In this document: positions 1 through 64,000 of the stretch, in pieces | Numbering within the stretch: the stretch's first letter is position 1 | Layout of the letters: the number at the start of each line of letters is the position of its first letter | Assembly (NCBI RefSeq): GCF_005943945.1 | Contig: NZ_CP040710.1 | Span: 1,375,001 to 1,439,000, forward strand | Reading direction: 5' to 3' | Source of the DNA: Aggregatimonas sangjinii | GTDB taxonomy: Bacteria > Bacteroidota > Bacteroidia > Flavobacteriales > Flavobacteriaceae | DNA length: 64,000 bases | Position numbers and translations under genes: made by a program | The notes under the pieces: generated by a model | What the model saw: only the letters and a program-made list of their open reading frames with translations | Databases searched by the model: none | Told to the model about the DNA's origin: nothing

Positions 1-831
1 GATTGTACCATTGAAAGTAATCTTCCTACAGGTTCCGGTTTAAGCTCATCGGCTGCACTTGAATGTGGTCTGGCTTTTGGTCTAAATGAACTATTTGATT
101 TGGGTCTCTCCAAAATCGAAATGGTACAACTTTCCCAAACTGCCGAGCATACCTATGTCGGGACGCAGTGCGGTATTATGGATCAGTACGCTTCAGTGAT
201 GAGTGAGGAAGGTCATGTGATTTTACTCGATTGTAGATCGCTGGAAAGTGAGATGATTCCGATAGACTTACATCCATATAAAATCATATTATTAAATACC
301 AAAGTGTCCCATAATTTGGCAACTAGCGAATATAATGTGCGCAAAGCCGAGTGCGAGGAGGGTATATCGATTATTCAAAAAAAATATCCGGAGGTGCGGT
401 CGCTACGCGATGTTGACGTAGATATGCTCTCGATAAGTAAGGCGGAAATGAGGGAAATCATTTTCAAGAGGTGTTCTTTTATAATCGCTGAAAACGAAAG
501 GGTGCTACAGATGGCCAAAGCGCTTCAATCGAATAAGCTACAGCAAGTAGGGGAATTGCTCTACGAGGCACATGAGGGCATCAGTAAGGACTATGAAGTA
601 AGTTGCAAGGAGTCCGATTTTTTGGTCGATTTTTCCAAAAATAACCCGCAGGTGCTAGGTGCCCGACAGACGGGTGGCGGTTTTGGGGGCTGTACGTTGA
701 ATATCGTGGCGGAAGAGGCGGTAGCGGACTTTGTAAAAGAGGGCGCAGCGGCTTATAAGAAAGCGTTTGATATCGATTTGGAGTGGTTCGAAGTTCTACC
801 AAGTCAAGGTACCCTTGCTCGATGGCTTTAA
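1..831 (+). CDS. galK: Galactokinase, 5'-truncated by the window edge
   Basis: Cytoplasmic GHMP-family kinase that phosphorylates galactose to galactose-1-phosphate (Leloir pathway). The frame is open from base 1, so the N-terminus lies outside the window and 276 residues are visible. The GHMP ATP-binding loop LPTGSGLSSSAA is at visible residues 8–19. The galactokinase motif GTQCGIMDQ, with the presumed catalytic Asp, follows in the first quarter. The C-terminal glycine-rich motif ARQTGGGFGGC is near the end. A TTG near base 100 is internal, not the true start, because the GHMP loop lies before it. The gene is convergent with the response regulator, 17 bases away. Family assignment is firm; substrate identity rests on the galactokinase-type motifs. 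Confidence 0.93.
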   Translation, partial: DCTIESNLPTGSGLSSSAALECGLAFGLNELFDLGLSKIEMVQLSQTAEHTYVGTQCGIMDQYASVMSEEGHVILLDCRSLESEMIPIDLHPYKIILLNTKVSHNLATSEYNVRKAECEEGISIIQKKYPEVRSLRDVDVDMLSISKAEMREIIFKRCSFIIAENERVLQMAKALQSNKLQQVGELLYEAHEGISKDYEVSCKESDFLVDFSKNNPQVLGARQTGGGFGGCTLNIVAEEAVADFVKEGAAAYKKAFDIDLEWFEVLPSQGTLARWL

Positions 832-848
832 ATTTGTTCGAAAGATGG

Positions 849-1550
849 TTACATTTCGGAAAGGGCCCTCTCCAAGCTTTCTTTTTTAAGACGGCTTAAG
901 GGAATTCGCTGACCATCGACTTCAACACTAGTGCTGTTGAAACGATCGATACGTTCTATGTTAATGGTATACGATTTGTGAATACGCACAAATTTTTCGG
1001 TGGGTAAACGCTCGATAAAAGCTTTCATGGTAGACAATACGAGTATAGAACCATCGTCCGTGACCAATTTCACATAATCGCCCAGGGCCTCAATCCATTT
1101 GATTTGACCAATGATAACTTTTCTTTTTTGTAAGTTACTGTTTACGAAAATATAGTCTTGTGCACCTTGTTCCGATTCCATATTCGCATGATTGACGAGC
1201 GCCCGTTGAATGGCCGTATTGAATCGATCGATACTAATAGGTTTGTGAAGGTAATCGGTAACGTCATAATCGAAGGCTCTTAAAGCGTAATCGGTTTTCC
1301 CGGAGATTATGATGACTTGCGGCCGTTTTTCCATGGCATCTAGAAAATCGAAGCCACTAATAACCGGCATTTCAATATCGAGGAGGATGAGATCTACTGT
1401 ATTTCCCTTTATGCCCTTACGGGCAACCATTCCATTTTCATAAGTAGCTTCAAGGGAGAGATTGGAGTGGCTATTCACTAATTTGGATATGACTTTGGTT
1501 TGCATACCCGAATCATCGATAATTACCGTTTTCAGAACTTTATTCGTCAT
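849..1550 (-). CDS. LytTR-family response regulator (orphan)
   Basis: Two-domain transcription regulator of the LytR/AlgR type, 233 aa. The receiver domain (about residues 5–120) has the acidic pair D12-D13, the phosphoacceptor D58 in LLDIEMP and the HKP lysine near residue 105. The C-terminal half (about 130–230) is a LytTR DNA-binding domain, recognisable from IKWIEALGDYVKL and FVRIHKSYTIN. LytTR regulators are normally paired with a membrane histidine kinase of the LytS/YehU type, but none is next to it: the flanks are galK and trxB. The partner kinase and target genes are therefore unknown. Transcription probably starts from the TAnnTTTG element just upstream. Confidence 0.9.
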   Translation of the reverse strand: MTNKVLKTVIIDDSGMQTKVISKLVNSHSNLSLEATYENGMVARKGIKGNTVDLILLDIEMPVISGFDFLDAMEKRPQVIIISGKTDYALRAFDYDVTDYLHKPISIDRFNTAIQRALVNHANMESEQGAQDYIFVNSNLQKRKVIIGQIKWIEALGDYVKLVTDDGSILVLSTMKAFIERLPTEKFVRIHKSYTINIERIDRFNSTSVEVDGQRIPLSRLKKESLERALSEM

Positions 1551-1581
1551 GGTTGATTAGATTGATTCCGATCCTTGTTTT

Positions 1582-1589
1582 CAAAAATA
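1582..1589 (-). promoter_or_regulatory. Putative -7 element of the LytTR regulator gene
   Basis: On the minus strand this reads TATTTTTG, matching the Bacteroidota -7 consensus TAnnTTTG, 32 bases before the start codon. No clear TTTG -33 box lies at the usual distance, so this is a partial match. Confidence 0.3.
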
Positions 1590-1813
1590 CCCAGTAAAAT
1601 CGAATAAAAAACGCTTCACATTGAATTTTAACTTTAAATTATTCACAATCCGATGCTTATGACTGTAATAAATTACTGATTTGAAAAGAACGATACTATT
1701 TTCAACCCGTATTAATACAGTGTACACTATATTTTTTCTTTATTACCAATTCTTAAAGCCATTGGTTATCATAACTTTTAATAACTAAAAAGTAAGGTTT
1801 TTTGCAAAAATCC

Positions 1814-1821
1814 TACTTTTG
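1814..1821 (+). promoter_or_regulatory. Putative -7 element of trxB
   Basis: TACTTTTG fits the Bacteroidota -7 consensus TAnnTTTG, 58 bases before the trxB ATG. A TTTG lies only 9 bases upstream, too close for a canonical -33 box, so only half of the promoter is recognisable. Confidence 0.4.
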
Positions 1822-1879
1822 TTTTATTGAGGAATGTAGAATCGGGTTCATATCTTTGAGCCCCTGAAGTATAACGACT

Positions 1880-2845
1880 ATGTCAGAAAAAATAGAGCGA
1901 ATTAAAACGTTGATTATTGGCTCCGGGCCTGCGGGCTATACAGCGGCCATATACGCAGCAAGAGCGGATTTAAAACCAATCGTGTACACCGGAATGGAAC
2001 CAGGTGGCCAATTGACCACAACTACCGAAGTAGATAACTTTCCCGGTTATCCCGATGGTATCGACGGCCCGACTATGATGGTGCAATTGCAACAACAGGC
2101 CGAGCGTTTCGGGACCGAGGTACGTATCGGAATGGTTACTGCCGTTGAGCTGAGCAAGGAGGTCGGTGGAATACATCGTGCCACTATAGATGACAACAAA
2201 ACCGTAGAGGCCGAAACGGTCATCATTTCTACGGGCGCAACGGCCAAATATCTGAATATCCCAAGCGAACAGAAACTACGTGGCGGAGGTGTATCCGCTT
2301 GTGCGGTTTGCGATGGTTTCTTCTACAAAGGTCAGGATGTGGCGATCGTTGGGGCAGGGGATACGGCGGCGGAAGAGGCATCCTATTTGGCCAATATCTG
2401 TAACAAGGTGACGATGTTGGTTCGTAAGGATTATATGCGGGCATCGAAGGCCATGCAACATCGTGTAAACAATATGAAGAATATCGAGGTGCTTTACAAC
2501 ACTGAGGTCGATGAAGTTTTAGGAGATCAGGTGGTGGAAGGCCTGCGCATGAAAAACAACCAGACAGGTGCCACAAAGGATATTGAAATTACAGGGTTGT
2601 TCATTGCAATCGGGCACAAACCAAATACTGATATTTTTAAAGGTCAATTGGATATGGATGAAACCGGGTATCTGATTACCAAGGGTAAAACGACCAAGAC
2701 CAACCTTCCCGGTGTTTTCGCTTGTGGGGATTCACAGGACAAAGAATACCGACAGGCGGTTACAGCCGCAGGAACAGGGTGTATGGCAGCTTTGGATGCT
2801 GAACGTTATCTTGCGACCATAGAAACACCTGAAGAGGTGGCGTAA
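1880..2845 (+). CDS. trxB: Thioredoxin-disulfide reductase
   Basis: NADPH-dependent flavoenzyme that reduces thioredoxin in the cytoplasm; 321 aa, normal for the low-molecular-weight bacterial form. The FAD-binding motif GSGPAG is at residues 14–19. The redox-active CAVC has cysteines at 141 and 144. The NADPH-binding motif GAGDTAAEEA is at 158–167. A C-terminal FAD motif, GVFACGD, lies near residue 285. The ATG at 1880 gives the expected N-terminus with no extension. It is monocistronic: a strong bidirectional terminator lies downstream and the next gene is convergent. Confidence 0.97.
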   Translation: MSEKIERIKTLIIGSGPAGYTAAIYAARADLKPIVYTGMEPGGQLTTTTEVDNFPGYPDGIDGPTMMVQLQQQAERFGTEVRIGMVTAVELSKEVGGIHRATIDDNKTVEAETVIISTGATAKYLNIPSEQKLRGGGVSACAVCDGFFYKGQDVAIVGAGDTAAEEASYLANICNKVTMLVRKDYMRASKAMQHRVNNMKNIEVLYNTEVDEVLGDQVVEGLRMKNNQTGATKDIEITGLFIAIGHKPNTDIFKGQLDMDETGYLITKGKTTKTNLPGVFACGDSQDKEYRQAVTAAGTGCMAALDAERYLATIETPEEVA

Positions 2846-2965
2846 GTAGGGTCTTCGTATTTTCTAGAGCTGCGGGGTCTAATTTTTATCCTTAATAAAG
2901 CAAATGATAGACTAGCTGAAATACGTGTGGCCACTTTATGTTGAGTCTCTAAGATGATTTAAAAA

Positions 2966-2997
2966 AAATGCCGCTATCAAAACCGATAGCGGCATTT
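2966..2997. terminator. Bidirectional terminator between trxB and the small secreted protein gene
   Basis: A perfect 13-bp stem (arms 2966–2978 and 2985–2997, core TGCCGCTATC / GATAGCGGCA) with a 6-base loop, flanked by an A-run before and a T-rich tail after. It lies between convergent genes and can serve both. Confidence 0.9.
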
Positions 2998-3019
2998 CTT
3001 TCTTTGGGACGAATTCGAT

Positions 3020-3472
3020 TTAATCGATCCGCTTATAATTTTCCGAAAAAGTTGGAAGCCCTTCATCGTCGAGTGTGATTTGGCTATAGGTATCTTTGTA
3101 CAAATGAAGTTCAAATCGGAATACGTCGACCGTATCAACGACTTTCATCATTTCTTTTGAACCGTACTCCAACTGTTCTTCTAAAACATCATCGGTTGCC
3201 GTATACCGTCCGTAACCGAACCAATCTTCGGGGTCATCAGGTGCGAAACGTGTCCACATTACCTTTCCTTTGCTATAAATTTTAACCTGGCGGTAGCCAT
3301 TTGCATTCGGCAGGGTATCGACGACGTTTCCACCGTCATAATTAAAACGGTTAACGAGTTCCCATGTACCCTCCAATGAATTGCTCGTCTGTAGTTTCGA
3401 TGAAGTGAAATTGGTCACTGAGACCAATATCAATATCAAGAAAACCAATCCAAATAGTTTTTTCATGGTCAT
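3020..3472 (-). CDS. Small secreted lipocalin-like protein, function unknown
   Basis: 150 aa with an N-terminal hydrophobic signal sequence (residues 3–25). The mature part opens with LEGTWELVNRF, the kind of start seen in lipocalin-like/DUF periplasmic proteins of Bacteroidota. The rest is predicted β-rich with alternating polar and hydrophobic residues, and I recognise no catalytic motif. A second Met at position 3 could be the actual start; either leaves the signal intact. It is the last gene of the minus-strand run that starts at the epimerase, but an 89-base gap separates it from the PLP enzyme, so co-transcription is unsure. Confidence 0.7.
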   Translation of the reverse strand: MTMKKLFGLVFLILILVSVTNFTSSKLQTSNSLEGTWELVNRFNYDGGNVVDTLPNANGYRQVKIYSKGKVMWTRFAPDDPEDWFGYGRYTATDDVLEEQLEYGSKEMMKVVDTVDVFRFELHLYKDTYSQITLDDEGLPTFSENYKRID

Positions 3473-3561
3473 TATTTTAAATTAGTATTACAGTGTAAGA
3501 TAAAAGATACGAATAATTTTGCCAATTTAACAAAAATAAGCCCTTCGTTTTACGAATTTGA

Positions 3562-4614
3562 TTATTTGGAGTGATATTGATTAATCAATTTGACTAATGT
3601 CAAAATATCACCTTGGGTATGCCCGGCACTGATAATGATCCGACTGGTGACAGAGTTCTCCTCGTTGGGATAGGGAAAGTGTGTTATTAGTATATGATTC
3701 TCCGCCAGATAATTGGTTAGTCGAGCATCGGAAAAGCTAAAGGCTGGATGTTTTTCCATAGATGAAAAAAGCGAAATATTCTTCACTTCGCTACGAAATA
3801 GCGCGATATTCCTTTGAAGAAGTACTCTCTTTTCCCGGTATATAGAAGAAGCTTGTATCAGGGTGGCCATCGCGGCTGGTGTGGCCGGACTTGCACCTCC
3901 GAAGAAGTCGGTTTCGGCAAAGGAAGATATACGGTTCTTGTCCCCAAAAATAGCGCCCGCCTGGAGGCCAAAACCCTTTCCCAAGGAAGCGCATACTATT
4001 AGTTCTTTAGGTTGTAATCGGGACACCTGACTAAAAACACCACCTCCATTTTGACCAACGATACCAACACCATGGGAGTCGTCGACTACTAAAATGATTT
4101 GGTCCAGAGGCAATTGCCGAAGACCCTCAAAATGAGGATAATGATCGCCGGTAAAGACAATGGCATCCAAAAAGACTACGGGAACACTTGAATCGTCTCC
4201 GGCAAGTTTTTTCCGAATACTGGTATTCAAGGCGGTGTAGTTTTCAAAACAAGTGCGCCTTTGTGAAAATAGGGACGAATGTGTGTTAGGAGCATAAAAA
4301 CAAGCATACTGTTGCGCGCTAAATTGTTTCGCCAAGAACTGTCCCGCCAAATACCCTGACGATAGGGTAATACAAGCCTCGCTCCCCGCCACATTGGCCA
4401 AATGCAATTCCGCTTTTCCAAAAATGCCCAATTGAATGTTCGATTTGCGGGAAGCACCATAATTGGTGCCGTATTTTTTTACATTGGAAATGTACAGCGC
4501 TTGAAAAGCCTTATCGGTTTGAAGGCTTAAATATGCAGTACCCCCGAAATAAAGATATGCTTTCCCATTTAGGGCTAATTGCCTACCCGGAAAATGATCA
4601 ATTTCGTAATTCAT
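3562..4614 (-). CDS. BioF/KBL-like PLP-dependent acyltransferase
   Basis: 350-aa fold-type I PLP enzyme of the α-oxoamine synthase group (8-amino-7-oxononanoate synthase, 2-amino-3-ketobutyrate CoA ligase and relatives). Family features are YGTNYGASR near residue 48, the PLP-ring contact VDDSHGVG at 177–184 (H181), and the Schiff-base lysine K213 in ASLGKGFG. It is shorter than typical BioF (about 380–400 aa), and no other biotin gene is nearby, so a biotin role is not supported. It lies 143 bases downstream of the dipeptide epimerase on the same strand, which might point to amino-acid-derived chemistry. Family confidence is high; the substrate is unknown. Confidence 0.8.
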   Translation of the reverse strand: MNYEIDHFPGRQLALNGKAYLYFGGTAYLSLQTDKAFQALYISNVKKYGTNYGASRKSNIQLGIFGKAELHLANVAGSEACITLSSGYLAGQFLAKQFSAQQYACFYAPNTHSSLFSQRRTCFENYTALNTSIRKKLAGDDSSVPVVFLDAIVFTGDHYPHFEGLRQLPLDQIILVVDDSHGVGIVGQNGGGVFSQVSRLQPKELIVCASLGKGFGLQAGAIFGDKNRISSFAETDFFGGASPATPAAMATLIQASSIYREKRVLLQRNIALFRSEVKNISLFSSMEKHPAFSFSDARLTNYLAENHILITHFPYPNEENSVTSRIIISAGHTQGDILTLVKLINQYHSK

Positions 4615-4757
4615 TTGTCTGGCTGTATTCCACCTTTAAAATTTGACTTTGCTTCAAAGGATGAAGGATCTTATATAATAATACACTATGAGCTATACAT
4701 AAAGTGGGCTAGGTCTCTTCTCAACCCCGGCGACTATTCTATGCCGCATTGGCATTT

Positions 4758-5768
4758 TTAATTCAGTACTATACCGCTGCCCCCGATATTGGGAAAAACT
4801 GTTTCTGCCTTCGCGGTAAGTCGCACCCCTTCCGCAATATCCTCCTTCAATAACATGGCCCCATCCATATCTACATAATCGAGCTGGGGAAGCAGTTGTG
4901 CGATGGCCGAAATACCTACCGTAGATTCGGTCATACAGCCTACCATAACTTTTAACCCCAATCGCTTTGCCTTTTTGATCATTCGCAGGGCAGGGGTGAG
5001 GCCGCCGCATTTGGTCAATTTGATGTTAATACCACTAAAATGAAGCCCACACTTTTCCACATCGCTTTCAACGATACAGCTTTCATCGGCGATTATCGGC
5101 AGTACACTATGGTGTATCACTTTTTCCATACCTTCCCAATTGTCGGCGTGCAGGGGTTGTTCCAAAAACTCCACGCCCAGTTCCTTCAGGAGCGGTGCAT
5201 TGTGTATGGTTTCTTCCACGGTCCATGCGCAATTCGCATCAATACGAAAAACGGCATCGGTATGTTCTCGTAGGGCTCTCACAATAGCCAAATCGTCGGC
5301 AGTGCCTAATTTTATCTTATAGATGGGCCATGGCGTCTCTTGCATTTTGGCGATCATTTTTTCTATGGGCGCAATGCCTATCGTATAATTCGTCGTAGGA
5401 TAATGATTTAAGCTAGTGCCCCAGATTTGATGTAATGGCTTTCCTTTAAGCTTTCCATATAGGTCATGGGCAGCCAAATCCAAGGCGCAAATGGCGAAGT
5501 TGGTCAGTCCTTTTTGGGTCAAGAACCCGTGCCATGCTTCCGGGGTGCTAAAATCATACGTTTCCAGCTCATTACGAATGTCCTCGATTTCGCGTATCAT
5601 GCTCTCGACCGATATATTGTAATAGGGGTTGGCGGTAGCTTCACCATAACCCGTACATCCATCCAAAGAAAGACAAACGATCAGGCTATCTTGAAAATCG
5701 TGCGATTCGCGAGATATACTAAAAGTGTGTTTGAGATGAAGTACATACTTTTTAAGGGTGAGCTGCAT
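4758..5768 (-). CDS. Dipeptide epimerase (L-Ala-D/L-Glu type), enolase superfamily
   Basis: 336 aa, muconate-lactonizing/mandelate-racemase branch of the enolase superfamily. The catalytic KxK is K151/K153 in YKIKLG. Metal ligands are D177 (DANCAW), E203 (EQPL) and D228 (ADES). The opposing base is K250 in NIKLTKCGG. The C-terminal GCMTESTVGIS resembles the GCMxES signature of L-Ala-D/L-Glu epimerases, and TNYTIGI matches their substrate loop. Such enzymes convert the murein dipeptide L-Ala-D-Glu so it can be degraded. The peptidoglycan-sugar recycling cluster is about 25 kb away, so the link is functional at most. The exact dipeptide specificity is inferred. Confidence 0.85.
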   Translation of the reverse strand: MQLTLKKYVLHLKHTFSISRESHDFQDSLIVCLSLDGCTGYGEATANPYYNISVESMIREIEDIRNELETYDFSTPEAWHGFLTQKGLTNFAICALDLAAHDLYGKLKGKPLHQIWGTSLNHYPTTNYTIGIAPIEKMIAKMQETPWPIYKIKLGTADDLAIVRALREHTDAVFRIDANCAWTVEETIHNAPLLKELGVEFLEQPLHADNWEGMEKVIHHSVLPIIADESCIVESDVEKCGLHFSGINIKLTKCGGLTPALRMIKKAKRLGLKVMVGCMTESTVGISAIAQLLPQLDYVDMDGAMLLKEDIAEGVRLTAKAETVFPNIGGSGIVLN

Positions 5769-5818
5769 ATTATCAAAAAGTTTCTACTAATATATAGAAA
5801 CTGAATCTATATAAAAGC

Positions 5819-5847
5819 GTAAACCCGCCAAATTAAGGCGGGTTTAC
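5819..5847 (-). terminator. Rho-independent terminator after the Head-GIN gene
   Basis: A perfect 11-bp stem (arms GTAAACCCGCC 5819–5829 and 5837–5847) with a 7-base loop. Read on the minus strand it follows the Head-GIN stop codon and leads into a T-containing tail. It separates the envelope-stress group from the epimerase gene. Confidence 0.85.
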
Positions 5848-5918
5848 ATATTACTTTGGTTTTAATGATTTTGACCAGTTTTCCTGATGACCATTTCCCG
5901 GCAGTGAAGAAGCAGCTT

Positions 5919-6650
5919 CTAGTATTTGTGAACACTTCCGGAAACGGACTTGTTTTTTTCGACGGTAGGGTCTCCCATATAAGAGATGTTTCCACCGCTA
6001 CTGGCATCTGCCTTCAGGTTTTTGTTTACATGAATACTAAGGTTGCCACCACTACTGGCGTCGGCATCGCAGTATTCGGTTTCCAAATTCTTGGCATTGA
6101 TGTTACCGCCGCTGCTGGCGTCTATGTTGGTTTCATCGGCCCGACCCTCCAGCTTTAGGTTTGCACCGCTGCTGGCATCGATTTCTACCTCATCGGTATC
6201 GATGCTAAGGTTTATATTCGCGCCGCTGCTCCCGTCTACGATAAGTTCATTAGTCTTGATTTTGTTTTCAGAGTTGAGGTGCGCCCCACTCGAGCTTTTT
6301 AAGGAGGTGATATTGGGCAAGGATACATAGACCTTTTTAGTGGCCCGACCAATGTTTTCGATGGCATGTATTTTTAACCTTCCATCTTTTATGTCGGTAC
6401 CGATAAGGTCGATAATGTTTTCATCGGCCTCTACTTTAATGGCGTAATCCTTGGCTTGGGTTACATAGACCATAATCCCTTCCTGAGCCGATATCTTGGT
6501 AAATTCCTGGTCAGGATTACGGTTTTCGGTTACGACTTCGCCATTGCCTCTTTCGCCTGTGCCGAAGTCACCGATTTGGATATCGAAACCACAGGATGAT
6601 AGGAATAAGGTCATTAAGAAGAGAATCAGAATTTTTACGAGTGTTGTCAT
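5919..6650 (-). CDS. Head-GIN domain (DUF2807) lipoprotein
   Basis: 243 aa. A lipoprotein signal ends in the lipobox LSSC with Cys20, so the protein is exported and lipid-anchored. The body is a Head-GIN/DUF2807 β-solenoid. Its striking feature is a repeated rung, DASSGG/AN-I/L, every 17–20 residues from about residue 140 on (IDASSGANL, IDASSGGNI, ADASSGGNL, ADASSGGNI). The family is widespread in Bacteroidota beside PspC and PadR genes, and its role is uncertain (putative envelope adhesion or stress). Here it lies 172 bases downstream of the PspC gene and ends at a strong terminator, which makes it the probable last gene of that group. Confidence 0.85.
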   Translation of the reverse strand: MTTLVKILILFLMTLFLSSCGFDIQIGDFGTGERGNGEVVTENRNPDQEFTKISAQEGIMVYVTQAKDYAIKVEADENIIDLIGTDIKDGRLKIHAIENIGRATKKVYVSLPNITSLKSSSGAHLNSENKIKTNELIVDGSSGANINLSIDTDEVEIDASSGANLKLEGRADETNIDASSGGNINAKNLETEYCDADASSGGNLSIHVNKNLKADASSGGNISYMGDPTVEKNKSVSGSVHKY

Positions 6651-6822
6651 GACTGTTTGTTTATGCTGAACTTGTTTCGGTAGGTGTCGACCTAAGACGA
6701 GATCAGCGATTGCTAATTGTTTTTAATTGATGGTGTAAAGATGTTGTTTTCTATATGTATTTCGGAAATATTCGGACCGAACTGTCAAATTTTACTTCCG
6801 AACTGTTGGAAAAATCCATTGG

Positions 6823-8655
6823 CTAATCTTTGGTGATGCTCTTTGTCATTGAACTATCACCATCTTTGGCCTTGATTTTAATAGAATTCCCGTCCGCATC
6901 GATATTAATGTCAACACGCTCCTCGTCATTGTCCTGGGCTTTAATGCGAACACCGTCTTCATCGATTTTCATCTTAAACGACTCGCCGTCCTGGTCATTG
7001 ATGTTGATATCGATTCCTTCTTCGTTGATTCGAATTTTATTTCGCTCGTCGTCATCCTCTTCATCAATTCTTCTTTCAGGACATTCTTGGCATTTCAGTT
7101 CGCCATCCGCACCCATCATCCAAGTATAGTCCTCAATGTTGCAGTCGTCGATATCCCTATCGTTGGCAGCACCTACCTTCCAACAGCGGAAATCGCCATT
7201 ATCATAGTTTAGGACGACTCCTTCCGGAATAAAAAGCGTAACTCGCGCTTCTTGGTCTTGAAACCGGTTTTCCTTTTCTGTCGTCAGATAATCGTTCAAC
7301 AAAATTTGATTTCCGTCTATGGTATAGCCATAATCGATGCGTTTCGCTGTTTCCATGGCATTATTGAAAGAAGAGCCATCGGCTTGTTTTCGAACTTCCA
7401 AATGAAATATCGAATCTTTTGACCTTTTAATCGATAGGCGTATGTCCTTAGAGACCAAAACCTCATTACCATTTTCATCATGGGTAAGCATCATATCGCC
7501 CATATGAATGTTACCCCTGTTGTTGGTCGTAGACGAAACCATGGCGATATTTACTGGAATGCTGCTGTCTTCAACTGCCAGTTCATACTTGTCGGTAACG
7601 CTGCTTTCGTACGAATGTGCCGCTGCCTGTCGTACGCCGAATACGATGAGCATGATAACCGAAATCAACCATAGTCCCAACAAAGAGAACTTCGCTATAT
7701 TTCCTATGGACTTCAAATTGGTCACCAAGATTTTTAATCCTAGGTATAACAGAAAAAAGAACGGAATCGCAATGGCAAAGAAGCCCAGCAAGGAAACTAG
7801 CCATACCGGCATATTGCTCGAATCGATCACATGGTAAAAGTCTACGCCGGGAATATGGGCAGAACCTGCGATGATGACTGTAATCAGGCCAATAAGGAGA
7901 CCAATTATGGTCGCGGCACCCGTAATTACCAAAATGATTCCGATAAACTTGCCAATGATTTTAAAAAAGAACATGACGATATTCCCGAGGGTATCAAAAA
8001 ACGTTTTACCACTGTTTTTCACCTTGTTTCCTACCTCGTCATAATCTACTCCTTTTACTCTGTTGGCAACATCCTCAAAGCCTTCCTTGACCTTACGTTC
8101 TATATTGCTGATGTTGATATCCTCCCCCCGCATGTCGAGCTTTTCGGAAGTTGTCGTCGCTTCCGGAATCAAAATCCACAACAAACCGTATAACAGGATA
8201 AAGCCACCGCCTGAACCGATGGTAAGCAGAATCCAGAGTAAACGTACCCATAGGGGATCAATTCCTACGTAATGTGCGAGACCCGAGGACACGCCAGCGA
8301 CGTATTTCATTTCAGTATCGCGGTATAGTTTCTTAACCCTTTTACGTTTTGCTTCGCTTTTAAACGGGGGTTCGTCTTCGAAAATATCCTCATCTACCAT
8401 GTAGTCTTCTGGCTGTCCCATAATGGTGATGACTTCGTCGACCTCTTTACTGGTGATTACCTGTCGAGGATCCTGAAGTTTTTCTCCGAAAAGCTCGGCG
8501 ATACGCGCCTCGATATCGGCAAGGATTTCGTCACTGCCCGGGGTATTCGCAAACGAACGCCTAACGGATTCCAGATAGCGTCGCATTTTGTTGAACGCAT
8601 TTTCATCGATATGAAAAAGTATATTTGCGAGATTTATATTTACTGTCTTGTTCAT
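6823..8655 (-). CDS. PspC-domain membrane protein with acidic repeat tail
   Basis: 610 aa. Residues 1–95 form a charged cytoplasmic region (ENAFNKMRRYLESVRRSF, then IMGQPEDYM). A PspC domain spans about 109–167, with KLYRDTEMKYVAGVSSGLAHYVGIDPLWVR leading into transmembrane helices in two segments. Three or four more membrane segments follow (about 225–345). The C-terminal part is predicted extracytoplasmic. The last 90 residues are strongly acidic and built of short repeats such as GIDININDQDG, GVRIKAQDND, VDINIDADG and SIKIKAKDGD. PspC proteins respond to envelope stress; the Bacteroidota long form is of unknown mechanism. The PadR regulator lies 51 bases upstream in the same direction, suggesting regulation by it. 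Confidence 0.85.
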   Translation of the reverse strand: MNKTVNINLANILFHIDENAFNKMRRYLESVRRSFANTPGSDEILADIEARIAELFGEKLQDPRQVITSKEVDEVITIMGQPEDYMVDEDIFEDEPPFKSEAKRKRVKKLYRDTEMKYVAGVSSGLAHYVGIDPLWVRLLWILLTIGSGGGFILLYGLLWILIPEATTTSEKLDMRGEDINISNIERKVKEGFEDVANRVKGVDYDEVGNKVKNSGKTFFDTLGNIVMFFFKIIGKFIGIILVITGAATIIGLLIGLITVIIAGSAHIPGVDFYHVIDSSNMPVWLVSLLGFFAIAIPFFFLLYLGLKILVTNLKSIGNIAKFSLLGLWLISVIMLIVFGVRQAAAHSYESSVTDKYELAVEDSSIPVNIAMVSSTTNNRGNIHMGDMMLTHDENGNEVLVSKDIRLSIKRSKDSIFHLEVRKQADGSSFNNAMETAKRIDYGYTIDGNQILLNDYLTTEKENRFQDQEARVTLFIPEGVVLNYDNGDFRCWKVGAANDRDIDDCNIEDYTWMMGADGELKCQECPERRIDEEDDDERNKIRINEEGIDININDQDGESFKMKIDEDGVRIKAQDNDEERVDINIDADGNSIKIKAKDGDSSMTKSITKD

Positions 8656-8706
8656 TTTTGATTGATTTTCACCCCGACATCGATTCAGGGTTTGGATTTG
8701 TGTTAC

Positions 8707-9036
8707 CTATTTATTTTGTGTTACCAGATTCGTTGCACTGCGCAATTCGTCCCAAGTCGTGTCGAGCTCCTTTAGAAAAAGTTTACCGGTTTCTGTAAGC
8801 GTGTAATACTTTCGTGGTGGTCCCGAGGTAGATTCTTCCCACCGGTAATTCAACAACCCGGCATTTTTCAATCGGGTCAGTAGGGGATAAATGGTACCCT
8901 CTACAACGAGCATTTTCGCATCTTTTAGCGTGCCCAGGATTTCGGAGGCATACTTGTCCTTTCCATTCAGAATAGAGAGGATGCAGTACTCCAGCACTCC
9001 TTTGCGCATTTGTGCTTTTGTGTTTTCTACGTTCAT
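8707..9036 (-). CDS. PadR-family transcriptional regulator
   Basis: Small winged-helix repressor, 109 aa from the chosen start. Recognisable parts are KGVLEYCILSIL, ASEILGTLKDAKM, VVEGTIYPLLTRLKNAGLL and GPPRKYYTLTETG, the last being the PadR wing. The frame is open upstream to 9114, but that adds a 26-residue Lys-rich, low-complexity lead. The internal Met giving MNVENTKAQMRKG is the standard PadR N-terminus and is preceded by AAAAGAAAC. PadR proteins usually repress neighbouring membrane or stress genes and respond to a ligand. Adjacent upstream of pspC and head-GIN, it most likely controls them and itself. Confidence 0.9.
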   Translation of the reverse strand: MNVENTKAQMRKGVLEYCILSILNGKDKYASEILGTLKDAKMLVVEGTIYPLLTRLKNAGLLNYRWEESTSGPPRKYYTLTETGKLFLKELDTTWDELRSATNLVTQNK

Positions 9037-9253
9037 AGTTTCTTTTTGCTTTGTATGCCCGATCGCTTCATTAAGGGGTTTCTTTTGTTTCTTTTTTGTC
9101 GCGGTCTTTTGCATAGATTAACTGTTCGTTTCTTGTGCTGAATCCATTTCAGTAGCTATTCTGGCTAGAGATAGATACCGAAGTGAATTCGGCATAAATT
9201 GATGAATAAACTCCTTTACTAACTCGGGTGTGATGAGTACCCGTAATTCGAGA

Positions 9254-9769
9254 CTAATTTGGTTTGTATTGATGGTCGTAACTCAATTCACGTTTTATTT
9301 TCCAACCGGCGGCGTCTTTAATCCAAACATGGGTGAATTGTGCTTCGTCGCCTTTTTGGTAATTTCCGTTTTCATCTAGAGATTCGAACCGGTGAATGCC
9401 ATGCTGTATGGCGCCATAGAGCTCCCCATCTTTATAAAGCGGATATACTTTTAAACTATTCGGAAATAATATTCTTTTTGAAGGCTGCGGTGCATTTTTG
9501 TCCCAATTGGCACAGTTCTCTCTCATCGGGGCTAAAAAGTTGTCTCTTCCCGAAGTCAGTCCTCCCTTATCGTGATAAAATTCAAAATCCTCCGTGAAAA
9601 TAGTTTCAAGAACCTCCGGCGCACAGCTATCGAAAGCGGCATCGAATAAAATGCTATCCTGTGTCTTCAAGGTCTGATAGAGATTTGAATTTTCGGCAAC
9701 TTGGCCAGATACGGTATTCAATACCGCTAGCGAGACGCCAAAACAGAAGATATATTTAAAAAGCTTCAT
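9254..9769 (-). CDS. Secreted NTF2-like (DUF4440/SnoaL-type) protein
   Basis: 171 aa with a signal peptide (residues 1–22, cleavage likely after VSG/Q). The mature protein has the NTF2-like pattern: an N-terminal helix (TLKTQDSILFDAAFDSCAPEVLETIFTEDFEFYHDKGG), a middle cone, and the strand pair AQFTHVWIKDAAGWKIKRELSYDH. Such domains bind small ligands or act as ketosteroid-isomerase-like enzymes; no activity can be assigned. Its ATG overlaps the stop of the DUF4870 gene by one base (TAATG), so the two are probably translated together. Confidence 0.8.
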   Translation of the reverse strand: MKLFKYIFCFGVSLAVLNTVSGQVAENSNLYQTLKTQDSILFDAAFDSCAPEVLETIFTEDFEFYHDKGGLTSGRDNFLAPMRENCANWDKNAPQPSKRILFPNSLKVYPLYKDGELYGAIQHGIHRFESLDENGNYQKGDEAQFTHVWIKDAAGWKIKRELSYDHQYKPN

Positions 9770-10251
9770 TATTTAATGAATTTTACGGTGATGGGGTAGG
9801 TAAAGGTTTCCCCTTCGTTTGTTTTGATGGTCGCAAGAATGGTATACACGATATTGACGATGACCAAAGCGAATTTCATGAGGCCTGCTATCCCTACTGG
9901 AAGCAACCATTTGCCGAACTGAAAATCGTCGCTATTGAAATTAATGTTCAGATTGTTAAAATTGCTCAATCCTTCAAATCCAAAATGGCCGAAATTGAAA
10001 AGATCCGGAAAGAAACCTACGAAAAACGGAATGCTGATAATACCGAGGATGATGGAATAGAGAAACATGCTGATCTGAAAATTCAGGGCTTGTTTTCCGT
10101 TGTGGTCAACAAATTTATAATCGTTTTTGTTCGCCGTCCAAAGTACCAGTGGCACTATAAAATTCCCGAAAGGAATAAAAAACCTTGAAAAGGTAGAGGC
10201 GTGTATTAAAGCCGATAAATTTCGCTCGTGTTTTGTAATGGTATCTGTCAT
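9769..10251 (-). CDS. DUF4870-family membrane protein
   Basis: 160 aa with about four membrane segments. The family signature is clear: ERNLSALIHASTFSRFFIPFGNFIVPLVLW, then KQALNFQISMFLYSIILGI near residue 55, and a C-terminal VNIVYTILATIKTNEGETFTYPI. DUF4870 proteins are Tic20-like small membrane proteins of unknown role. The middle loop (FGHFGFEGLSNFNNLNINFN) is Phe/Asn-rich. It is the first gene of a two-gene unit with the NTF2-like gene (TAATG overlap at 9769). A good promoter lies directly upstream. Confidence 0.85.
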   Translation of the reverse strand: MTDTITKHERNLSALIHASTFSRFFIPFGNFIVPLVLWTANKNDYKFVDHNGKQALNFQISMFLYSIILGIISIPFFVGFFPDLFNFGHFGFEGLSNFNNLNINFNSDDFQFGKWLLPVGIAGLMKFALVIVNIVYTILATIKTNEGETFTYPITVKFIK

Positions 10252-10270
10252 AGCTTATTATTTGCTAATA

Positions 10271-10303
10271 CAAATATATGTCTAAAAAAAGGTACTATGC
10301 AAA
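10271..10303 (-). promoter_or_regulatory. Promoter of the DUF4870 / NTF2-like unit
   Basis: On the minus strand: -33 TTTG (10300–10303), a 21-base spacer, then -7 TATATTTG (10271–10278), a full match to the Bacteroidota consensus. The start codon is about 20 bases downstream. Confidence 0.6.
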
Positions 10304-10379
10304 ACAAAGTACTAAATATTAACAAATTTTTAACACTAGCTTAAATGGATTTAATTCAATACTTTTAATCTCTAAATCG

Positions 10380-10841
10380 ATGATAATGGTAGTATCTACG
10401 GGCAGTGTCAATGCTTTTATGTTCTTTAAATTACCCTCGGCGTGGTGGTGCGGCGTACGCTTAAAATATATGGACGACACGAAGGCAATTGCCTCCGTAC
10501 GGCACAGATGGGCGAATCAGAATCCGTTCAAATCAATGTTTTGGGCGGTACAAGGTATGGCTGCCGAGTTGGCCACGGGGGCAATGGTGACATCCCAAAT
10601 ACGGGCAACTGGTAAGCGGATATCGATGTTGGTACAAAACAATACGGCCAATTTTTCAAAGAAAGCCACAGGTCGTATTACGTTTACCTGCGAGGATGGT
10701 CATTTAATAAAAGACGCCCTTGAAAAGACCATTGCCACTGGCGAAGGGCAGACCATTTGGATGAAGTCTGTCGGTGTGAACAAAGATGGGGTAGTGGTCT
10801 CCACTTTTAATTTTGAGTGGACGGTGCGTCTGAAGAAATGA
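10380..10841 (+). CDS. DUF4442 hotdog-fold protein (thioesterase-like)
   Basis: 153 aa. The sequence follows the DUF4442 pattern: FMFFKLPSAWWCGVRLKYMD, RHRWANQNPFKSMFWAVQGMAAELATG, then a β-rich half with FTCEDG. DUF4442 belongs to the hotdog fold related to acyl-CoA thioesterases (PaaI-like); an esterase role is inference only. It is divergent from the DUF4870 gene. The first residues before FMFFKLP vary in this family, so the ATG at 10380 is acceptable but the Met two codons later is equally possible. Confidence 0.8.
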   Translation: MIMVVSTGSVNAFMFFKLPSAWWCGVRLKYMDDTKAIASVRHRWANQNPFKSMFWAVQGMAAELATGAMVTSQIRATGKRISMLVQNNTANFSKKATGRITFTCEDGHLIKDALEKTIATGEGQTIWMKSVGVNKDGVVVSTFNFEWTVRLKK

Positions 10842-10969
10842 TTGCCGGTGTAAACTCAAAAGAACCAAAGCGGTTATACCACAGTAGGCACTTAGGCCTT
10901 ACATTTCTTCGGGCGCAGTGTTGCAAAAGTATTTCTTCAAAGATGCAACGAACCTAGCTGTTAACAAAT

Positions 10970-10999
10970 TTTGGCATAAGGATTACGGCATATTTTTTG
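10970..10999 (+). promoter_or_regulatory. Promoter of the small membrane protein–mutL unit
   Basis: -33 TTTG at 10970–10973, a 17-base spacer, then TATTTTTTG at 10991–10999 (consensus TAnnTTTG with one extra T). The predicted start of transcription is just before the ATG at 11021. This argues against the upstream in-frame TTG at 10997, which lies inside the -7 box. Confidence 0.55.
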
Positions 11000-11020
11000 A
11001 TTTTAAGTAACTTTACAGCT

Positions 11021-11320
11021 ATGGGTATGTTGGATAAAATCACAAAATTAAAACGGAATCGAACCTTTGATTATTCCCCTCGTTATTATAAGAATGATAC
11101 CGGTGGAAGTCCGTTCAAATTAGAGCATAAATTCGACAAATTTCGAACTACGGTCGATGCCCCGCGCGGACTCAAAAATAAGTTGGGGAATGCGATGGCC
11201 GACGCCAGGCGTAAAGGCGATCGCAATCTGAAAATCCGTTTTTTGATTATTTTAGGAATCCTTCTATTTATTTTCCTGTTCATTATTGATTTTGACCTTT
11301 CTATATTCCTTCCTCAATAA
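11021..11320 (+). CDS. Small conserved Flavobacteriia membrane protein upstream of mutL
   Basis: 99 aa from the chosen ATG (MGMLDKITKLKRNRTFDYSPRYY). A basic, soluble N-terminal two-thirds is followed by a single C-terminal transmembrane helix (IRFLIILGILLFIFLFIIDF, about residues 75–94), so it is probably tail-anchored. Proteins of this kind next to mutL in Flavobacteriia are, as I recall, often labelled riboflavin synthase subunit beta. Nothing here resembles lumazine or riboflavin synthase, so that name should not be used. Its stop overlaps the mutL ATG (TAATG), indicating coupled translation. Confidence 0.75.
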   Translation: MGMLDKITKLKRNRTFDYSPRYYKNDTGGSPFKLEHKFDKFRTTVDAPRGLKNKLGNAMADARRKGDRNLKIRFLIILGILLFIFLFIIDFDLSIFLPQ

Positions 11321-13182
11321 TGGCGGATATCATCAAACTCTTGCCGGACCATGTTGCCAACCAAATTGCAGCGGGCGAAGTGGTACAGCGGCCAGCTTCG
11401 GTAGTTAAAGAACTGCTTGAAAATGCCATTGACGCCGGTGCGACGAATGTAAAACTAATCGTTAAGGATGGGGGTAAGACCCTTATTCAAGTCATAGATG
11501 ATGGCAAAGGTATGAGCGAGACCGATGCCAGGTTGAGCTTTGAGCGTCATGCCACCTCTAAAATCGAAAAGGCAGAAGACCTGTTTCAATTGATGACCAA
11601 AGGGTTCCGGGGGGAGGCGTTGGCTTCTATCGCGGCCATTGCCCATGTTGAAATGCAGACCAAACCCAAAGACACCGAATTGGGCACCCATTTGAAGATA
11701 GAGGGCAGTACGGTCATTTTCCAAGAAGTGGCGGCGGTTCCCAGGGGCACATCAATGTGCGTGAAAAATCTATTCTTTAATATCCCGGCCAGGCGTAACT
11801 TTTTAAAGTCTGATACGGTAGAACTGCGGCATATTACAGACGAGTTTCACCGTGTGGCATTAGCGCATCCGCAAATCGCTTTTCATTACTATATCAACGG
11901 AAGCGAAATGTTCGGACTTCCCATTGGTAATTTAAGACAACGTATCGTGCACATTTTCGGCAGCAAGACCAACCAAAAGCTGGTGCCCGTAAGCGAAGAG
12001 ACCCAAGTGGTTAAAATAGGCGGTTTTATCATTAAACCCGAATTTGCCAAAAAGAGTAGGGGCGAACAATTTTTTTTCGTCAACGATAGGTTCATTAAAA
12101 GTCCGTATTTGCATCACGCCGTGCTTAATGCCTTCGAGGGTTTGATAAAGCCTTCGTACCACCCCGGCTACTTTCTGTATTTGCAGGTAGATCCCGCTTC
12201 TTTGGATATCAATATACACCCTACAAAAACCGAGGTGAAATTTGATGACGAGCATACTCTTTACGCCATTTTAAGATCTACCATAAAACATAGTTTGGGC
12301 CAATTCAATGTAGTTCCTGCAATCGACTTTGAGAGCGATCCTAATTTGGAAACGCCTTACGCCTATAAAAACAAATATGCACAGTTGCCAAAGGTGACCG
12401 TCGATGCCGGATTCAACCCTTTCTCCGAACCAAAAAGTTCCGATACCTTAACGAAGCCAAAGCAGCATCAGGTAAAGAAAAACTTGGGGGGACAATCATG
12501 GGAGAGTCTCTACGTCGGATTGGAATCGAAAATGGGCAATGAAATCGAATTCAAGGGTGAGCAATTCGAATCGGATACGATTACGGGCTCTTTGTTCGAG
12601 GAACAGGAAGACAGCACCCAAGCCTTGGCAACCACCTTTCAACTCAGGCGAAAATACATTGTAACCAGCATCAAATCGGGAATGGTGGTCATTGATCAGA
12701 GTCGGGCACATCAACGCGTACTCTATGAAAAATTTTTACGAAGCGGTACCGGAAAGCAGTCCGTAAGCCAACAACTGTTGTTTCCCTTATCCGTATCCTT
12801 TTCGAAATCCGATATGGCAGTGCTTGAAGAAATCAAGGATTCCTTAAAAGCGATCGGTTTTGATTTTACCGCTACGTCTAGTGATGTAAAAATTTCAGGA
12901 GTACCTTTATTGGTGCCGGAAAGCGAGGTAGGTATGGTTCTTGATCAGCTTATAGCTGACTGCCAGCAAGAGGTGAGCGGGGATAGTTTTTCGCAAACCG
13001 ATCTGCTTTCCAAGACCTTGGCGAAAAGTTTGGCCGTAAAGACCGGTGAGGTACTGGAAACTGCTTCGCAATTGGCTTTGGTCAATGATTTATTTGCCTG
13101 CAAGGAGCCTATGGCGAGCCCGTTTCACAAACCTGTTTATATTACGATTACCGAAAACGATATTGATAAAAAGTTTATATAA
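11320..13182 (+). CDS. mutL: DNA mismatch repair protein MutL
   Basis: 620 aa, normal length. The N-terminal GHKL ATPase has E34 in ELLENAIDAGA, DDGKGM at 60–65 and GFRGEAL at 95–101. The transducer region includes FFFVNDRFIKSPYLHHAV and PASLDINIHPTKTEVKF. After a linker (about 330–430) comes the C-terminal dimerization domain. The endonuclease motif DQHA(x)2E(x)4E is degenerate here: residues 459–470 read DQSRAHQRVLYE, and the C-terminus has SPFHKP where endonuclease MutLs have CPHGRP. It is second in a tight operon, overlapping the small membrane protein by one base and directly abutting the first rhomboid. Confidence 0.96.
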   Translation: MADIIKLLPDHVANQIAAGEVVQRPASVVKELLENAIDAGATNVKLIVKDGGKTLIQVIDDGKGMSETDARLSFERHATSKIEKAEDLFQLMTKGFRGEALASIAAIAHVEMQTKPKDTELGTHLKIEGSTVIFQEVAAVPRGTSMCVKNLFFNIPARRNFLKSDTVELRHITDEFHRVALAHPQIAFHYYINGSEMFGLPIGNLRQRIVHIFGSKTNQKLVPVSEETQVVKIGGFIIKPEFAKKSRGEQFFFVNDRFIKSPYLHHAVLNAFEGLIKPSYHPGYFLYLQVDPASLDINIHPTKTEVKFDDEHTLYAILRSTIKHSLGQFNVVPAIDFESDPNLETPYAYKNKYAQLPKVTVDAGFNPFSEPKSSDTLTKPKQHQVKKNLGGQSWESLYVGLESKMGNEIEFKGEQFESDTITGSLFEEQEDSTQALATTFQLRRKYIVTSIKSGMVVIDQSRAHQRVLYEKFLRSGTGKQSVSQQLLFPLSVSFSKSDMAVLEEIKDSLKAIGFDFTATSSDVKISGVPLLVPESEVGMVLDQLIADCQQEVSGDSFSQTDLLSKTLAKSLAVKTGEVLETASQLALVNDLFACKEPMASPFHKPVYITITENDIDKKFI

Positions 13183-13926
13183 ATGAACCGATTGACCGAA
13201 GCCATTAAGCACTTATTGATTATAAATGTGCTGTTTTTTGTTGCTACACAGCTTTATGGCGATCAAATGTACCAGTGGTTTTCGTTATGGTTTCCCCAAA
13301 ATGAATATTTCGGTTTTTGGCAAGTAGCGAGTCATATGTTCATGCACGGAGGGTTCATGCATATCGCATTCAACATGTACGCACTTTGGGCTTTTGGCAC
13401 CCCTTTGGAGCGAATGTGGGGAAGAAATAAATTCCTGTTTTTCTATTTATCGGCAGGTTTGGGCGCAGCGCTGTTGCACACGGGAATCAACTATTATTAT
13501 TTCAATGAAGGGTTGACGACGATTGTAAACTCCGGTATTTCGGAGCAAGAAGTCATTGATATCATTTCCTCTGGAAAGTACATGCCCGATTGGTACAATC
13601 TAGCTAGCCAGAGTACCATCGATAATTTTTTGAGTGCTTACAATACGCCTGCGGTAGGTGCTTCCGGGGCCATATACGGTGTTTTGGTCGCCTATGCCTT
13701 TAGTTATCCTGAAGCTGAACTAATGCTTATTTTTCTGCCGGTGCCTGTAAAAGCGAAGTATTTTGTACCTGTTTTGCTGTTATTGGATTTATTTTCGGGA
13801 GTGACAGGTTACGGTATCTTTGGTCAAGGTATCGCGCACTTTGCCCACATAGGAGGTGCGGTCGCCGGTTTTCTTATTATGTGGTTTTGGAAAAAAAATC
13901 AATTTAACGACAAACGCTGGAATTAA
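13183..13926 (+). CDS. Rhomboid intramembrane serine protease (first of pair)
   Basis: 247 aa, six predicted membrane segments. The catalytic serine is S161 in VGASGAIYG and the histidine H222 in AHIGGAVAG. MFMHGGFMHIAFNMYALWAFG supplies the conserved H-x-x-N region near residue 65. An inserted polar stretch between membrane segments (about residues 105–155, TTIVNSGISEQEV to LSAYNTP) is longer than in GlpG-like enzymes and probably faces the periplasm. It starts one base after the mutL stop and overlaps the next rhomboid by one base. Substrates are unknown. Confidence 0.93.
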   Translation: MNRLTEAIKHLLIINVLFFVATQLYGDQMYQWFSLWFPQNEYFGFWQVASHMFMHGGFMHIAFNMYALWAFGTPLERMWGRNKFLFFYLSAGLGAALLHTGINYYYFNEGLTTIVNSGISEQEVIDIISSGKYMPDWYNLASQSTIDNFLSAYNTPAVGASGAIYGVLVAYAFSYPEAELMLIFLPVPVKAKYFVPVLLLLDLFSGVTGYGIFGQGIAHFAHIGGAVAGFLIMWFWKKNQFNDKRWN

Positions 13927-14795
13927 TGGGGAACGGAGGATTACGATATCAGTACAGTAGATTGAACATTGCCGAGAAGCTTATAGTGATTACCGTTTCG
14001 GTGTTTATCGTGAATGGGCTGTTGCCTTTTCTTTTTCGGTGGGACCCCATAGTTATAGAACAATGGTTCCGGCTTCCTAGCAATCTAGGCGATTTTTTGG
14101 GCAAACCATGGTCATTGGTCACCTATGCATTTTTTCACGGTGGGTTTGGCCATATTTTTTGGAATATGCTCATTCTGTATTTCTTCGCACGTATTTTCTT
14201 TAATCTCTTTGACAGCAAGCGTTTTATCAACGTATATTTTTTGGGAATCATAGCAGGCGGACTTCTCTTTATGGCAGGCTACAATGTATTTCCGGCCTTT
14301 TTTAAGCAAAATGCCGTGTTGATAGGTGCCTCTGCCGGGGTAAGGGCTATTATGATTTTTATCTGCGCCTATTTGCCGAATCAGGAGGTACGGCTTATCT
14401 TCTTTAACGTAAAGCTGTGGTATATTGGTGTTTTTGTTATTGTGATGGACTTGATACAAATGCCCATTGGCAATGCCGGGGGACAGTTGGCCCATTTGGG
14501 CGGAGCGTTATTGGGCTATGTCTATGCCCGGCAATTGGTTCAAGGCAATGATATTGGCTCCGGATTTTCCAAATTTTTGGATAGTATGGCAGGGCTCTTT
14601 CAGAAGAAGGAGAAAAAAGCCCCGATGAAAACGGTGTATCGAAAAGAAAACACGAAAGCCGCCCAGCCTGATTATGGAAAAGAAGCCAACCAGCGAAAAA
14701 TCGATGCGATTTTGGACAAAATCAGCAAATCGGGTTACGAAAGCCTATCCAAAGCTGAAAAGGACTTTTTGTTCAAGGCGGGTAAAGAAGATTAG
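13926..14795 (+). CDS. Rhomboid intramembrane protease with cytoplasmic tail (second of pair)
   Basis: 289 aa. The catalytic pair is S136 in IGASAGVRA and H190 in AHLGGALLGY. FFHGGFGHIFWNMLILYFF gives the conserved H-x-x-N region near residue 75. Six membrane segments end at about residue 205. A basic hydrophilic tail of about 80 residues follows and ends in a short helical segment (RKIDAILDKISKSGYESLSKAEKDFLFKAGK). This segment resembles the C-terminal motif of DUF6576-type tails on Bacteroidota rhomboids. It overlaps the first rhomboid by one base (TAATG) and precedes the EEP gene by four bases. Confidence 0.92.
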   Translation: MGNGGLRYQYSRLNIAEKLIVITVSVFIVNGLLPFLFRWDPIVIEQWFRLPSNLGDFLGKPWSLVTYAFFHGGFGHIFWNMLILYFFARIFFNLFDSKRFINVYFLGIIAGGLLFMAGYNVFPAFFKQNAVLIGASAGVRAIMIFICAYLPNQEVRLIFFNVKLWYIGVFVIVMDLIQMPIGNAGGQLAHLGGALLGYVYARQLVQGNDIGSGFSKFLDSMAGLFQKKEKKAPMKTVYRKENTKAAQPDYGKEANQRKIDAILDKISKSGYESLSKAEKDFLFKAGKED

Positions 14796-14799
14796 CCTA

Positions 14800-15828
14800 G
14801 TGAAACGACTTTCCTTTTTCGATAAAATCCTATTTCTCATCAACTCTCTTTTGGCACTGGCACTGCTGCTTGCCTGTTTGGTGCCATTCGTTCCAGCGGA
14901 TGAATTTCCCTTTATAGCGATACTTAGTCTGGGGGTGCCGATTCTGGTCGGTTTCAACCTCTTGTTTTTGTGCTATTGGCTATTGCGAAAGAAACGGCAG
15001 ATGGTAGTTTCGCTCATTGTATTGATTCTTGGCTATTTTACCGTGGGCTCTTTTATCGGATTTGAATTTTCAGACGAAGGGATCGTAGAAGAGGATTTAA
15101 AAGTGATGACGTTCAATGTGCGCAAGTTCAACCGCTATGAGGCTATAAAACGACCCAATGTCTTCGAGGAGACTTTAGCTTTTATATTCGCAGAGGACCC
15201 TGATATACTTTGTGTGCAAGAGGTAGACTATCGAAAGCGCGAGGCTTTTAAAGAGCGATACCCCTATCAGCATTTACGGTATGATAATTATGGACATAAG
15301 TCGTTAATGGCTATTTTTTCCAAATATCCTATAGTGAAATCGAATACGTTGGACTGGCCCAATTCGATGAACAATGGATGTTATGCTGATATTCTGTATC
15401 AAAAGGATACGATTCGCGTCTATAATTTGCATATGGAATCGTTACAGATCAACCCTTCTAAGGAATACATGGTGCGGGAGGCGAAGCCGAGGCTCTATAA
15501 GAGTTTGAGCAGAATTTTTAAAAAACAATCCATTCAAGCCAAGGCCTTTAGGAGACATCGTGATTCGGTCAAATATAAGACGATTGTTTGCGGCGATTTC
15601 AACAATACCCAATTCTCGAATTCGTATCGCGTAGTCAAAGGAGACATGTATGACACCTTTTTGGAAAAAGGGAATGGTTTGGGCACCACCTACAGTTTCC
15701 TTGGCCTTCCCTATAGAATCGACTATATTTTAGCGGACCCGTCTTTTGAGACGGTAACGCATAAAAATTATGACGTTCATTTTTCGGATCATTTTCCCGT
15801 AATGGCCTCATTTCGATTGGAGGAATAG
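14800..15828 (+). CDS. Membrane-anchored endonuclease/exonuclease/phosphatase-family protein
   Basis: 342 aa from a GTG four bases after the rhomboid stop; AAGAAG just before it can serve as a ribosome site. The open frame extends further upstream to 14674, but that stretch overlaps the rhomboid gene and encodes nothing conserved. Three membrane helices occupy about residues 1–95. A catalytic EEP domain follows with MTFNVRKFNRYE, CVQEVDYRKRE, CGDFNNTQ and a terminal SDHFPVMASF holding the catalytic Asp-His. EEP enzymes are metal-dependent phosphodiesterases; DNase, sphingomyelinase or phosphatase activity cannot be separated here. Last gene of the mutL-rhomboid operon. Confidence 0.88.
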   Translation: MKRLSFFDKILFLINSLLALALLLACLVPFVPADEFPFIAILSLGVPILVGFNLLFLCYWLLRKKRQMVVSLIVLILGYFTVGSFIGFEFSDEGIVEEDLKVMTFNVRKFNRYEAIKRPNVFEETLAFIFAEDPDILCVQEVDYRKREAFKERYPYQHLRYDNYGHKSLMAIFSKYPIVKSNTLDWPNSMNNGCYADILYQKDTIRVYNLHMESLQINPSKEYMVREAKPRLYKSLSRIFKKQSIQAKAFRRHRDSVKYKTIVCGDFNNTQFSNSYRVVKGDMYDTFLEKGNGLGTTYSFLGLPYRIDYILADPSFETVTHKNYDVHFSDHFPVMASFRLEE

Positions 15829-16131
15829 GAGGTAACAGTCCGTAACATCCGCTATAATATGTAAGACGAGGGCTATTCCTAAAACACGTGTTTTTCGAAG
15901 TGATAGAAGGCTGAGGTAAACAGCTATCGCCCAATAGGAATGTAAGGGATGGTAATCAATACTACAGCGATTCGAGTCGAAAATAGGGTTCGCCCAAAGA
16001 TGATCGATATCGATTAATATACCTGCCCAAAGAATAAGAATTACTTTTACCCGGTTTTGCTTGAAAAATAGGACCCCGATAAGCACCGGAACAATAAAAT
16101 GGATACCGTAGTGTATCAGCTCCCTAAACAT
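15808..16131 (-). CDS. DUF6122 membrane protein
   Basis: 107 aa, about four membrane segments. The pattern ELIHYGIHFIVPVLIGVLFF, LIDIDHLWANPIFDSNRCSIDYHPLHSY and HIIADVTDC matches the DUF6122 family. The many conserved His/Asp residues recall membrane metal-dependent hydrolases (YdjM-like), but activity is unproven. It overlaps the wbqC stop by 8 bases and the EEP gene tail by 21 bases (convergent). It is the last gene of the minus-strand block. Confidence 0.8.
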   Translation of the reverse strand: MFRELIHYGIHFIVPVLIGVLFFKQNRVKVILILWAGILIDIDHLWANPIFDSNRCSIDYHPLHSYWAIAVYLSLLSLRKTRVLGIALVLHIIADVTDCYLLFLQSK

Positions 16132-16819
16132 TTAAAAAATCTGTGTTTTGATTCTTTAAATAGGTCAATGCATTGGTACCCTCATTAAAAAGAAGGTCTA
16201 AAGTGCTTACATTTTTTATAAAACCATGGCGCTCCCCAAAAACCTGGGTATAGTGGTCAAAGGTAGACTCGAGATTTTGTTTTCGTTGGATTAAAAAACG
16301 CGCATCTAGCAGTTCATTTGGTGCCGTGTCGTAGACATTGGTTTTTGCCTGTGGAAGCGGTATTTGTAAACAGGAACAGATTACAGCTATGGTCTTGAGG
16401 TTAAAATCCAATAAAAATTTTTGCTCTTTTTCAAATAAGGGGGCGAGTTCATCCTCATAAAACTCAAAAAAAGGGGAAGTGCGATATGCCGTTTGTAAAG
16501 TACGCCAGTGTTGCCGTTGCCAGGCGTAATCGTTCTCGATCAGGACATCCTTATACTTTTGACGGCCTTGCATTCCTCCAACGTGCTTAATGGGAATACT
16601 GAGAATATGCTTGCCACGATCATTACAAATGTAACAGCGGTTACGATAGGTCTGCTTCTGGTAGTTATCGGCCATTTCCCAGCAAACATCATGTTGTGCC
16701 AAGGCCGAGAATGTCGCAATATTTGGAAAATAGGAGGGATGTAGGAGGATGTTCACGTTATCATTGGATTCAGGTACAAAGGTAACAAGGGTTTTGGTTT
16801 TCCTTGTTATACCTGACAT
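16124..16819 (-). CDS. WbqC-family protein
   Basis: 231 aa. Diagnostic stretches are ILLHPSYFPNIATFSALAQHDVCWEMADNYQKQTYRNRC and HILSIPIKHVGG, then WRTLQTAYRTSPFFEFYEDEL. WbqC-like proteins occur in polysaccharide loci, but in Flavobacteriia a copy sits by lepB/dapB/parAB as here; the biochemical role is unknown. The open reading frame includes about 20 residues (MSGITRKTKTLVTFVPESND) before the conserved start; no better Met exists inside, so the ATG at 16819 is kept. It overlaps DUF6122 by 8 bases. Confidence 0.85.
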   Translation of the reverse strand: MSGITRKTKTLVTFVPESNDNVNILLHPSYFPNIATFSALAQHDVCWEMADNYQKQTYRNRCYICNDRGKHILSIPIKHVGGMQGRQKYKDVLIENDYAWQRQHWRTLQTAYRTSPFFEFYEDELAPLFEKEQKFLLDFNLKTIAVICSCLQIPLPQAKTNVYDTAPNELLDARFLIQRKQNLESTFDHYTQVFGERHGFIKNVSTLDLLFNEGTNALTYLKNQNTDFLNV

Positions 16820-16845
16820 AAAACTACTATTCCCTTCTCGGATTG

Positions 16846-16853
16846 CAAATCTA
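16846..16853 (-). promoter_or_regulatory. Putative -7 element of wbqC–DUF6122
   Basis: Minus strand TAGATTTG, a match to TAnnTTTG, 27 bases before the wbqC ATG. No TTTG at the -33 distance. If real, wbqC now has its own promoter, which would be needed because the AT-rich insert separates it from lepB. Confidence 0.35.
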
Positions 16854-17005
16854 ACCGCAGGATTACTTATAGTTTTATTTGTTAGATATTATTTCTTAAT
16901 TTCAAATCGGTTGATGAGCTAATTTTTTTCTACTCTCGTAGTACTTTTTTAATCAAAAATAAAAACTTTAATATGTGGTAAGAGCAGGGTTAAATTATAG
17001 TAATT

Positions 17006-17248
17006 ATGAAATTTTCCTCAGATAATTTTATCTTTAATTCATATATTAAATACATGCTAAAAGATATTTTTAGGCATCTTAAGAAAAAACGTTCGAAGGT
17101 TTCTTTAATTATTATTTTTTCATTTGTTTCAATATATATGTTTGAAAATCGAAGCTTTTCGTTTTCGAATATCTTAATTTGCCTGATTATTAGTTTGCTT
17201 GGATTCTTAATTATTTCATGGGGAAAAGATAACCCTGAGGAGAACTAA
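17006..17248 (+). CDS. Orphan small membrane protein
   Basis: 80 aa with two predicted transmembrane helices (about 33–48 and 53–71), a basic segment between residues 20 and 32 (KDIFRHLKKKRSKVS) and a polar end. I do not recognise it. It is very AT-rich compared with its neighbours, stands opposite to the flanking housekeeping genes, and lies just upstream of a transposase remnant, all suggesting acquired DNA. It may be a real small gene or a chance ORF in AT-rich sequence. Confidence 0.45.
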   Translation: MKFSSDNFIFNSYIKYMLKDIFRHLKKKRSKVSLIIIFSFVSIYMFENRSFSFSNILICLIISLLGFLIISWGKDNPEEN

Positions 17249-17279
17249 AAGTTATCATTTAAAAGTTTTCTGATTTTGA

Positions 17280-17486
17280 CCGGAAAACAATGCCTTTATC
17301 GAACGTCTCTGGCGCAGCGTCAATTATGAGAAATACCTGAATCCCCCAGAGGATGGCCTTGAACTGTTCCTTCTGCTGGCGGAGTACTTTTATTATTACA
17401 ACAATGAAAAAAGGCACGAATCCATCGATTACGACAGGCCGATAGATGTGTTCAAAAAAGCTGCTTACATTAATTTAGATTTGTAA
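17280..17486 (+). pseudogene. IS3-type transposase remnant (C-terminal end of integrase core)
   Basis: The frame directly after a TGA at 17277 encodes 68 residues beginning PENNAFIERLWRSVNYEKYL, continuing EYFYYYNNEKRHESIDYDRP and ending in a TAA. This is the C-terminal end of the rve integrase core of IS3-family OrfB, whose usual form is DNAFIERLWRSVKYE ... YNNERRHQSLGY.RP. It includes the third catalytic acidic residue (E in FIERLW). The upstream two-thirds are absent and no start codon is available, so the gene is dead. I found no terminal inverted repeats around it. Base composition is higher in GC than the flanking orphan ORFs. Confidence 0.85.
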
Positions 17487-17527
17487 AAAAGCTGTCCTAA
17501 AGATTGGGGGATGCTTAATTTTTAAAA

Positions 17528-18010
17528 ATGACAAGAATTAAATACCTACTTAAATATGAACCTAGTACGCAAAAAGAAATTCTTTCCGAAAATGGTCTTG
17601 TTAAGTTTAATAATGTAAGCGCTAAAATAGAAATGGCTTTAAGAAAAAGGGGCTTTCATATTTCTAAGTTCGAGGACGGTTTGAAATTCACAAAACCACC
17701 CGTATTCACTACTCACTCTGGTATTAATTTCTTTGAAGCCTTCAAAATTATTAGGTCGGGTACATTTATTTTTAAGGAATCGGGTAATCATGAAATAGAT
17801 ATTGTTTGCGAAACCGAATCAAAGCATTTGCTACTAAATGCACTTGCTATAGGTATCTCATTTTGCCTCCTCACATTCTTTTTTGAAGAAACTTCGGCTA
17901 AAATCGCTTTTTTGGTTTTAGGTTTATTTTGCACTATTACTATGATTGTGGTTGGGCTTAGTTTTATAAAAAATGAAATCAACGGTATTGTCGCCGAAGG
18001 TCTTTATTGA
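17528..18010 (+). CDS. Orphan hypothetical protein with two C-terminal membrane helices
   Basis: 160 aa. Residues 1–95 are soluble and mixed α/β (MTRIKYLLKYEPSTQKEILSENG, then FNNVSAKIEMALRKRGFHISKFEDGLKFTKPP). Two membrane helices follow (about 100–115 and 122–142) with a short polar end. No family recognised. The soluble part before a membrane hairpin is a plausible real protein. It is AT-rich, lies 41 bases after the IS remnant and faces away from the flanking lepB/wbqC genes. Probably acquired with the insert. Confidence 0.6.
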   Translation: MTRIKYLLKYEPSTQKEILSENGLVKFNNVSAKIEMALRKRGFHISKFEDGLKFTKPPVFTTHSGINFFEAFKIIRSGTFIFKESGNHEIDIVCETESKHLLLNALAIGISFCLLTFFFEETSAKIAFLVLGLFCTITMIVVGLSFIKNEINGIVAEGLY

Positions 18011-18185
18011 TATAATCATTTCTGGGATAGCCTACAAGCGCTGCACTATTTAAAAATTATATAGGATTGACAAGGCTTTCCACCTAAAACTTCAAACCTC
18101 GTATTTCTAAAAGCTTACTTTTTTTCAGGTCATATGAGCGGCAGAAACATTCTTCGAGCTGGGGGGTACTGCCACCTGCAATTGC

Positions 18186-19907
18186 CTACTGCCTACTTTT
18201 TTTTCGTTTCTTCCACAGAAAATCGCCTACAAAATAAAGCGCCAGAGCAATTAAAAAATATTTGAAATACGATACGGGTTCACCCTCACCGTTAACCGTT
18301 GTAAAAATGCGATCCCAGCGCGGCTTCCATTTCCATGGTTTGTTCATTTGTCCTTTGGCATCCACAAAATTGTCAAAGCTCATCCAGATAAAAACCGGGG
18401 TGCCCACAATATGATTTTCCGGTACGTAGCCCCAAGCGCGGCTATCTTCGGAATGGTCGCGGTTGTCGCCCATCATCCAATAATAATCTTGCTGAAAAGT
18501 GTACGAATCGGCTACCGTACCATCCAGACTTATTTGATTACCGGTGACTTTTATCTCGTGCCCTTCATAGTCACGGATGATTTTTTTGTACAAGGGCAGC
18601 ACCTTCAAATTCAAGGGAACGGTCTTGCCTTTTTCCGGAATATAGATGGGCCCTAGTTGGCTATAATTCCAAGAATAATCGGGACTTTGCGGAAAGAGAT
18701 TGCTTCGTCGCGTCCCTTTTGGTGTAATGATGCGCACCACAGAATCGATACTCGCATCGTTTCGCAGTGCCTTCACCATCTCATCGGTCAGGGTCGCTTG
18801 TCGTTGACGGCCGGTCTCCTCGGTAATGTTCAAGCCGTTTTTTCGAACTACATCCACAGGAAATCCATCATTCCCCGTAGTCACTCTTAGTCGTTTATCG
18901 GGTAATTCCTCATAACTTCTCATATACTGATTCACGATGGCTACCTGCGGCTGGGTAAGGTTGGATATGAGGTATGTTCTGCTGAACTCGTTTACCCCGA
19001 CCTTCGACAAAAGGTTTGACGACACCCCTTTGTTCGCATAGATGGTATAGTCGTACATCGGCCGCGCGCGATCGGGAAGTTCAAGTCGCTCTCCATTGAT
19101 GAAAACGTAGCCATCCCGAACTTCTAACGAATCTCCGGGCAAGCCCACACAGCGCTTTACATAATTCGATTTCTTATCGATGGGTTTCTTTACCCCTTTT
19201 TCCTTTATAAAAAATTGCCGTACGGTATCGGCGGGCCAACTGAATACGACAATATCGTTGCGTTCGATATCGGTCAAGCCCGGTAATCTGAAATAAGGGA
19301 TTTTTGGTTTGTTCAAATACGACTTTACGCCAACAAAGGGTAGGGTGTCATGCACCATAGGGGCTGCGACCGCTGTCATCGGGGTTCGTGCGCCATAGTG
19401 AAATTTACTAACGAACAATAAATCGCCTATACGTAAGGTACGTTCCAAAGATCCCGTGGGAATTACGTACGGTTGCATAAAATAGGTGTGTACCAGGGTG
19501 GCCGCCACCACTGCAAAAACAATGGAACTGACCCATTCCCCCATACCAGTGCGCGGTTGAAGACTCCGGTCTTCAATATATTTTTCGTCTAGAGCATAAT
19601 TTACATAGTAAATGTAAAAGCCCAAGCTTAGAATGACAACCCAGCTTTCCCAGAGTTTATTCCTTCCGAAACTGCGAATGGTCTCGACCCAAATTACGGG
19701 AAACATCAATAAATTGATGATCGGGATGAACAGCAGGATGACCCACCATTTCGGACGGTTGATGATCTGCATTAAAACAATGGCGTTGTAGACAGGAATT
19801 GCGGCTTCCCAAGCCTTTCTACCCGCTTTGACATACAGTTTCCAGGTACCCAGAAAATGAATGACCTGTACGATGAGTATAAAAATGATCCACTGTGTTG
19901 CGTTCAT
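18186..19907 (-). CDS. lepB: Signal peptidase I, long Bacteroidota form
   Basis: 573 aa, about twice the minimal enzyme. It cleaves signal peptides from exported proteins at the outer face of the cytoplasmic membrane. Residues 1–110 form a membrane domain of the DUF5684 type (IINRPKWWVILLFIPIINLLMF). The catalytic serine is S153 in IPTGSLERTL and the general-base lysine K251 in NYVKRCVGLPGD. The box MGDNRDHSEDSRAWGYVP is near residue 485. A large insert (about 265–450) separates the usual boxes, as is normal in this phylum. A last membrane helix ends in basic residues. It follows dapB in the same direction with a 180-base gap. Confidence 0.95.
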   Translation of the reverse strand: MNATQWIIFILIVQVIHFLGTWKLYVKAGRKAWEAAIPVYNAIVLMQIINRPKWWVILLFIPIINLLMFPVIWVETIRSFGRNKLWESWVVILSLGFYIYYVNYALDEKYIEDRSLQPRTGMGEWVSSIVFAVVAATLVHTYFMQPYVIPTGSLERTLRIGDLLFVSKFHYGARTPMTAVAAPMVHDTLPFVGVKSYLNKPKIPYFRLPGLTDIERNDIVVFSWPADTVRQFFIKEKGVKKPIDKKSNYVKRCVGLPGDSLEVRDGYVFINGERLELPDRARPMYDYTIYANKGVSSNLLSKVGVNEFSRTYLISNLTQPQVAIVNQYMRSYEELPDKRLRVTTGNDGFPVDVVRKNGLNITEETGRQRQATLTDEMVKALRNDASIDSVVRIITPKGTRRSNLFPQSPDYSWNYSQLGPIYIPEKGKTVPLNLKVLPLYKKIIRDYEGHEIKVTGNQISLDGTVADSYTFQQDYYWMMGDNRDHSEDSRAWGYVPENHIVGTPVFIWMSFDNFVDAKGQMNKPWKWKPRWDRIFTTVNGEGEPVSYFKYFLIALALYFVGDFLWKKRKKSRQ

Positions 19908-20039
19908 ACGTTAAAGTTCAAATTCAAGCGCTAGTATCAAGCCGGTCTACCGGGGAGGTAGATTCAAATAGTTCGTAGTTCAAACCGATGCTATAGCCAC
20001 TATGTTTTTAGTTCTATTTCTATTAATTATCTCGAGCCT

Positions 20040-20075
20040 GTCTGCCCGCAGGGAGGCCTCTCCACCACCAAATTC
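20040..20075. repeat. Short imperfect palindrome, intergenic dapB/lepB
   Basis: The sequence CCTGTCTGCCCGCAGGGAGG can fold into an imperfect hairpin and resembles the CCTGTCTGCCNGCAGGCAGG-type elements scattered between genes in many Bacteroidota. It lies between dapB and lepB. Only one copy is seen in this window, so the repeat nature is inferred. Confidence 0.35.
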
Positions 20076-20087
20076 AGAGCTTACCGC

Positions 20088-20786
20088 TTAAAGCCCCAAA
20101 ACATCTTTCATGGTAAACACTCCTGTTTTGCCAACAAGCCATTCGGCGGCGATGATAGCGCCCAATGCAAAACCTTCACGGTTGTGTGCCGTATGTTTTA
20201 TCTCTATACTATCGACAGCGCTGGAGTAATCGACCGTATGGGTACCCGGTACCGTACCGATGCGTTTGGAGTGAATCGGAATTTCATTCTCGGCTGCATC
20301 ACCCAGTTTCCACGCGGCGTAATCGGTATGGTCTAAAATGCCCTCTGCCAAAGTAATTGCCGTACCGCTTGGGGCATCCAGTTTCTGGGTATGATGAATT
20401 TCCTCCATCGAAATGCTATACTGTTTTAATTGCGCCATCATTTTGGCGAGCTGCCGATTCAGTTCAAAAAAAACGTTTACCCCGAGGCTAAAATTGGAGG
20501 CGTAAATAAAGGCACCGTCCTTTTCATCACACAATTGCACCGCTTTATCAAAATCGGCCAACCATCCCGTTGTCCCACTGATTATCGGGACCTGATGTTC
20601 CAAACACTTGCTGATGTTCCCAAATGCCGAATCGGGCATGCTAAAGTCTATAGCGACATCCATTCGTGCGAAATCGATATCGACTGTATCGACATCTATC
20701 GTTGCAACGATCTGGTGTCCTCTTCTTACGGCTAGGGTTTCGATCATTTTCCCCATTTTCCCATAACCGAATAACGCTATATTCAT
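20088..20786 (-). CDS. dapB: 4-hydroxy-tetrahydrodipicolinate reductase
   Basis: 232 aa, NAD(P)H-dependent reductase of the lysine/diaminopimelate pathway, which also feeds peptidoglycan synthesis. The nucleotide-binding start is ALFGYGKMGKMIE (residues 4–16). FSMPDSAF and SGTTGW follow. The catalytic region EEIHHTQKLDAPSGTA holds the conserved histidines and Lys, and HTAHNREGFALGAI is near the C-terminus. It is shorter than E. coli DapB (273 aa) but normal for Bacteroidota. It lies 18 bases after the DUF5683 gene. Confidence 0.96.
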   Translation of the reverse strand: MNIALFGYGKMGKMIETLAVRRGHQIVATIDVDTVDIDFARMDVAIDFSMPDSAFGNISKCLEHQVPIISGTTGWLADFDKAVQLCDEKDGAFIYASNFSLGVNVFFELNRQLAKMMAQLKQYSISMEEIHHTQKLDAPSGTAITLAEGILDHTDYAAWKLGDAAENEIPIHSKRIGTVPGTHTVDYSSAVDSIEIKHTAHNREGFALGAIIAAEWLVGKTGVFTMKDVLGL

Positions 20787-20804
20787 AATTTTTATCGTTC
20801 TCGT

Positions 20805-21458
20805 TTAAAATCGGACGACCACCGCCATACCATAATTTGGTGTGGTCATTATCGGGTCTACATTGAGATATGGATGCCAATCGATACTCAGGTCATCATC
20901 TATATTAAATTGCTTCAGGTGTGCGTCTACATTTGCATCAACAATATTCAGAGCATATAAGATTATGGTTACGACTAGCGCCAGGTCGCGGTCACGCTGA
21001 AAACGTTCCTGTGCGTCTTCCAAAGCTGTATTCGGAACAAAAGGTTCGTCCGGGATGTTACCGTCATCCGGCGTTTGAAAATCCCAGAACTCATCATCGT
21101 TAAAGCCTGCCTGCCTTCTTTTAAAGGCATCGCGATACCTATTGTACTGTTCGTTGTTAAGGTCGTAAACATATATGCCCGTGCCAATCGCTGCGTAAAC
21201 AATGGGTACTTTCCAATAGCGTTTATTGTACACTTGCCCCATTCCCGGAAAAATAGCGGATAAAAAGGCGGCTTTGCTCGGGGCCAAGGGATTAATGACC
21301 TTCTTTTTTTTAAAAATGGAGTCTTGCACCACAATACCTTGTTCCTTGAGATTCACTCCAAGGGAATCCTCGGGCTGTTCCTCGGTTTTTTCTTCCTGTG
21401 CCTTTACACAACAAGCGGAAGCTAGTACAAAGAAGAGTACGATGAGGTGTTTAGCCAC
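20805..21458 (-). CDS. DUF5683-domain exported protein
   Basis: 217 aa with a signal sequence (residues 1–20, ending VKAQ). An acidic linker follows. The DUF5683 core has NPLAPSKAAFLSAIFPGMGQVYNKRYWKVPIVYAAIGTGIYVYD, the hallmark PGxGQxYN.RYWK signature, and a second hydrophobic segment (ALVVTIILYALNIVDANVDAHL). Function unknown. Its gene constantly accompanies parB, dapB and lepB in Flavobacteriia. It overlaps parB by 8 bases. Confidence 0.9.
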   Translation of the reverse strand: MAKHLIVLFFVLASACCVKAQEEKTEEQPEDSLGVNLKEQGIVVQDSIFKKKKVINPLAPSKAAFLSAIFPGMGQVYNKRYWKVPIVYAAIGTGIYVYDLNNEQYNRYRDAFKRRQAGFNDDEFWDFQTPDDGNIPDEPFVPNTALEDAQERFQRDRDLALVVTIILYALNIVDANVDAHLKQFNIDDDLSIDWHPYLNVDPIMTTPNYGMAVVVRF

Positions 21459-22353
21459 TGATGATCAATTTTTTGATTCGATTGAATTCTTCCTCGGTAG
21501 AAAAGGGGATGGTTATTTTCCCTTTTCCTTTCTCAGTGGCCTGCACGGCTACTTTCGCCGATAGGTGTTCGGTTAATTCGTTTTCGGCCGATGTCGCAAA
21601 AGCAGGACTTTTAGCCTTTGATTTAGAAGTATTAGTGGGCGTTGACTTTTCATGATAAGCCTTTACCGCACGTTCTGTCTCCCTCACGGATAGGTTTTCG
21701 CCTACAATTCGCTCGTAAAGCGCTATTTGATCCTCCTTCTTTTCTATATTGACCAAAGCCCGGCCATGGCCCATGGTGGTAAAGCCATCACGAATGCCGG
21801 TCTGTATGATGGGGTCTAAACGCAAAAGTCTTAGGTAATTGGTAATCGTAGAACGCTTTTTGCCCACACGGTCGCTCATTTTCTCCTGCGTAAGTTGAAT
21901 CTCGTCGATCAACCGTTGGTACGATAATGCAATTTCAATAGGGTCTAAGTCTTGTCGTTGAATGTTTTCGACCAGGGCCATTTCCAAGGATTCCTGATCG
22001 TTCGCAATACGAATATATGCCGGAATGGTTTTGAGTCCTACTAGTTTTGATGCTCTGAACCTTCGCTCCCCGGAAACCAATTGGTACTGGTTGAAATTCA
22101 TCTTTCGAACGGTAATGGGCTGAATGACACCGAGTTCCCTGATGCTCGTTGCTAATTCGGAAAGGGCTTCATCATTAAAATTAGATCGTGGTTGAAAGGG
22201 GTTTACTTCGATCGCTTCCAAATCGAGTTCTACGATATTGCCTACGACCTTATCCGCGTTCTTATCGGCAACGGACTGAATATCATTTTCCGGATCTTTA
22301 AGCAATGCGGACAACCCCCGGCCCAATGCTTGTTTTTTGGTTGCTTTTGCCAT
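21451..22353 (-). CDS. parB: Chromosome-partitioning protein ParB
   Basis: 300 aa. The N-terminal ParB/Srx CTPase domain has NPFQPR (near residue 52), ELGVIQPITVRK and SGERRFRASKLVG. A helix-turn-helix region for parS binding follows (LTQEKMSDRVGKKRSTITNYLRLLRL). The C-terminal segment ends EEFNRIKKLIISG and should be the dimerization part. It overlaps parA by one base (TAATG) and DUF5683 by eight. ParB nucleates on parS sites to organise and segregate the origin region. No consensus parS palindrome was found in the window. Confidence 0.96.
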   Translation of the reverse strand: MAKATKKQALGRGLSALLKDPENDIQSVADKNADKVVGNIVELDLEAIEVNPFQPRSNFNDEALSELATSIRELGVIQPITVRKMNFNQYQLVSGERRFRASKLVGLKTIPAYIRIANDQESLEMALVENIQRQDLDPIEIALSYQRLIDEIQLTQEKMSDRVGKKRSTITNYLRLLRLDPIIQTGIRDGFTTMGHGRALVNIEKKEDQIALYERIVGENLSVRETERAVKAYHEKSTPTNTSKSKAKSPAFATSAENELTEHLSAKVAVQATEKGKGKITIPFSTEEEFNRIKKLIISG

Positions 22354-23126
22354 TACACTTTTTCCTTGTTTCGTACCATCATTTCGTTGGCAAGATTCAA
22401 ATAATTTTTGGCACCCTTACTGCTTGCATCGTATTTAATAATGCTTTCGCCATAACTTGGTGCCTCGCTCAAACGTACATTACGTTGAATAATGGTATCG
22501 AACACCATATCGGCAAAATGTTTACGTACTTCTTCGACCACCTGGTTCGATAGGCGCAAGCGGGAATCGAACATGGTGAGCAGCATTCCCTCGATATCAA
22601 GCTCGGGATTGTGTATTTTTTGGATGCTCTTTATGGTATTCAGCAGTTTGCCCAAGCCCTCCAATGCAAAATATTCGCACTGTATTGGAATGATAACGGA
22701 ATCAGCTGCAGTAAGCGCGTTCAAGGTAAGTAGCCCTAAAGAAGGTGCGCAGTCGATAAGAATATAGTCGTAGGAATTCCTAAGCTCTCCGATAGCCTGC
22801 TTCATCATATATTCCCGTCGGTCTTTATCGACCAATTCGATTTCGATGGCTACGAGGTCTATATGCGAGGGTATGAGGTCTACATTGGGAGAGTCTGTCT
22901 TTACGATGGTCTCAGTGGCCGACTTGGTATGCTCAAGCAATTGGTAGGTGCCCAGTTCAACTTCATCTACGGCAATACCCAATCCCGATGTAGCATTGGC
23001 CTGCGGATCGGCATCGATCAATAACACTTTCTTTTCCAAAACGCCCAAAGACGCAGCTAGATTAACCGAAGTCGTCGTTTTTCCTACCCCACCTTTCTGA
23101 TTCGCGATTGCGATAATCTTCCCCAT
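22353..23126 (-). CDS. parA: Chromosome-partitioning ATPase ParA (Soj)
   Basis: 257 aa, deviant Walker-type ATPase. The signature KGGVGKTTT is at residues 10–18, with DADPQANATSGLG near residue 40 and IDCAPSLGLLTLNAL near 123. It binds DNA non-specifically when ATP-loaded and moves ParB–parS complexes. The size and single-domain form match the chromosomal Soj-type rather than plasmid ParA with an N-terminal HTH. First gene of the block parA-parB-DUF5683-dapB-lepB. Confidence 0.96.
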   Translation of the reverse strand: MGKIIAIANQKGGVGKTTTSVNLAASLGVLEKKVLLIDADPQANATSGLGIAVDEVELGTYQLLEHTKSATETIVKTDSPNVDLIPSHIDLVAIEIELVDKDRREYMMKQAIGELRNSYDYILIDCAPSLGLLTLNALTAADSVIIPIQCEYFALEGLGKLLNTIKSIQKIHNPELDIEGMLLTMFDSRLRLSNQVVEEVRKHFADMVFDTIIQRNVRLSEAPSYGESIIKYDASSKGAKNYLNLANEMMVRNKEKV

Positions 23127-23448
23127 AATACACTTATGTTAAGGGGGTAAATTTACAATTTAATAGAACGCTAAAAAATGATTTTTGTTAACACTAAGTG
23201 AACAACTTAGGTGTTCGGCGTTAAAGTTGGTTAAAGAACAGCCTTTTAGGATTATAATTAGGGAAGTCCGTGTACCATCATTATAGTAGCCTATATATTC
23301 CAAGTTGATGTAAATGTTAAAATTTTATAGGATAGTAGTTTGTACTACAATGATTTAAACCTAAATTGAAACACCTTGGAAGCCGCCGTTTTAATTAGCG
23401 ATTACTTTAAAGATCGGTTTGGTTTACTTGGACAAGAGACAAGACACT
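23127..23448. other. Intergenic region upstream of parA
   Basis: 322 bases without a credible gene, between divIC/ftsB and parA on the same strand. It holds an imperfect inverted repeat at 23190–23215 and a shorter one, GTAGT-TTGT-ACTAC, near 23336–23349. I see no parS-like palindrome and no full promoter match. Confidence 0.5.
23190..23215. promoter_or_regulatory. Inverted repeat upstream of parA (possible operator)
   Basis: AACACTAAGT, five bases, then ACTTAGGTGTT: ten paired positions with one extra G in the second arm. It sits 64 bases before the parA start codon. It could be a regulator site or a leader hairpin. The pairing is visible directly; any function is a guess. Confidence 0.35.
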
Positions 23449-23784
23449 TCACTGTTTTGTTTTCAGACTATCCTCATATTCGATAAGATAGATTTCTTCG
23501 TCTTTCTTTTTCAGATAGTACTTCTCCCGTGCAAATTTTTCGAGCTCCTCGGGGTCGGAGAGTCTTTCGATGACTTTCTTGTCCTTTTCGATTTCGACTT
23601 TTAAAAACTCACGCTTTTTTTCCAATTTTTCGATTTCTTGGTTCAGCTCCCTATGTATCAGCAAGGAGTTGGTGTCGAAAAAGACCATCCATATCACAAA
23701 ACCGGTCAAAACGATAACATAAATACTGCTGAAGATAGCGGCCACCGAGAACCATTTACTTTGCCTGAAATTCTTCCAACCCAT
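23449..23784 (-). CDS. FtsB/DivIC-family septum formation initiator
   Basis: 111 aa: a short cytoplasmic N-terminus, one membrane helix (about residues 15–35, FSVAAIFSSIYVIVLTGFVIWMVFF), then a periplasmic coiled coil (LIHRELNQEIEKLEKKREFLKVEIEKDKKVIERL) and the family end LEKFAREKYYLKKKDEEIYLIE. These proteins join FtsL and FtsQ in the divisome. It starts one base after the udk stop, so the two form an operon. Confidence 0.9.
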   Translation of the reverse strand: MGWKNFRQSKWFSVAAIFSSIYVIVLTGFVIWMVFFDTNSLLIHRELNQEIEKLEKKREFLKVEIEKDKKVIERLSDPEELEKFAREKYYLKKKDEEIYLIEYEDSLKTKQ

Positions 23785-23785
23785 A

Positions 23786-24394
23786 TTATGCTAATTTATC
23801 AGTAATAATGGTACGTACGATATCAACGGCAACGGTGTTGTACTTATTATTCGGGATGATGATATCGGCAAACTCTTTTGACGGTTCGATAAACTGCTCG
23901 TGCATTGGTTTAATGTTTGTCAAATATTTGTCCAGTGTCTCATCAAGGTTCCAGCCACGTTCATTTACATCGCGTTTCAAACGCCGGATCAAACGCTCAT
24001 CCGAATCGGCATGAACGAATATCTTGATATCGAACATATCACGTATTCGGGCATTGGTAAGGATTAAAATACCCTCAACGATCATGACCTTGCTGGGGTG
24101 TGTCGGAATGGTTTTTTCCGTGCGGTTGCATTCCAAAAAAGAATATACGGGCTGTTCAATTGATTTTCCATCGCGAAGCTGAACAAGGTGCTTTTCCAAC
24201 AGTTCAAAATCTATGGACTTTGGATGGTCGAAATTGGTCTTACGACGTTCTTCGAGCGTTAGTTCTGAAAGATCGTTGTAATAGGAATCCTGTGAAATCA
24301 CACCCACTTCGCCCGAGGGAAGCTCGTTGATGATTTGGTTGACGACGGTCGTTTTTCCGCAGCCGGTTCCTCCAGCAATTCCGATAATCAGCAT
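23786..24394 (-). CDS. udk: Uridine kinase
   Basis: 202 aa, P-loop kinase of pyrimidine salvage (uridine/cytidine to UMP/CMP). Walker A GIAGGTGCGKTT is at residues 5–16. SQDSYYNDLSEL and NFDHPKSIDFELLEKHL bind nucleoside. IVEGILIL is the Walker-B-like strand. RLIRRLKRDVNERG is the lid. Normal length. It is first in a two-gene operon with the divisome gene; the minus-strand TACTTTTG 17 bases upstream is the likely -7 box. Confidence 0.95.
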   Translation of the reverse strand: MLIIGIAGGTGCGKTTVVNQIINELPSGEVGVISQDSYYNDLSELTLEERRKTNFDHPKSIDFELLEKHLVQLRDGKSIEQPVYSFLECNRTEKTIPTHPSKVMIVEGILILTNARIRDMFDIKIFVHADSDERLIRRLKRDVNERGWNLDETLDKYLTNIKPMHEQFIEPSKEFADIIIPNNKYNTVAVDIVRTIITDKLA

Positions 24395-24410
24395 ATTAGC
24401 GAATTTTTAC

Positions 24411-24418
24411 CAAAAGTA
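24411..24418 (-). promoter_or_regulatory. Putative -7 element of udk–divIC
   Basis: Minus strand TACTTTTG matches TAnnTTTG, 17 bases before the udk ATG. No -33 TTTG at the proper distance. Confidence 0.35.
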
Positions 24419-24654
24419 CATACTTTAGGGAGAGATGCAAGAGGTAAGAAACGAGAACCAAGACCGCTTTACTAACAGAGCCAAGATGTGATATAAATTT
24501 TTTTGGTCTTGTAATTCCTAAACATAGGTCTTTTGTCTTCAATCTTTTTTCTTGTTTCTCAGTTTTGAATCTATAAAGTTTATCCAGAAGAATGAGCTCA
24601 AAATTATAGGCCGATATGATTCCCCGTCTATTCGCTTATCGCTATTTTTGCGGG

Positions 24655-25872
24655 ATGCAAAACGAGCAGGTAAAACCGGACTTTGAGTTTATTGCGTTAA
24701 TGGCGTCTTTGATGAGTATCGTGGCCTTGGCCATTGATGCCGTTCTTCCGGCATTGACCGAAATAGGTCAGGCGATCAACACACCCGATCCTACAGATCA
24801 TCAACTGCTCATTACCATGATTTTTTTAGGTTTGGGAGTAGGTCAATTGTTTTTCGGGCCTTTGTCGGATAGCTATGGAAGAAAATCAATCGTATATTTC
24901 GGTTTCGTACTATTTATCATCGCCAGTGCTATCTGTATTTTCGCTCCATCGTTGGAAATCATGTTACTTGGTCGGGTTTTACAGGGTATCGCACTTTCGG
25001 CTCCTCGAACCATGTCTATTTCCATTATAAGGGATACCTACAGTGGGGATTATATGGCCAGGGTCATGTCGTTCGTGACGGCCTTTTTTATTTTGGTTCC
25101 CGTAGTCGCCCCTCTGATCGGAAAATGGATTCTGGATGCGTTCGGATGGGAAGCGATTTTCTACTCCCAACTGTTTTTTGGACTATTGGTCGCGTTATGG
25201 TTTTGGAGACGGCAGGGCGAAACCTTAAAGCCTGAATTCAAGATTCCATTTCGGTTAAGTGTATTTCAAAGTGGATTCAAGGAATTTATGAAGTATCGGG
25301 AATCCGTTGCTTTCACTTTGGTTTCCGGTTTGGTCACGGGCGCGTTTTTGGTATACCTGAGTGCTGCCCAGCATGTGTTCGAAAAGCAATATCGGATGCC
25401 GGACGAATTCCCGTATATCTTTGCGGCCTTGGCCATTTCAATAGGCTTGGCTACTTTCATGAACGGAACTTTGGTGTTGCGCATAGGTATGCGAAAATTA
25501 GCTCTTATAGCCCTATTGGCCTTTTGCTTTTCTGCGGTGCTTTACTGTGCCCTGTACTATGACTCTAGCAATCCTAGTATTTGGATCTTGATACCCTTTT
25601 TATGTATTCAATTTTTCGGTCTAGGTTTTTTATGGGGTAATTTTCGCGCCATCGCTATGGAACCGCTGGGGCATATCGCCGGCATCGGTGCTGCCATCAA
25701 TGGCTTCTTTTCTACGGTAATTTCGGTGCCGATCACCATCTTTATCGGTAATTTTATTGCGGACACCGTTTGGCCCATGTTCGCCGGGTTGGCATTATGC
25801 GGACTCCTGGCTTTGGCGATCATGTTGGTGGTCAGGAAACCCAAGGTAGTCAAGAGCCCCATAACTCCTTGA
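24655..25872 (+). CDS. Bcr/CflA-family multidrug efflux transporter (MFS)
   Basis: 405 aa from the chosen ATG, twelve predicted membrane segments. Family landmarks are LPALTEIGQAINTPD early, FFGPLSDSYGRKSIVYFG (MFS motif A, about residue 75) and GIALSAPRTMSISIIRDTYSG (about 130). DHA1-type drug:proton antiporters of this family export bicyclomycin, chloramphenicol and similar compounds; the substrate here is unknown. An in-frame ATG 13 codons upstream exists, but MQNEQVKPDFEFIALM is the more usual start. Single gene, divergent from udk and convergent with acs. Confidence 0.88.
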   Translation: MQNEQVKPDFEFIALMASLMSIVALAIDAVLPALTEIGQAINTPDPTDHQLLITMIFLGLGVGQLFFGPLSDSYGRKSIVYFGFVLFIIASAICIFAPSLEIMLLGRVLQGIALSAPRTMSISIIRDTYSGDYMARVMSFVTAFFILVPVVAPLIGKWILDAFGWEAIFYSQLFFGLLVALWFWRRQGETLKPEFKIPFRLSVFQSGFKEFMKYRESVAFTLVSGLVTGAFLVYLSAAQHVFEKQYRMPDEFPYIFAALAISIGLATFMNGTLVLRIGMRKLALIALLAFCFSAVLYCALYYDSSNPSIWILIPFLCIQFFGLGFLWGNFRAIAMEPLGHIAGIGAAINGFFSTVISVPITIFIGNFIADTVWPMFAGLALCGLLALAIMLVVRKPKVVKSPITP

Positions 25873-25994
25873 ACGTTTAGGGTTCATAAATCTAATTGAG
25901 GCAGTATTTTTTGTGAACAGCACTATTGGCTCACTGGATGATCCTATTTCAGGTATGAAAACCCAATAAGCGTATCAGCGCCGCCTCATATCTT

Positions 25995-27902
25995 CTACAG
26001 TACATTGTCCATGATATGTTTGACCACTTCAGGGTTCAGTAGAGTGCTGGTATCCCCTAAATTTGAAGTGTCGTTTGAGGCTATTTTCCTTAAGATACGA
26101 CGCATGATTTTTCCGCTTCGGGTTTTGGGTAGACCGGAAACGAATTGAATCTTGTCCAGTTTGGCAATGGGTCCGATTTGCTCCGTGATCTGCTGGTTGA
26201 TTTCCTTCCGTAAATTTTCCCTGTCCCGACTTTCACCCGTTTCCTTTAAGATGATATAGCCGTAAAGGGCATTTCCCTTAATGTCATGCGGAAAACCGAC
26301 CACTGCCGACTCGGCGACGGCTGGATGTTCGTTGATGCTGTCTTCGATCGGAGCGGTACCTAAATTATGTCCAGAAACAATAATCACATCATCGACCCTT
26401 CCGGTAATCCTGTAATACCCGACGGCATCGCGTAAGGCACCATCGCCCGTAAAATACATGTCTTTATAGGCTGAAAAGTAGGTTTCCCGATAACGCTCAT
26501 GGTTTCCCCAAATGGTTCGTGCCATGGCCGGCCAAGGGAATTTAATACACAAACGACCATCGACCTGATTGCCCTTTATTTCATTTCCTTCCTCATCCAT
26601 TAAAGCGGGTTGCACCCCGATAAATGGCAATGTGGCATAGGTCGGGGTAGTGGGTGTTACGTAGGGGATGGGCGTAATCATCATGCCTCCGGTTTCCGTT
26701 TGCCACCAGGTATCTATGATCGGACTATTTTTCTTGCCCACATTGTTGTTGTACCAATGCCAAGCCTCCTCGTTGATGGGTTCCCCTACCGAACCGAGTA
26801 CTTTAAGACTGCTCAAATCGTGTTTTTCCACGAAATCCAAACTCTCTTTTGCCAAAGCGCGAATTGCGGTTGGCGCGGTATAAAATTGATTTACCTTATG
26901 CTTTTCGACCACTTCCCAAAAACGACCGAAATCAGGATAGGAGGGAACCCCCTCGAACATAAGGGTCGTGGCACCGTTAGCCAAGGGGCCGTAGACGATG
27001 TAGGAATGACCGGTAATCCAACCAATATCGGCGGTACACCAGTATACATCCTCTTCCTTATATTGAAAGGCATTTTTGAAGGTATAGGCGGTGTAGACCA
27101 TATAGCCCGCGCTAGTATGCACCATGCCCTTGGGTTTACCCGTAGAGCCGGAGGTATATAAAATAAACAACGGATCTTCGGCATCCATAACTTCTGCCAC
27201 ATTATCTGCATAGGCTTCATCGAGCAAGGGCTGAAGCCATTTATCGCGTCCTTCTTTCATTGCGATATTGGAATTGATACGTTTTGCAACAAGCACGTTC
27301 GCCACTCCCGGGCAATCTTCCAAGGCCTTGTCTACAATGCCCTTTAAATCGATGGTTTTGGCACCGCGGTACGACCCGTCGGAGGTAATGACCATTTTAC
27401 AATCCGAATCAATGATTCTAGTCGATAAGGCATTCGCCGAGAATCCGGCAAAGACCACGGAGTGAATCGCTCCAATACGCGCACAGGCTAAAACGGAGAT
27501 GGCCAGTTCGGGAATCATCGGTAAATAAATACAAACCCGATCACCTTTGCCGATGCCGTTTTCGAGGAGTACGTTTGCCATGCGACAGACCCTTTCATGT
27601 AGTTGACGATAGCTAATGTGTTCTGCTGTTTCATTGGGATCGTTCGGCTCGAATATGATGGCGGTTTTGGTACCACGTGTCGGCAAATGACGATCTAAAC
27701 AGTTTTCGGTAATATTGAGTTTCGCCCCTTCATACCATTTTACTTCCGGTTTGCTAAAATCCCAGCTAAGTACCTTGTCCCACTTTTTTCGCCACACAAA
27801 ATGCTCTTCGGCAATCTCTTCCCAGAACGCTTCAGGGTTTCGAACCGACTTTCGATAAACTTGAAAATATTCTTCTAAATGTTTGATATGGTAATTGCTC
27901 AT
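25995..27902 (-). CDS. acs: Acetyl-CoA synthetase (acetate–CoA ligase)
   Basis: 635 aa, normal for Acs. AMP-forming enzyme converting acetate, ATP and CoA to acetyl-CoA in the cytoplasm. Landmarks: VCIYLPMIPELAISVLACARIGA, the P-loop YTSGSTGKPKGMVHT near residue 250, DTWWQTETGG (about 400), YFTGDGA (about 485) and the C-terminal PKTRSGKIMRR with the acetylatable catalytic lysine. It is 129 bases downstream of the sodium:solute symporter on the same strand, so uptake and activation of acetate are probably linked. Confidence 0.97.
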   Translation of the reverse strand: MSNYHIKHLEEYFQVYRKSVRNPEAFWEEIAEEHFVWRKKWDKVLSWDFSKPEVKWYEGAKLNITENCLDRHLPTRGTKTAIIFEPNDPNETAEHISYRQLHERVCRMANVLLENGIGKGDRVCIYLPMIPELAISVLACARIGAIHSVVFAGFSANALSTRIIDSDCKMVITSDGSYRGAKTIDLKGIVDKALEDCPGVANVLVAKRINSNIAMKEGRDKWLQPLLDEAYADNVAEVMDAEDPLFILYTSGSTGKPKGMVHTSAGYMVYTAYTFKNAFQYKEEDVYWCTADIGWITGHSYIVYGPLANGATTLMFEGVPSYPDFGRFWEVVEKHKVNQFYTAPTAIRALAKESLDFVEKHDLSSLKVLGSVGEPINEEAWHWYNNNVGKKNSPIIDTWWQTETGGMMITPIPYVTPTTPTYATLPFIGVQPALMDEEGNEIKGNQVDGRLCIKFPWPAMARTIWGNHERYRETYFSAYKDMYFTGDGALRDAVGYYRITGRVDDVIIVSGHNLGTAPIEDSINEHPAVAESAVVGFPHDIKGNALYGYIILKETGESRDRENLRKEINQQITEQIGPIAKLDKIQFVSGLPKTRSGKIMRRILRKIASNDTSNLGDTSTLLNPEVVKHIMDNVL

Positions 27903-27928
27903 AGAATAAAATGGTTAAATAAAAGAAG

Positions 27929-27952
27929 TGCTTCGACAGGCTCAGCATGACA
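27929..27952. repeat. Dispersed intergenic repeat (REP-like element)
   Basis: The 24 bases between acs and the symporter read, on the minus strand, TGTCATGCTGAGCCTGTCGA followed by AGCA. To my knowledge this sequence is a common dispersed element between genes in many Bacteroidota. A diagnostic by-product is the spurious peptide MLSLSKH, which appears in the overlapping minus-strand frame here. I found one copy in this window. Confidence 0.7.
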
Positions 27953-28031
27953 TCGGTCTTCGTGATTGTCCGAAAGCGAACAGTTGGCTTTTCTTTAGTC
28001 CAGGATTTTTGTGGATTAAAAATACTAAAAA

Positions 28032-29744
28032 TTAATGTCCCGTAGCTTCCCCGGCACCACTCGGAATACGAATGTCTTCCACTATATCCTGAACATTCTG
28101 CGGTGGTGGAGGGGTGAACTGCATCACCACGATGGCAACAATGAAATTCACGATCATGGCGACCGTTCCGAAGCCTTCGGGTGAAATGCCGAACCACCAG
28201 TCTTTTGCAAGTCCGGCTACGGCCTCCTTGCCACCATCGAAAATTCCGAATTTGAATTTAAGCATGTAAAACAGCATCAATACAATTCCGACGACCATGC
28301 CGGCGATCGCTCCTTCTTTGTTCATTTTCTTATAGAAAATACCTAGGACAATGGCAGGAAAAAAGGATGCTGCCGCCAGACCAAAGGCCAAGGCGACAAC
28401 CGCCGCTACGAAGCCCGGTGGGTCAATACCAAAATAGCCCGCGATAACGACGGCTACCGTAGCGGCGCCTCTGGCGGCCCAAAGTTCCCCTTTCTCGGAG
28501 ATATCCGGCTTGAGTACCTTCTTGATCAGATCATGAGAAATCGATGAAGAGATGACCAACAACAGGCCAGCAGCCGTTGAAAGTGCAGCGGCCAAACTAC
28601 CAGCGGCTACCAAGGCGATGACCCATGCGGGGAGATTGGCTATTTCGGGGTTGGCCAATACCATGATTTCTCGATCAACGGTCAACTCATTCAACTTGGC
28701 ATCCGCAACATATTGAATCTTACCGTCGCCGTTCTTATCGTCAAAAGCAATCAATTCTGTCTTTTCCCAAGTTGAAAACCATTTGGGCATATCGGCATAA
28801 GGCTGATTACTGACCGTATTGATCATGTTCGTCCGTGCAAATACCGCCACGGCAGGCGCAGTAGTGTATAAGATGGCGATGAGCAATAAGGCCCATCCCG
28901 CGGACTTCCTGGCATCTTTCACCCTTTTTACCGTGAAAAACCTGACGATGACGTGGGGCAGACCGGCGGTACCGACCATAAGGGCCAAGGTAATGGCAAA
29001 AATATCGGTCATCGATTTGGAACCGTCGGTATATTCATTGAAACCAAGTTCGGTCGAGAGTCCGTCTAACTTATCCAATAGAAAAGTTCCGGAACCGTCG
29101 TTCAGCGTAGAACCCATACCAATTTGTGGAATGGGATTTCCTGTCATTTGAATCGAGATAAAGATTGCGGGTACCATAAAGGCGAAAATCAAAATGCAAT
29201 ACTGGGCAACCTGGGTATAGGTGATGCCTTTCATTCCACCAAGTACGGCATAAAATAGAACGATGATCATTCCGATAATCACTCCAGTGTTGATGTCGAC
29301 CTCCAAAAAACGAGAAAAGACCAATCCTACACCGCGCATTTGACCCGCAACATAGGTAAAAGAGACCAACAAAGCGCAAATTACGGCCACAATACGTGCC
29401 GTATTGGAGTAGTACCTATCCCCGATAAAGTCCGGAACTGTAAACTTCCCGAATTTACGCAGGTAGGGGGCAAGCAGCAGTGCCAAGAGCACATAGCCAC
29501 CGGTCCACCCCATGAGATAAACTGATCCGTCATATCCGGCAAAGGCAATAATCCCGGCCATGGAGATAAAGGATGCGGCGGACATCCAATCGGCTGCGGT
29601 CGCCATTCCGTTGGCAAGTGGGGAAACACCACCGCCCGCAACGTAGAACTCTTTTGTGGAACCCGCCCTGGACCAGATGGCAATGCCGATATAAAGGGCA
29701 AAGGTGATTCCGACTAAAATATAGGTCCAGGTTTGAACGGTCAT
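28032..29744 (-). CDS. Sodium:solute symporter, acetate (ActP)-like
   Basis: 570 aa, SSS family, about thirteen membrane segments. Recognisable are MATAADWMSAASFISMAGIIAFAGYDG (about residue 47), YVAGQMRGVGLVFSRFLE, GGMKGITYTQVAQYCILI and GTAGLPHVIVRFFTVK, as in cation/acetate symporters. A polar insertion of about 60 residues (NTVSNQPYADMPKWFSTWEKTELIAFDDKNGDG to LTVDREI) with a calcium-loop-like DDKNGDGK lies between two membrane segments. It follows the DUF4212 gene by 88 bases, the standard pairing, and precedes acs. Confidence 0.9.
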   Translation of the reverse strand: MTVQTWTYILVGITFALYIGIAIWSRAGSTKEFYVAGGGVSPLANGMATAADWMSAASFISMAGIIAFAGYDGSVYLMGWTGGYVLLALLLAPYLRKFGKFTVPDFIGDRYYSNTARIVAVICALLVSFTYVAGQMRGVGLVFSRFLEVDINTGVIIGMIIVLFYAVLGGMKGITYTQVAQYCILIFAFMVPAIFISIQMTGNPIPQIGMGSTLNDGSGTFLLDKLDGLSTELGFNEYTDGSKSMTDIFAITLALMVGTAGLPHVIVRFFTVKRVKDARKSAGWALLLIAILYTTAPAVAVFARTNMINTVSNQPYADMPKWFSTWEKTELIAFDDKNGDGKIQYVADAKLNELTVDREIMVLANPEIANLPAWVIALVAAGSLAAALSTAAGLLLVISSSISHDLIKKVLKPDISEKGELWAARGAATVAVVIAGYFGIDPPGFVAAVVALAFGLAAASFFPAIVLGIFYKKMNKEGAIAGMVVGIVLMLFYMLKFKFGIFDGGKEAVAGLAKDWWFGISPEGFGTVAMIVNFIVAIVVMQFTPPPPQNVQDIVEDIRIPSGAGEATGH

Positions 29745-29757
29745 GCAAATGGTTATT

Positions 29758-29792
29758 GGTTAGTAGTTATTGATTATTGGTGATCGGAGCGT
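29758..29792. repeat. Degenerate TTATTGGTTA-type direct repeat
   Basis: Between DUF4212 and the symporter, TTATTGGTTA, TTATTGATTA and a trailing TTGGTGA occur in tandem. This is low-complexity sequence, with no function visible. Confidence 0.35.
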
Positions 29793-29832
29793 CATTTTTA
29801 AATCCAACACCGCACATCGAGCGCCAAATAAC

Positions 29833-30093
29833 CTATTCATCATACCCGTATTTTTTATCGAGCTTGTTCATCAAACGTACATATACGAAGATTAAAATGA
29901 CGAATACATAAATGGATCCCTGCTGAGCGAACCAAAAACCGAGTTTGAAACCGCCTATTTTAATGGTGTCCAGGGCATCTTTAAAAAGGATTCCAGCCCC
30001 GTAGGAAACTGCGAACCATATGAACAGGAGTATGAAAAGGTATCTTACGTTTTCTTTCCAGTAGGCGGTTGCTTTCTTCTGTTTGTCAATCAT
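29833..30093 (-). CDS. DUF4212 small subunit of sodium:solute symporter
   Basis: 86 aa with two membrane helices (about 20–37 and 52–71). Pattern: KKATAYWKENVRYLFILLFIWFAVSYGAGILF, then GGFKLGFWFAQQGSIYVFVILIFVYVRLMNKLDKKYG, the typical DUF4212 ending. DUF4212 proteins are encoded directly before an SSS transporter and are presumed accessory subunits. Same strand and order here. Confidence 0.92.
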   Translation of the reverse strand: MIDKQKKATAYWKENVRYLFILLFIWFAVSYGAGILFKDALDTIKIGGFKLGFWFAQQGSIYVFVILIFVYVRLMNKLDKKYGYDE

Positions 30094-30110
30094 ATAGTAT
30101 CTCTTTTTTC

Positions 30111-30130
30111 ATTTCCGCCCAGACGGAAAT
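30111..30130. repeat. Short inverted repeat upstream of DUF4212
   Basis: ATTTCCG, six bases, CGGAAAT: a perfect 7-bp stem between anmK and the DUF4212 gene. On the minus strand it is followed by A-rich rather than T-rich sequence, so it is not an obvious terminator; an operator or mRNA leader hairpin is possible. Confidence 0.35.
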
Positions 30131-30179
30131 CCAATTTCGTAACAACAAGTTCCTAAGATAACGATTTCCGGTTGACCTT

Positions 30180-31259
30180 TCAGGATGGTAGAAAGAGTAC
30201 CCCGCTCGAAGAATCCCTTTTGGCACCGGTAACGGATTTTAACACATTGATTTCTTGCTCCATGCGGAGAGCTCCCATCAGCGCAAAGACTACAGCTTCC
30301 TTGAATTCAATCAGTTCTTTTTTAGGAACGACTACTTTAGTATGCTCCCCCAGTTTTTCCTGAAGAACGTCGATAAGGAAATGGTTTAAGGCACCCCCAC
30401 CGGTCACCAATAGGGAGCTCCCGCTTTTCGCGGTGGCATTGAGTCTTATTTGCTGTGCTACTTTTTCGCAAATATGATGTATGGAGGTGTGCAAAAGATT
30501 TTCGATGCGGTCATCCGTACCATCTACTATGGGGGCTACTTCTTCAACAAACCATTCATATCCGATAGATTTAGGATGGGGCAGTAAATAGTATTTCAGT
30601 CCGTTTAAACTATCCAGCATCATTTGATTGATGCTACCGGACCGTGCCAATTCTCCCCCTTTATCATAAGCCAAATCGATTTTTCTGGTGATATAGTTCA
30701 AAATCATGTTCGCCAAACCAATGTCGTAGGCAATGCGCTTCCCTTTTTGTTCTAGGGATATATTGCTTATCCCTCCGAGATTCAAACAAAAATCATAGTT
30801 TCCGAAAAATAATTCATCCCCGATAGGAACTAAAGGAGCGCCTTGACCGCCTAAGGCCACGTCGTTCGTCCTAAAATCGCAAATAACCTTATGGCCGCTC
30901 TCATTGGCCAAATGTTGCCCGGAACCCATTTGAAAAGTGAGTCCGTTCTCAGGCTGATGATGGGTAGTATGCCCGTGACTTGCGATAAAATCGATGTCGA
31001 GCTTTTTCTCTAAAACAAACTGTTTTGCCTGTTGCCCTAACCAGGTGCCGTAGGTATTATGAAATTGCAACAACTCGTCCGCCTTCAGGTAGATGGAATC
31101 CTTTAATTCGCCTTGCATGGCCTCGGAATAGCCAACGCTCTTGGTTTCGATGATTTCAAAGGTCCATTGGTCCGTTCCTTTCGTAATATAACAATAACAG
31201 AGGTCAAGGCCATCTAAGGATGTTCCCGACATCAGACCTAAGATTTTGTATGTTTTCAT
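30180..31259 (-). CDS. anmK: Anhydro-N-acetylmuramic acid kinase
   Basis: 359 aa. Cytoplasmic enzyme that opens the 1,6-anhydro ring of anhydroMurNAc and phosphorylates it to MurNAc-6-phosphate. The N-terminal GLMSGTSLDGLDLCYC, DFIASHGHTTHHQP (about 91–104) and VICDFRTNDVALGGQGAPLVP are the AnmK signatures. LVTGGGALNHFLID is the C-terminal sugar-kinase fold motif. It is 33 bases downstream of the NagZ-like gene. The product is the substrate of MurQ, encoded about 6 kb away in the same cluster. Confidence 0.96.
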   Translation of the reverse strand: MKTYKILGLMSGTSLDGLDLCYCYITKGTDQWTFEIIETKSVGYSEAMQGELKDSIYLKADELLQFHNTYGTWLGQQAKQFVLEKKLDIDFIASHGHTTHHQPENGLTFQMGSGQHLANESGHKVICDFRTNDVALGGQGAPLVPIGDELFFGNYDFCLNLGGISNISLEQKGKRIAYDIGLANMILNYITRKIDLAYDKGGELARSGSINQMMLDSLNGLKYYLLPHPKSIGYEWFVEEVAPIVDGTDDRIENLLHTSIHHICEKVAQQIRLNATAKSGSSLLVTGGGALNHFLIDVLQEKLGEHTKVVVPKKELIEFKEAVVFALMGALRMEQEINVLKSVTGAKRDSSSGVLFLPS

Positions 31260-31292
31260 TGTAACTGGTTTTGTGCCTGGACTGCTTTATAG

Positions 31293-32906
31293 CTACGTTG
31301 TTTGCACTATAGATACAGCCAGCTTTCCACTGGCTTTGATTTTGCCCCTAAAATGATTTGCGGCGACCTCTTGGAACTCTGTAAAATTTTGATAGACGAC
31401 CACTACGGCAATAGCCTTTTCGATACTCAAATGATTTAAAACATATGGATTGCCAAAGAGATACAGCACCACCTTCCTCGTCTGTAATAATTCGTTTATC
31501 AAATCAATTTCTTTTTGGGGTATTCCGAAATTATTAGCTGGTTTTACCTGCGGAGGAAAGAGAGCCAAAAGCACATTTTCTTCATTTTTATCGAGCGTTT
31601 CACCTATCGCTTTACTAGTGAACTTTTTATACTCTTGAATTAAATTAAAAAATTGATTTTCAATAGTATATGAATTTTTAACCCCCGTAAAATTTAAACT
31701 AAAAAATTTGGAAATGGCCAAAGGGTCGCCTGTAAGCAACGTTAGGCTCCGACCCGCAATTTTTCGATTGAGCTGATGAGCCAAATTGGGTTTAGGCCGT
31801 GTATCTGCCTTACCCATAGCCAAGTTCGAATTTGTTGTCAAAGTCTGAAGAGCCCTTTCTTTTAGCCTCCAGAAACGTTCAAAGCTTTCATCGATTTGGT
31901 CAGTTGAAGCATTCTTGAGGATAGTTTCGATTCCCTCGGGAATGTTTTCGGCAAAACACAGTACATCATTTCCCGCATCGAAAGCGAGCCATTCCAAATC
32001 GCCCTTACCGGGATGGTTCTTAGAAACGGCGTGCATGTTCAAAGCGTCGGAGATGACTACGCCGTTGAAACCCATTTCATCCCTTAAAACTCCTTGGATG
32101 ATCTCTTTGGATATACTGGAAGAGTCCATTTTTCCTCGTGCCAAGGCCGGAACGGACAAATGCCCGACCATTACGGAATCAACGCCTTCCTCAATCAATT
32201 TTTGAAAAGGATATAATTCATTGGCCACTAACTCTTCTTTCGACTTATCGATCAAGGGCAGTGCCAAATGTGAATCCGTGGCGGTGTCTCCATGACCGGG
32301 AAAGTGTTTGATGCTCGTCAGTACTCCTTCGCTTTGTGTGCCTTTCACAAAAGCCAACGCTTTTTCGACGACATTCATTTTGTTTTCCCCAAAAGAACGA
32401 TACCCGATTACAGGGTTGTTCGGATTGTTGTTTATGTCAATACATGGGGCCAGGTTCCAATGAATGCCCGCGGCTTTGCAGTCTTTGGCGATTTGCTTCC
32501 CTACCTCATAAATAAGTTGGTCATTGCCCTGAAGTGCACCCAAGGTAATGGCATAGGGATATTGTGGCGTGTTTTCGATACGCATGGCCAGACCCCATTC
32601 GGCATCGATGGCGATCAATAATGGGTATTTGGCCGCGGATTGATATCTTTCGATGAGTTTGCGCAGCGTTTCTAGGCTATTCTTATTATAGACCACTTCC
32701 TTTTTGCCTTCGTAATTCGTAGCGGCACTAGCTTTACTATGAAAAAAGCAGAGGGAGCCAATGTCATGTTTTTGAATTAGTTTTTCAAGCTTTTGAATGT
32801 CCTCTTCGGTATCGTTTATAAAGGCCGCAGGCATAAAGAATTGTCCTACCTTTTCGGATAACGGTAAGCTATTTTTAGCGATTTCGTAAGCGGGTATCTT
32901 TTTCAT
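31293..32906 (-). CDS. GH3 β-N-acetylglucosaminidase (NagZ-like) with C-terminal extension
   Basis: 537 aa. The N-terminal 340 residues are a GH3 catalytic domain: LLIAIDAEWGLAMRI, GYRSFGENKM, KHFPGHGDTATDSHLALPLI carrying the NagZ-type His/Asp acid-base loop, and GVVISDALNMHAV with the nucleophile Asp. It lacks a signal peptide, so it should work in the cytoplasm on imported GlcNAc-anhydroMurNAc. About 180 extra C-terminal residues (from LAHQLNRKIAGRSLTLL) resemble the second α/β domain of larger GH3 enzymes, unlike the single-domain NagZ of E. coli. It begins one base after the importer gene stop and precedes anmK. Confidence 0.88.
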   Translation of the reverse strand: MKKIPAYEIAKNSLPLSEKVGQFFMPAAFINDTEEDIQKLEKLIQKHDIGSLCFFHSKASAATNYEGKKEVVYNKNSLETLRKLIERYQSAAKYPLLIAIDAEWGLAMRIENTPQYPYAITLGALQGNDQLIYEVGKQIAKDCKAAGIHWNLAPCIDINNNPNNPVIGYRSFGENKMNVVEKALAFVKGTQSEGVLTSIKHFPGHGDTATDSHLALPLIDKSKEELVANELYPFQKLIEEGVDSVMVGHLSVPALARGKMDSSSISKEIIQGVLRDEMGFNGVVISDALNMHAVSKNHPGKGDLEWLAFDAGNDVLCFAENIPEGIETILKNASTDQIDESFERFWRLKERALQTLTTNSNLAMGKADTRPKPNLAHQLNRKIAGRSLTLLTGDPLAISKFFSLNFTGVKNSYTIENQFFNLIQEYKKFTSKAIGETLDKNEENVLLALFPPQVKPANNFGIPQKEIDLINELLQTRKVVLYLFGNPYVLNHLSIEKAIAVVVVYQNFTEFQEVAANHFRGKIKASGKLAVSIVQTT

Positions 32907-32907
32907 C

Positions 32908-34170
32908 TTAGGCTTTTGCTTTACCGAAATTTGGTGGATACTTGATATATCGCAACAGGACGAAGGCCGGGAGCGCTGCGATGACTACCCAAATAAAGAA
33001 ACCGTCATAGCCCAGCCACTCTTGCATAAATCCGCTGATCAGACCGGGAAGCATCATGCCCAAGGCCATAAAACCGGTGGCGAGAGCATAATGCGAGGTT
33101 TTGGAATTGCCTTCGGCAACGTAAATCAGGTACACCATAAAACCGGCAATGCCGAAACCATAGCCGAATTGCTCTACGATGACGGTCCCGGTTACGGCGT
33201 AGACATTGGTGGAGCCTGTAATCGCGAGCAGTGCATACAGTGCATTCGGTGCATTTAGTGAAATGAGCATGGGTAGCATCCATTTTTTCAGGCCCTGCCG
33301 GGAAATCAAGATTCCACCCAAAATGCCACCAATGGTCAAAAAGATAACCCCGATAGTTCCGTAAATCGTCCCCACCTCGGAAGTACTGTAGCCCAAACCG
33401 CCCGCAGCCGCGGGGTCGAGTAAAAAAGGGGAAGCCATTTTCACCAATTGCGATTCGCCCAGTCTGAAGAACAGGATAAAGGCCAGCGCCATGCCGATAC
33501 CCGGTTTCTTGAAGAACGAAGCGAATACTTCCAAAAAGCCCTTTGGCTTCTCAAGTACGATAGCCGCTGAACTTTCGAATTTAGGGGTCACGAAAAAATT
33601 GGACACGGTCAACAATAACATCAGAAAGGCGGCACAAATCATGGTATACGCCCAGGCTTTTGTATTGTCGCCGTAGTGATTTTCCAAAAAGCCCGCTAAG
33701 ACCACCAGTAGCCCTTGTCCCGTGACGTTTGCCAATTTATAGAACACACTGCGCATGCCTACAAAAAAGGATTGCCTGTCCTCCGTAAGGCCTATCATAT
33801 AGTACCCGTCAATAGCAATGTCGTTCGTAGCGGAGGCGAAGGCCACCATCCAAAAACAGGCCAAACTGGTGATAAAAAAGATGTTGGTCGGCAAACTGAG
33901 GCCAATTGCCAATAGCGCCACCGATGCCAAAAACTGCATCCCTAAAAACCAATTGCGTTTGGTGCTTTTTAAGTCCACAAACGGACTCCAAAGCGGTTTT
34001 ATGACCCATGGGATGTATAAAAAACTGGTGTAGAGCCCGATATCGGCATTGCTGACGCCTAATTTTTTGTACATGATTACTGAAACAGTAACGACCAACG
34101 CATAGGGTAGGCCCTGAGCAAAATAAAGAGTTGGCACCCACGCCCATGCCCATTTGTTTTTTTGAATCAT
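32908..34170 (-). CDS. AmpG-like muropeptide/MFS permease
   Basis: 420 aa, twelve predicted membrane segments. The start WAWAWVPTLYFAQGLPYALVVTVSVIMYKKLG, then FLYIPWVIKPLWSPFVDLK and ATNDIAIDGYYM, follow the AmpG/PAT family pattern. AmpG imports GlcNAc-anhydroMurNAc(-peptide) from the periplasm. The call is strengthened by the neighbours, NagZ-like GH3 (one base away) and AnmK, which act on exactly that substrate. Direct substrate evidence is absent. Confidence 0.82.
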   Translation of the reverse strand: MIQKNKWAWAWVPTLYFAQGLPYALVVTVSVIMYKKLGVSNADIGLYTSFLYIPWVIKPLWSPFVDLKSTKRNWFLGMQFLASVALLAIGLSLPTNIFFITSLACFWMVAFASATNDIAIDGYYMIGLTEDRQSFFVGMRSVFYKLANVTGQGLLVVLAGFLENHYGDNTKAWAYTMICAAFLMLLLTVSNFFVTPKFESSAAIVLEKPKGFLEVFASFFKKPGIGMALAFILFFRLGESQLVKMASPFLLDPAAAGGLGYSTSEVGTIYGTIGVIFLTIGGILGGILISRQGLKKWMLPMLISLNAPNALYALLAITGSTNVYAVTGTVIVEQFGYGFGIAGFMVYLIYVAEGNSKTSHYALATGFMALGMMLPGLISGFMQEWLGYDGFFIWVVIAALPAFVLLRYIKYPPNFGKAKA

Positions 34171-34389
34171 TAAAAAAGTTTGGTTTAAAAGTACATTGAT
34201 CGGTATTGATTCCTCTTATAAAGAAGTTATTAAAAGTAATGGGTATGTATCTAAATGACAAGTAGGGAGATTTAAAAACAGTAGTCTCCCGTAAACATTC
34301 TTCAATTGCAACGCTTACAAGAATTGTGCACTTCAATAGGGTAGGACTCTCCAGCGCTTTGTACAAATCGGAGGGTATGTTCGGAAAAA

Positions 34390-36318
34390 TTAATCGAACT
34401 TGTGCCGAACAAAGGCCTCCATGGCGGCGTAGTCCGAAAGTCCGAGGTCGTTGTATCTTTTAGCGGTATTCCGATTTCGTTCCTCGGCGCGCATCCAGAA
34501 TTCCCTTGTATCGTCCCCTTGAAACATTACACCGTCTTTTTGTGATTGATGGGCAAAAATCGCATGGCGCTTTCGCAACACTTGGCCAGGACTCATCGGA
34601 ACCGCCATCTCAATTTCATTGATATCCCATTCATGCCAAGCACCTCTGTAAAGCCAAAGCCAACAGTCTTTTGTAAAAGGTTCCAATTTCAGCTTCTTCA
34701 TAGCTTCAAAAACGGCATCGAGACAGATACGGTGTGTCCCATGCGGATCTGCCAAGTCCCCAGCGGCGAATATCTGATGTGGTTTAATGTCTTGAATGAT
34801 ATTGACCATGATATCAATGTCGTCTTTGGATAGGTTGTTCTTTTTTATGGTGCCCGTTTCGTAAAAGGGTAAATCTAAGAAATGAACGTTACTATCCGCT
34901 AGACCTAGATAACGGGTAGCGGCATAGGATTCCCCGCGACGTATATGCCCTTTGAGCCTTCGTACCTCCGGCGAATCGAAACTACTTTCTTTTCGCGCTA
35001 CTATGGAATCGATAATGGACTGCGCTTCCTTTGAAGGGGAAATTCTCTTGGCAATTTCGGCATATTTGGTCGCGTCAGCATCTGAAACTGCAATATTTCC
35101 GGAAGTCTGGTAAGCGACATGTACCTCATGGCCTTGTTCGATCAACCGATCAAAAGTGCCGCCCATTGAAATGACGTCGTCATCCGGGTGCGGACTGAAG
35201 ATAATAACTCTCTTTTTAGCGGGTTCCGCTCTTTCCGGTCGATTGGTGTCATCGGCGTTCGGTTTTCCTCCCGGCCAACCGGTGATGGTGTGTTGAAGGC
35301 GATTGAACATTTTGATGTTCAGGTCGTAGGAATCGTGAATCATCAACAAATCGGCCATACCATTGTCGTTGTAATCCTTATCGGTTAAACTCAGAATGGT
35401 CTTGCCCGTTTTTGTGCATAGCCAAACGATGGCCTTGGCCGTTAGTTCTTCCGTCCATTCACAGGGGCCTACCAACCAAGGTGTCTTGTTTCTGGTCAAT
35501 TCGCTACCCGCACCCGTGTCCAAGACAAACGTACAGTTCTTATGGTTTTGGAGGTATGTCGCCGGAACATGTGAGGATATCTCTCCTTCGACTGTTTTTT
35601 TAATGATATCCGCCTTGTTTTGTCCCCAACCGAGTAGTACAATTCGCTTTGCGCTTCTGACCGTCGCGATACCCATGGTTATGGCTTTTCTGGGAACATT
35701 GTCGATGCCGAGAAAAGCAGGCGCCGCATCTACTCTGGTAATATGGTCCAAAGTGATAACGCGGGTTCCGGAATTATAATGGGAGCCTGGTTCGTTAAAG
35801 CCAATATGCCCCGTTCGTCCGATTCCCAGAAGTTGGAAATCCAGCCCTCCGTGATCTTTGATTTTTCGCTCATAGGACAAACAGTATTCCACCACAGTAG
35901 TACTTGGGGTCTTTCCATCGGGAATATGTATATTTTCTGGATGGATGTTTACATGATTGAACAAATGCTCGTGCATAAAATAATGGTAGCTCTGGGTGTT
36001 TTCCTTGTCCATCGGCAAGTATTCATCCAGATTGAAGGTAACGACATTCTCGAAGCTAAGTCCTTCTTCCTGGTGCATACGAACCAGTTCTTCGTACACG
36101 CGAATAGGCGAGGAACCCGTTGCCAAGCCCAGAACACACCTTTTGTTCGACAGCTGTTTTCTTTTGATGAGGTTGGCCATCTCTTGGGCTACTTCAATAG
36201 AGGCATCGTTTGAATTTTCGAATATAACGTTATGGATTTTTTCAAAACGGGTTTCTTCAAATTGCCCTACAGGCTTGTAACGGATATCGGTTTTTACACG
36301 TGCTGCCATTGTGGTCAT
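34390..36318 (-). CDS. NagB-like isomerase/deaminase fused to PIG-L (LmbE) deacetylase
   Basis: 642 aa. Residues 25–310 are a glucosamine-6-phosphate deaminase (NagB) domain: GLATGSSPIRVYEEL (64–78), NLDEYLP with D98 at the general-base position, and GIGRTGHIGFNEPGS (165–179). In E. coli NagB the last motif reads NDGHIAFNEP with catalytic Asp141; here that position is T169, while H171 and E176 are kept. Residues 368–640 are a PIG-L/LmbE de-N-acetylase domain with the zinc motif SPHPDDDVISMGG (375–387) and DPHGTHR near residue 548. This two-domain form is known in Bacteroidota. The combination could deacetylate and deaminate GlcNAc-6-P, the MurQ product, replacing NagA. Deaminase activity is uncertain given T169. 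Confidence 0.85.
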   Translation of the reverse strand: MTTMAARVKTDIRYKPVGQFEETRFEKIHNVIFENSNDASIEVAQEMANLIKRKQLSNKRCVLGLATGSSPIRVYEELVRMHQEEGLSFENVVTFNLDEYLPMDKENTQSYHYFMHEHLFNHVNIHPENIHIPDGKTPSTTVVEYCLSYERKIKDHGGLDFQLLGIGRTGHIGFNEPGSHYNSGTRVITLDHITRVDAAPAFLGIDNVPRKAITMGIATVRSAKRIVLLGWGQNKADIIKKTVEGEISSHVPATYLQNHKNCTFVLDTGAGSELTRNKTPWLVGPCEWTEELTAKAIVWLCTKTGKTILSLTDKDYNDNGMADLLMIHDSYDLNIKMFNRLQHTITGWPGGKPNADDTNRPERAEPAKKRVIIFSPHPDDDVISMGGTFDRLIEQGHEVHVAYQTSGNIAVSDADATKYAEIAKRISPSKEAQSIIDSIVARKESSFDSPEVRRLKGHIRRGESYAATRYLGLADSNVHFLDLPFYETGTIKKNNLSKDDIDIMVNIIQDIKPHQIFAAGDLADPHGTHRICLDAVFEAMKKLKLEPFTKDCWLWLYRGAWHEWDINEIEMAVPMSPGQVLRKRHAIFAHQSQKDGVMFQGDDTREFWMRAEERNRNTAKRYNDLGLSDYAAMEAFVRHKFD

Positions 36319-36363
36319 ATGAGTATGTGGTTTTTATGGATTTGAAATCGGTTTCAAATACGG

Positions 36364-36371
36364 CAAATGTA
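36364..36371 (-). promoter_or_regulatory. Putative -7 element of the nagB–PIG-L fusion gene
   Basis: Minus strand TACATTTG matches TAnnTTTG, 46 bases before the ATG. The -33 zone expected for it (about 36391–36395) lies inside the first ATGCCGTTTTTT site, so a protein bound there would block it. Confidence 0.45.
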
Positions 36372-36388
36372 TGCATAAAATTAATAAA

Positions 36389-36467
36389 ATGCCGTTTTTT
36401 TCGATTTAATATGCTGTTTTTTGCATTTTTAAAAATTATAAGTTTTAAAAACGGTAAAAAACAGCAT
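36389..36467. promoter_or_regulatory. Operator array between nagB–PIG-L and its DeoR-type regulator
   Basis: Related half-sites stand out from the AT-rich background: ATGCCGTTTTTT (36389–36400), ATGCTGTTTTTTGCAT (36411–36426), AAAAACGG (36447–36454) and AAAAAACAGCAT (36456–36467). The second and fourth form a perfect 12-bp inverted repeat 33 bases apart. The first and third are the same motif in its CCG form, also in opposite orientation. The outer sites coincide with the -33 zones of the two divergent promoters. This is what repression by the adjacent DeoR-type regulator would look like; binding is inferred. Confidence 0.65.
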
Positions 36468-36481
36468 TTCGATTTATTCCC

Positions 36482-36489
36482 TATATTTG
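36482..36489 (+). promoter_or_regulatory. Putative -7 element of the DeoR-type regulator gene
   Basis: TATATTTG, an exact TAnnTTTG match, 20 bases before the start codon at 36510. The AAAAAACAGCAT half-site at 36456–36467 occupies the -33 position, consistent with autoregulation. Confidence 0.5.
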
Positions 36490-36509
36490 TGCTTTTCAAA
36501 AGGTAATTT

Positions 36510-37259
36510 ATGCTAAAGGAAGAGCGGCAACAGACCATATTGAGCGAAGTAGAATTGCACAACCGCATTCTATTGACCGATATTGCGGAGACGCTGGATG
36601 TTTCTGTCGATACCATTCGGAGAGATGTAAAGGAGTTGGATGCCGAGCAGAAACTTCGCAAAGTGCATGGAGGAGCCATTTCTTTGGGCTTTACGACCAG
36701 TAGTGCCCGCAATACGAACATTTACGCGCTAGAGGAGAAAACCAAAATTGCCGAAAAGGCATTGACGTTGTTAAAGGACGGCGCGGTAATCTTCGTTGAT
36801 GGGGGTACTACGTGTTTGGAATTGGCCCGACTGATTCCGATTGATATGAAACTAACTTGTTTTACCTTAAGCTTGGCCGTGGCCATGGAGTTGTGCTCAA
36901 AACCGAACGTTACCGTAATATTCATTGGAGGACAGATTTCAAAGGATGCGCAGCTATCCATTGGTGCCAATGCAATTCACAACCTTTCTGAAATCAAGGT
37001 GGATTATAGCTTTATTGGAACCGGGTACGTCGATTCGCAATACGGATTGACGGAATTCGATTGGGATATCGTTCAATTAAAAAAAGCGGTCTTGAAAGCA
37101 GCTAAAAAAACAGTGCTTTTATGTATTTCCGAAAAATTGAATTCGCAGCATCGCTATAAAACATGCGATATCAACTCGATAAATACGATGATCACCGAAC
37201 TGGAACCCGATAATAAGCTCTTAGATCTTTTTAGGAATCACGATATCCGTTTGCTGTAA
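36510..37259 (+). CDS. DeoR/GlpR-family transcriptional regulator
   Basis: 249 aa. The N-terminal winged helix is MLKEERQQTILSEVELHNRILLTDIAETLDVSVDTIRRDVKELDAEQKLRKVHGGA, matching DeoR family signatures. The C-terminal DeoRC sugar-phosphate sensor (about 75–235) includes DGAVIFVDGGTTCLELARLI and IGTGYVDSQYGLTEFDWD. These repressors usually respond to a phosphorylated sugar. Divergent to nagB–PIG-L and just before murQ, it most likely senses an amino-sugar phosphate such as MurNAc-6-P or GlcNAc-6-P. Confidence 0.93.
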   Translation: MLKEERQQTILSEVELHNRILLTDIAETLDVSVDTIRRDVKELDAEQKLRKVHGGAISLGFTTSSARNTNIYALEEKTKIAEKALTLLKDGAVIFVDGGTTCLELARLIPIDMKLTCFTLSLAVAMELCSKPNVTVIFIGGQISKDAQLSIGANAIHNLSEIKVDYSFIGTGYVDSQYGLTEFDWDIVQLKKAVLKAAKKTVLLCISEKLNSQHRYKTCDINSINTMITELEPDNKLLDLFRNHDIRLL

Positions 37260-37322
37260 CCGGATTAAGGTAACCAAAATTTAATCCCTCAAATAAACTC
37301 TTGAACTTTAGCCAACTCTTCC

Positions 37323-38132
37323 ATGAATTATATTAAAATAACCGAAACACCTTCCAACCACGATAATTTAGAGCAGCTCGACACCGCTTCGATTCTTCAA
37401 AAGATGAACGAAGAAGATCAAAAGGTGGCAGCGGCCGTCGCTGAGGTCATTCCACAGATTACCAAATTGGTCGATACCTTGACCGAGCGATTCGCAAGGG
37501 GCGGTCGATTGTTCTATATCGGCGCAGGCACTAGTGGCCGCTTGGGTATTCTGGATGCTTCCGAAATACCACCAACTTTCGGCATGCCGCACGAAAGGGT
37601 AGTGGGTTTGATTGCTGGGGGAGATACGGCCATTCGAAAGGCGGTTGAAAATGCTGAGGACGATACCCAACAAGCCTGGCCTGATTTGATGGCGCATGAT
37701 ATCAACAGCAATGATGTAGTAGTAGGTATCGCTGCATCGGGAACCACGCCTTATGTTTTGGGCGGTATTGCGGCCGCAAAGGAAAAAGGAATACTTACAG
37801 CGGGTATTACGAACAATCCGGGATCTCCTTTGGCCAAGGCGGCCGATATACCCATAGAAATAAATGTTGGCCCCGAGTTCGTTACGGGAAGTACCCGTAT
37901 GAAAAGCGGTACTTCGCAAAAATTGGCCTTGAATATGATTACGACCGCCCTGATGATTCGTATTGGCCGAGTTAAAGGCAACAAAATGGTGAACATGCAA
38001 ATGACCAATACCAAACTTGTTGATCGGGGAACTCGGTATATCATGGAGGGTTTGGGTGTGGACTATTCCGTTGCCGAAGCTTTGCTAAAAAAACATGGAT
38101 CGGTAAAAAAGGCTTTGGATGCCGAACGCTAG
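37323..38132 (+). CDS. murQ: N-acetylmuramic acid 6-phosphate etherase
   Basis: 269 aa, SIS-domain lyase that splits the lactyl ether of MurNAc-6-phosphate to GlcNAc-6-phosphate and lactate. The signature FYIGAGTSGRLGILDASEIPPTFG is near residue 63. GIAASGTTPYVLGGI and the MurQ/GCKR signature region VTGSTRMKSGTSQKLALNMITT (about 187–208) follow. It is somewhat shorter than E. coli MurQ (298 aa) at the C-terminus, as usual in Bacteroidota. It lies 63 bases after the DeoR-type regulator and is co-oriented with it. It links AnmK to the NagB–PIG-L fusion. Confidence 0.97.
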   Translation: MNYIKITETPSNHDNLEQLDTASILQKMNEEDQKVAAAVAEVIPQITKLVDTLTERFARGGRLFYIGAGTSGRLGILDASEIPPTFGMPHERVVGLIAGGDTAIRKAVENAEDDTQQAWPDLMAHDINSNDVVVGIAASGTTPYVLGGIAAAKEKGILTAGITNNPGSPLAKAADIPIEINVGPEFVTGSTRMKSGTSQKLALNMITTALMIRIGRVKGNKMVNMQMTNTKLVDRGTRYIMEGLGVDYSVAEALLKKHGSVKKALDAER

Positions 38133-38536
38133 TCTTTTTGAATTGCAGCGACTTCGGTAGCAGTAACCGTCTCGTCCGACTGATTCCCCCAGGTGTTCCT
38201 AATGTAGTTCATCACATCGGCTACCTCCTGTTCGCTTAGGTTTACGGCCTTCATCTCCTTATCGTATACGATTCCATTGACCGTAATTTTCCCCTCTAAA
38301 CCATATTTTACGGCTCGAATACTTTCGATTCGATTATTCATGAGGTAATCCGAGCCCGCTAAAGGGGGAATGCGCTTTCCCTTTCCTGTACCTTTCTTGG
38401 AATGACAAACAGCACAATTTCGTTTATAAACGATTGCCCCTCTTTCGATACTTGTGGGTATTTCGTTTTCTTGGGCAAATAGTTGGGTTGTTGATAAGAG
38501 GCAGAGTAGAAAGAGTAGCACGTGGTTCATCAACAT
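38129..38536 (-). CDS. Small exported c-type cytochrome (second of tandem pair)
   Basis: 135 aa with a signal peptide (to about residue 21, LFAQ). The mature part is a class I cytochrome c: haem motif CAVCH near residue 41, then GTGKGKRIPPLAGSDYLM and the likely axial Met in YDKEMKAV. The C-terminal helix is QEVADVMNYIRNTWGN. It is clearly paralogous to the neighbouring cytochrome over its whole length. Its ATG overlaps the stop of that gene (TAATG) and its end overlaps murQ by four bases tail to tail. Probable periplasmic electron carrier. Confidence 0.92.
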   Translation of the reverse strand: MLMNHVLLFLLCLLSTTQLFAQENEIPTSIERGAIVYKRNCAVCHSKKGTGKGKRIPPLAGSDYLMNNRIESIRAVKYGLEGKITVNGIVYDKEMKAVNLSEQEVADVMNYIRNTWGNQSDETVTATEVAAIQKD

Positions 38537-38943
38537 TATTTTTCTGCGATTGCGGCCACTTCATCCACAGTGACTATAGTATCGGAACGATTTTCAAAGG
38601 AATTCAAAATGTAGTTCATAACATCCGCAATCTCCTCATCTTCAAGACCCATGGGCGCCATAACTCCATCATAGGTTTCACCGTTGACCACTAATTCACC
38701 TTGCTGTCCGAATTTGATGCCACGAATACTGGCCTCCCTATTTTCCCTGAGGTAATCGGAATCGGCCAAAGGCGGGAAAACACCGGCTACACCTTCGCCC
38801 TGGGTCAGGTGGCAGGTTACGCAAAAATCGGTATAGATTTCACTACCGCGTGCTATGCTTTGCGCTACATCCGGTTCTTGCGAAAAGCATGTCGCAACAC
38901 TTGCGACTAGGAATAAGTATTTGAGCGAAAACCTTTTTACCAT
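38536..38943 (-). CDS. Small exported c-type cytochrome (first of tandem pair)
   Basis: 135 aa with a signal peptide (ending near CFSQ, residue 22). Haem motif CVTCH (about residue 42), then GEGVAGVFPPLADSDYL, likely axial Met in DGVMAPMGL, and helix EEIADVMNYILNSFEN. It shares the same plan and the same end (DTIVTVDEVAAIAEK versus ETVTATEVAAIQKD) with the downstream copy, so the pair arose by duplication. It lies 142 bases after the PQQ-type sugar dehydrogenase on the same strand; an electron-acceptor role for that enzyme is plausible. Confidence 0.92.
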   Translation of the reverse strand: MVKRFSLKYLFLVASVATCFSQEPDVAQSIARGSEIYTDFCVTCHLTQGEGVAGVFPPLADSDYLRENREASIRGIKFGQQGELVVNGETYDGVMAPMGLEDEEIADVMNYILNSFENRSDTIVTVDEVAAIAEK

Positions 38944-39085
38944 AATTTAGGGATGTCAAATCAAGTTAAAAATACTGCCTTCCTCTTACAACAGGAAAAT
39001 ACGGATTGTAATCAATCCTTCCTATCGGCGACAGCCAGGCTCCTAATTTCTACGCCCATTACTATTTTTTTCTTCATTAATCAGT

Positions 39086-40213
39086 TCAGTCCTTTGGTAG
39101 CAATTTATAGATTCCCTTTCCCTCAACTGCTACATAAATAAGGCCGTCAGGGCCTTCTTTCACATCGCGTACCCTTCCCAGATCTTCCATTAACTTTTCA
39201 CGAAAAACCACGGTGTTGCCGTCCATTTCCAAACGTTCCAGATATTGAAAGGCAAGTGAGCCCACCAAAAGGCTTCCTTTCCAATCGCCATAATTGTCCG
39301 ATGTTATAAACGCCATACCGCTCGGAGCGATACTGGGTACCCAATAGTGAATGGGTTGTTCCATACCTTCCATTTCCGTTTTGTCGGTGATTTCGGTACC
39401 GGAATAATTGATGCCGTAGGTGACCAAAGGCCAGCCGTAATTGGCCCCTTTTTTTATAATATTGATTTCGTCACCTCCACGGGGTCCGTGCTCGTGGTCC
39501 CAAATATCCCCGGTCTCAGGGTGTGCTACCAAACCTTGCGGATTTCGATGGCCATAACTGTAAATGGCGGTTTTGGCACCCTCGGTACCAACAAATGGGT
39601 TGTCTTCGGGTATACGCCCATCATCGTACAAGCGGTAAATCTTACCGCCATCCCTTTTAATATCTTGGGGGTTTTCATCCCGTGCCCCACGTTCACCAAT
39701 GGAAAAATAGAGATAGCCTTCATCGTCGAATTGAATGCGCGAACCAAAATGTTGTCCCTTTGTAGTATTAGGTGAAGCTTTGTAGAGTAATTGATTGTTG
39801 ATCAGTGAATTGTCATTAAATTTTGCCCGTAACAGAGCCGTATGCCCGCCTTTTCCCTCGCCCTCTGGAGAGGAGTAGGTAAGATAGATCCAACCATTGT
39901 TTTCGTAGTCGGGATGCAGGGCGATATCCAGCAGTCCACCTTGGCCTCTGGCATACACTTCAGGAACATTTCCAACAATGGTTTTCGTGTCATCCTTAAA
40001 ATGAATCAATTCACCTGATTTTTCTGTAATGAGCATGCTCCCGTCGGGTAAAAACGCCATACCCCATGGAATTTGCATTTCATCGATCAGTAATTCCGCG
40101 GTAAACGGTACTTCTGTAGCGGTACTTATCTGATTTTCAGTTTTTTGAGCACAAGAAATATTGAAAATCATGGCGGATACACAAATTATTAACACACTTT
40201 TTTTCATAATCAT
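39086..40213 (-). CDS. PQQ-dependent sugar dehydrogenase (soluble GDH / YliI type)
   Basis: 375 aa. An export signal at residues 1–22 ends in a possible lipobox (NISC). The six-bladed propeller of the glucose/sorbosone dehydrogenase family follows: MQIPWGMAFLPDGSMLITEKSGEL, RGQGGLLDIALHPDYENNGWIYLTYS (containing the active-site region), GHRNPQGLVAHPETGDIWDHEHGPRGGDEIN, and IAPSGMAFITSD. Such enzymes oxidise aldoses to lactones in the periplasm with PQQ. No PQQ biosynthesis genes are in the window. The two cytochromes downstream could accept the electrons. Sugar specificity is unknown. Confidence 0.9.
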   Translation of the reverse strand: MIMKKSVLIICVSAMIFNISCAQKTENQISTATEVPFTAELLIDEMQIPWGMAFLPDGSMLITEKSGELIHFKDDTKTIVGNVPEVYARGQGGLLDIALHPDYENNGWIYLTYSSPEGEGKGGHTALLRAKFNDNSLINNQLLYKASPNTTKGQHFGSRIQFDDEGYLYFSIGERGARDENPQDIKRDGGKIYRLYDDGRIPEDNPFVGTEGAKTAIYSYGHRNPQGLVAHPETGDIWDHEHGPRGGDEINIIKKGANYGWPLVTYGINYSGTEITDKTEMEGMEQPIHYWVPSIAPSGMAFITSDNYGDWKGSLLVGSLAFQYLERLEMDGNTVVFREKLMEDLGRVRDVKEGPDGLIYVAVEGKGIYKLLPKD

Positions 40214-40339
40214 ACGTTAGGGATATATTAAATAAAGTACCGAATGCTTAAATATAAACAGAATTTATAAGTAGAAATAATTACGCTAAAGATAATCCGG
40301 TCCCAAATCGTTTTATGCTTTATCCAAATAACTTAACCT

Positions 40340-43300
40340 ATGCTCCCAAAAAGACAGAGGCATATATTTTATGCCGCACTACTTTTGACCTTATCCGCTG
40401 TGTGTACAACAGCTGTGGCCAATTCCAGTGTTATCGCGCTACTTTCAGAGGTGATTTCTCCTTCGAAGATTGAAGCGACGGACACCCTTGAGAACAATAG
40501 TCTAAAGGCGCCCACCACTACCGCAAACGAACTTTTGAAGAGCAGCGCTACTGCAAGCGCTCCGTTTTTCATGACCATCATTCAAGGTGCGGATGAAGAG
40601 GTGAATTGTGCCGATAATGGTCTTACCATCGCAAGATTTAATCTTTGTGGCGATTTCGATGACCGAGTTATTTCTCTTTCCGGGTCGTACAGTAACGTAA
40701 GCTGGTACCAATTGGGTGGGGCTTGTTCACCTGATGTGAACGATGACTGCCCGAACACAACAGTTTCTTGTTATGGTTCACCAGTTAGCACGGGACCTAC
40801 TTTTAGTTTAGATGCCAGTGCGATATCTTCCTCAAATGGAGCGGAATTCAGGGTCGTTGCGGATGGCCAACAGTTTTTCTTCAAGGTAAAGAAAAGTAAT
40901 ATTACACAGAGTGTGGTAACGGAAGACTATATCTGTGGGGTGCCCGGACGTATTCAGGTGACCAATCTATCCAGTGCCTATGAGTTCAGTATCGATTCTG
41001 GTAGTGGTTTCGGTCCTTGGCAAGGGCCTATATTCAATAACTTGCTTGACGGAACCTATATCGTAAAAGCGCGGTTGCAGAATACACCGGATGCTTGTGA
41101 ATACCCTTATGAACCCATTGTCATTAACGCCATCGATCTTGCGATTGAAGTAGATTTTGTCGATGCCGATTGTGTTGGTGAAACAGGTTCGATTACCGTA
41201 ACCCCAACAGCGGGAATCGGTCCTTATAAATACACACTTCTAGATGACACCGGTTCCGCGCAGGAGTTTACACCTTTTATACCTGATAACCCCTACACCT
41301 TTTCGGCCGTAGGTTTTGGCACGTATACGGTACAGGTAGAAACCCAGGAATGTACAGGGGATGTATTGAATGGAATTGATCCGCCCAGACAGAGTTTGGA
41401 TACCGGCGGAAACCCGATTACGATAGGTGCCGGTGTAGCAGCTCTCACGGCCTCGGCTGAACCCAACAACAGTTTTAGTACTGCTTGCGGTATCAATACC
41501 GTCGATATTACGGTATATACTTCCGGTGGAACAGCGCCCTATACCTATATTGTAAATGGTGTAGGACCTTCCAGTCCTTCATATACGGATTCAAGAGTGG
41601 AGACCATTACTACCCCAGGCACCTATGAATTTTTAATCACCGATGCCAACGGCTGTACGATTACCGCTTCGGCCAATGTGGAAGAGCTTACCCCGCCGGA
41701 TATTACGGTCGCTGGAGTCGATGGTACTTGTACCAACGGAGGCTCTCGTTTAGAATTTACCATTGTTGACGCAAAGGGATTCGACTTGGAGTATCGAGCA
41801 GATCCCGGAAACGCATGGAGCAACAACCCGGTCTTATCTGTTCCCCCCAATGTAACGTATAACAATATTCAAGTTCAATATTCCTCTGGTGCGTTCACTT
41901 GTATCATGGACCTTCCCGATTCAATTACAGTAAACGGAGTGAACGGTATTACCGGAACGGCAGTAAAAAACTCGGATGTGTCCTGTAATCTTGGTGGCGG
42001 CACCACGGGAGGGGAAATCGAATTCCAAGGCCCATTTACCGGGGGTTCCGGAACAGGGTACCAATACAGTATCGATGGCGTTACCTTTTCTACCAATTTA
42101 ACCTATTCGGGCTTGGCCCAAGGAACCTATACTCCCGTTATCATTGACGATAGCGGTTGTAGGAGGGATTTGACAGCGATACAGATTTTCGATGTAGATC
42201 CGCCAACGGATATTGCCTTTGCCCAAAACGATATCAATTGTGCGGCGGGTACTTCTGAAGTAATCTTGACGGTTACCGGCTCAGCAGCGATTGCAACGTA
42301 CGAAATTATAAATCCTACAGCTTTTAATAACGGTGGCAACAACACCTTTGTCGGACTAAATACGGGTACTACTTATGAATTTCGTGCTACCGATGTCAAT
42401 GGATGTAGTATTGTAGAGAATTTTACACCAATTGTAACCAGTAGCATTCGAGCACGGGTTCAAGCAGGTGGTGATTTAAGGGTTTGTACGGGTGCCAGCG
42501 ATGGTACGGGAACATTCCTGATAGACGGTTTCGCGAATAATTATACCTATAACATCAACGGAGGCCCGGAAAGTGCACCACAAAACGATGCGCAAGTAGT
42601 ACTTCCCCCTTCGGGAGCAGGTACTTACACCATAACGATTACCGATGCCGATACCGGCTGTACCGATACGGCTTCTTTCGATATCATCGAACCTGCCAGT
42701 CCCATTAACTTAACGGGTACGGTCAGGGATATGTCATGTGCCAATAACAATAGAGGTCGCGTAATAGCAGATGCAACAGGTGGTTGGAACGGATATCTAT
42801 ATACCCTTACGTATCCTGCTGCAAGTGGCGTGCCTCCAGTGACAAAAACCGGACGTACTTTCAATAATTTGACCCACGAAGGAAATTATGAGCTTTCGGT
42901 GGTCGATTCTGAAGGATGTACCGACACTTTTAATTTTTCGCTTACGGCCATAGATGCACCAGCAATTGCTTTAGACGATGCCGCTTCGGATTTTTGTTAC
43001 GTTCCCGGTACAGGCGCGACCATAGGAGTGACCTCTACCGCCGGTTCGGCCTTGGTTGCCACGCACCAATATCGTATTAACGGCGGAAGTTTACAGGCAA
43101 GCCCTGTATTTACAGGATTGACTCCTGGCAATTATACCATTGAGGTGGTCGATGGAAATAACTGTAGTGCCCCATTAAATGTTACAGTTAGACCCCAACT
43201 TCGGGTCAATACGAGTATCGATACTGAAATCCCATGTGGAGGTGCCCCGGGACAGATCCGCGTTCAGGTGAGCGGTGGATATTTGGGCAGTCCCGATTCC

Positions 43301-46300
43301 CCGAGTACTCCTAAAATATACCAAGTCAGTATTGATGGTGGTGCATTCGGGCCAACCACCCCATTTTCGGCCAATAGCTTCCTCTATTCGGTTACGGCCG
43401 GTGGAACTTACGTTTTTAGGGTTACCGATAATGAAAATTGTGTTGCTGATTCTTCGCCATTGGTCGTTGATCCGCCTCAGTTGATCGCTCCTGCAACTGC
43501 AGAAGTGAATCCGGTGAGTTGTGGAGGAACGGATAATGGAAGGGTAATTATTACGCCGGACGCTACGAGTGGCATTCCACCCTACGAGGTCAACTTTAAT
43601 GGAATGGGGTGGACTACGCAAACCGTGTATTCTAATTTACCTGTAGGAACATATCCCTATTTGGTGCGGGATTCCCGTGGATGTGAAACCCCTCCAGCGG
43701 ATGCAGTCGTCGCTCTAGATACGACGCTTCCTCCTGACGCTACCGCTAGTCCGTTACCCGCAACGTGTAGTGCCGGTAATATTGTTGAAGGTGGTATACA
43801 GGTGACCAGTGTTGCCAACGGTACACCGAATTTCACGTTTATCGTTCGCGATAATCTAGGTACTCAATTGGTAGAGGTCAATGATGTTGATCCGGGAACT
43901 GATTTGCCACTGAATATCAACGACCCGAGCTTGGTACCTGGTACATATACTTTGGTAACCTTAGATGCCAATGGTTGTAGGGATGAGGATACGATAACCA
44001 TTACCACCAATGAGGTGGTGATTACACCGATCGATTTTGAACCTGCTATAACCTGTGATGATAGTGCATTTACCTATACCGTTCAGGTGACGCCAACGAT
44101 TTTCCCGACGGTTCCCACATACGAGATTCGTATTGCAGGGCAGCCGACATTTTATGCGCTCAACAACTCAAACGGACCAGATACGCATACCTTTAGTAAC
44201 ACTGCGGATGGTATTCAGTACGGGGTGGCCTATACCGTGGAGGTATTGGCACCGAACGGATGTATTTATGAGCAGGAAATCCCGCCTATTGACGGTTTTT
44301 CTGCACTCGATGTTACTGCTTCGTCAACAGCTGGATATTGTGATGCGTTTAGAAACGGACAAATACAATATAGCGTTGATGGTTTCAATTCGGGTGATGA
44401 TCTCTTGATCGAATTGCGTAACAATGACGATGGCAGCACGATTACCATAGAAAATCTGACCAACGTAACGACCATTCCCTATACCAATACCTATGAGGCA
44501 GTGGCAGGCGATTATCAAATCCTCGTCACTAATCTAACCGATACCTGTACGGATGCCGTGGGTATCATCATCGATCAGAACCTACCTTCTATAGACATTT
44601 TGGCCGAAGAACCGGCGAACTGTAACGCTGAAGGTCAGATAACTGTGCAAGGTTCGGGTGGTTCCGGTGGACCCTATGAGTTCTTTTTTGCGACGCAGGG
44701 AGACCCCGAACCGTCTGCCATAGACCCAGGTTGGACGACCAATACGACTTTTATAGGTCCAGCGGCTACCTACGACGTATATGTTAGGGATAATAGTGGT
44801 GTATGTACTTCAAGTGCCATCGCCACGATTATTCAATTGGATCCCGATTTGGTACCACCAACTATCGACGTGGTCAACCAATGTGTGGTAACCGCCACAG
44901 CCTTTGATATTACGGTATCGATGCCTGGAGGAACGGATACCCCTAGGTTTACGTTGGCGGGCGATACACAATTCGGGGTATTTAACGGAGGAACGAACCT
45001 TTGGGAATATACCTATCAAGTGAGTAGCCCGGGATCGTATATCGTAGATGTTATCGATGCAAACGGATGTACGAGCCAAGGCACTGCAGAGGTTTATGAA
45101 TTCTTAAGTGCTTCCGGAGACTTTTCTACGATACCGACCTGTAATACTGCAGATGGTATCATTACGATGAACGTTATCGGCGGTAGCGATCAATTCAGTT
45201 ATCAATTACAAGATGGAGGTGGAGCCGATATCGGTGCACCGGTTACCGGAGACCGCAATGCTGGAATACTTACAGGCGTAGCCCCGGGAACCTACCAAGT
45301 GGAGGTTACCGATACCGAAACCGGATGTGATTTTACGGTAGACGTGCAATTGGCAGCGGCCACACCACCGATTATCGACGGCGAGTTCAAACAGGACATC
45401 AGTTGTGAGGGCGAAAATGATGGAACAATAGATATCATTCTACAGCCAGGCTCGGATATCGATACCCCGATTCAATTCATATTAAATAATCTTGATTCAG
45501 GACTGGAGCATACCAGAAACAATACGGGTAGTTTTATCGACTTGCCACCGGCTGAGTATCAAGTTGAGGTGCTTACCGCCAGAAACTGTTCGGTGCTTTC
45601 GAATCCAATAGATATCATAGAACCGACCCCGTTCACAATATCGACAATGGCTCCTGCAAATTTTATTTGCGAACCGAATGCGAATCAATTCAGTGTAGCT
45701 ACTATAATAGTTAATGGCTCCGGGGGTACTCCAGGCCTGATCGCAGGTCAAGAATACCAGTACAGTATTGTCGGCTTTAGCAATTACCAATATTCGAATA
45801 CCTTCGAAGTCGTAGACAACGGAAGTATTCAAAATATTACGATTTATGCTATTGACGATAATGGCTGCCAGGCTTCTACCGTGGTCACTATTAATCCGCC
45901 CTCTACGGTTGTTCCATCCCTAAGTGTAATATCACCGTTAGATTGTCGGGATGACGAAGTTGTGGAAATAAGCGCAACTGGTACTAACGATTTTACCGTG
46001 ATTACCACTGGACCGTCCGGTACGACGATTGCCAATGTGAATGGTACCAATACCACTCCCGCGACCATATTATTACCAGTCGCAGGGGATTACAATTTTA
46101 TCGTTAGGGACAACAGTCCTTTTGGTTGTGATTACCCAATGCCACAGCACACCGTCAATATACCTCAAGATCCTACTGCGGTAGCCTCAGAGGGGAATCC
46201 GGTACAGTGCTTCGGGGATGCCAACGGATCTATTTTTATCGAAGTAAGCGATTACAGCGGTATTTATGACTACCGCGTCTTTGAAGGGTCGGATACCACA

Positions 46301-48976
46301 AAAACGACAGTAATAACAAGCGGAACCTTTGATACCGCTAATTTCCCCGATGTAAGTGGTGACCCGGCAAGAATTACCGGACTTGCTGCCGGTAACTACT
46401 ATGTTGAGGTCGTCTCTCAGGCCGCACCCTATTGTAGGGCCGATAGTAACGTTATGACCGTACGTTCACCAAACGGGGTGCTTGACGTTCAGGCGGTAGA
46501 AACGGGCAATGTAAGTTGTGATGACAATATCGGAAAAATCGTGGCCACCGGTAGTGGTGGTTGGGATATCGCCGCTTATGAATTCCAATTGCGCAAAGAC
46601 GATGAGTTGGGAACCTCACCCTTTCCTATCGAAGTGCCCTACCAAGCGAGTAATGAGTTCGAAAACCTTACCCATGGTAATTATATTGTTGAGATTCGGG
46701 ATGCAGAGGGCTGTACGGATTCGTTTGCTTTGACCCTTGACGAGATTCCACCAATTGTAGCGGGAATTCGTGAGCCGGTAAACTTGGTTTGCCCGGGAGG
46801 AAACAATGCCGTACTTGAAGCGTTCGACATTGCAACGGGTAATCCTGGTGCTTCTGGTGGCGTTGCCGGAGCCGGTTACAAATACCAATTGATTTACTTG
46901 GATAGTCCCAACACGGTTCCTATTACCCCAAGTACTCCTGTTGGTTTGGATGAGCGCAATAGAAGTGGTCTGCAGGACGGTCCTACGTTCATCGGTACCA
47001 GTGGAGGTGTGATCAGTGCAGGATGGTATGCTATCGAAGTAACTTCTAGTTTCAGCTGTAGTTTCGTAACGCCTCCCTATGAGGTCATTCCGCCCCCACC
47101 GATTGAACCGAGATTGGTACAAACACGTGTGCCTGGTTGTGGTGGTGATGGTGAAATGCGATTGTTCATTGAAAATCCGGATCCCTTATTCACGTATGAA
47201 TATTTGATGTACGAAAATGGTGCTCCCGTGGGAACCTATACCGCTATGGTCGGTTCGGAAGTATTCCCGATTCCTGGATTTGACGGAATCACCTATCAAT
47301 TTGATGTACGCAAGATAAACGCTTCGAATACCTGTGATGCTGTGCAATCAAATGGTATCACGATAAGGGATGCCACAGGAATTCTATTGACCGTAACGCA
47401 GATCGATGATATTTCATGTGATGATCAACAGGATGGCCGAATAGAGTCGTTCGCCTCCGGAGGTATCGGTAATGAGATTTTCACCATTTATCATGGTAAT
47501 CCGATAGATGCCTATAGCCCCGACCCCGGTGCCGTGGAAGTTGCATCGCAGGACTTTGGAACCTTTGAAGGACTGTTGCCCGCCGATGACTATTATATTG
47601 CCGTAAGAAGCGGTGTAAGTGGTTGTGAGGATATTCAAGGCCCTTTCGTCATCGTCAATCCCGAACCGATAGTCGTCGCCCGAACCCCAACACCGGTTAG
47701 CTGTAATGGTGAGGAAGATGGTACTATCTTGGTTGAGGTGACGAGTGGAGGAGAAGGATTGATCCAATTTGCCATAGGACCTAATTTCGATGAATTCTTT
47801 AGCGATTCTGCGAACCCTGGTACTTATGTTTTTGATGAATTGGCGGCAGGAACCTATGAAATATTGATTCAAGACGACGCAGGTTGTGTTCAAAGACGTT
47901 TCGTGGAGGTAACCGAACCTGATGAATTACAAATTACAGGTTTGCAGACGACCCCTGAACTATGTATCGATGCTAGCGACGGAACGGTCATTTTTAATAT
48001 TCAAGGCGGTACGCCTTTTAACGACCCAATGGTAAGCGCTACGCCCTATTACGAATATAAGCTGGAGATGAATTCCCCAATCGATGAAACGGGTACAGGA
48101 GTTTTCGCCCCATATGATGGGCAAGCGATTCAGAACCTTCAGGGTGGTGCAACCTATGTATTATATATTCAGGACGCCAATCTATGTCCAGCCGCAGATG
48201 TATTCGATGTCGGGGTCGGGGTAGATTTAGCAGCGGATCCCTTGGTGCAATATGGTTGTGAAGGCATGTTCCCGAATAGTACGGCGTCCGTACTAATGCA
48301 GGATAGCAGTGTACTTCCAGAGTTGTTGTACTATTTGGAAGACATGAATGCGGTCGGACCGCCATTGACCATCCAGGAAATGATTGATCAGGCCGATACC
48401 CAGTCCACTTGGGGCGATTTGCCCTCGAGTGAGTATACTGCCCATATTTTCCATTCGAACGGATGTTCCAATTCGGTGCAATTCGAAATAGAACAGTACG
48501 ATCCACTGATACTGACTGCGGAAAAGACCGACGTAAACGAGGTTACCGCAACAGCTTCGGGTGGTTATGGCGAATATGAATTCTTCTTCCAAGGGGTTTC
48601 CCAAGGGGCGGATAACGTTTACCTGACGAACATGGATACCACTGTAGAAGTCCGCGTTGTTGATGCCCAAGGATGTGAGGCTACTGTCGCGATTCCGTTT
48701 GAATTTACCGGTATGCTCGAAATCCCGAATTTCTTTACACCCGATGGTGATGGAATGAATGACGAATGGGTGATACAGAATAGGGAGCTCTTCCCTAACA
48801 TTGAGGTAAAGATTTACGACCGGTACGGAAGGGTAGTGGCCGAGTTAGATCAATTGACCAATTGGGATGGTACCTATGAAAGCAAAGACTTACCCTCAGG
48901 GGATTATTGGTACGTTGTCAACCAAAACGATGCCCGTAACACCCGATTTGTTGGTCACTTTACCCTATATAGATAA
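40340..48976 (+). CDS. Giant SprB-repeat surface protein with type B T9SS sorting domain
   Basis: 2878 aa, by far the largest gene. A signal peptide covers residues 1–27. The body consists of about 25–28 Ig-like SprB-type repeats of 80–110 residues. Nearly all end in a (V/I)xDxxGC motif (for example ITDANGC, VVDSEGC, VRDSRGC, VIDANGC, IRDAEGC, VVDAQGC) and begin with an xxCxG..DG.I strand. Composition is rich in Thr, Asp, Gly, Asn and Pro and poor in Lys. The end (from E2794, EIPNFFTPDGDGMNDEWVIQ) is the gliding-motility-associated C-terminal domain used for type IX secretion and surface attachment. Such proteins act as adhesins. No PorP/SprF-like partner follows. Divergent from the PQQ dehydrogenase. 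Confidence 0.93.
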   Translation: MLPKRQRHIFYAALLLTLSAVCTTAVANSSVIALLSEVISPSKIEATDTLENNSLKAPTTTANELLKSSATASAPFFMTIIQGADEEVNCADNGLTIARFNLCGDFDDRVISLSGSYSNVSWYQLGGACSPDVNDDCPNTTVSCYGSPVSTGPTFSLDASAISSSNGAEFRVVADGQQFFFKVKKSNITQSVVTEDYICGVPGRIQVTNLSSAYEFSIDSGSGFGPWQGPIFNNLLDGTYIVKARLQNTPDACEYPYEPIVINAIDLAIEVDFVDADCVGETGSITVTPTAGIGPYKYTLLDDTGSAQEFTPFIPDNPYTFSAVGFGTYTVQVETQECTGDVLNGIDPPRQSLDTGGNPITIGAGVAALTASAEPNNSFSTACGINTVDITVYTSGGTAPYTYIVNGVGPSSPSYTDSRVETITTPGTYEFLITDANGCTITASANVEELTPPDITVAGVDGTCTNGGSRLEFTIVDAKGFDLEYRADPGNAWSNNPVLSVPPNVTYNNIQVQYSSGAFTCIMDLPDSITVNGVNGITGTAVKNSDVSCNLGGGTTGGEIEFQGPFTGGSGTGYQYSIDGVTFSTNLTYSGLAQGTYTPVIIDDSGCRRDLTAIQIFDVDPPTDIAFAQNDINCAAGTSEVILTVTGSAAIATYEIINPTAFNNGGNNTFVGLNTGTTYEFRATDVNGCSIVENFTPIVTSSIRARVQAGGDLRVCTGASDGTGTFLIDGFANNYTYNINGGPESAPQNDAQVVLPPSGAGTYTITITDADTGCTDTASFDIIEPASPINLTGTVRDMSCANNNRGRVIADATGGWNGYLYTLTYPAASGVPPVTKTGRTFNNLTHEGNYELSVVDSEGCTDTFNFSLTAIDAPAIALDDAASDFCYVPGTGATIGVTSTAGSALVATHQYRINGGSLQASPVFTGLTPGNYTIEVVDGNNCSAPLNVTVRPQLRVNTSIDTEIPCGGAPGQIRVQVSGGYLGSPDSPSTPKIYQVSIDGGAFGPTTPFSANSFLYSVTAGGTYVFRVTDNENCVADSSPLVVDPPQLIAPATAEVNPVSCGGTDNGRVIITPDATSGIPPYEVNFNGMGWTTQTVYSNLPVGTYPYLVRDSRGCETPPADAVVALDTTLPPDATASPLPATCSAGNIVEGGIQVTSVANGTPNFTFIVRDNLGTQLVEVNDVDPGTDLPLNINDPSLVPGTYTLVTLDANGCRDEDTITITTNEVVITPIDFEPAITCDDSAFTYTVQVTPTIFPTVPTYEIRIAGQPTFYALNNSNGPDTHTFSNTADGIQYGVAYTVEVLAPNGCIYEQEIPPIDGFSALDVTASSTAGYCDAFRNGQIQYSVDGFNSGDDLLIELRNNDDGSTITIENLTNVTTIPYTNTYEAVAGDYQILVTNLTDTCTDAVGIIIDQNLPSIDILAEEPANCNAEGQITVQGSGGSGGPYEFFFATQGDPEPSAIDPGWTTNTTFIGPAATYDVYVRDNSGVCTSSAIATIIQLDPDLVPPTIDVVNQCVVTATAFDITVSMPGGTDTPRFTLAGDTQFGVFNGGTNLWEYTYQVSSPGSYIVDVIDANGCTSQGTAEVYEFLSASGDFSTIPTCNTADGIITMNVIGGSDQFSYQLQDGGGADIGAPVTGDRNAGILTGVAPGTYQVEVTDTETGCDFTVDVQLAAATPPIIDGEFKQDISCEGENDGTIDIILQPGSDIDTPIQFILNNLDSGLEHTRNNTGSFIDLPPAEYQVEVLTARNCSVLSNPIDIIEPTPFTISTMAPANFICEPNANQFSVATIIVNGSGGTPGLIAGQEYQYSIVGFSNYQYSNTFEVVDNGSIQNITIYAIDDNGCQASTVVTINPPSTVVPSLSVISPLDCRDDEVVEISATGTNDFTVITTGPSGTTIANVNGTNTTPATILLPVAGDYNFIVRDNSPFGCDYPMPQHTVNIPQDPTAVASEGNPVQCFGDANGSIFIEVSDYSGIYDYRVFEGSDTTKTTVITSGTFDTANFPDVSGDPARITGLAAGNYYVEVVSQAAPYCRADSNVMTVRSPNGVLDVQAVETGNVSCDDNIGKIVATGSGGWDIAAYEFQLRKDDELGTSPFPIEVPYQASNEFENLTHGNYIVEIRDAEGCTDSFALTLDEIPPIVAGIREPVNLVCPGGNNAVLEAFDIATGNPGASGGVAGAGYKYQLIYLDSPNTVPITPSTPVGLDERNRSGLQDGPTFIGTSGGVISAGWYAIEVTSSFSCSFVTPPYEVIPPPPIEPRLVQTRVPGCGGDGEMRLFIENPDPLFTYEYLMYENGAPVGTYTAMVGSEVFPIPGFDGITYQFDVRKINASNTCDAVQSNGITIRDATGILLTVTQIDDISCDDQQDGRIESFASGGIGNEIFTIYHGNPIDAYSPDPGAVEVASQDFGTFEGLLPADDYYIAVRSGVSGCEDIQGPFVIVNPEPIVVARTPTPVSCNGEEDGTILVEVTSGGEGLIQFAIGPNFDEFFSDSANPGTYVFDELAAGTYEILIQDDAGCVQRRFVEVTEPDELQITGLQTTPELCIDASDGTVIFNIQGGTPFNDPMVSATPYYEYKLEMNSPIDETGTGVFAPYDGQAIQNLQGGATYVLYIQDANLCPAADVFDVGVGVDLAADPLVQYGCEGMFPNSTASVLMQDSSVLPELLYYLEDMNAVGPPLTIQEMIDQADTQSTWGDLPSSEYTAHIFHSNGCSNSVQFEIEQYDPLILTAEKTDVNEVTATASGGYGEYEFFFQGVSQGADNVYLTNMDTTVEVRVVDAQGCEATVAIPFEFTGMLEIPNFFTPDGDGMNDEWVIQNRELFPNIEVKIYDRYGRVVAELDQLTNWDGTYESKDLPSGDYWYVVNQNDARNTRFVGHFTLYR

Positions 48977-49001
48977 ACTTTTAAACCGAAACTTATAATC
49001 C

Positions 49002-49034
49002 CGAAAAGCCACTGCAACCGCAGTGGCTTTTTCG
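49002..49034 (+). terminator. Rho-independent terminator of the giant surface protein gene
   Basis: A 12-bp stem (arms AAAAGCCACTGC 49004–49015 and 49020–49031) with a 4-base loop and T-rich tail (TTTTTCGTTTT), 25 bases after the stop codon. Confidence 0.92.
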
Positions 49035-49111
49035 TTTTAAACGCTGCCGTTCTTTGCGCATTGGTGTATTGGGAGTGTATGGTAACCGGTAAAATGAGCT
49101 TTCGGTCATTC

Positions 49112-49140
49112 TTTGATATTAAATCATAGTAGTATATTTA
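49112..49140 (+). promoter_or_regulatory. Promoter of the lipoprotein esterase gene
   Basis: -33 TTTG at 49112–49115, a 17-base spacer, then TATATTTA at 49133–49140 (one mismatch to TAnnTTTG). It leaves about 65 bases of leader before the ATG at 49210. Confidence 0.45.
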
Positions 49141-49209
49141 TCTTCCCATGGGATGTTCGTCTTTGAACTCGAGATGGGTTCGAATCGGGCATACCGAAAA
49201 TATGAATAT

Positions 49210-49929
49210 ATGAAATTAAATCTCGCGCTGCTTGTTGTTCTATTTCTGATGCAAGGCTGCGCGTCACAATCCACTTCGCAATTGATCGATTCTGAATTGG
49301 TAACCTTGGTGGAAGAAAAGTTAAGCTATTACCTCTATTACCCTAAGGGCTATGAAACCAATGAGGCGGAAAAATTCCCATTACTGCTGTTTTTGCACGG
49401 CGGAGGGGAATCAGGGGATACGCTTACCGCAATCAAAAAAAACGGACCTCCGAAACTGATCGTTAGTGGCAAGGAATTTCCATTTTTGATTCTGGCGCCA
49501 CAGAATCCGAATAAGAATAAATGGTGGAATACGAGGGCGGTTAGCCAGCTTCTTGATTCCATTGTAGCCAATAATAGGGTAGATGAAAAGCGAATCTACC
49601 TTACCGGCCTGAGTAGGGGTGGGGGTGCCGCCTGGGAGATGGCAGTGCAATATCCAGAAAAGTTTGCGGCGATGGCCGTAGTCTGTGGTATGACACCCGT
49701 ACCATACGCTTCTTGGATCAATCGTAAGATGCCCATTTGGGTATTTCACGGAGAGGAAGATGAATCGATACCCATATCCGAATCCGAAACCATGGTGGAG
49801 CGATTACTGGCCATGGGCTATGATGTGCGGTTTACGAGATACCCCGGGGTCGGTCATGATTCTTGGGTGAAGGCCTATAATACGGATGAACTATACGATT
49901 GGTTTATGGCGCAGGAACGGAAGGAGTGA
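49210..49929 (+). CDS. Lipoprotein carboxylesterase (α/β hydrolase)
   Basis: 239 aa from the chosen ATG, which starts a perfect lipoprotein signal (MKLNLALLVVLFLMQGC, Cys17). The open frame reaches back to 49153, but that would bury the signal. α/β-hydrolase landmarks: PLLLFLHGGGESGD (oxyanion region), nucleophile Ser in YLTGLSRGGGAAWE, acid region HGEEDESIP, and catalytic His in GVGHDSWVKAY. It resembles phospholipase/carboxylesterase and CE1-like deacylases found in polysaccharide loci. Anchored at the cell envelope. It precedes the sulfatase on the same strand; substrate unknown. Confidence 0.87.
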   Translation: MKLNLALLVVLFLMQGCASQSTSQLIDSELVTLVEEKLSYYLYYPKGYETNEAEKFPLLLFLHGGGESGDTLTAIKKNGPPKLIVSGKEFPFLILAPQNPNKNKWWNTRAVSQLLDSIVANNRVDEKRIYLTGLSRGGGAAWEMAVQYPEKFAAMAVVCGMTPVPYASWINRKMPIWVFHGEEDESIPISESETMVERLLAMGYDVRFTRYPGVGHDSWVKAYNTDELYDWFMAQERKE

Positions 49930-50106
49930 AGAAGTAGAAGAGATTTTTGGTGTTAGGAATAAAGAGAAAACAACAGAGATGAAATTGTTTGTAATGGATC
50001 CAAGAGCGTTTAAGTTCGGTTTCTTGTCCGCAATCAATATGCTAAAACCCCATCGATTAGGTTCACATATAAACTTATATAGCAGCAACGACAAATCTTG
50101 GACCCT

Positions 50107-51585
50107 ATGAAAATCAACTTTGGCATTATTCTTTGTTTTCTTCTTGTGGCAAATGGGTATTCGCAAATGAAATCCAAAAAAATAGCGAAAAAGAAGCCTA
50201 GAAATATCATTTTTATCCTAACCGATGACCATCGCTATGATTATATGGGTTTTACGGGTAAAGTTCCTTGGTTGGAAACACCGAATATGGATAAATTGGC
50301 CGCAGAAGGAGCTTATCTGCCAAACACATTCGTAACCACGTCGTTATGCTCCCCGAGTAGGGCATCGATCTTGACCGGACAATACTCACATACCCATACC
50401 ATTGTTGATAATCAGGCTCCAGACCCCGGAAACCTCACCTATTTTCCGGAATATTTGGAAAAAGCCGGTTACCAGACAAGTTTTTTCGGGAAATGGCATA
50501 TGGGCGATCATGGCGACGACCCACAACCAGGTTTTACCCATTGGGAAAGCTTTCCAGGGCAGGGGGTTTATTACAACCCGACACTGAACATTAACGGAAG
50601 TCGCGTATCCTACGAAGACTCTACTTATATCACCGACCTATTAACTGAACATGCAGTCGATTGGTTGGACCGCCGCGACAAGAAAAAGCCCTTCTTTATG
50701 TATTTATCCCATAAGGCGGTTCATGCGGGTTTTAAACCTGCCAGACGACATAAGGGAAAATACAAGGGCAAACGAATAGACTTGCCCATAACTTACGACC
50801 AAACCAAGACTGGCGCCTATCGCAATCTAAAGTGGCCGCAATGGGTTGCCGATCAGCGCGTCAGCTGGCATGGTGTAGATTACATGTACCATGAGAATAG
50901 GGACATTCATGAAATGGTGGTCGATTATTGCGAAACCCTTCTCGGAGTTGATGAAAGCATCGGCACGGTGATGGACTATCTCAAGCGAAAGGGTCTTGAC
51001 GAGTCCACATTGGTCATTTATATGGGCGATAATGGATTTAGCTGGGGAGAACATGGTTTGATAGATAAGCGACACTTTTACGAAGAATCGGTTAAAGTAC
51101 CTTTGTTGGTACGATGCCCCGAACTTTTCAAAGGAGGGAAGACACCAGAACAGATGGTGCAGAATATCGATATCGCCCCGACTATTTTAGCAGAAGCCGG
51201 AATCAAAAAACCCGAAAACATGCCCGGGGTTTCCTTTGTACCCATTTTAACGGGCGATACTAGGGCAGCTGTGCGAAAGGAAGTTTTTTATGAATACTAT
51301 TGGGAGTATGACTTTCCAATGACCCCAACGGTCTTTGGAATGCGTACCGACACCTACAAATACATCAAATATCACGGTATTTGGGACAGAAACGAGCTTT
51401 ATGATTTGACAAACGACCCTGATGAAATGTACAACCTGATTTCCGATCCTGATAAGCAACATATTGCGAGATCAATGTCTTCATCTATTTATGATTGGTT
51501 GCGACAGACGAATGGGATGCAAATTCCATTAAAGCGCACTGTCAAGTACCGGTTTGGGGATTATTTGCATAAGGAAGAATACTAA
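50107..51585 (+). CDS. Exported type I sulfatase
   Basis: 492 aa from the ATG at 50107, which starts a signal peptide (MKINFGIILCFLLVANGYSQ). The formylglycine motif is C81-S-P-S-R in TTSLCSPSRASILTGQ, so it needs the anaerobic-type or FGE maturation enzyme encoded elsewhere. Metal-binding Asp pair in ILTDDHR; KWHMGDHGDDPQPGF and MGDNGFSWGEHGLIDKRHFYEES supply further active-site residues. S1-family sulfatases remove sulfate esters from glycans and are typical of marine Bacteroidota feeding on algal polysaccharides. It lies between the esterase and the haem-VCBS lipoprotein, all on the same strand. Confidence 0.94.
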   Translation: MKINFGIILCFLLVANGYSQMKSKKIAKKKPRNIIFILTDDHRYDYMGFTGKVPWLETPNMDKLAAEGAYLPNTFVTTSLCSPSRASILTGQYSHTHTIVDNQAPDPGNLTYFPEYLEKAGYQTSFFGKWHMGDHGDDPQPGFTHWESFPGQGVYYNPTLNINGSRVSYEDSTYITDLLTEHAVDWLDRRDKKKPFFMYLSHKAVHAGFKPARRHKGKYKGKRIDLPITYDQTKTGAYRNLKWPQWVADQRVSWHGVDYMYHENRDIHEMVVDYCETLLGVDESIGTVMDYLKRKGLDESTLVIYMGDNGFSWGEHGLIDKRHFYEESVKVPLLVRCPELFKGGKTPEQMVQNIDIAPTILAEAGIKKPENMPGVSFVPILTGDTRAAVRKEVFYEYYWEYDFPMTPTVFGMRTDTYKYIKYHGIWDRNELYDLTNDPDEMYNLISDPDKQHIARSMSSSIYDWLRQTNGMQIPLKRTVKYRFGDYLHKEEY

Positions 51586-51654
51586 CAGCTTAGCATTAAG
51601 GTCAACTTGGGGGAATATCCGGGTATCTAGTTTAATGGCTCCTATTTTCAATGT

Positions 51655-53172
51655 ATGAATATCACTAAATCGGTTCTTGGATGTATGTTATTGGGAGTTT
51701 TAGAGGCTTGCACACCATCGAAGGAAGAACGAGCCGCGGAACTTTATACGGTGCACTGCGCGAGTTGTCACATAGCACCTCGTATCGACGATTTGCCGAA
51801 GCACTTATGGGAATCCTCCGTTTTGCCAGAGATGGCGGCAAGAATGGGTATAAAGGATTCTGCATACAATCCGTATGAGGGTTTTAGCTTTCGGGAGCAG
51901 GAGGCTATGATGAAAACAGGAATATACACCAGGCAACCCACACTCTCAAAAGAGGACTGGTTAGTTTTACGAGACTATATTCTAACCATGGCGCCCGAAT
52001 CCCTTGAAACTTCAACAGGGGAAAAAATAAAAAAAGGAGTATCTCAATTTCGTCCTGTACCCATAAATATAGATTCCACCAAAGGGACACTTATCACTTT
52101 TTTAGCCGTTGATTCGACAGAGCATTCGATTTCGCTGGGCGATTTGGCTGGTAATAAGTTGAAATATCTTGCTGATGAAAACAAAGTAAAACCCGTTGGT
52201 AATTTTTCCACGGCCATAACCGCTTATTCGGAAAGGCGAGAGGAGGTTTTTATTACCACAGTCGGTAATCTAAACCCATCGGAAATCGCCAATGGTCGCA
52301 TAAGTCGGATGATAAACGGTGAAATAGAGCAAATAGCGACCAATCTGCATCGACCAGTGTACACTGAAATTTCGGATTTGAACGGTGATGGCGTCATGGA
52401 ACTATTGGTAAGTGAATTTGGAAATTTGACAGGTCGGTTGTCTCTGTGGTCGAGAAAGAAGAGATTGAGCTATGAAGAAGAAGTATTGCTCAATCAGCCT
52501 GGGGTCATACGGACTAAAATACGTGATATGAATAGTGACGATAAGGCCGACATTATGGTAATGACTACCCAGGGAAGTGAAGGAATAACCATTTTATATC
52601 AAATGAACGACATGGAGTTTCGGGCTGAGCAGGTGCTGCGCTTTAGCCCGATCTACGGAAGTAGTTGGTTTGAATTAGTGGATTATAACGGCGATGGCTT
52701 TGATGATATCATTACCGTGAATGGGGATAATGCAGATAATACCTATATCCAAAAACCTTATCATGGCCTTCGGGTCTATCTCAATGACGGTAGGAACATC
52801 TTTGAAGAGCGCTATTTTTATCCGTTGAATGGAGCTACAAGAGTAGTCGCCAATGATTTTGACCAGGATGGCGATATCGATTTTGGGGTAGTTGCATCAT
52901 TCCCTGATTACGAGCAATGTCCGGAATGTTCTTTTGTATATTTAGAAAACACGGATTCTAAGAATTTCGTTTTTAAAAGCCATACCCTTGAAACGTCCGA
53001 TTTGGGTAGGTGGTTGCTTTTGGCCTCCGGAGATATTGACAACGATGGTGACGAGGATATGGTACTGAGTTCTTTCACGTACTCGTTCACACCAGTACCT
53101 GAAAGTCTTTTGAGTAAATGGCAAAATTCAAACACTGATATTCTCATTCTTGAAAACAATCTACTCCGATAA
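51655..53172 (+). CDS. Lipoprotein with c-type haem motif and VCBS/FG-GAP propeller
   Basis: 505 aa. A lipobox LEAC places the lipid anchor at Cys19. A short cytochrome-like domain follows with C35-A-S-C38-H39 and possible axial Met in LPEMAARMG (residues 35–105). The rest is a β-propeller of FG-GAP/VCBS repeats with calcium loops DLNGDGVMELLV, DMNSDDKADIMV, DYNGDGFDDIITV, DFDQDGDIDFGV and DIDNDGDEDMVL. A haem domain on an FG-GAP propeller is unusual. It starts 69 bases after the sulfatase stop and meets the ASPIC/UnbV gene tail to tail. It may be an extracellular redox or binding protein; function unknown. Confidence 0.85.
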   Translation: MNITKSVLGCMLLGVLEACTPSKEERAAELYTVHCASCHIAPRIDDLPKHLWESSVLPEMAARMGIKDSAYNPYEGFSFREQEAMMKTGIYTRQPTLSKEDWLVLRDYILTMAPESLETSTGEKIKKGVSQFRPVPINIDSTKGTLITFLAVDSTEHSISLGDLAGNKLKYLADENKVKPVGNFSTAITAYSERREEVFITTVGNLNPSEIANGRISRMINGEIEQIATNLHRPVYTEISDLNGDGVMELLVSEFGNLTGRLSLWSRKKRLSYEEEVLLNQPGVIRTKIRDMNSDDKADIMVMTTQGSEGITILYQMNDMEFRAEQVLRFSPIYGSSWFELVDYNGDGFDDIITVNGDNADNTYIQKPYHGLRVYLNDGRNIFEERYFYPLNGATRVVANDFDQDGDIDFGVVASFPDYEQCPECSFVYLENTDSKNFVFKSHTLETSDLGRWLLLASGDIDNDGDEDMVLSSFTYSFTPVPESLLSKWQNSNTDILILENNLLR

Positions 53173-53256
53173 CGAGGATTCACCTTTTTTAATCGGGCTT
53201 TCTTGAGTTTTAAACCATACAAAGTTCCTAAAAGTATTTTTCGGGATTTGAGGGAT

Positions 53257-56200
53257 TCAGAAGTTAACTTCTCTCGTTAACTCACCTTTATGGCTATAAA
53301 ACGTTACTCTTTTGATTGCACCGTTTATCTCAAGAGTTCTACTTGACTGGGACAAAAAGCTACTACCCCTATAATATTCTCTTTTTTGGGTACTACCGTC
53401 CGCAAATTCTATTTTGGCACTTACTTCATTGGCTTCAAGCGAAATCAATCTCATTGTTGGTTTTTGCGTGTTTTTAAAAACGCGTAACGAATCATTATTT
53501 TGGGACGCCACCAGCAACAATTCGTTGTTTTGATAGTTTAGCGATACTAGGGCCTTGCCGTCTCCGGGAACGTAAAAATGACTCTCGCCCAACGAAAGTG
53601 CCTCAAAACCTCCTTGACCGTTATTTCTTAGCGTGAGCCCCATAAAGGCATCGGCTCTGCCTTGTTGGGTCTCCATACCAAAATCATTTCCTACCATTAA
53701 AAGATCGGTGAATTCATCATCGTCGATGTTAGTGGCAATTATGCCATATACAGGTGCCAACTGCGTTTCAAACGGCAGTGAATGCATTATAAACTGATCA
53801 TTTCCTAAATTTTCGACCCAGACCGTTTGCATGTAGTTGAGTTCAAAAACGGCGGCGCCATCCAATAATCCGTCTGGGAACATTTCCGGTAAGGTGGCGG
53901 ACCCGAACTCACCAAAAGAATTGAACCGCTTTCGAATACCTACATACTGGGCGGTAACATCTTGCCATGGATGGTACAAATATTCCTTTTTTACACCTAT
54001 ACTATCCCTTAAATAATAGGACATCATCGGATCGATAGTGCCATTTTGATCTAAATCTTTGCCATAGACCCGGATAGGTTGATCGGTATCCCCCTTAAAA
54101 TTGATATTCCGACCTACATTGCCAGCAACATAATCCATGTCACCATCGTTGTCGACATCAATGCTGAATAGACTATTCCACCAGCCGGAGTTTTTCTCAA
54201 GACCCGTTTTTGCTGTAATTTCTGTGAGTTTACCGTTTACATTTTTAAAAAAACGCAAGGGCATAAGTTCGCCAGCTAGAATCAGATCGGGCCAAGAATC
54301 GTTATTGAAATCCGTCCAAAGGGCATCACAAAGTAGCCCAGGAGACAAAAGATTTTGGGTAACCTCCATCGTCACCTCTGTAAAAAGGGGGCTTCCTTTC
54401 TCACTATCATTTCGCAAAATATAGCTCCGGTCGGCAAGGGGATAAGAAAAGGGAAGCACACGACTCCCGACAAAAAGGTCTAAATCTCCATCTCGATCAT
54501 AATCGGCTGCTTTTATCACCGAGGAATTACTTTTCATAACCGGAAGGGCATTTTCTGTTTCACTAAAATTACCTTTACCGTCATTCTTGTAAAGTACGTC
54601 TTGATATCGCCCATCAGCTATGGGGAACTGCCCACCACCCCTGGCAATATAAAGGTCTAAATCCTCATCACCATCGGCATCGAAGAGCAGGGTGGCCGTA
54701 TCTTCGGAAGTCATTTTCGATTTGTAGGAGACAGGCCTTTGTATAAAAGAACCATCAGGCTTTTGAAGAAACCATTTTTCACTAAATCCGCTGCTACCAC
54801 TTACGAACATATCATCCAAACCATCGTTGTTGATATCGCCGACTGCCAGTGACGGACCGTATTGGGAGAATTTATGAGGCAAAGTCCTTTGAAAATTAAA
54901 ATCGATAAAATCCTTCTCGTCCGCAAAGTGTTTCAAATTCAAGGAATCCGAAATTTCGGCAAAAAGTGGATTGATACTAGGCCTCTCGAATGTCGGGAGA
55001 TTAGTGGATTCGAGTTTATAGGAAATTTTCAATATTTTATCGACCCCGATATTTTGCATTTTTTGGATTCTTCCGTTGGGCCATCTCACATGAATACTGT
55101 CGACAACCGAAACGTCACCCAAACCAAAGTGTAGTGTCAGTTCCGGTTGGGAAAGGTAACCCCGGCCCGATAGAACTGACTTTTGCTGAGGGCCATCAGC
55201 GGTGTGCACAACCACCAAGGCACCAATTGCAGCGCTGTTCGGCTGTTCTCCTCTCAATTTTATTCTTAAGTAGTGGTTCTCCGTATTAAGTATTTCCGAC
55301 TTGTTCTCCAATAATAATGCAGGGTCATTGATGTTGTTGACGACCAGGTCTAAATCCCCGTCATTGTCCAAATCGCCATACGCAGCACCGTTGGAATAGG
55401 TGCCAAAATCTAATCCCCAATTTTTGGTAGCATCTTCAAAATTTAACCCTCCATTATTTTTGAAAATGAAATTGGGAACCTTTATCTCCGGGATCGCTGC
55501 TATCAATTGTTCTTTGTTCACAAAGCGGCTCATGGTCACCTTGAAATCCCCGAAATCGCGATCGGTTACATCTTTTGGAAAACCGTTCGTAATGAGAAGG
55601 TCTTGCCATCCATCATTATCATAATCCCCGAAAAGAGGCGCCCAGCTCCAATCGGTCTCTTGTATTCCGGAGAACATTCCTGTCTCAGAGAACAGTTGCA
55701 ATCCTGTTTTAGGATTAACACCCCTGTTTAGCTGTAGGGTATTACGCGTGTATTGCCGTTGATAGTTGAACTTCTCGGTGAATATTTCTTTTTGATAATT
55801 GCTAGGACCTTGAAACAACTTTTTTCGCTGGTTGTAGTAGGGCTGCATCTCGGTAGTATAAATATCGAACTGCCCGTCATTGTCTACATCGGCAATATCG
55901 CTGCCCATGGCCGAAAAGCTAAAATGCTTAAAAATTTCTCCAGCACGATTGGTAAAAGTGCCATCTTGGTTATTAATATAAATCAGGTCATTACTAAGAA
56001 AATCATTGGCCACATAAACGTCTAACCATCCATCCTCATTAAAATCGTTAATCAACGTACTATGGCTGTACCCATGAAAGTTGATTCCTGCTTTATCGGA
56101 AACTTCCTGAAACACTGGATGTGGATCATCTGTATTTGTATTGTTTTCATAAAGGCGGTCCCTGCTGACGGATGTACCGTCATCTACTAAAGGATTGAAT

Positions 56201-56817
56201 TCATTTGGATCGATACCTTCAATGCAATTGACCCCGATCCACAGATCAAGGTCCCCGTCCTTGTCATAATCAAAAAACTGTGCATGGGAAGAGTAGGTGT
56301 CGTCATCGATACCGTAATCAGCCGCCATCTCTATAAAGGTAGGTATACCCGCATCGGTATTGCCCTGATTGATGTAGAGCAGGTTTTTTCGTAGTCGTTC
56401 TTGTTCCCGGAAAGTATTGCAGACGTAAATATCCATTTTGCCGTCTGCATTGATATCAAGTATAGTGACACCACTAGACCACTGCAACGAATCGGTCTTG
56501 CTTATTTTGGCGGCAGCGGTAATGTCTTTGAATTTAAGCTGACCATTATTCAAGTATAATTTATTATCCACTTGATTGCCCGAAAAAAATATATCGTCCA
56601 GTCCGTCTCCATTAAGGTCGCCTAGGGCGATACCTGCCCCGTTGTAGACAAATTCGTTGTCGATGATATTAATGGAATCGTCTTCAACAATTTGGTTATT
56701 GAACCAAATACCGGAATCTTTTGCATCTATATTAGAAAAAAGCTTTTTTCCTTGATTTAAATCTTTGTTCGTACACGAAAAAATTGCAAAAACAATCAAA
56801 AAAAATACTTTCTTCAT
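53257..56817 (-). CDS. Large VCBS-repeat / ASPIC-UnbV lipoprotein
   Basis: 1186 aa. Lipobox with Cys15 (AIFSC). At least thirteen DxDxDG-type calcium loops are visible, for example DLNGDGLDDIFF, DYDKDGDLDLWI, DFNEDGWLDVYV, DVDNDGQFDIYT, DYDNDGWQDLLI, DLDNDGDLDLVV, DYDRDGDLDLFV and DVDNDGDMDYVA. An ASPIC/UnbV domain sits in the middle (about 525–610: IGALVVVHTADGPQQ, GRGYLSQPELTLHFGLGDV, VRWPNGR). This CRTAC1-like architecture is common in Bacteroidota beside SusC/SusD. Two propellers probably flank the UnbV domain. It is last in the minus-strand run after the fasciclin gene and may bind polysaccharide or protein at the cell surface. Confidence 0.9.
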   Translation of the reverse strand: MKKVFFLIVFAIFSCTNKDLNQGKKLFSNIDAKDSGIWFNNQIVEDDSINIIDNEFVYNGAGIALGDLNGDGLDDIFFSGNQVDNKLYLNNGQLKFKDITAAAKISKTDSLQWSSGVTILDINADGKMDIYVCNTFREQERLRKNLLYINQGNTDAGIPTFIEMAADYGIDDDTYSSHAQFFDYDKDGDLDLWIGVNCIEGIDPNEFNPLVDDGTSVSRDRLYENNTNTDDPHPVFQEVSDKAGINFHGYSHSTLINDFNEDGWLDVYVANDFLSNDLIYINNQDGTFTNRAGEIFKHFSFSAMGSDIADVDNDGQFDIYTTEMQPYYNQRKKLFQGPSNYQKEIFTEKFNYQRQYTRNTLQLNRGVNPKTGLQLFSETGMFSGIQETDWSWAPLFGDYDNDGWQDLLITNGFPKDVTDRDFGDFKVTMSRFVNKEQLIAAIPEIKVPNFIFKNNGGLNFEDATKNWGLDFGTYSNGAAYGDLDNDGDLDLVVNNINDPALLLENKSEILNTENHYLRIKLRGEQPNSAAIGALVVVHTADGPQQKSVLSGRGYLSQPELTLHFGLGDVSVVDSIHVRWPNGRIQKMQNIGVDKILKISYKLESTNLPTFERPSINPLFAEISDSLNLKHFADEKDFIDFNFQRTLPHKFSQYGPSLAVGDINNDGLDDMFVSGSSGFSEKWFLQKPDGSFIQRPVSYKSKMTSEDTATLLFDADGDEDLDLYIARGGGQFPIADGRYQDVLYKNDGKGNFSETENALPVMKSNSSVIKAADYDRDGDLDLFVGSRVLPFSYPLADRSYILRNDSEKGSPLFTEVTMEVTQNLLSPGLLCDALWTDFNNDSWPDLILAGELMPLRFFKNVNGKLTEITAKTGLEKNSGWWNSLFSIDVDNDGDMDYVAGNVGRNINFKGDTDQPIRVYGKDLDQNGTIDPMMSYYLRDSIGVKKEYLYHPWQDVTAQYVGIRKRFNSFGEFGSATLPEMFPDGLLDGAAVFELNYMQTVWVENLGNDQFIMHSLPFETQLAPVYGIIATNIDDDEFTDLLMVGNDFGMETQQGRADAFMGLTLRNNGQGGFEALSLGESHFYVPGDGKALVSLNYQNNELLLVASQNNDSLRVFKNTQKPTMRLISLEANEVSAKIEFADGSTQKREYYRGSSFLSQSSRTLEINGAIKRVTFYSHKGELTREVNF

Positions 56818-56854
56818 AAGGCTAAAATAACTGAAATTAAAAGTACTTTAAAAA

Positions 56855-56889
56855 AAACCACCCTACAGCAAATAGATGTAAGGTGGTTT
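56855..56889 (-). terminator. Terminator after the fasciclin gene
   Basis: Stem AAACCACC / GGTGGTTT (56855–56862 and 56882–56889) extended inside by TACA/TGTA. On the minus strand it is followed by a T-run. It lies between the fasciclin stop and the UnbV-protein start, so those genes may be separately transcribed or attenuated. Confidence 0.8.
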
Positions 56890-56933
56890 GTTATTCGTTA
56901 TCGCCCTATTATATAGATGGGTGCAAAATTGTT

Positions 56934-58541
56934 TTAATCATCCAAGGAATCAATAAAATCAATTGCAACCTGAGGCAGTAATACCTTATCTATTAAATGG
57001 GCAACGCCGTTTCTTGCTAAAATATCAGCCGCGACAATGTTGGCATTCACATCGTTCGTCGCATCACCGATAACAAAACCATCTGTGCCAACGACACTAA
57101 TGATTTCAATATCACTTTCTGATAAGGTAGTTACCATACCTGCCGCTAAATCTTCACTTACAATTTGTCCTGATACAACATGATATAGAAGTATGGTGCT
57201 AAGTAATTCCAGTTCTTCTTCTGTATCAAAGCTTGCTATACTCGTGTAATCTGGACCCAAAGCATCTAACAAATCTAAGAAAGCTGCGTCTGAAGGGGCG
57301 AAAACCGTAGCTGGTCTGAAATAGGTGAAGTTAGTCGCCGTAGAATCCATTGCTCCGTTTGTGGCATCGATAAAGGCACCAACTAAATCAGTTGCGATCA
57401 AAGCCTCTTCCAATACGCTTAAGGCTGGAGTTTCCACTACTATGGAAGCCAAATCATCGGAAGCTAGCAAGTCAAGAAAATCTAAAGCTGCCTGAGGCAA
57501 AAGAACCTTGTCGATGATATCGACAGCACCATTTCGGGCATCTATACCAGCAGTTACAGTGGTTGCGTTTGCCGCTGTGGCGTCACCGAAAGAAAAACCT
57601 CCTCCTCCATCGGCAATTACTTCGACCGTGCTATCCTCTAATAAAGTCGGTGCTGGGCCTGCCATCAATTCAATAGAACTATCAACAGGGGTTAGTACAT
57701 GGTACTTTAAAATATCGCCTAACAGGGCGATTTCCGCTTCGTTGTCAAAATCATCCAAACTATTGTAATCATCACCCAGCGCGTTTAAAAGATCACCGAA
57801 AGCGTCATTGTTAGGTGCTAAGACCCTAGCAGTATCCAGGCCTACGACCGCCTCCAATAAACCTGCCTTCTCCAAAGCGCTTGTCAGTAAGCTTAAATCC
57901 TCTGTACCAGCTGCCCATTCTGCGATGCTTGGTCTAGTGTCTATATTTAAGGCCTCAATAGCTCCTTCGGGCAACAGCACTTTGTCAATTACGTGAATAA
58001 TACCATTACTCGCAAAACCATCTGCTTGAACAACAGTGGCAACAGGATTGGTTTGAGGTAAATCCGTAGCATCCAATAGCTGCACGTCATCCCCAACTAT
58101 TACAGAGAGCGTGCCTCCTTCCACCGTAGTCAACGTTTGACCATCGGAAAAGTCCGTTGCCTCAAGAGAGCCTGTAACTACATGATAGGTTAATATTTGT
58201 GCGAGTAAATTGGCATCAGCAGCGGCCAACAATTGCGCCGCTGCAGTTTCATCGTCATTGGCTTCAAAACCAACTTCAGTTGCAAATGTTTCAAAAGCGG
58301 CGTCGTTCGGTGCAAATACGGTAAAAGGACCCGAACCGTTCAAAGTTCCTGGCAAGTCACCTGCCGCAGCGGACAGTGCTGCATTTAGAGAGGTTACAAC
58401 ACCATTTTTACCTATTGTTTCAGAAATCGTAGCTGGGCCGACCAACGCCGCCTCAGAGCCGTCCTCGTCGTCATTGCACGAGGTAAGCGTGCAAAGTATG
58501 AATAGAGAAAAAATAATACCTAAATTTCGAAATTTTGTCAT
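56934..58541 (-). CDS. Triple fasciclin (FAS1) domain lipoprotein
   Basis: 535 aa. Lipoprotein signal ending TSC with Cys22, then an acidic spacer. Three FAS1 domains follow (about 35–190, 195–350, 355–530), each with the H1/H2-type landmarks: FTVFAPNDAAF … YHVVTG … NGIIHVIDKVLLP; RVLAPNNDAF … YHVLTP … NGAVDIIDKVLLP; TVFAPSDAAF … YHVVSG … NGVAHLIDKVLLP. The near-identical ends suggest domain duplication. FAS1 domains mediate adhesion to proteins or carbohydrates. It is 76 bases downstream of susD in the same direction, so it is likely a surface component of that system. Confidence 0.95.
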   Translation of the reverse strand: MTKFRNLGIIFSLFILCTLTSCNDDEDGSEAALVGPATISETIGKNGVVTSLNAALSAAAGDLPGTLNGSGPFTVFAPNDAAFETFATEVGFEANDDETAAAQLLAAADANLLAQILTYHVVTGSLEATDFSDGQTLTTVEGGTLSVIVGDDVQLLDATDLPQTNPVATVVQADGFASNGIIHVIDKVLLPEGAIEALNIDTRPSIAEWAAGTEDLSLLTSALEKAGLLEAVVGLDTARVLAPNNDAFGDLLNALGDDYNSLDDFDNEAEIALLGDILKYHVLTPVDSSIELMAGPAPTLLEDSTVEVIADGGGGFSFGDATAANATTVTAGIDARNGAVDIIDKVLLPQAALDFLDLLASDDLASIVVETPALSVLEEALIATDLVGAFIDATNGAMDSTATNFTYFRPATVFAPSDAAFLDLLDALGPDYTSIASFDTEEELELLSTILLYHVVSGQIVSEDLAAGMVTTLSESDIEIISVVGTDGFVIGDATNDVNANIVAADILARNGVAHLIDKVLLPQVAIDFIDSLDD

Positions 58542-58617
58542 GTTAGTTTATTGAAAGTTAATCTTAGAAACGTCTCAACGTTAGAAACAAACGGAGTAAT
58601 GCATTTTACGACTTCCA

Positions 58618-60309
58618 TTACCAGCCTGAATTCTGATTCAAAACTCCACCACTAAGGTCAATGGCGGTAATGGGTATCGGCAACAAATCCTGCTTTTCGG
58701 TATAGGGAGCGAATTTAGAGGAAATACTAGGAATTGTCCTAGATTCGTTTGATATATAGGCAGTCATAATTTCTTCCTCATTGTCCCACCTTCTTAAATC
58801 GAAAAGGCGATGGCCTTCCATTCCCAACTCTAATCTTCGTTCGTGACGAATCGCCTTAATAGCAAAATCTTGATTAGAAAAGCTATCGTAAGGTTCGATA
58901 ACATAATTGGCCGCTGGTCCGTCTTCGCCAGGGTTCGATACATAAGTCATGTTTTTTGCACGGGTTCTTACAAGATTCACCCAAGTTAGGGCATCTCCAA
59001 GATTACCAGTCTCTGCAGCAGCTTCCGCGGCCATTAATAACAAATCCGCGTAACGGATTACATTATAATTAATACCGGAATGTTGTTGGCCCCAAGCTCC
59101 GGTTCCTTGATTGACGTCTTCTTCACCTGCACGATAAACATTCTTTGATGATAGATACGGTCCGGAAATATCGTTTTCGGTCGCACGTATCCAAGACTGC
59201 CCTGGAAAAACACCATAGCCATTATAGTTTATTCCCCTACGACCAACGGTATAATCCAGTCTTGGATCTAAGTTTCCTGTTTCCGGTGTGAAAGGGGCGT
59301 CATCGGGTAAACCGAAATCGTTCGCTACGTCGTTTTCGTTAAAAGTATCCAATAGCGGTAATCCATCGTCATCCGTTTGAAAGGCATTTACCAAATCTTG
59401 ACTTGGTTGGTAAAAACCACAACATGACCCAAAAGGTCCTGGGTTTGGGAAATTTAATACCCCACCAATATTACCATTGGGAGATTGTGCATCGTCTGCG
59501 GTGAATTGAATCGCAAATATAGATTCTGCACTGTTTTCGCCAGCAGCGTCAAAATTTGAAATGAACTCTGCGTTTAGCGCGTAAGGGCCGTTGTCAATAA
59601 CATCGGTAAAGAGTTGAAGTGCCGCTTCGAAATCCGATTGTTGCAAATGCACTTTACCTAAATAGGATTTTGCCGTCCAAGAAGAGGGTCTTCCAGATTC
59701 GGCTTGCTCATCGGGTAAATTATCTATGGCAAATTGAAAGTCCGCCTCGATTTGTTCCCAAATAGGACCTGGATTAGCTTGGTTGAATTCCGTATTCGCA
59801 TAGTTCTCTTCAGAAATATAGGGAACATTGCCATACATACGTTGTAATTCAAAATTATAATGGCCTCTCAAAAATCGAGCTTCCGCCAATTTTCCGCTCA
59901 AATCCACATTTTCTATTGTCGGAATCAAAGCTATAACCGCATTAGCTCTGTTAACTCCTGCAAAGATCGATGACCATCTTCCTAAATAATATTCATTTGA
60001 ACTGTCGGCCTTGAATGTTTCTACATCAAACAGTGGAGCTTGGTCATCATCAGTACTACCCTTATGGGCATCATCGGATAGTACATCCAACCACCAATTA
60101 TCACCAGTTTGGGCAAAACCGTTTCCAGCAGCGTTATTTCGCCGTCCATCCAGCGCGGAGTATGCACCAATCAAAAGTAAATCTACCCCCGCTTCGTTTT
60201 GAACCGCTGCGTCGCTTAAGGCGCCAATAGCCGGTAATTCAGTAAATTCGTCGCTACATGCAATAAGCATGGCGAACAGTGTTATGTAGTAAATAAATCT
60301 CTTTTTCAT
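58618..60309 (-). CDS. SusD/RagB-family nutrient-binding lipoprotein
   Basis: 563 aa. Lipoprotein signal with Cys18 (MLIAC). SusD landmarks: LLLIGAYSALDGRRNNAAGNGF near residue 45, then TPR-like helices (LAEARFLRGHYNFELQRMYGNVPY), WTAKSYLGKVHLQQSDFEAALQLFTDVI, and the C-terminal RYADLLLMAAEAAAETGNLGDALTWVNLVRTRAKN and IRHERRLELGMEGHRLFDLRRW. It ends QNSGW, typical of the family. It covers the SusC barrel and captures the ligand. Four bases separate it from susC. Confidence 0.97.
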   Translation of the reverse strand: MKKRFIYYITLFAMLIACSDEFTELPAIGALSDAAVQNEAGVDLLLIGAYSALDGRRNNAAGNGFAQTGDNWWLDVLSDDAHKGSTDDDQAPLFDVETFKADSSNEYYLGRWSSIFAGVNRANAVIALIPTIENVDLSGKLAEARFLRGHYNFELQRMYGNVPYISEENYANTEFNQANPGPIWEQIEADFQFAIDNLPDEQAESGRPSSWTAKSYLGKVHLQQSDFEAALQLFTDVIDNGPYALNAEFISNFDAAGENSAESIFAIQFTADDAQSPNGNIGGVLNFPNPGPFGSCCGFYQPSQDLVNAFQTDDDGLPLLDTFNENDVANDFGLPDDAPFTPETGNLDPRLDYTVGRRGINYNGYGVFPGQSWIRATENDISGPYLSSKNVYRAGEEDVNQGTGAWGQQHSGINYNVIRYADLLLMAAEAAAETGNLGDALTWVNLVRTRAKNMTYVSNPGEDGPAANYVIEPYDSFSNQDFAIKAIRHERRLELGMEGHRLFDLRRWDNEEEIMTAYISNESRTIPSISSKFAPYTEKQDLLPIPITAIDLSGGVLNQNSGW

Positions 60310-60313
60310 TTTT

Positions 60314-63300
60314 TTACAATTTTAAATTAACTCCTAATGATAGTATTCTCGATTGCGGATATACGTTACTATCGACACCAATCGTCAAATTACTTGTAAC
60401 CCCATTTATGAGAGTAACAACTTCAGGATCGAAACCGTCATAATCTGTAATCGTGAATATATTTGTTCCTGATATATAAAAACGTAACATATCGAGACCT
60501 ATTTTTTCAGTAACGCTACTAGGAACGGTGTATCCTACCTGTAGGTTTTTCAGTCTAAAGAAAGAACCATCTTCGACAAAGAATGAACTTGGCTGTGTTT
60601 CTCCGGTGCCTCCTAAGCTAAGTGCAGGCAAACTGGCATCGGTATTGGTAGGTGTCCATGAATCTAAAACGCGAACACTTCTATTTCCGTCTACAAAAGT
60701 AGGGAAATCCGAGAATATTTTTTCGTAATTGTAGATGTCGTTACCTTGCGACCCATTAAAAAACGCAGATAAATCAATTCCTTTGAAAGCTACATTCAGG
60801 TTTAAACCGTAGGTAAAGTCAGGGTGTGGAGAGCCAATAAAATCGCGGTCTCCTTCAGATACGTCTCCGCTACCATCTAAATCGGCGTATGTAAATCGTC
60901 CGTTATCGTCAAAGCCAGTAACCTCCAGGCCAAAAAACGACGAAATAGGCCTTCCGACAGAGGTCCTGGTAAGAATACCGGGCCTAAAGCTAGCACCGGC
61001 TTGAAAATCACTGATAAGCTCTGTGACCTCATTTTCGTATTTCGAAATATTCGCCGTTATCCCAAAAGATAAACCGGATTCCAATGATTTGTTATAGCCA
61101 AGGCTCAAATCAAATCCGGTATTTTCGACTGTTCCTAAATTAACCAAGGGAGCGGCCGCATCAATTGCGGTAGTACTGATTAAACTATTGTCCCTTGTGA
61201 TCAAATCCTTGGTTTTAATATCAAAATATTCAAACTCTAAGGACAAGGAGTTGTCAAGCATGCCCAGCTCAAAACCGACATTGGTAGCAACACTGGTTTC
61301 CCATTTCAAATCTGGGTTACCCACATCCCTCAGAATGGCCCCAGTAGAGATGGCGGCGCCGTCTATGGCATAATTCGCGAATCCTTCGCTTAAAGCATTG
61401 ATATTTATGGTCGGGTTACTTGCGGGTAAAGTTTGATTACCTAGGTTACCCCATGATCCTTTTAACTTTAGCCTGTTTATAAATCCATCTTGTGGGAAAA
61501 AGTTTTCGTTACTAATTAACCAACCTGCACTAAGCGATGGGAAGGTTTCACTCTTATTGTCTCCCAAAAATCGAGAAGAAGTATCGTTTCTAAGAGTACC
61601 CGTTAAGAAGTACTTTCCGGCGTAATTATAATTGGCCGTTCCAAAAATCGAAAACAATGTGGTCGACCCGTCATAGGCGCTAATGACATTGGGCGTACCA
61701 CTACCATTTTCAAGTAGGTAGAAATCAGGGGTTTCGAATAAATATCCATCTCTACTAATTGCCCCACCCTTGTTTCGTTCGCTTAACGACTCTATACCGG
61801 CTAAAGCATTGATGTTGTGCTCACCAAAAGTATTCGCATATGAAATGGTATTGGTCCAAGTCCAGTTATAGCTATTGTTCGTATCCTCTCTTAGCGTATT
61901 TGTGCCGAGTGGTTCGCCATGTTCTGGATCTAAGGCTTGAAAGCTTCTATTGTTGAACGCTTCTATATTTCCTGCCAAGGTGGTTTTTACCGTTAATCCA
62001 TCCGTTAATTCCAAGGCGGCATAAACATCGCCAAATACTCTGAACAGTTTATTGAAATTATCTTTACCGCGCTCTAGCTGTGCGACCGAACTTCTAGCGT
62101 TGCTTAAACCTCCTGCCGCACCAGTACCTGCAAACCTACCCTCATCGTCGAATATTGGAATAAGTGGACTATTACGCATCGCGTCGTTTATCCTGTTACC
62201 ACCAACAGTATTTGAAAATGATGCACTAAGGTGCTCTCCGACTGTAAGTCTCCCATTCTCTCCGACTTTGAATTCTGAATTCAATCGGGTAACTCCCTGT
62301 TTAAATCCAGTAGTAATTTGTATACCATCTCTGTTTAAGTAACCGACAGAGAGAAAGTACTTTCCTGTTTCACCACCATTGGATACCGATACAGAGGCGC
62401 TCTGAGTTGGAGCGGTTCTTAAAATAGCATCCAACCAATCCGTACCGCCGGGCGTAACCGTCGCGGAAGCGGGACCTCTGACAATAGGATCGTAGGAAAC
62501 AACTCTTGTATACCCTTGTAAAGTGCTCGGAACCACCGCGGAACGGCCAGACCCGTATTGCGGATGGCTGAATCCAATAACCCCATCATTGTAGGCACTT
62601 TGAAAAAGCATATCACCATGTTGTTGGGCGTTCAGCAATTTCGGAACATTTGTTGCCGTTGCGAAACCACTGTACATATCTAAGGATATCGTAGGTTTTT
62701 GCTGATTGTAACCCCCACTTTTTGTGGTAATTATGATGACCCCGTTGGATGCCCTGGCTCCATAAATTGCAGCTGCACCATCTTTTAAGACATTCATCTG
62801 TGAAATGTCATTGGGGTTAATACTGTTCAATACCGAAGGATTGTCGGTTTGGACCCCATCAATTATGTAGAGTGGATTGGTATTGTTGCTAGTACCGAAG
62901 CCACGAATATTTATGTTCGGTGCCGCCCCGGGATTACCATTATTTACTACGGTTACACCACTTACCCTTCCTTGTAAAGCTTCTGCTGCATTAACGATGG
63001 GCGCCTTTGTAGCTTCAGTAATATCCACCGAGGCAACCGATCCGGTAATGTCACCTCTTGTTTGGGTAGAATATCCTGTAACCACGACCTCGTCAAGTGC
63101 AGCGGCATCCTCAGTCATTGTCACATCTACAGTCGACTGCCCGTTCACAGCGACCTCCAGCGAAGCAAAACCAATGTAACTGAATATCAGCGTTGCATCC
63201 GAATCGGCTTCGATAGCATAATTACCATCAAAATCCGTTTGGGTACCGTTCGTGGTTCCTTTAACCAATACATTGGCACCAGCTAATGGCGTTCCCGATT

Positions 63301-63481
63301 CATCCGTAACCGTTCCCGTCACGGTTGATTGAATCGGATTGCTCAGCATACCGATATCGTAATTGCTGGTCGAATTTGCATTGGCAATTTGCATGCCCAT
63401 ACAGAGGAGCATCGAAAGAAACCCAAGAGAAATAATTCCCTTTTTAGTCCACAACGAGCTGCGTTCAATTTTTTGATTCAT
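60314..63481 (-). CDS. SusC/RagA-family TonB-dependent receptor
   Basis: 1055 aa outer-membrane transporter. A cleavable signal spans about the first 35 residues. The carboxypeptidase-regulatory-like domain is GTVTDESGTPLAGANVLVKGTTNGTQTDFDGNY (55–110). The plug domain includes the TonB-box-like DEVVVTGYSTQTRGDITGSV, LQGRVSGVTVVNNGNPGAAPNINIRG and ASNGVIIITTK. A 22-strand barrel ends with the aromatic-poor SRILSLGVNLKL. No N-terminal secretin-like STN domain, so it does not look like a FecI/FecR-signalling receptor. First gene of the susC-susD-fasciclin run. Ligand unknown; the sulfatase and esterase in the opposing operon suggest a substituted glycan. Confidence 0.97.
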   Translation of the reverse strand: MNQKIERSSLWTKKGIISLGFLSMLLCMGMQIANANSTSNYDIGMLSNPIQSTVTGTVTDESGTPLAGANVLVKGTTNGTQTDFDGNYAIEADSDATLIFSYIGFASLEVAVNGQSTVDVTMTEDAAALDEVVVTGYSTQTRGDITGSVASVDITEATKAPIVNAAEALQGRVSGVTVVNNGNPGAAPNINIRGFGTSNNTNPLYIIDGVQTDNPSVLNSINPNDISQMNVLKDGAAAIYGARASNGVIIITTKSGGYNQQKPTISLDMYSGFATATNVPKLLNAQQHGDMLFQSAYNDGVIGFSHPQYGSGRSAVVPSTLQGYTRVVSYDPIVRGPASATVTPGGTDWLDAILRTAPTQSASVSVSNGGETGKYFLSVGYLNRDGIQITTGFKQGVTRLNSEFKVGENGRLTVGEHLSASFSNTVGGNRINDAMRNSPLIPIFDDEGRFAGTGAAGGLSNARSSVAQLERGKDNFNKLFRVFGDVYAALELTDGLTVKTTLAGNIEAFNNRSFQALDPEHGEPLGTNTLREDTNNSYNWTWTNTISYANTFGEHNINALAGIESLSERNKGGAISRDGYLFETPDFYLLENGSGTPNVISAYDGSTTLFSIFGTANYNYAGKYFLTGTLRNDTSSRFLGDNKSETFPSLSAGWLISNENFFPQDGFINRLKLKGSWGNLGNQTLPASNPTININALSEGFANYAIDGAAISTGAILRDVGNPDLKWETSVATNVGFELGMLDNSLSLEFEYFDIKTKDLITRDNSLISTTAIDAAAPLVNLGTVENTGFDLSLGYNKSLESGLSFGITANISKYENEVTELISDFQAGASFRPGILTRTSVGRPISSFFGLEVTGFDDNGRFTYADLDGSGDVSEGDRDFIGSPHPDFTYGLNLNVAFKGIDLSAFFNGSQGNDIYNYEKIFSDFPTFVDGNRSVRVLDSWTPTNTDASLPALSLGGTGETQPSSFFVEDGSFFRLKNLQVGYTVPSSVTEKIGLDMLRFYISGTNIFTITDYDGFDPEVVTLINGVTSNLTIGVDSNVYPQSRILSLGVNLKL

Positions 63482-64000
63482 AATCGTTTGTTGTTTGTTA
63501 GTTTAAATTAATTCAAATAAGAAATTCATATTTGCCCCATTGCGAGCATGCGAATGTGTTAAAAAAAACGTAATTAAACGGTAATAATAATAAAATAATG
63601 TGAAATAGTGAGGGGCAGGTATTTATTTTTTAATCTTTCTCAATAGGCAGTAGCTGGTTTCGTCAACTTTCCAAAACAGCGAATATTCCCATTATCATTG
63701 ACTTTATACCTTTTTTCCGGATGTGGTTTCCGGAGTTTTTCAAGAAATACCAATAAGTATTAAAAAAGGAAAATTCCTTATTGGTATAACGTTTTCGTGA
63801 CGCAATTTATAACGTTGTAGTTGTATTAAGTTGGCATTATGATATTTTGGAGGATACTCGCGATGTAAATTCAACTGTTGATAAGAAATCTTATGTTATT
63901 TGTAAATATGGAATTTTACTACCTAGAATCACTATTTTTTTTCTGTCCATATCGGTCGTGAAGAACAGATATTGGGAACCACCATCTAAAATTTTATGTT
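63482..64000. other. Long upstream region of susC
   Basis: 519 AT-rich bases without a credible gene to the window edge. It holds three inverted repeats: 63717–63733 (CCGGA/TCCGG), 63747–63787 (11-bp arms, described separately) and a short ATAAG/CTTAT near 63881–63894. No full TTTG/TAnnTTTG promoter on the minus strand was found. Probably the control region of the SusC operon, extending beyond the window. Confidence 0.5.
63747..63787. promoter_or_regulatory. Perfect 11-bp inverted repeat upstream of susC
   Basis: ATACCAATAAG (63747–63757) and CTTATTGGTAT (63777–63787), with a smaller GGAAAATTCC palindrome in the spacer. It lies about 270 bases upstream of the susC ATG. It could be a dimeric regulator site or an RNA hairpin. 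The spacing of 30 bases centre to centre would put both arms on one face of the helix. Confidence 0.5.

Follow-up and report, generated by a model that had tools for sequence, protein, structure and literature searches.

A NagB–PIG-L fusion in a muropeptide recycling cluster

The window, a stretch of 64,000 nucleotides from the genome of Aggregatimonas sangjinii, carries a gene whose product joins a glucosamine-6-phosphate deaminase (NagB) domain to a PIG-L/LmbE domain (Table 1). Such a fusion had been predicted from the sequence and is confirmed here as a real, single open reading frame, with Pfam and NCBIfam matches in agreement. PF01182 covers residues 37 to 261 (79.8 bits, cut-off 27) and PF02585 residues 373 to 539 (68.4 bits, cut-off 28.2), while the nagB model TIGR00502 scores 260.3 bits against a cut-off of 236.9. 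The full-length model NF002557 spans residues 7 to 641 with 1051.1 bits (cut-off 384), so the architecture is already catalogued. That family, NF002557/PRK02122, shares the whole architecture with the window fusion; it was catalogued by similarity, and its name, "glucosamine-6-phosphate deaminase-like protein," gives no deacetylase function.

Table 1. Features of the fusion gene and its surroundings, in window coordinates
Feature	Position	Strand	Basis or remark
NagB–PIG-L fusion, 642 aa	34390..36318	-	NF002557/PRK02122 family; ATG start
NagB half, residues 30-275, proposed GlcN-6-P deaminase	35494..36231	-	TIGR00502 260.3 bits; 2bkv_B Foldseek match
Codon of T169 (E. coli Asp141 position)	35812..35814	-	
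Middle region, residues 276-368, linking both halves	35215..35493	-	
PIG-L/LmbE half, residues 369-642, proposed GlcNAc-6-P deacetylase	34393..35214	-	PF02585 68.4 bits
HPDDD, residues 377-381	35176..35190	-	Metal ligands H377 and D380, general base D379
H526-G-T-H529	34732..34743	-	H529 = third metal ligand
AmpG-like muropeptide transporter	32908..34170	-	TIGR00901 182.1 bits, below cut-off 350; Pfam MFS_1 passes
NagZ-like GH3 beta-N-acetylhexosaminidase	31293..32906	-	PF00933 245.9 bits; NF003740 154.1, below 207
AnmK, anhydro-MurNAc kinase	30180..31259	-	NF007144 504.5 bits, cut-off 436
VC_2705-type sodium/solute symporter, possible acetate handling	28032..29744	-	TIGR03648 875.4 bits
Acetate-CoA ligase, possible salvage of freed acetate	25995..27902	-	TIGR02188 954.7 bits
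DeoR-family regulator, divergent from fusion	36510..37259	+	PF00455 and PF08220 pass
MurQ, MurNAc-6-P etherase, source of GlcNAc-6-P	37323..38132	+	TIGR00274 310.3 bits, cut-off 302

Close relatives of the locus are numerous. Of 577 confirmed stretches from named genomes, the top 80, chiefly of Maribacter and other marine Flavobacteriaceae, show 74 to 91% identity in their best segment. The window protein has a mean identity of 57% to the other 130 rows of our alignment of fusions. In its middle region (residues 276 to 368), the TITGWPGGKP stretch is absent from the more distant rows of a 14-row alignment. An AlphaFold2 model built with 81 sequences has a mean pLDDT of 90.9 and a pTM of 0.85.

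The AmpG-like, NagZ-like and AnmK genes lie downstream of the fusion, and the DeoR regulator and MurQ genes are divergent from it. The set of recycling genes originally described around the fusion is thus borne out, with AnmK and MurQ passing curated cut-offs and NagZ and AmpG recognizable by their GH3 and MFS Pfam models but below their NCBIfam cut-offs. The arrangement is widely shared among close relatives: in 65 loci longer than 21 kb, drawn from the best 80 of the 577 stretches, DeoR and MurQ lie near the fusion in 61, NagZ in 60, and AmpG and AnmK in 58. Across a phylum-wide sample, MurQ, AnmK, NagZ or AmpG was found within the flank of the fusion in 21 of 130 loci. Six of the 23 families are represented among these, the NagZ match of family f31 and a number of the AnmK matches being weak; the flanks searched at the other 109 loci held none of these genes. 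By our estimate, chance would bring single genes of a genome of 2 to 7 Mb close to the fusion in clearly fewer loci than 21.

Active site of the NagB half

Aligned to E. coli NagB (1cd5, with E. coli numbers obtained by counting), D98, H171 and E176 of the fusion fall on D72, H143 and E148, and T169 falls on D141, just as had been read from the sequence. Our residue counts refer to 131 rows, namely, the window protein and 130 fusions found in 98 genomes, with genome G246 left out. All 131 rows retain E176, while H171 is present in 129 and D98 in 126. The fold agrees as well, since the model matches B. subtilis NagB (2bkv_B), the closest solved NagB, with a TM score of 0.97 by target length, an rmsd of 1.0 and 42% identity in Foldseek. 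The equivalents of D72, H143, E148 and K208 are thus shared with the known enzymes (B. subtilis 2bkv; E. coli 1cd5/1dea), whereas the window fusion differs from E. coli NagB in its Thr at Asp141, in having no conserved equivalent of Arg172 and in the attached deacetylase-like domain.

The Thr had been taken as a possible sign of altered chemistry, and its conservation among long-form proteins was proposed as a check. Thr does occupy site 169 in 79 of the 131 fusions, but the remainder have Asn (25), Ser (25) or Val (2), so that 129 rows have one of T, N and S, and 2bkv itself has Asn there. Asp141 is therefore not taken as defining NagB, the variation offers no argument for new chemistry, and we reject that idea; judged from the sequences compared, the Thr is a tolerated variant. 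Genomes of genus g2 (G206, G174, G021, G025, G170, G222, G202 and G245) each hold three to four full-length fusion copies, which include both T-type and N-type at site 169.

A further difference, not mentioned in the original reading, concerns the place of Arg172, which we take to be a phosphate ligand in E. coli NagB: it is not conserved (S75/K14/A9/R8/G7/P6 across the 131 rows). In the window protein it is occupied by Pro200, in a local alignment that is uncertain by one residue. The available excerpt of a paper on Giardia NagB places Asp141 and Glu148 of the E. coli enzyme among the residues that bind the allosteric activator (PMC4281351), and in an excerpt of a second paper, on the E. coli enzyme, Glu148 contacts the catalytic His143 (PMC4008608).

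Motifs and fold of the PIG-L half

The zinc motif HPDDD, originally described as intact, is found at residues 377 to 381, and a PHGTH motif follows at residues 525 to 529. H377 and D380 are present in all 131 rows, D379 in 127, H526 in 128 and H529 in 129; by analogy with MshB, we take H526 to be the likely catalytic His. LmbE enzymes follow a rule of HXDD plus a distant His, with two His and the second Asp binding the metal and the first Asp as general base, as stated in excerpts of PMC4101496. The fusion fits this rule through H377, D379, D380 and H529, with a spacer of 149 against the 97 to 148 quoted in the same excerpts. Those excerpts also describe the LmbE-like enzymes then known as acting on substrates with a GlcNAc core, with a mycothiol-conjugate enzyme as an exception.

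Among solved structures, the best PIG-L-type matches found by Foldseek are the diacetylchitobiose deacetylases of Pyrococcus. The match to 8bgo_C (E 4.5e-9, TM 0.59 by target length, rmsd 5.2), together with PF02585, identifies an LmbE fold, so that the model superposes on both a NagB and a PIG-L-type enzyme, as a structural check of the original prediction was to establish. The deacetylase of Pyrococcus chitonophagus (8bgo) has a matching fold, the start of the HXDD motif and a GlcNAc substrate, but unlike the fusion it is a separate protein, and its substrate is an unphosphorylated disaccharide.

The genome lacks a recognizable nagA and a second nagB

The A. sangjinii genome is a single contig of 4,723,614 bases, 99.97% complete. 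With all 35 candidates scored, the best match to the nagA model TIGR00221 reached 28.2 bits, where 225.65 are required, a score attained in 7 of 14 control genomes; TIGR00221 was also not among the 10 NCBIfam families matching the fusion. No second nagB was found in the genome, where the only other gene with PF01182 encodes 6-phosphogluconolactonase (pgl; TIGR01198, 202.4 bits) and lies beside zwf. The highest score in a search for NagB-II, 141 bits against a cut-off of 430, fell on a frame of 616 aa that is probably GlmS, judging by length and family; this search says little, because no control genome passed its cut-off either. The absence of nagA first noticed in the cluster thus holds for the genome at the curated cut-off, and the pairing that was to count against the original prediction, a normal nagA and a separate canonical nagB elsewhere, was searched for genome-wide with neither gene recognized. 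Given these two negative results, the proposal of a one-polypeptide deacetylase/deaminase is well supported.

Two further PIG-L genes occur in the genome, one of them within an 846-aa frame that has a signal-peptide-like start. The other is a single copy of the bacillithiol deacetylase gene, BshB1 (299.9 bits). BshB1 belongs to the LmbE family, as does the PIG-L half, but serves a different pathway, and the fusion scores only 33.3 of the 182.5 bits of its model. As another LmbE deacetylase in the genome, BshB1 could act on GlcNAc-6-P.

Fusion, nagA and MurQ across Bacteroidota

We surveyed 247 Bacteroidota genomes with curated cut-offs, scoring up to seven nagA candidates per genome, and found the fusion in 100, nagA in 34 and MurQ in 172. 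Of the fusion genomes, 99 were examined, including that of the window; G246, in which the fusion is split over contigs, was set aside. nagA is absent at the cut-off from 81 of the 99 and present in 18, and a strong MurQ match (E ≤ 4.2e-88, some just under the curated cut-off) is found in 98, the exception being G210. Weak nagA-like matches of about 168 to 224 bits, in G107, G139, G143, G158, G182, G203 and G224, are counted here as absent; if those of about 178 to 224 bits are included, 24 of the 99 fusion genomes have nagA, and one of the six added, G182, is the sampled genome most closely related to that of the window.

A rule that the fusion excludes nagA is broken by the 18 genomes that have both. 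Among the 21 nagA loci of these genomes, 15 have neither a fusion nor another NagB-like gene within about 5 kb, 4 adjoin another NagB-like gene and 1 is about 5 kb from a fusion; in the remaining one (G068), nagA precedes the fusion in the same orientation, at a distance of 50 bp. The genes surrounding one lone nagA (L290) gave no clue to its role. Apparently shortened fusions were considered as natural deletions and rejected, as the 371-aa frames of G099 and the pieces of G246 stop at contig ends.

Some observations in Flavobacterium johnsoniae bear on the same steps. In the excerpted text of PMC5127042, the authors predict a separate NagA, report that deletion of a gene named nagB in the chitin locus was without effect, mention three further nagB-like genes and describe a failed attempt to express NagB in E. 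coli. In PMC9007349, NagA took part in four of the five bacteria covered (panels 3A-3D), while Echinicola vietnamensis is the subject of panel 3E.

Fusions with one damaged half

Five of the 131 fusions have lost the D72 equivalent (D98 replaced by Y, N, A or S) while keeping the whole PIG-L motif. They belong to two separate clades (G230 and G238; G215, G167 and G207), and in each of the five genomes a separate gene passes the nagB cut-off whereas none passes that of nagA. A separate nagB is found in 5 of 5 such genomes versus 12 of the 94 other fusion genomes (p = 8.7e-5, relatedness ignored), based on a search repeated in full for 79 fusion genomes and G219, with a separate nagB of between 237 and 252 bits possible in G096 alone. 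We regard the half-dead fusions as the strongest evidence that the PIG-L half stands in for NagA.

The converse loss, of part of the PIG-L site with an intact NagB half, is seen in six rows. Four are second copies in one genus, and a fifth is likewise an additional copy, in the nagA-bearing genome G214. The last is the only fusion copy of G146, which carries H526N in a genome without nagA and is a true exception. Rates of evolution suggest that dead PIG-L halves evolve faster in one genus (z of −1.6 to −2.1), but for NagB halves the picture is not clear: those of the half-dead fusions of family f37 (z of −0.2 to 0.5) show no visible acceleration, and those of family f11 have z values of 1.4 and 1.9.

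A separate PIG-L gene lies next door to two of the six PIG-L-dead fusions but also near two intact ones. In one genus, such genes occur at positions 6970-7863 of locus L154, 7091-7981 of L167, 4050-4883 of L160 and 2814-3713 of L164; those of L154 and L167 have signal-peptide-like starts and look exported, and two of the accompanying fusion copies are without the PIG-L general base. Because these genes are found near intact fusions as well and two of them look exported, we draw no conclusion on replacement PIG-L genes.

Standalone nagB, larger fusions and an unfused pair

Among the 41 genomes of the sample that have a standalone nagB over the cut-off (G246 counted), a NagB-associated PIG-L partner is present in 27 of 28 without nagA versus 5 of 13 with nagA (p = 1e-4), or 26 of 27 versus 6 of 14 if G224 is recounted as nagA-bearing. 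With genomes that have the fusion described above (type A) left out, the partner is present in 9 of 10 versus 5 of 13 (p = 0.029). The Fisher tests ignore relatedness, and since the genomes are related, these p values overstate the association. The partners in the 27 genomes comprise 18 type A fusions, 8 fusions of a second type (type B) and 1 neighboring PIG-L frame, with none in G148, and all five partners in nagA-bearing genomes are of type B.

Type B is a larger NagB–PIG-L fusion, with frames of 768 to 811 codons in the 14 of 15 matches that were read (L309 to L322, from G074, G078, G082, G120, G156 twice, G176, G224, G236, G051, G062, G070, G216 and G039, the frame in G039 being cut by a contig end). 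In all 14, Val or Ile stands where E. coli NagB has Glu148. The D72 and H143 equivalents, an HHDD motif and the last His are retained; the H526 equivalent is lost. The window protein is not of this type, having E176 and HPDD in contrast to the hydrophobic residue and HHDD. In seven of the eight type B genomes without nagA, the gene is near murQ (five, within about 4.4 kb) or a canonical nagB (two, within 2.5 kb), whereas in none of the five nagA-bearing genomes does it share a contig with either (p = 0.0047). In G051, G062 and G039 the contig stops a few kb from the type B gene, and a lack of proximity carries less weight there.

The two domains also occur unfused. In G219, which has no nagA, an intact PIG-L frame adjoins nagB, the two being separate, overlapping frames. 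This pair could be a frameshifted fusion, as the PIG-L motif precedes any Met in its frame.

A candidate replacement for NagA

We consider it likely that the fusion is a bifunctional GlcNAc-6-P deacetylase/GlcN-6-P deaminase working in place of NagA, as originally proposed; the genome has no nagA or other nagB at the cut-offs, and relatives show compensating losses. MurQ would yield GlcNAc-6-P, from which the C-terminal PIG-L/LmbE half would strip the acetate with the help of one metal ion, the job of NagA, before the N-terminal NagB half deaminates and isomerizes the GlcN-6-P to fructose-6-P and ammonia. Two consecutive steps would thereby be joined in one chain. We infer the substrate of the PIG-L half, catalysis by both halves and any channeling. 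NagA, a member of the amidohydrolase superfamily, has the reaction and pathway place proposed for the fusion but comes from an unrelated family, so the fusion would be a non-orthologous replacement and probably takes the place of the missing enzyme in many Bacteroidota. Counting against this reading are the 18 of 99 fusion genomes with nagA, in one of which it adjoins the fusion, the exception of G146, the six rows with a damaged PIG-L site, the nonconserved Arg172 place, the lack of visible acceleration in the NagB halves of family f37, the F. johnsoniae observations, the possible action of BshB1 on GlcNAc-6-P and the 109 loci whose flanks held no recycling gene.

The chances are about even for a broader proposal, that PIG-L bound to NagB is a general NagA replacement in Bacteroidota, occurring in four interchangeable forms (both halves active; a dead NagB half with a separate nagB; type B; and unfused neighbors), with the fusion possibly passing GlcN-6-P between sites. 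The NagB half of type B may only bind sugar phosphate.

Of the alternatives, the one that fares best, which we hold to be unlikely, is that the NagB half is an ordinary deaminase while the PIG-L half acts on another GlcNAc compound, such as free GlcNAc, a disaccharide or a conjugate, and an unrecognized enzyme deacetylates GlcNAc-6-P. The nearest solved PIG-L folds being diacetylchitobiose deacetylases, the nagA gene adjoining the fusion in G068 and the presence of BshB1 in the genome are all compatible with it, as is the lack of a sugar 6-phosphate among the LmbE substrates named in the excerpts of PMC4101496. Against it, the PIG-L partner tracks the absence of nagA among genomes with standalone nagB, and fusions with a dead NagB half retain PIG-L in genomes without nagA.

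That only the PIG-L half is catalytic, with the NagB half serving as a sensor or regulator that binds GlcN-6-P or GlcNAc-6-P, seems to us highly improbable. T169 and the variable Arg172 place would suit such a role, and the Glu148 equivalent is gone from all 14 type B relatives read, while the half-dead NagB halves of family f37 are not visibly relaxed. However, the near-universal D98, H171 and E176 are found in the window protein as well, B. subtilis NagB also lacks Asp at the 141 site, and the genome would be left without a recognized GlcN-6-P deaminase. The original suggestion of a deacetylase with a sugar-phosphate-binding domain accordingly fits the five NagB-dead fusions, and perhaps type B, but not the window protein. 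Action on another amino-sugar phosphate, e.g., GalNAc-6-P, is likewise highly improbable. In its favor, the two to four fusion copies of some genomes suggest more than one substrate or inducer; against it, the fusion of the window sits with MurQ, whose product is GlcNAc-6-P, and its NagB half passes the nagB model but fails that for galactosamine-6-phosphate isomerase (111.9 of 271 bits).

The fusion family is known; its function and the compensating forms described here, as read from sequence comparison, were not met in the literature searched, and none of the listed matches from a search of titles and abstracts of open-licence papers tested a NagB–PIG-L fusion. If the bifunctional reading is true, a gap is filled in the GlcNAc and cell wall recycling pathway of many Bacteroidota, with 81 of 99 fusion genomes lacking nagA, and a family annotated merely as deaminase-like becomes a testable bifunctional enzyme. 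To our knowledge, no sugar 6-phosphate is yet known as a substrate of PIG-L/LmbE enzymes, and GlcNAc-6-P would then be the first. The half-dead relatives give clear predictions on the single domains.

Beyond the recycling genes, acetate released by the fusion could be salvaged by the acetate-CoA ligase and the VC_2705-type symporter (25995-29744); among the 65 long loci of relatives, the symporter lies near the cluster in 39 and the ligase in 37. On the other side, adjoining MurQ (38129-40213), are two small cytochrome c-like genes and a gene resembling PQQ-type glucose/sorbosone dehydrogenases, which is below the cut-off of its model and is present in 60 of the 65 loci. Farther on (40340-48976), the window encodes a repetitive protein of 2878 aa, SprB-like in appearance, whose C-terminal end we take to resemble a T9SS-type C-terminal region.
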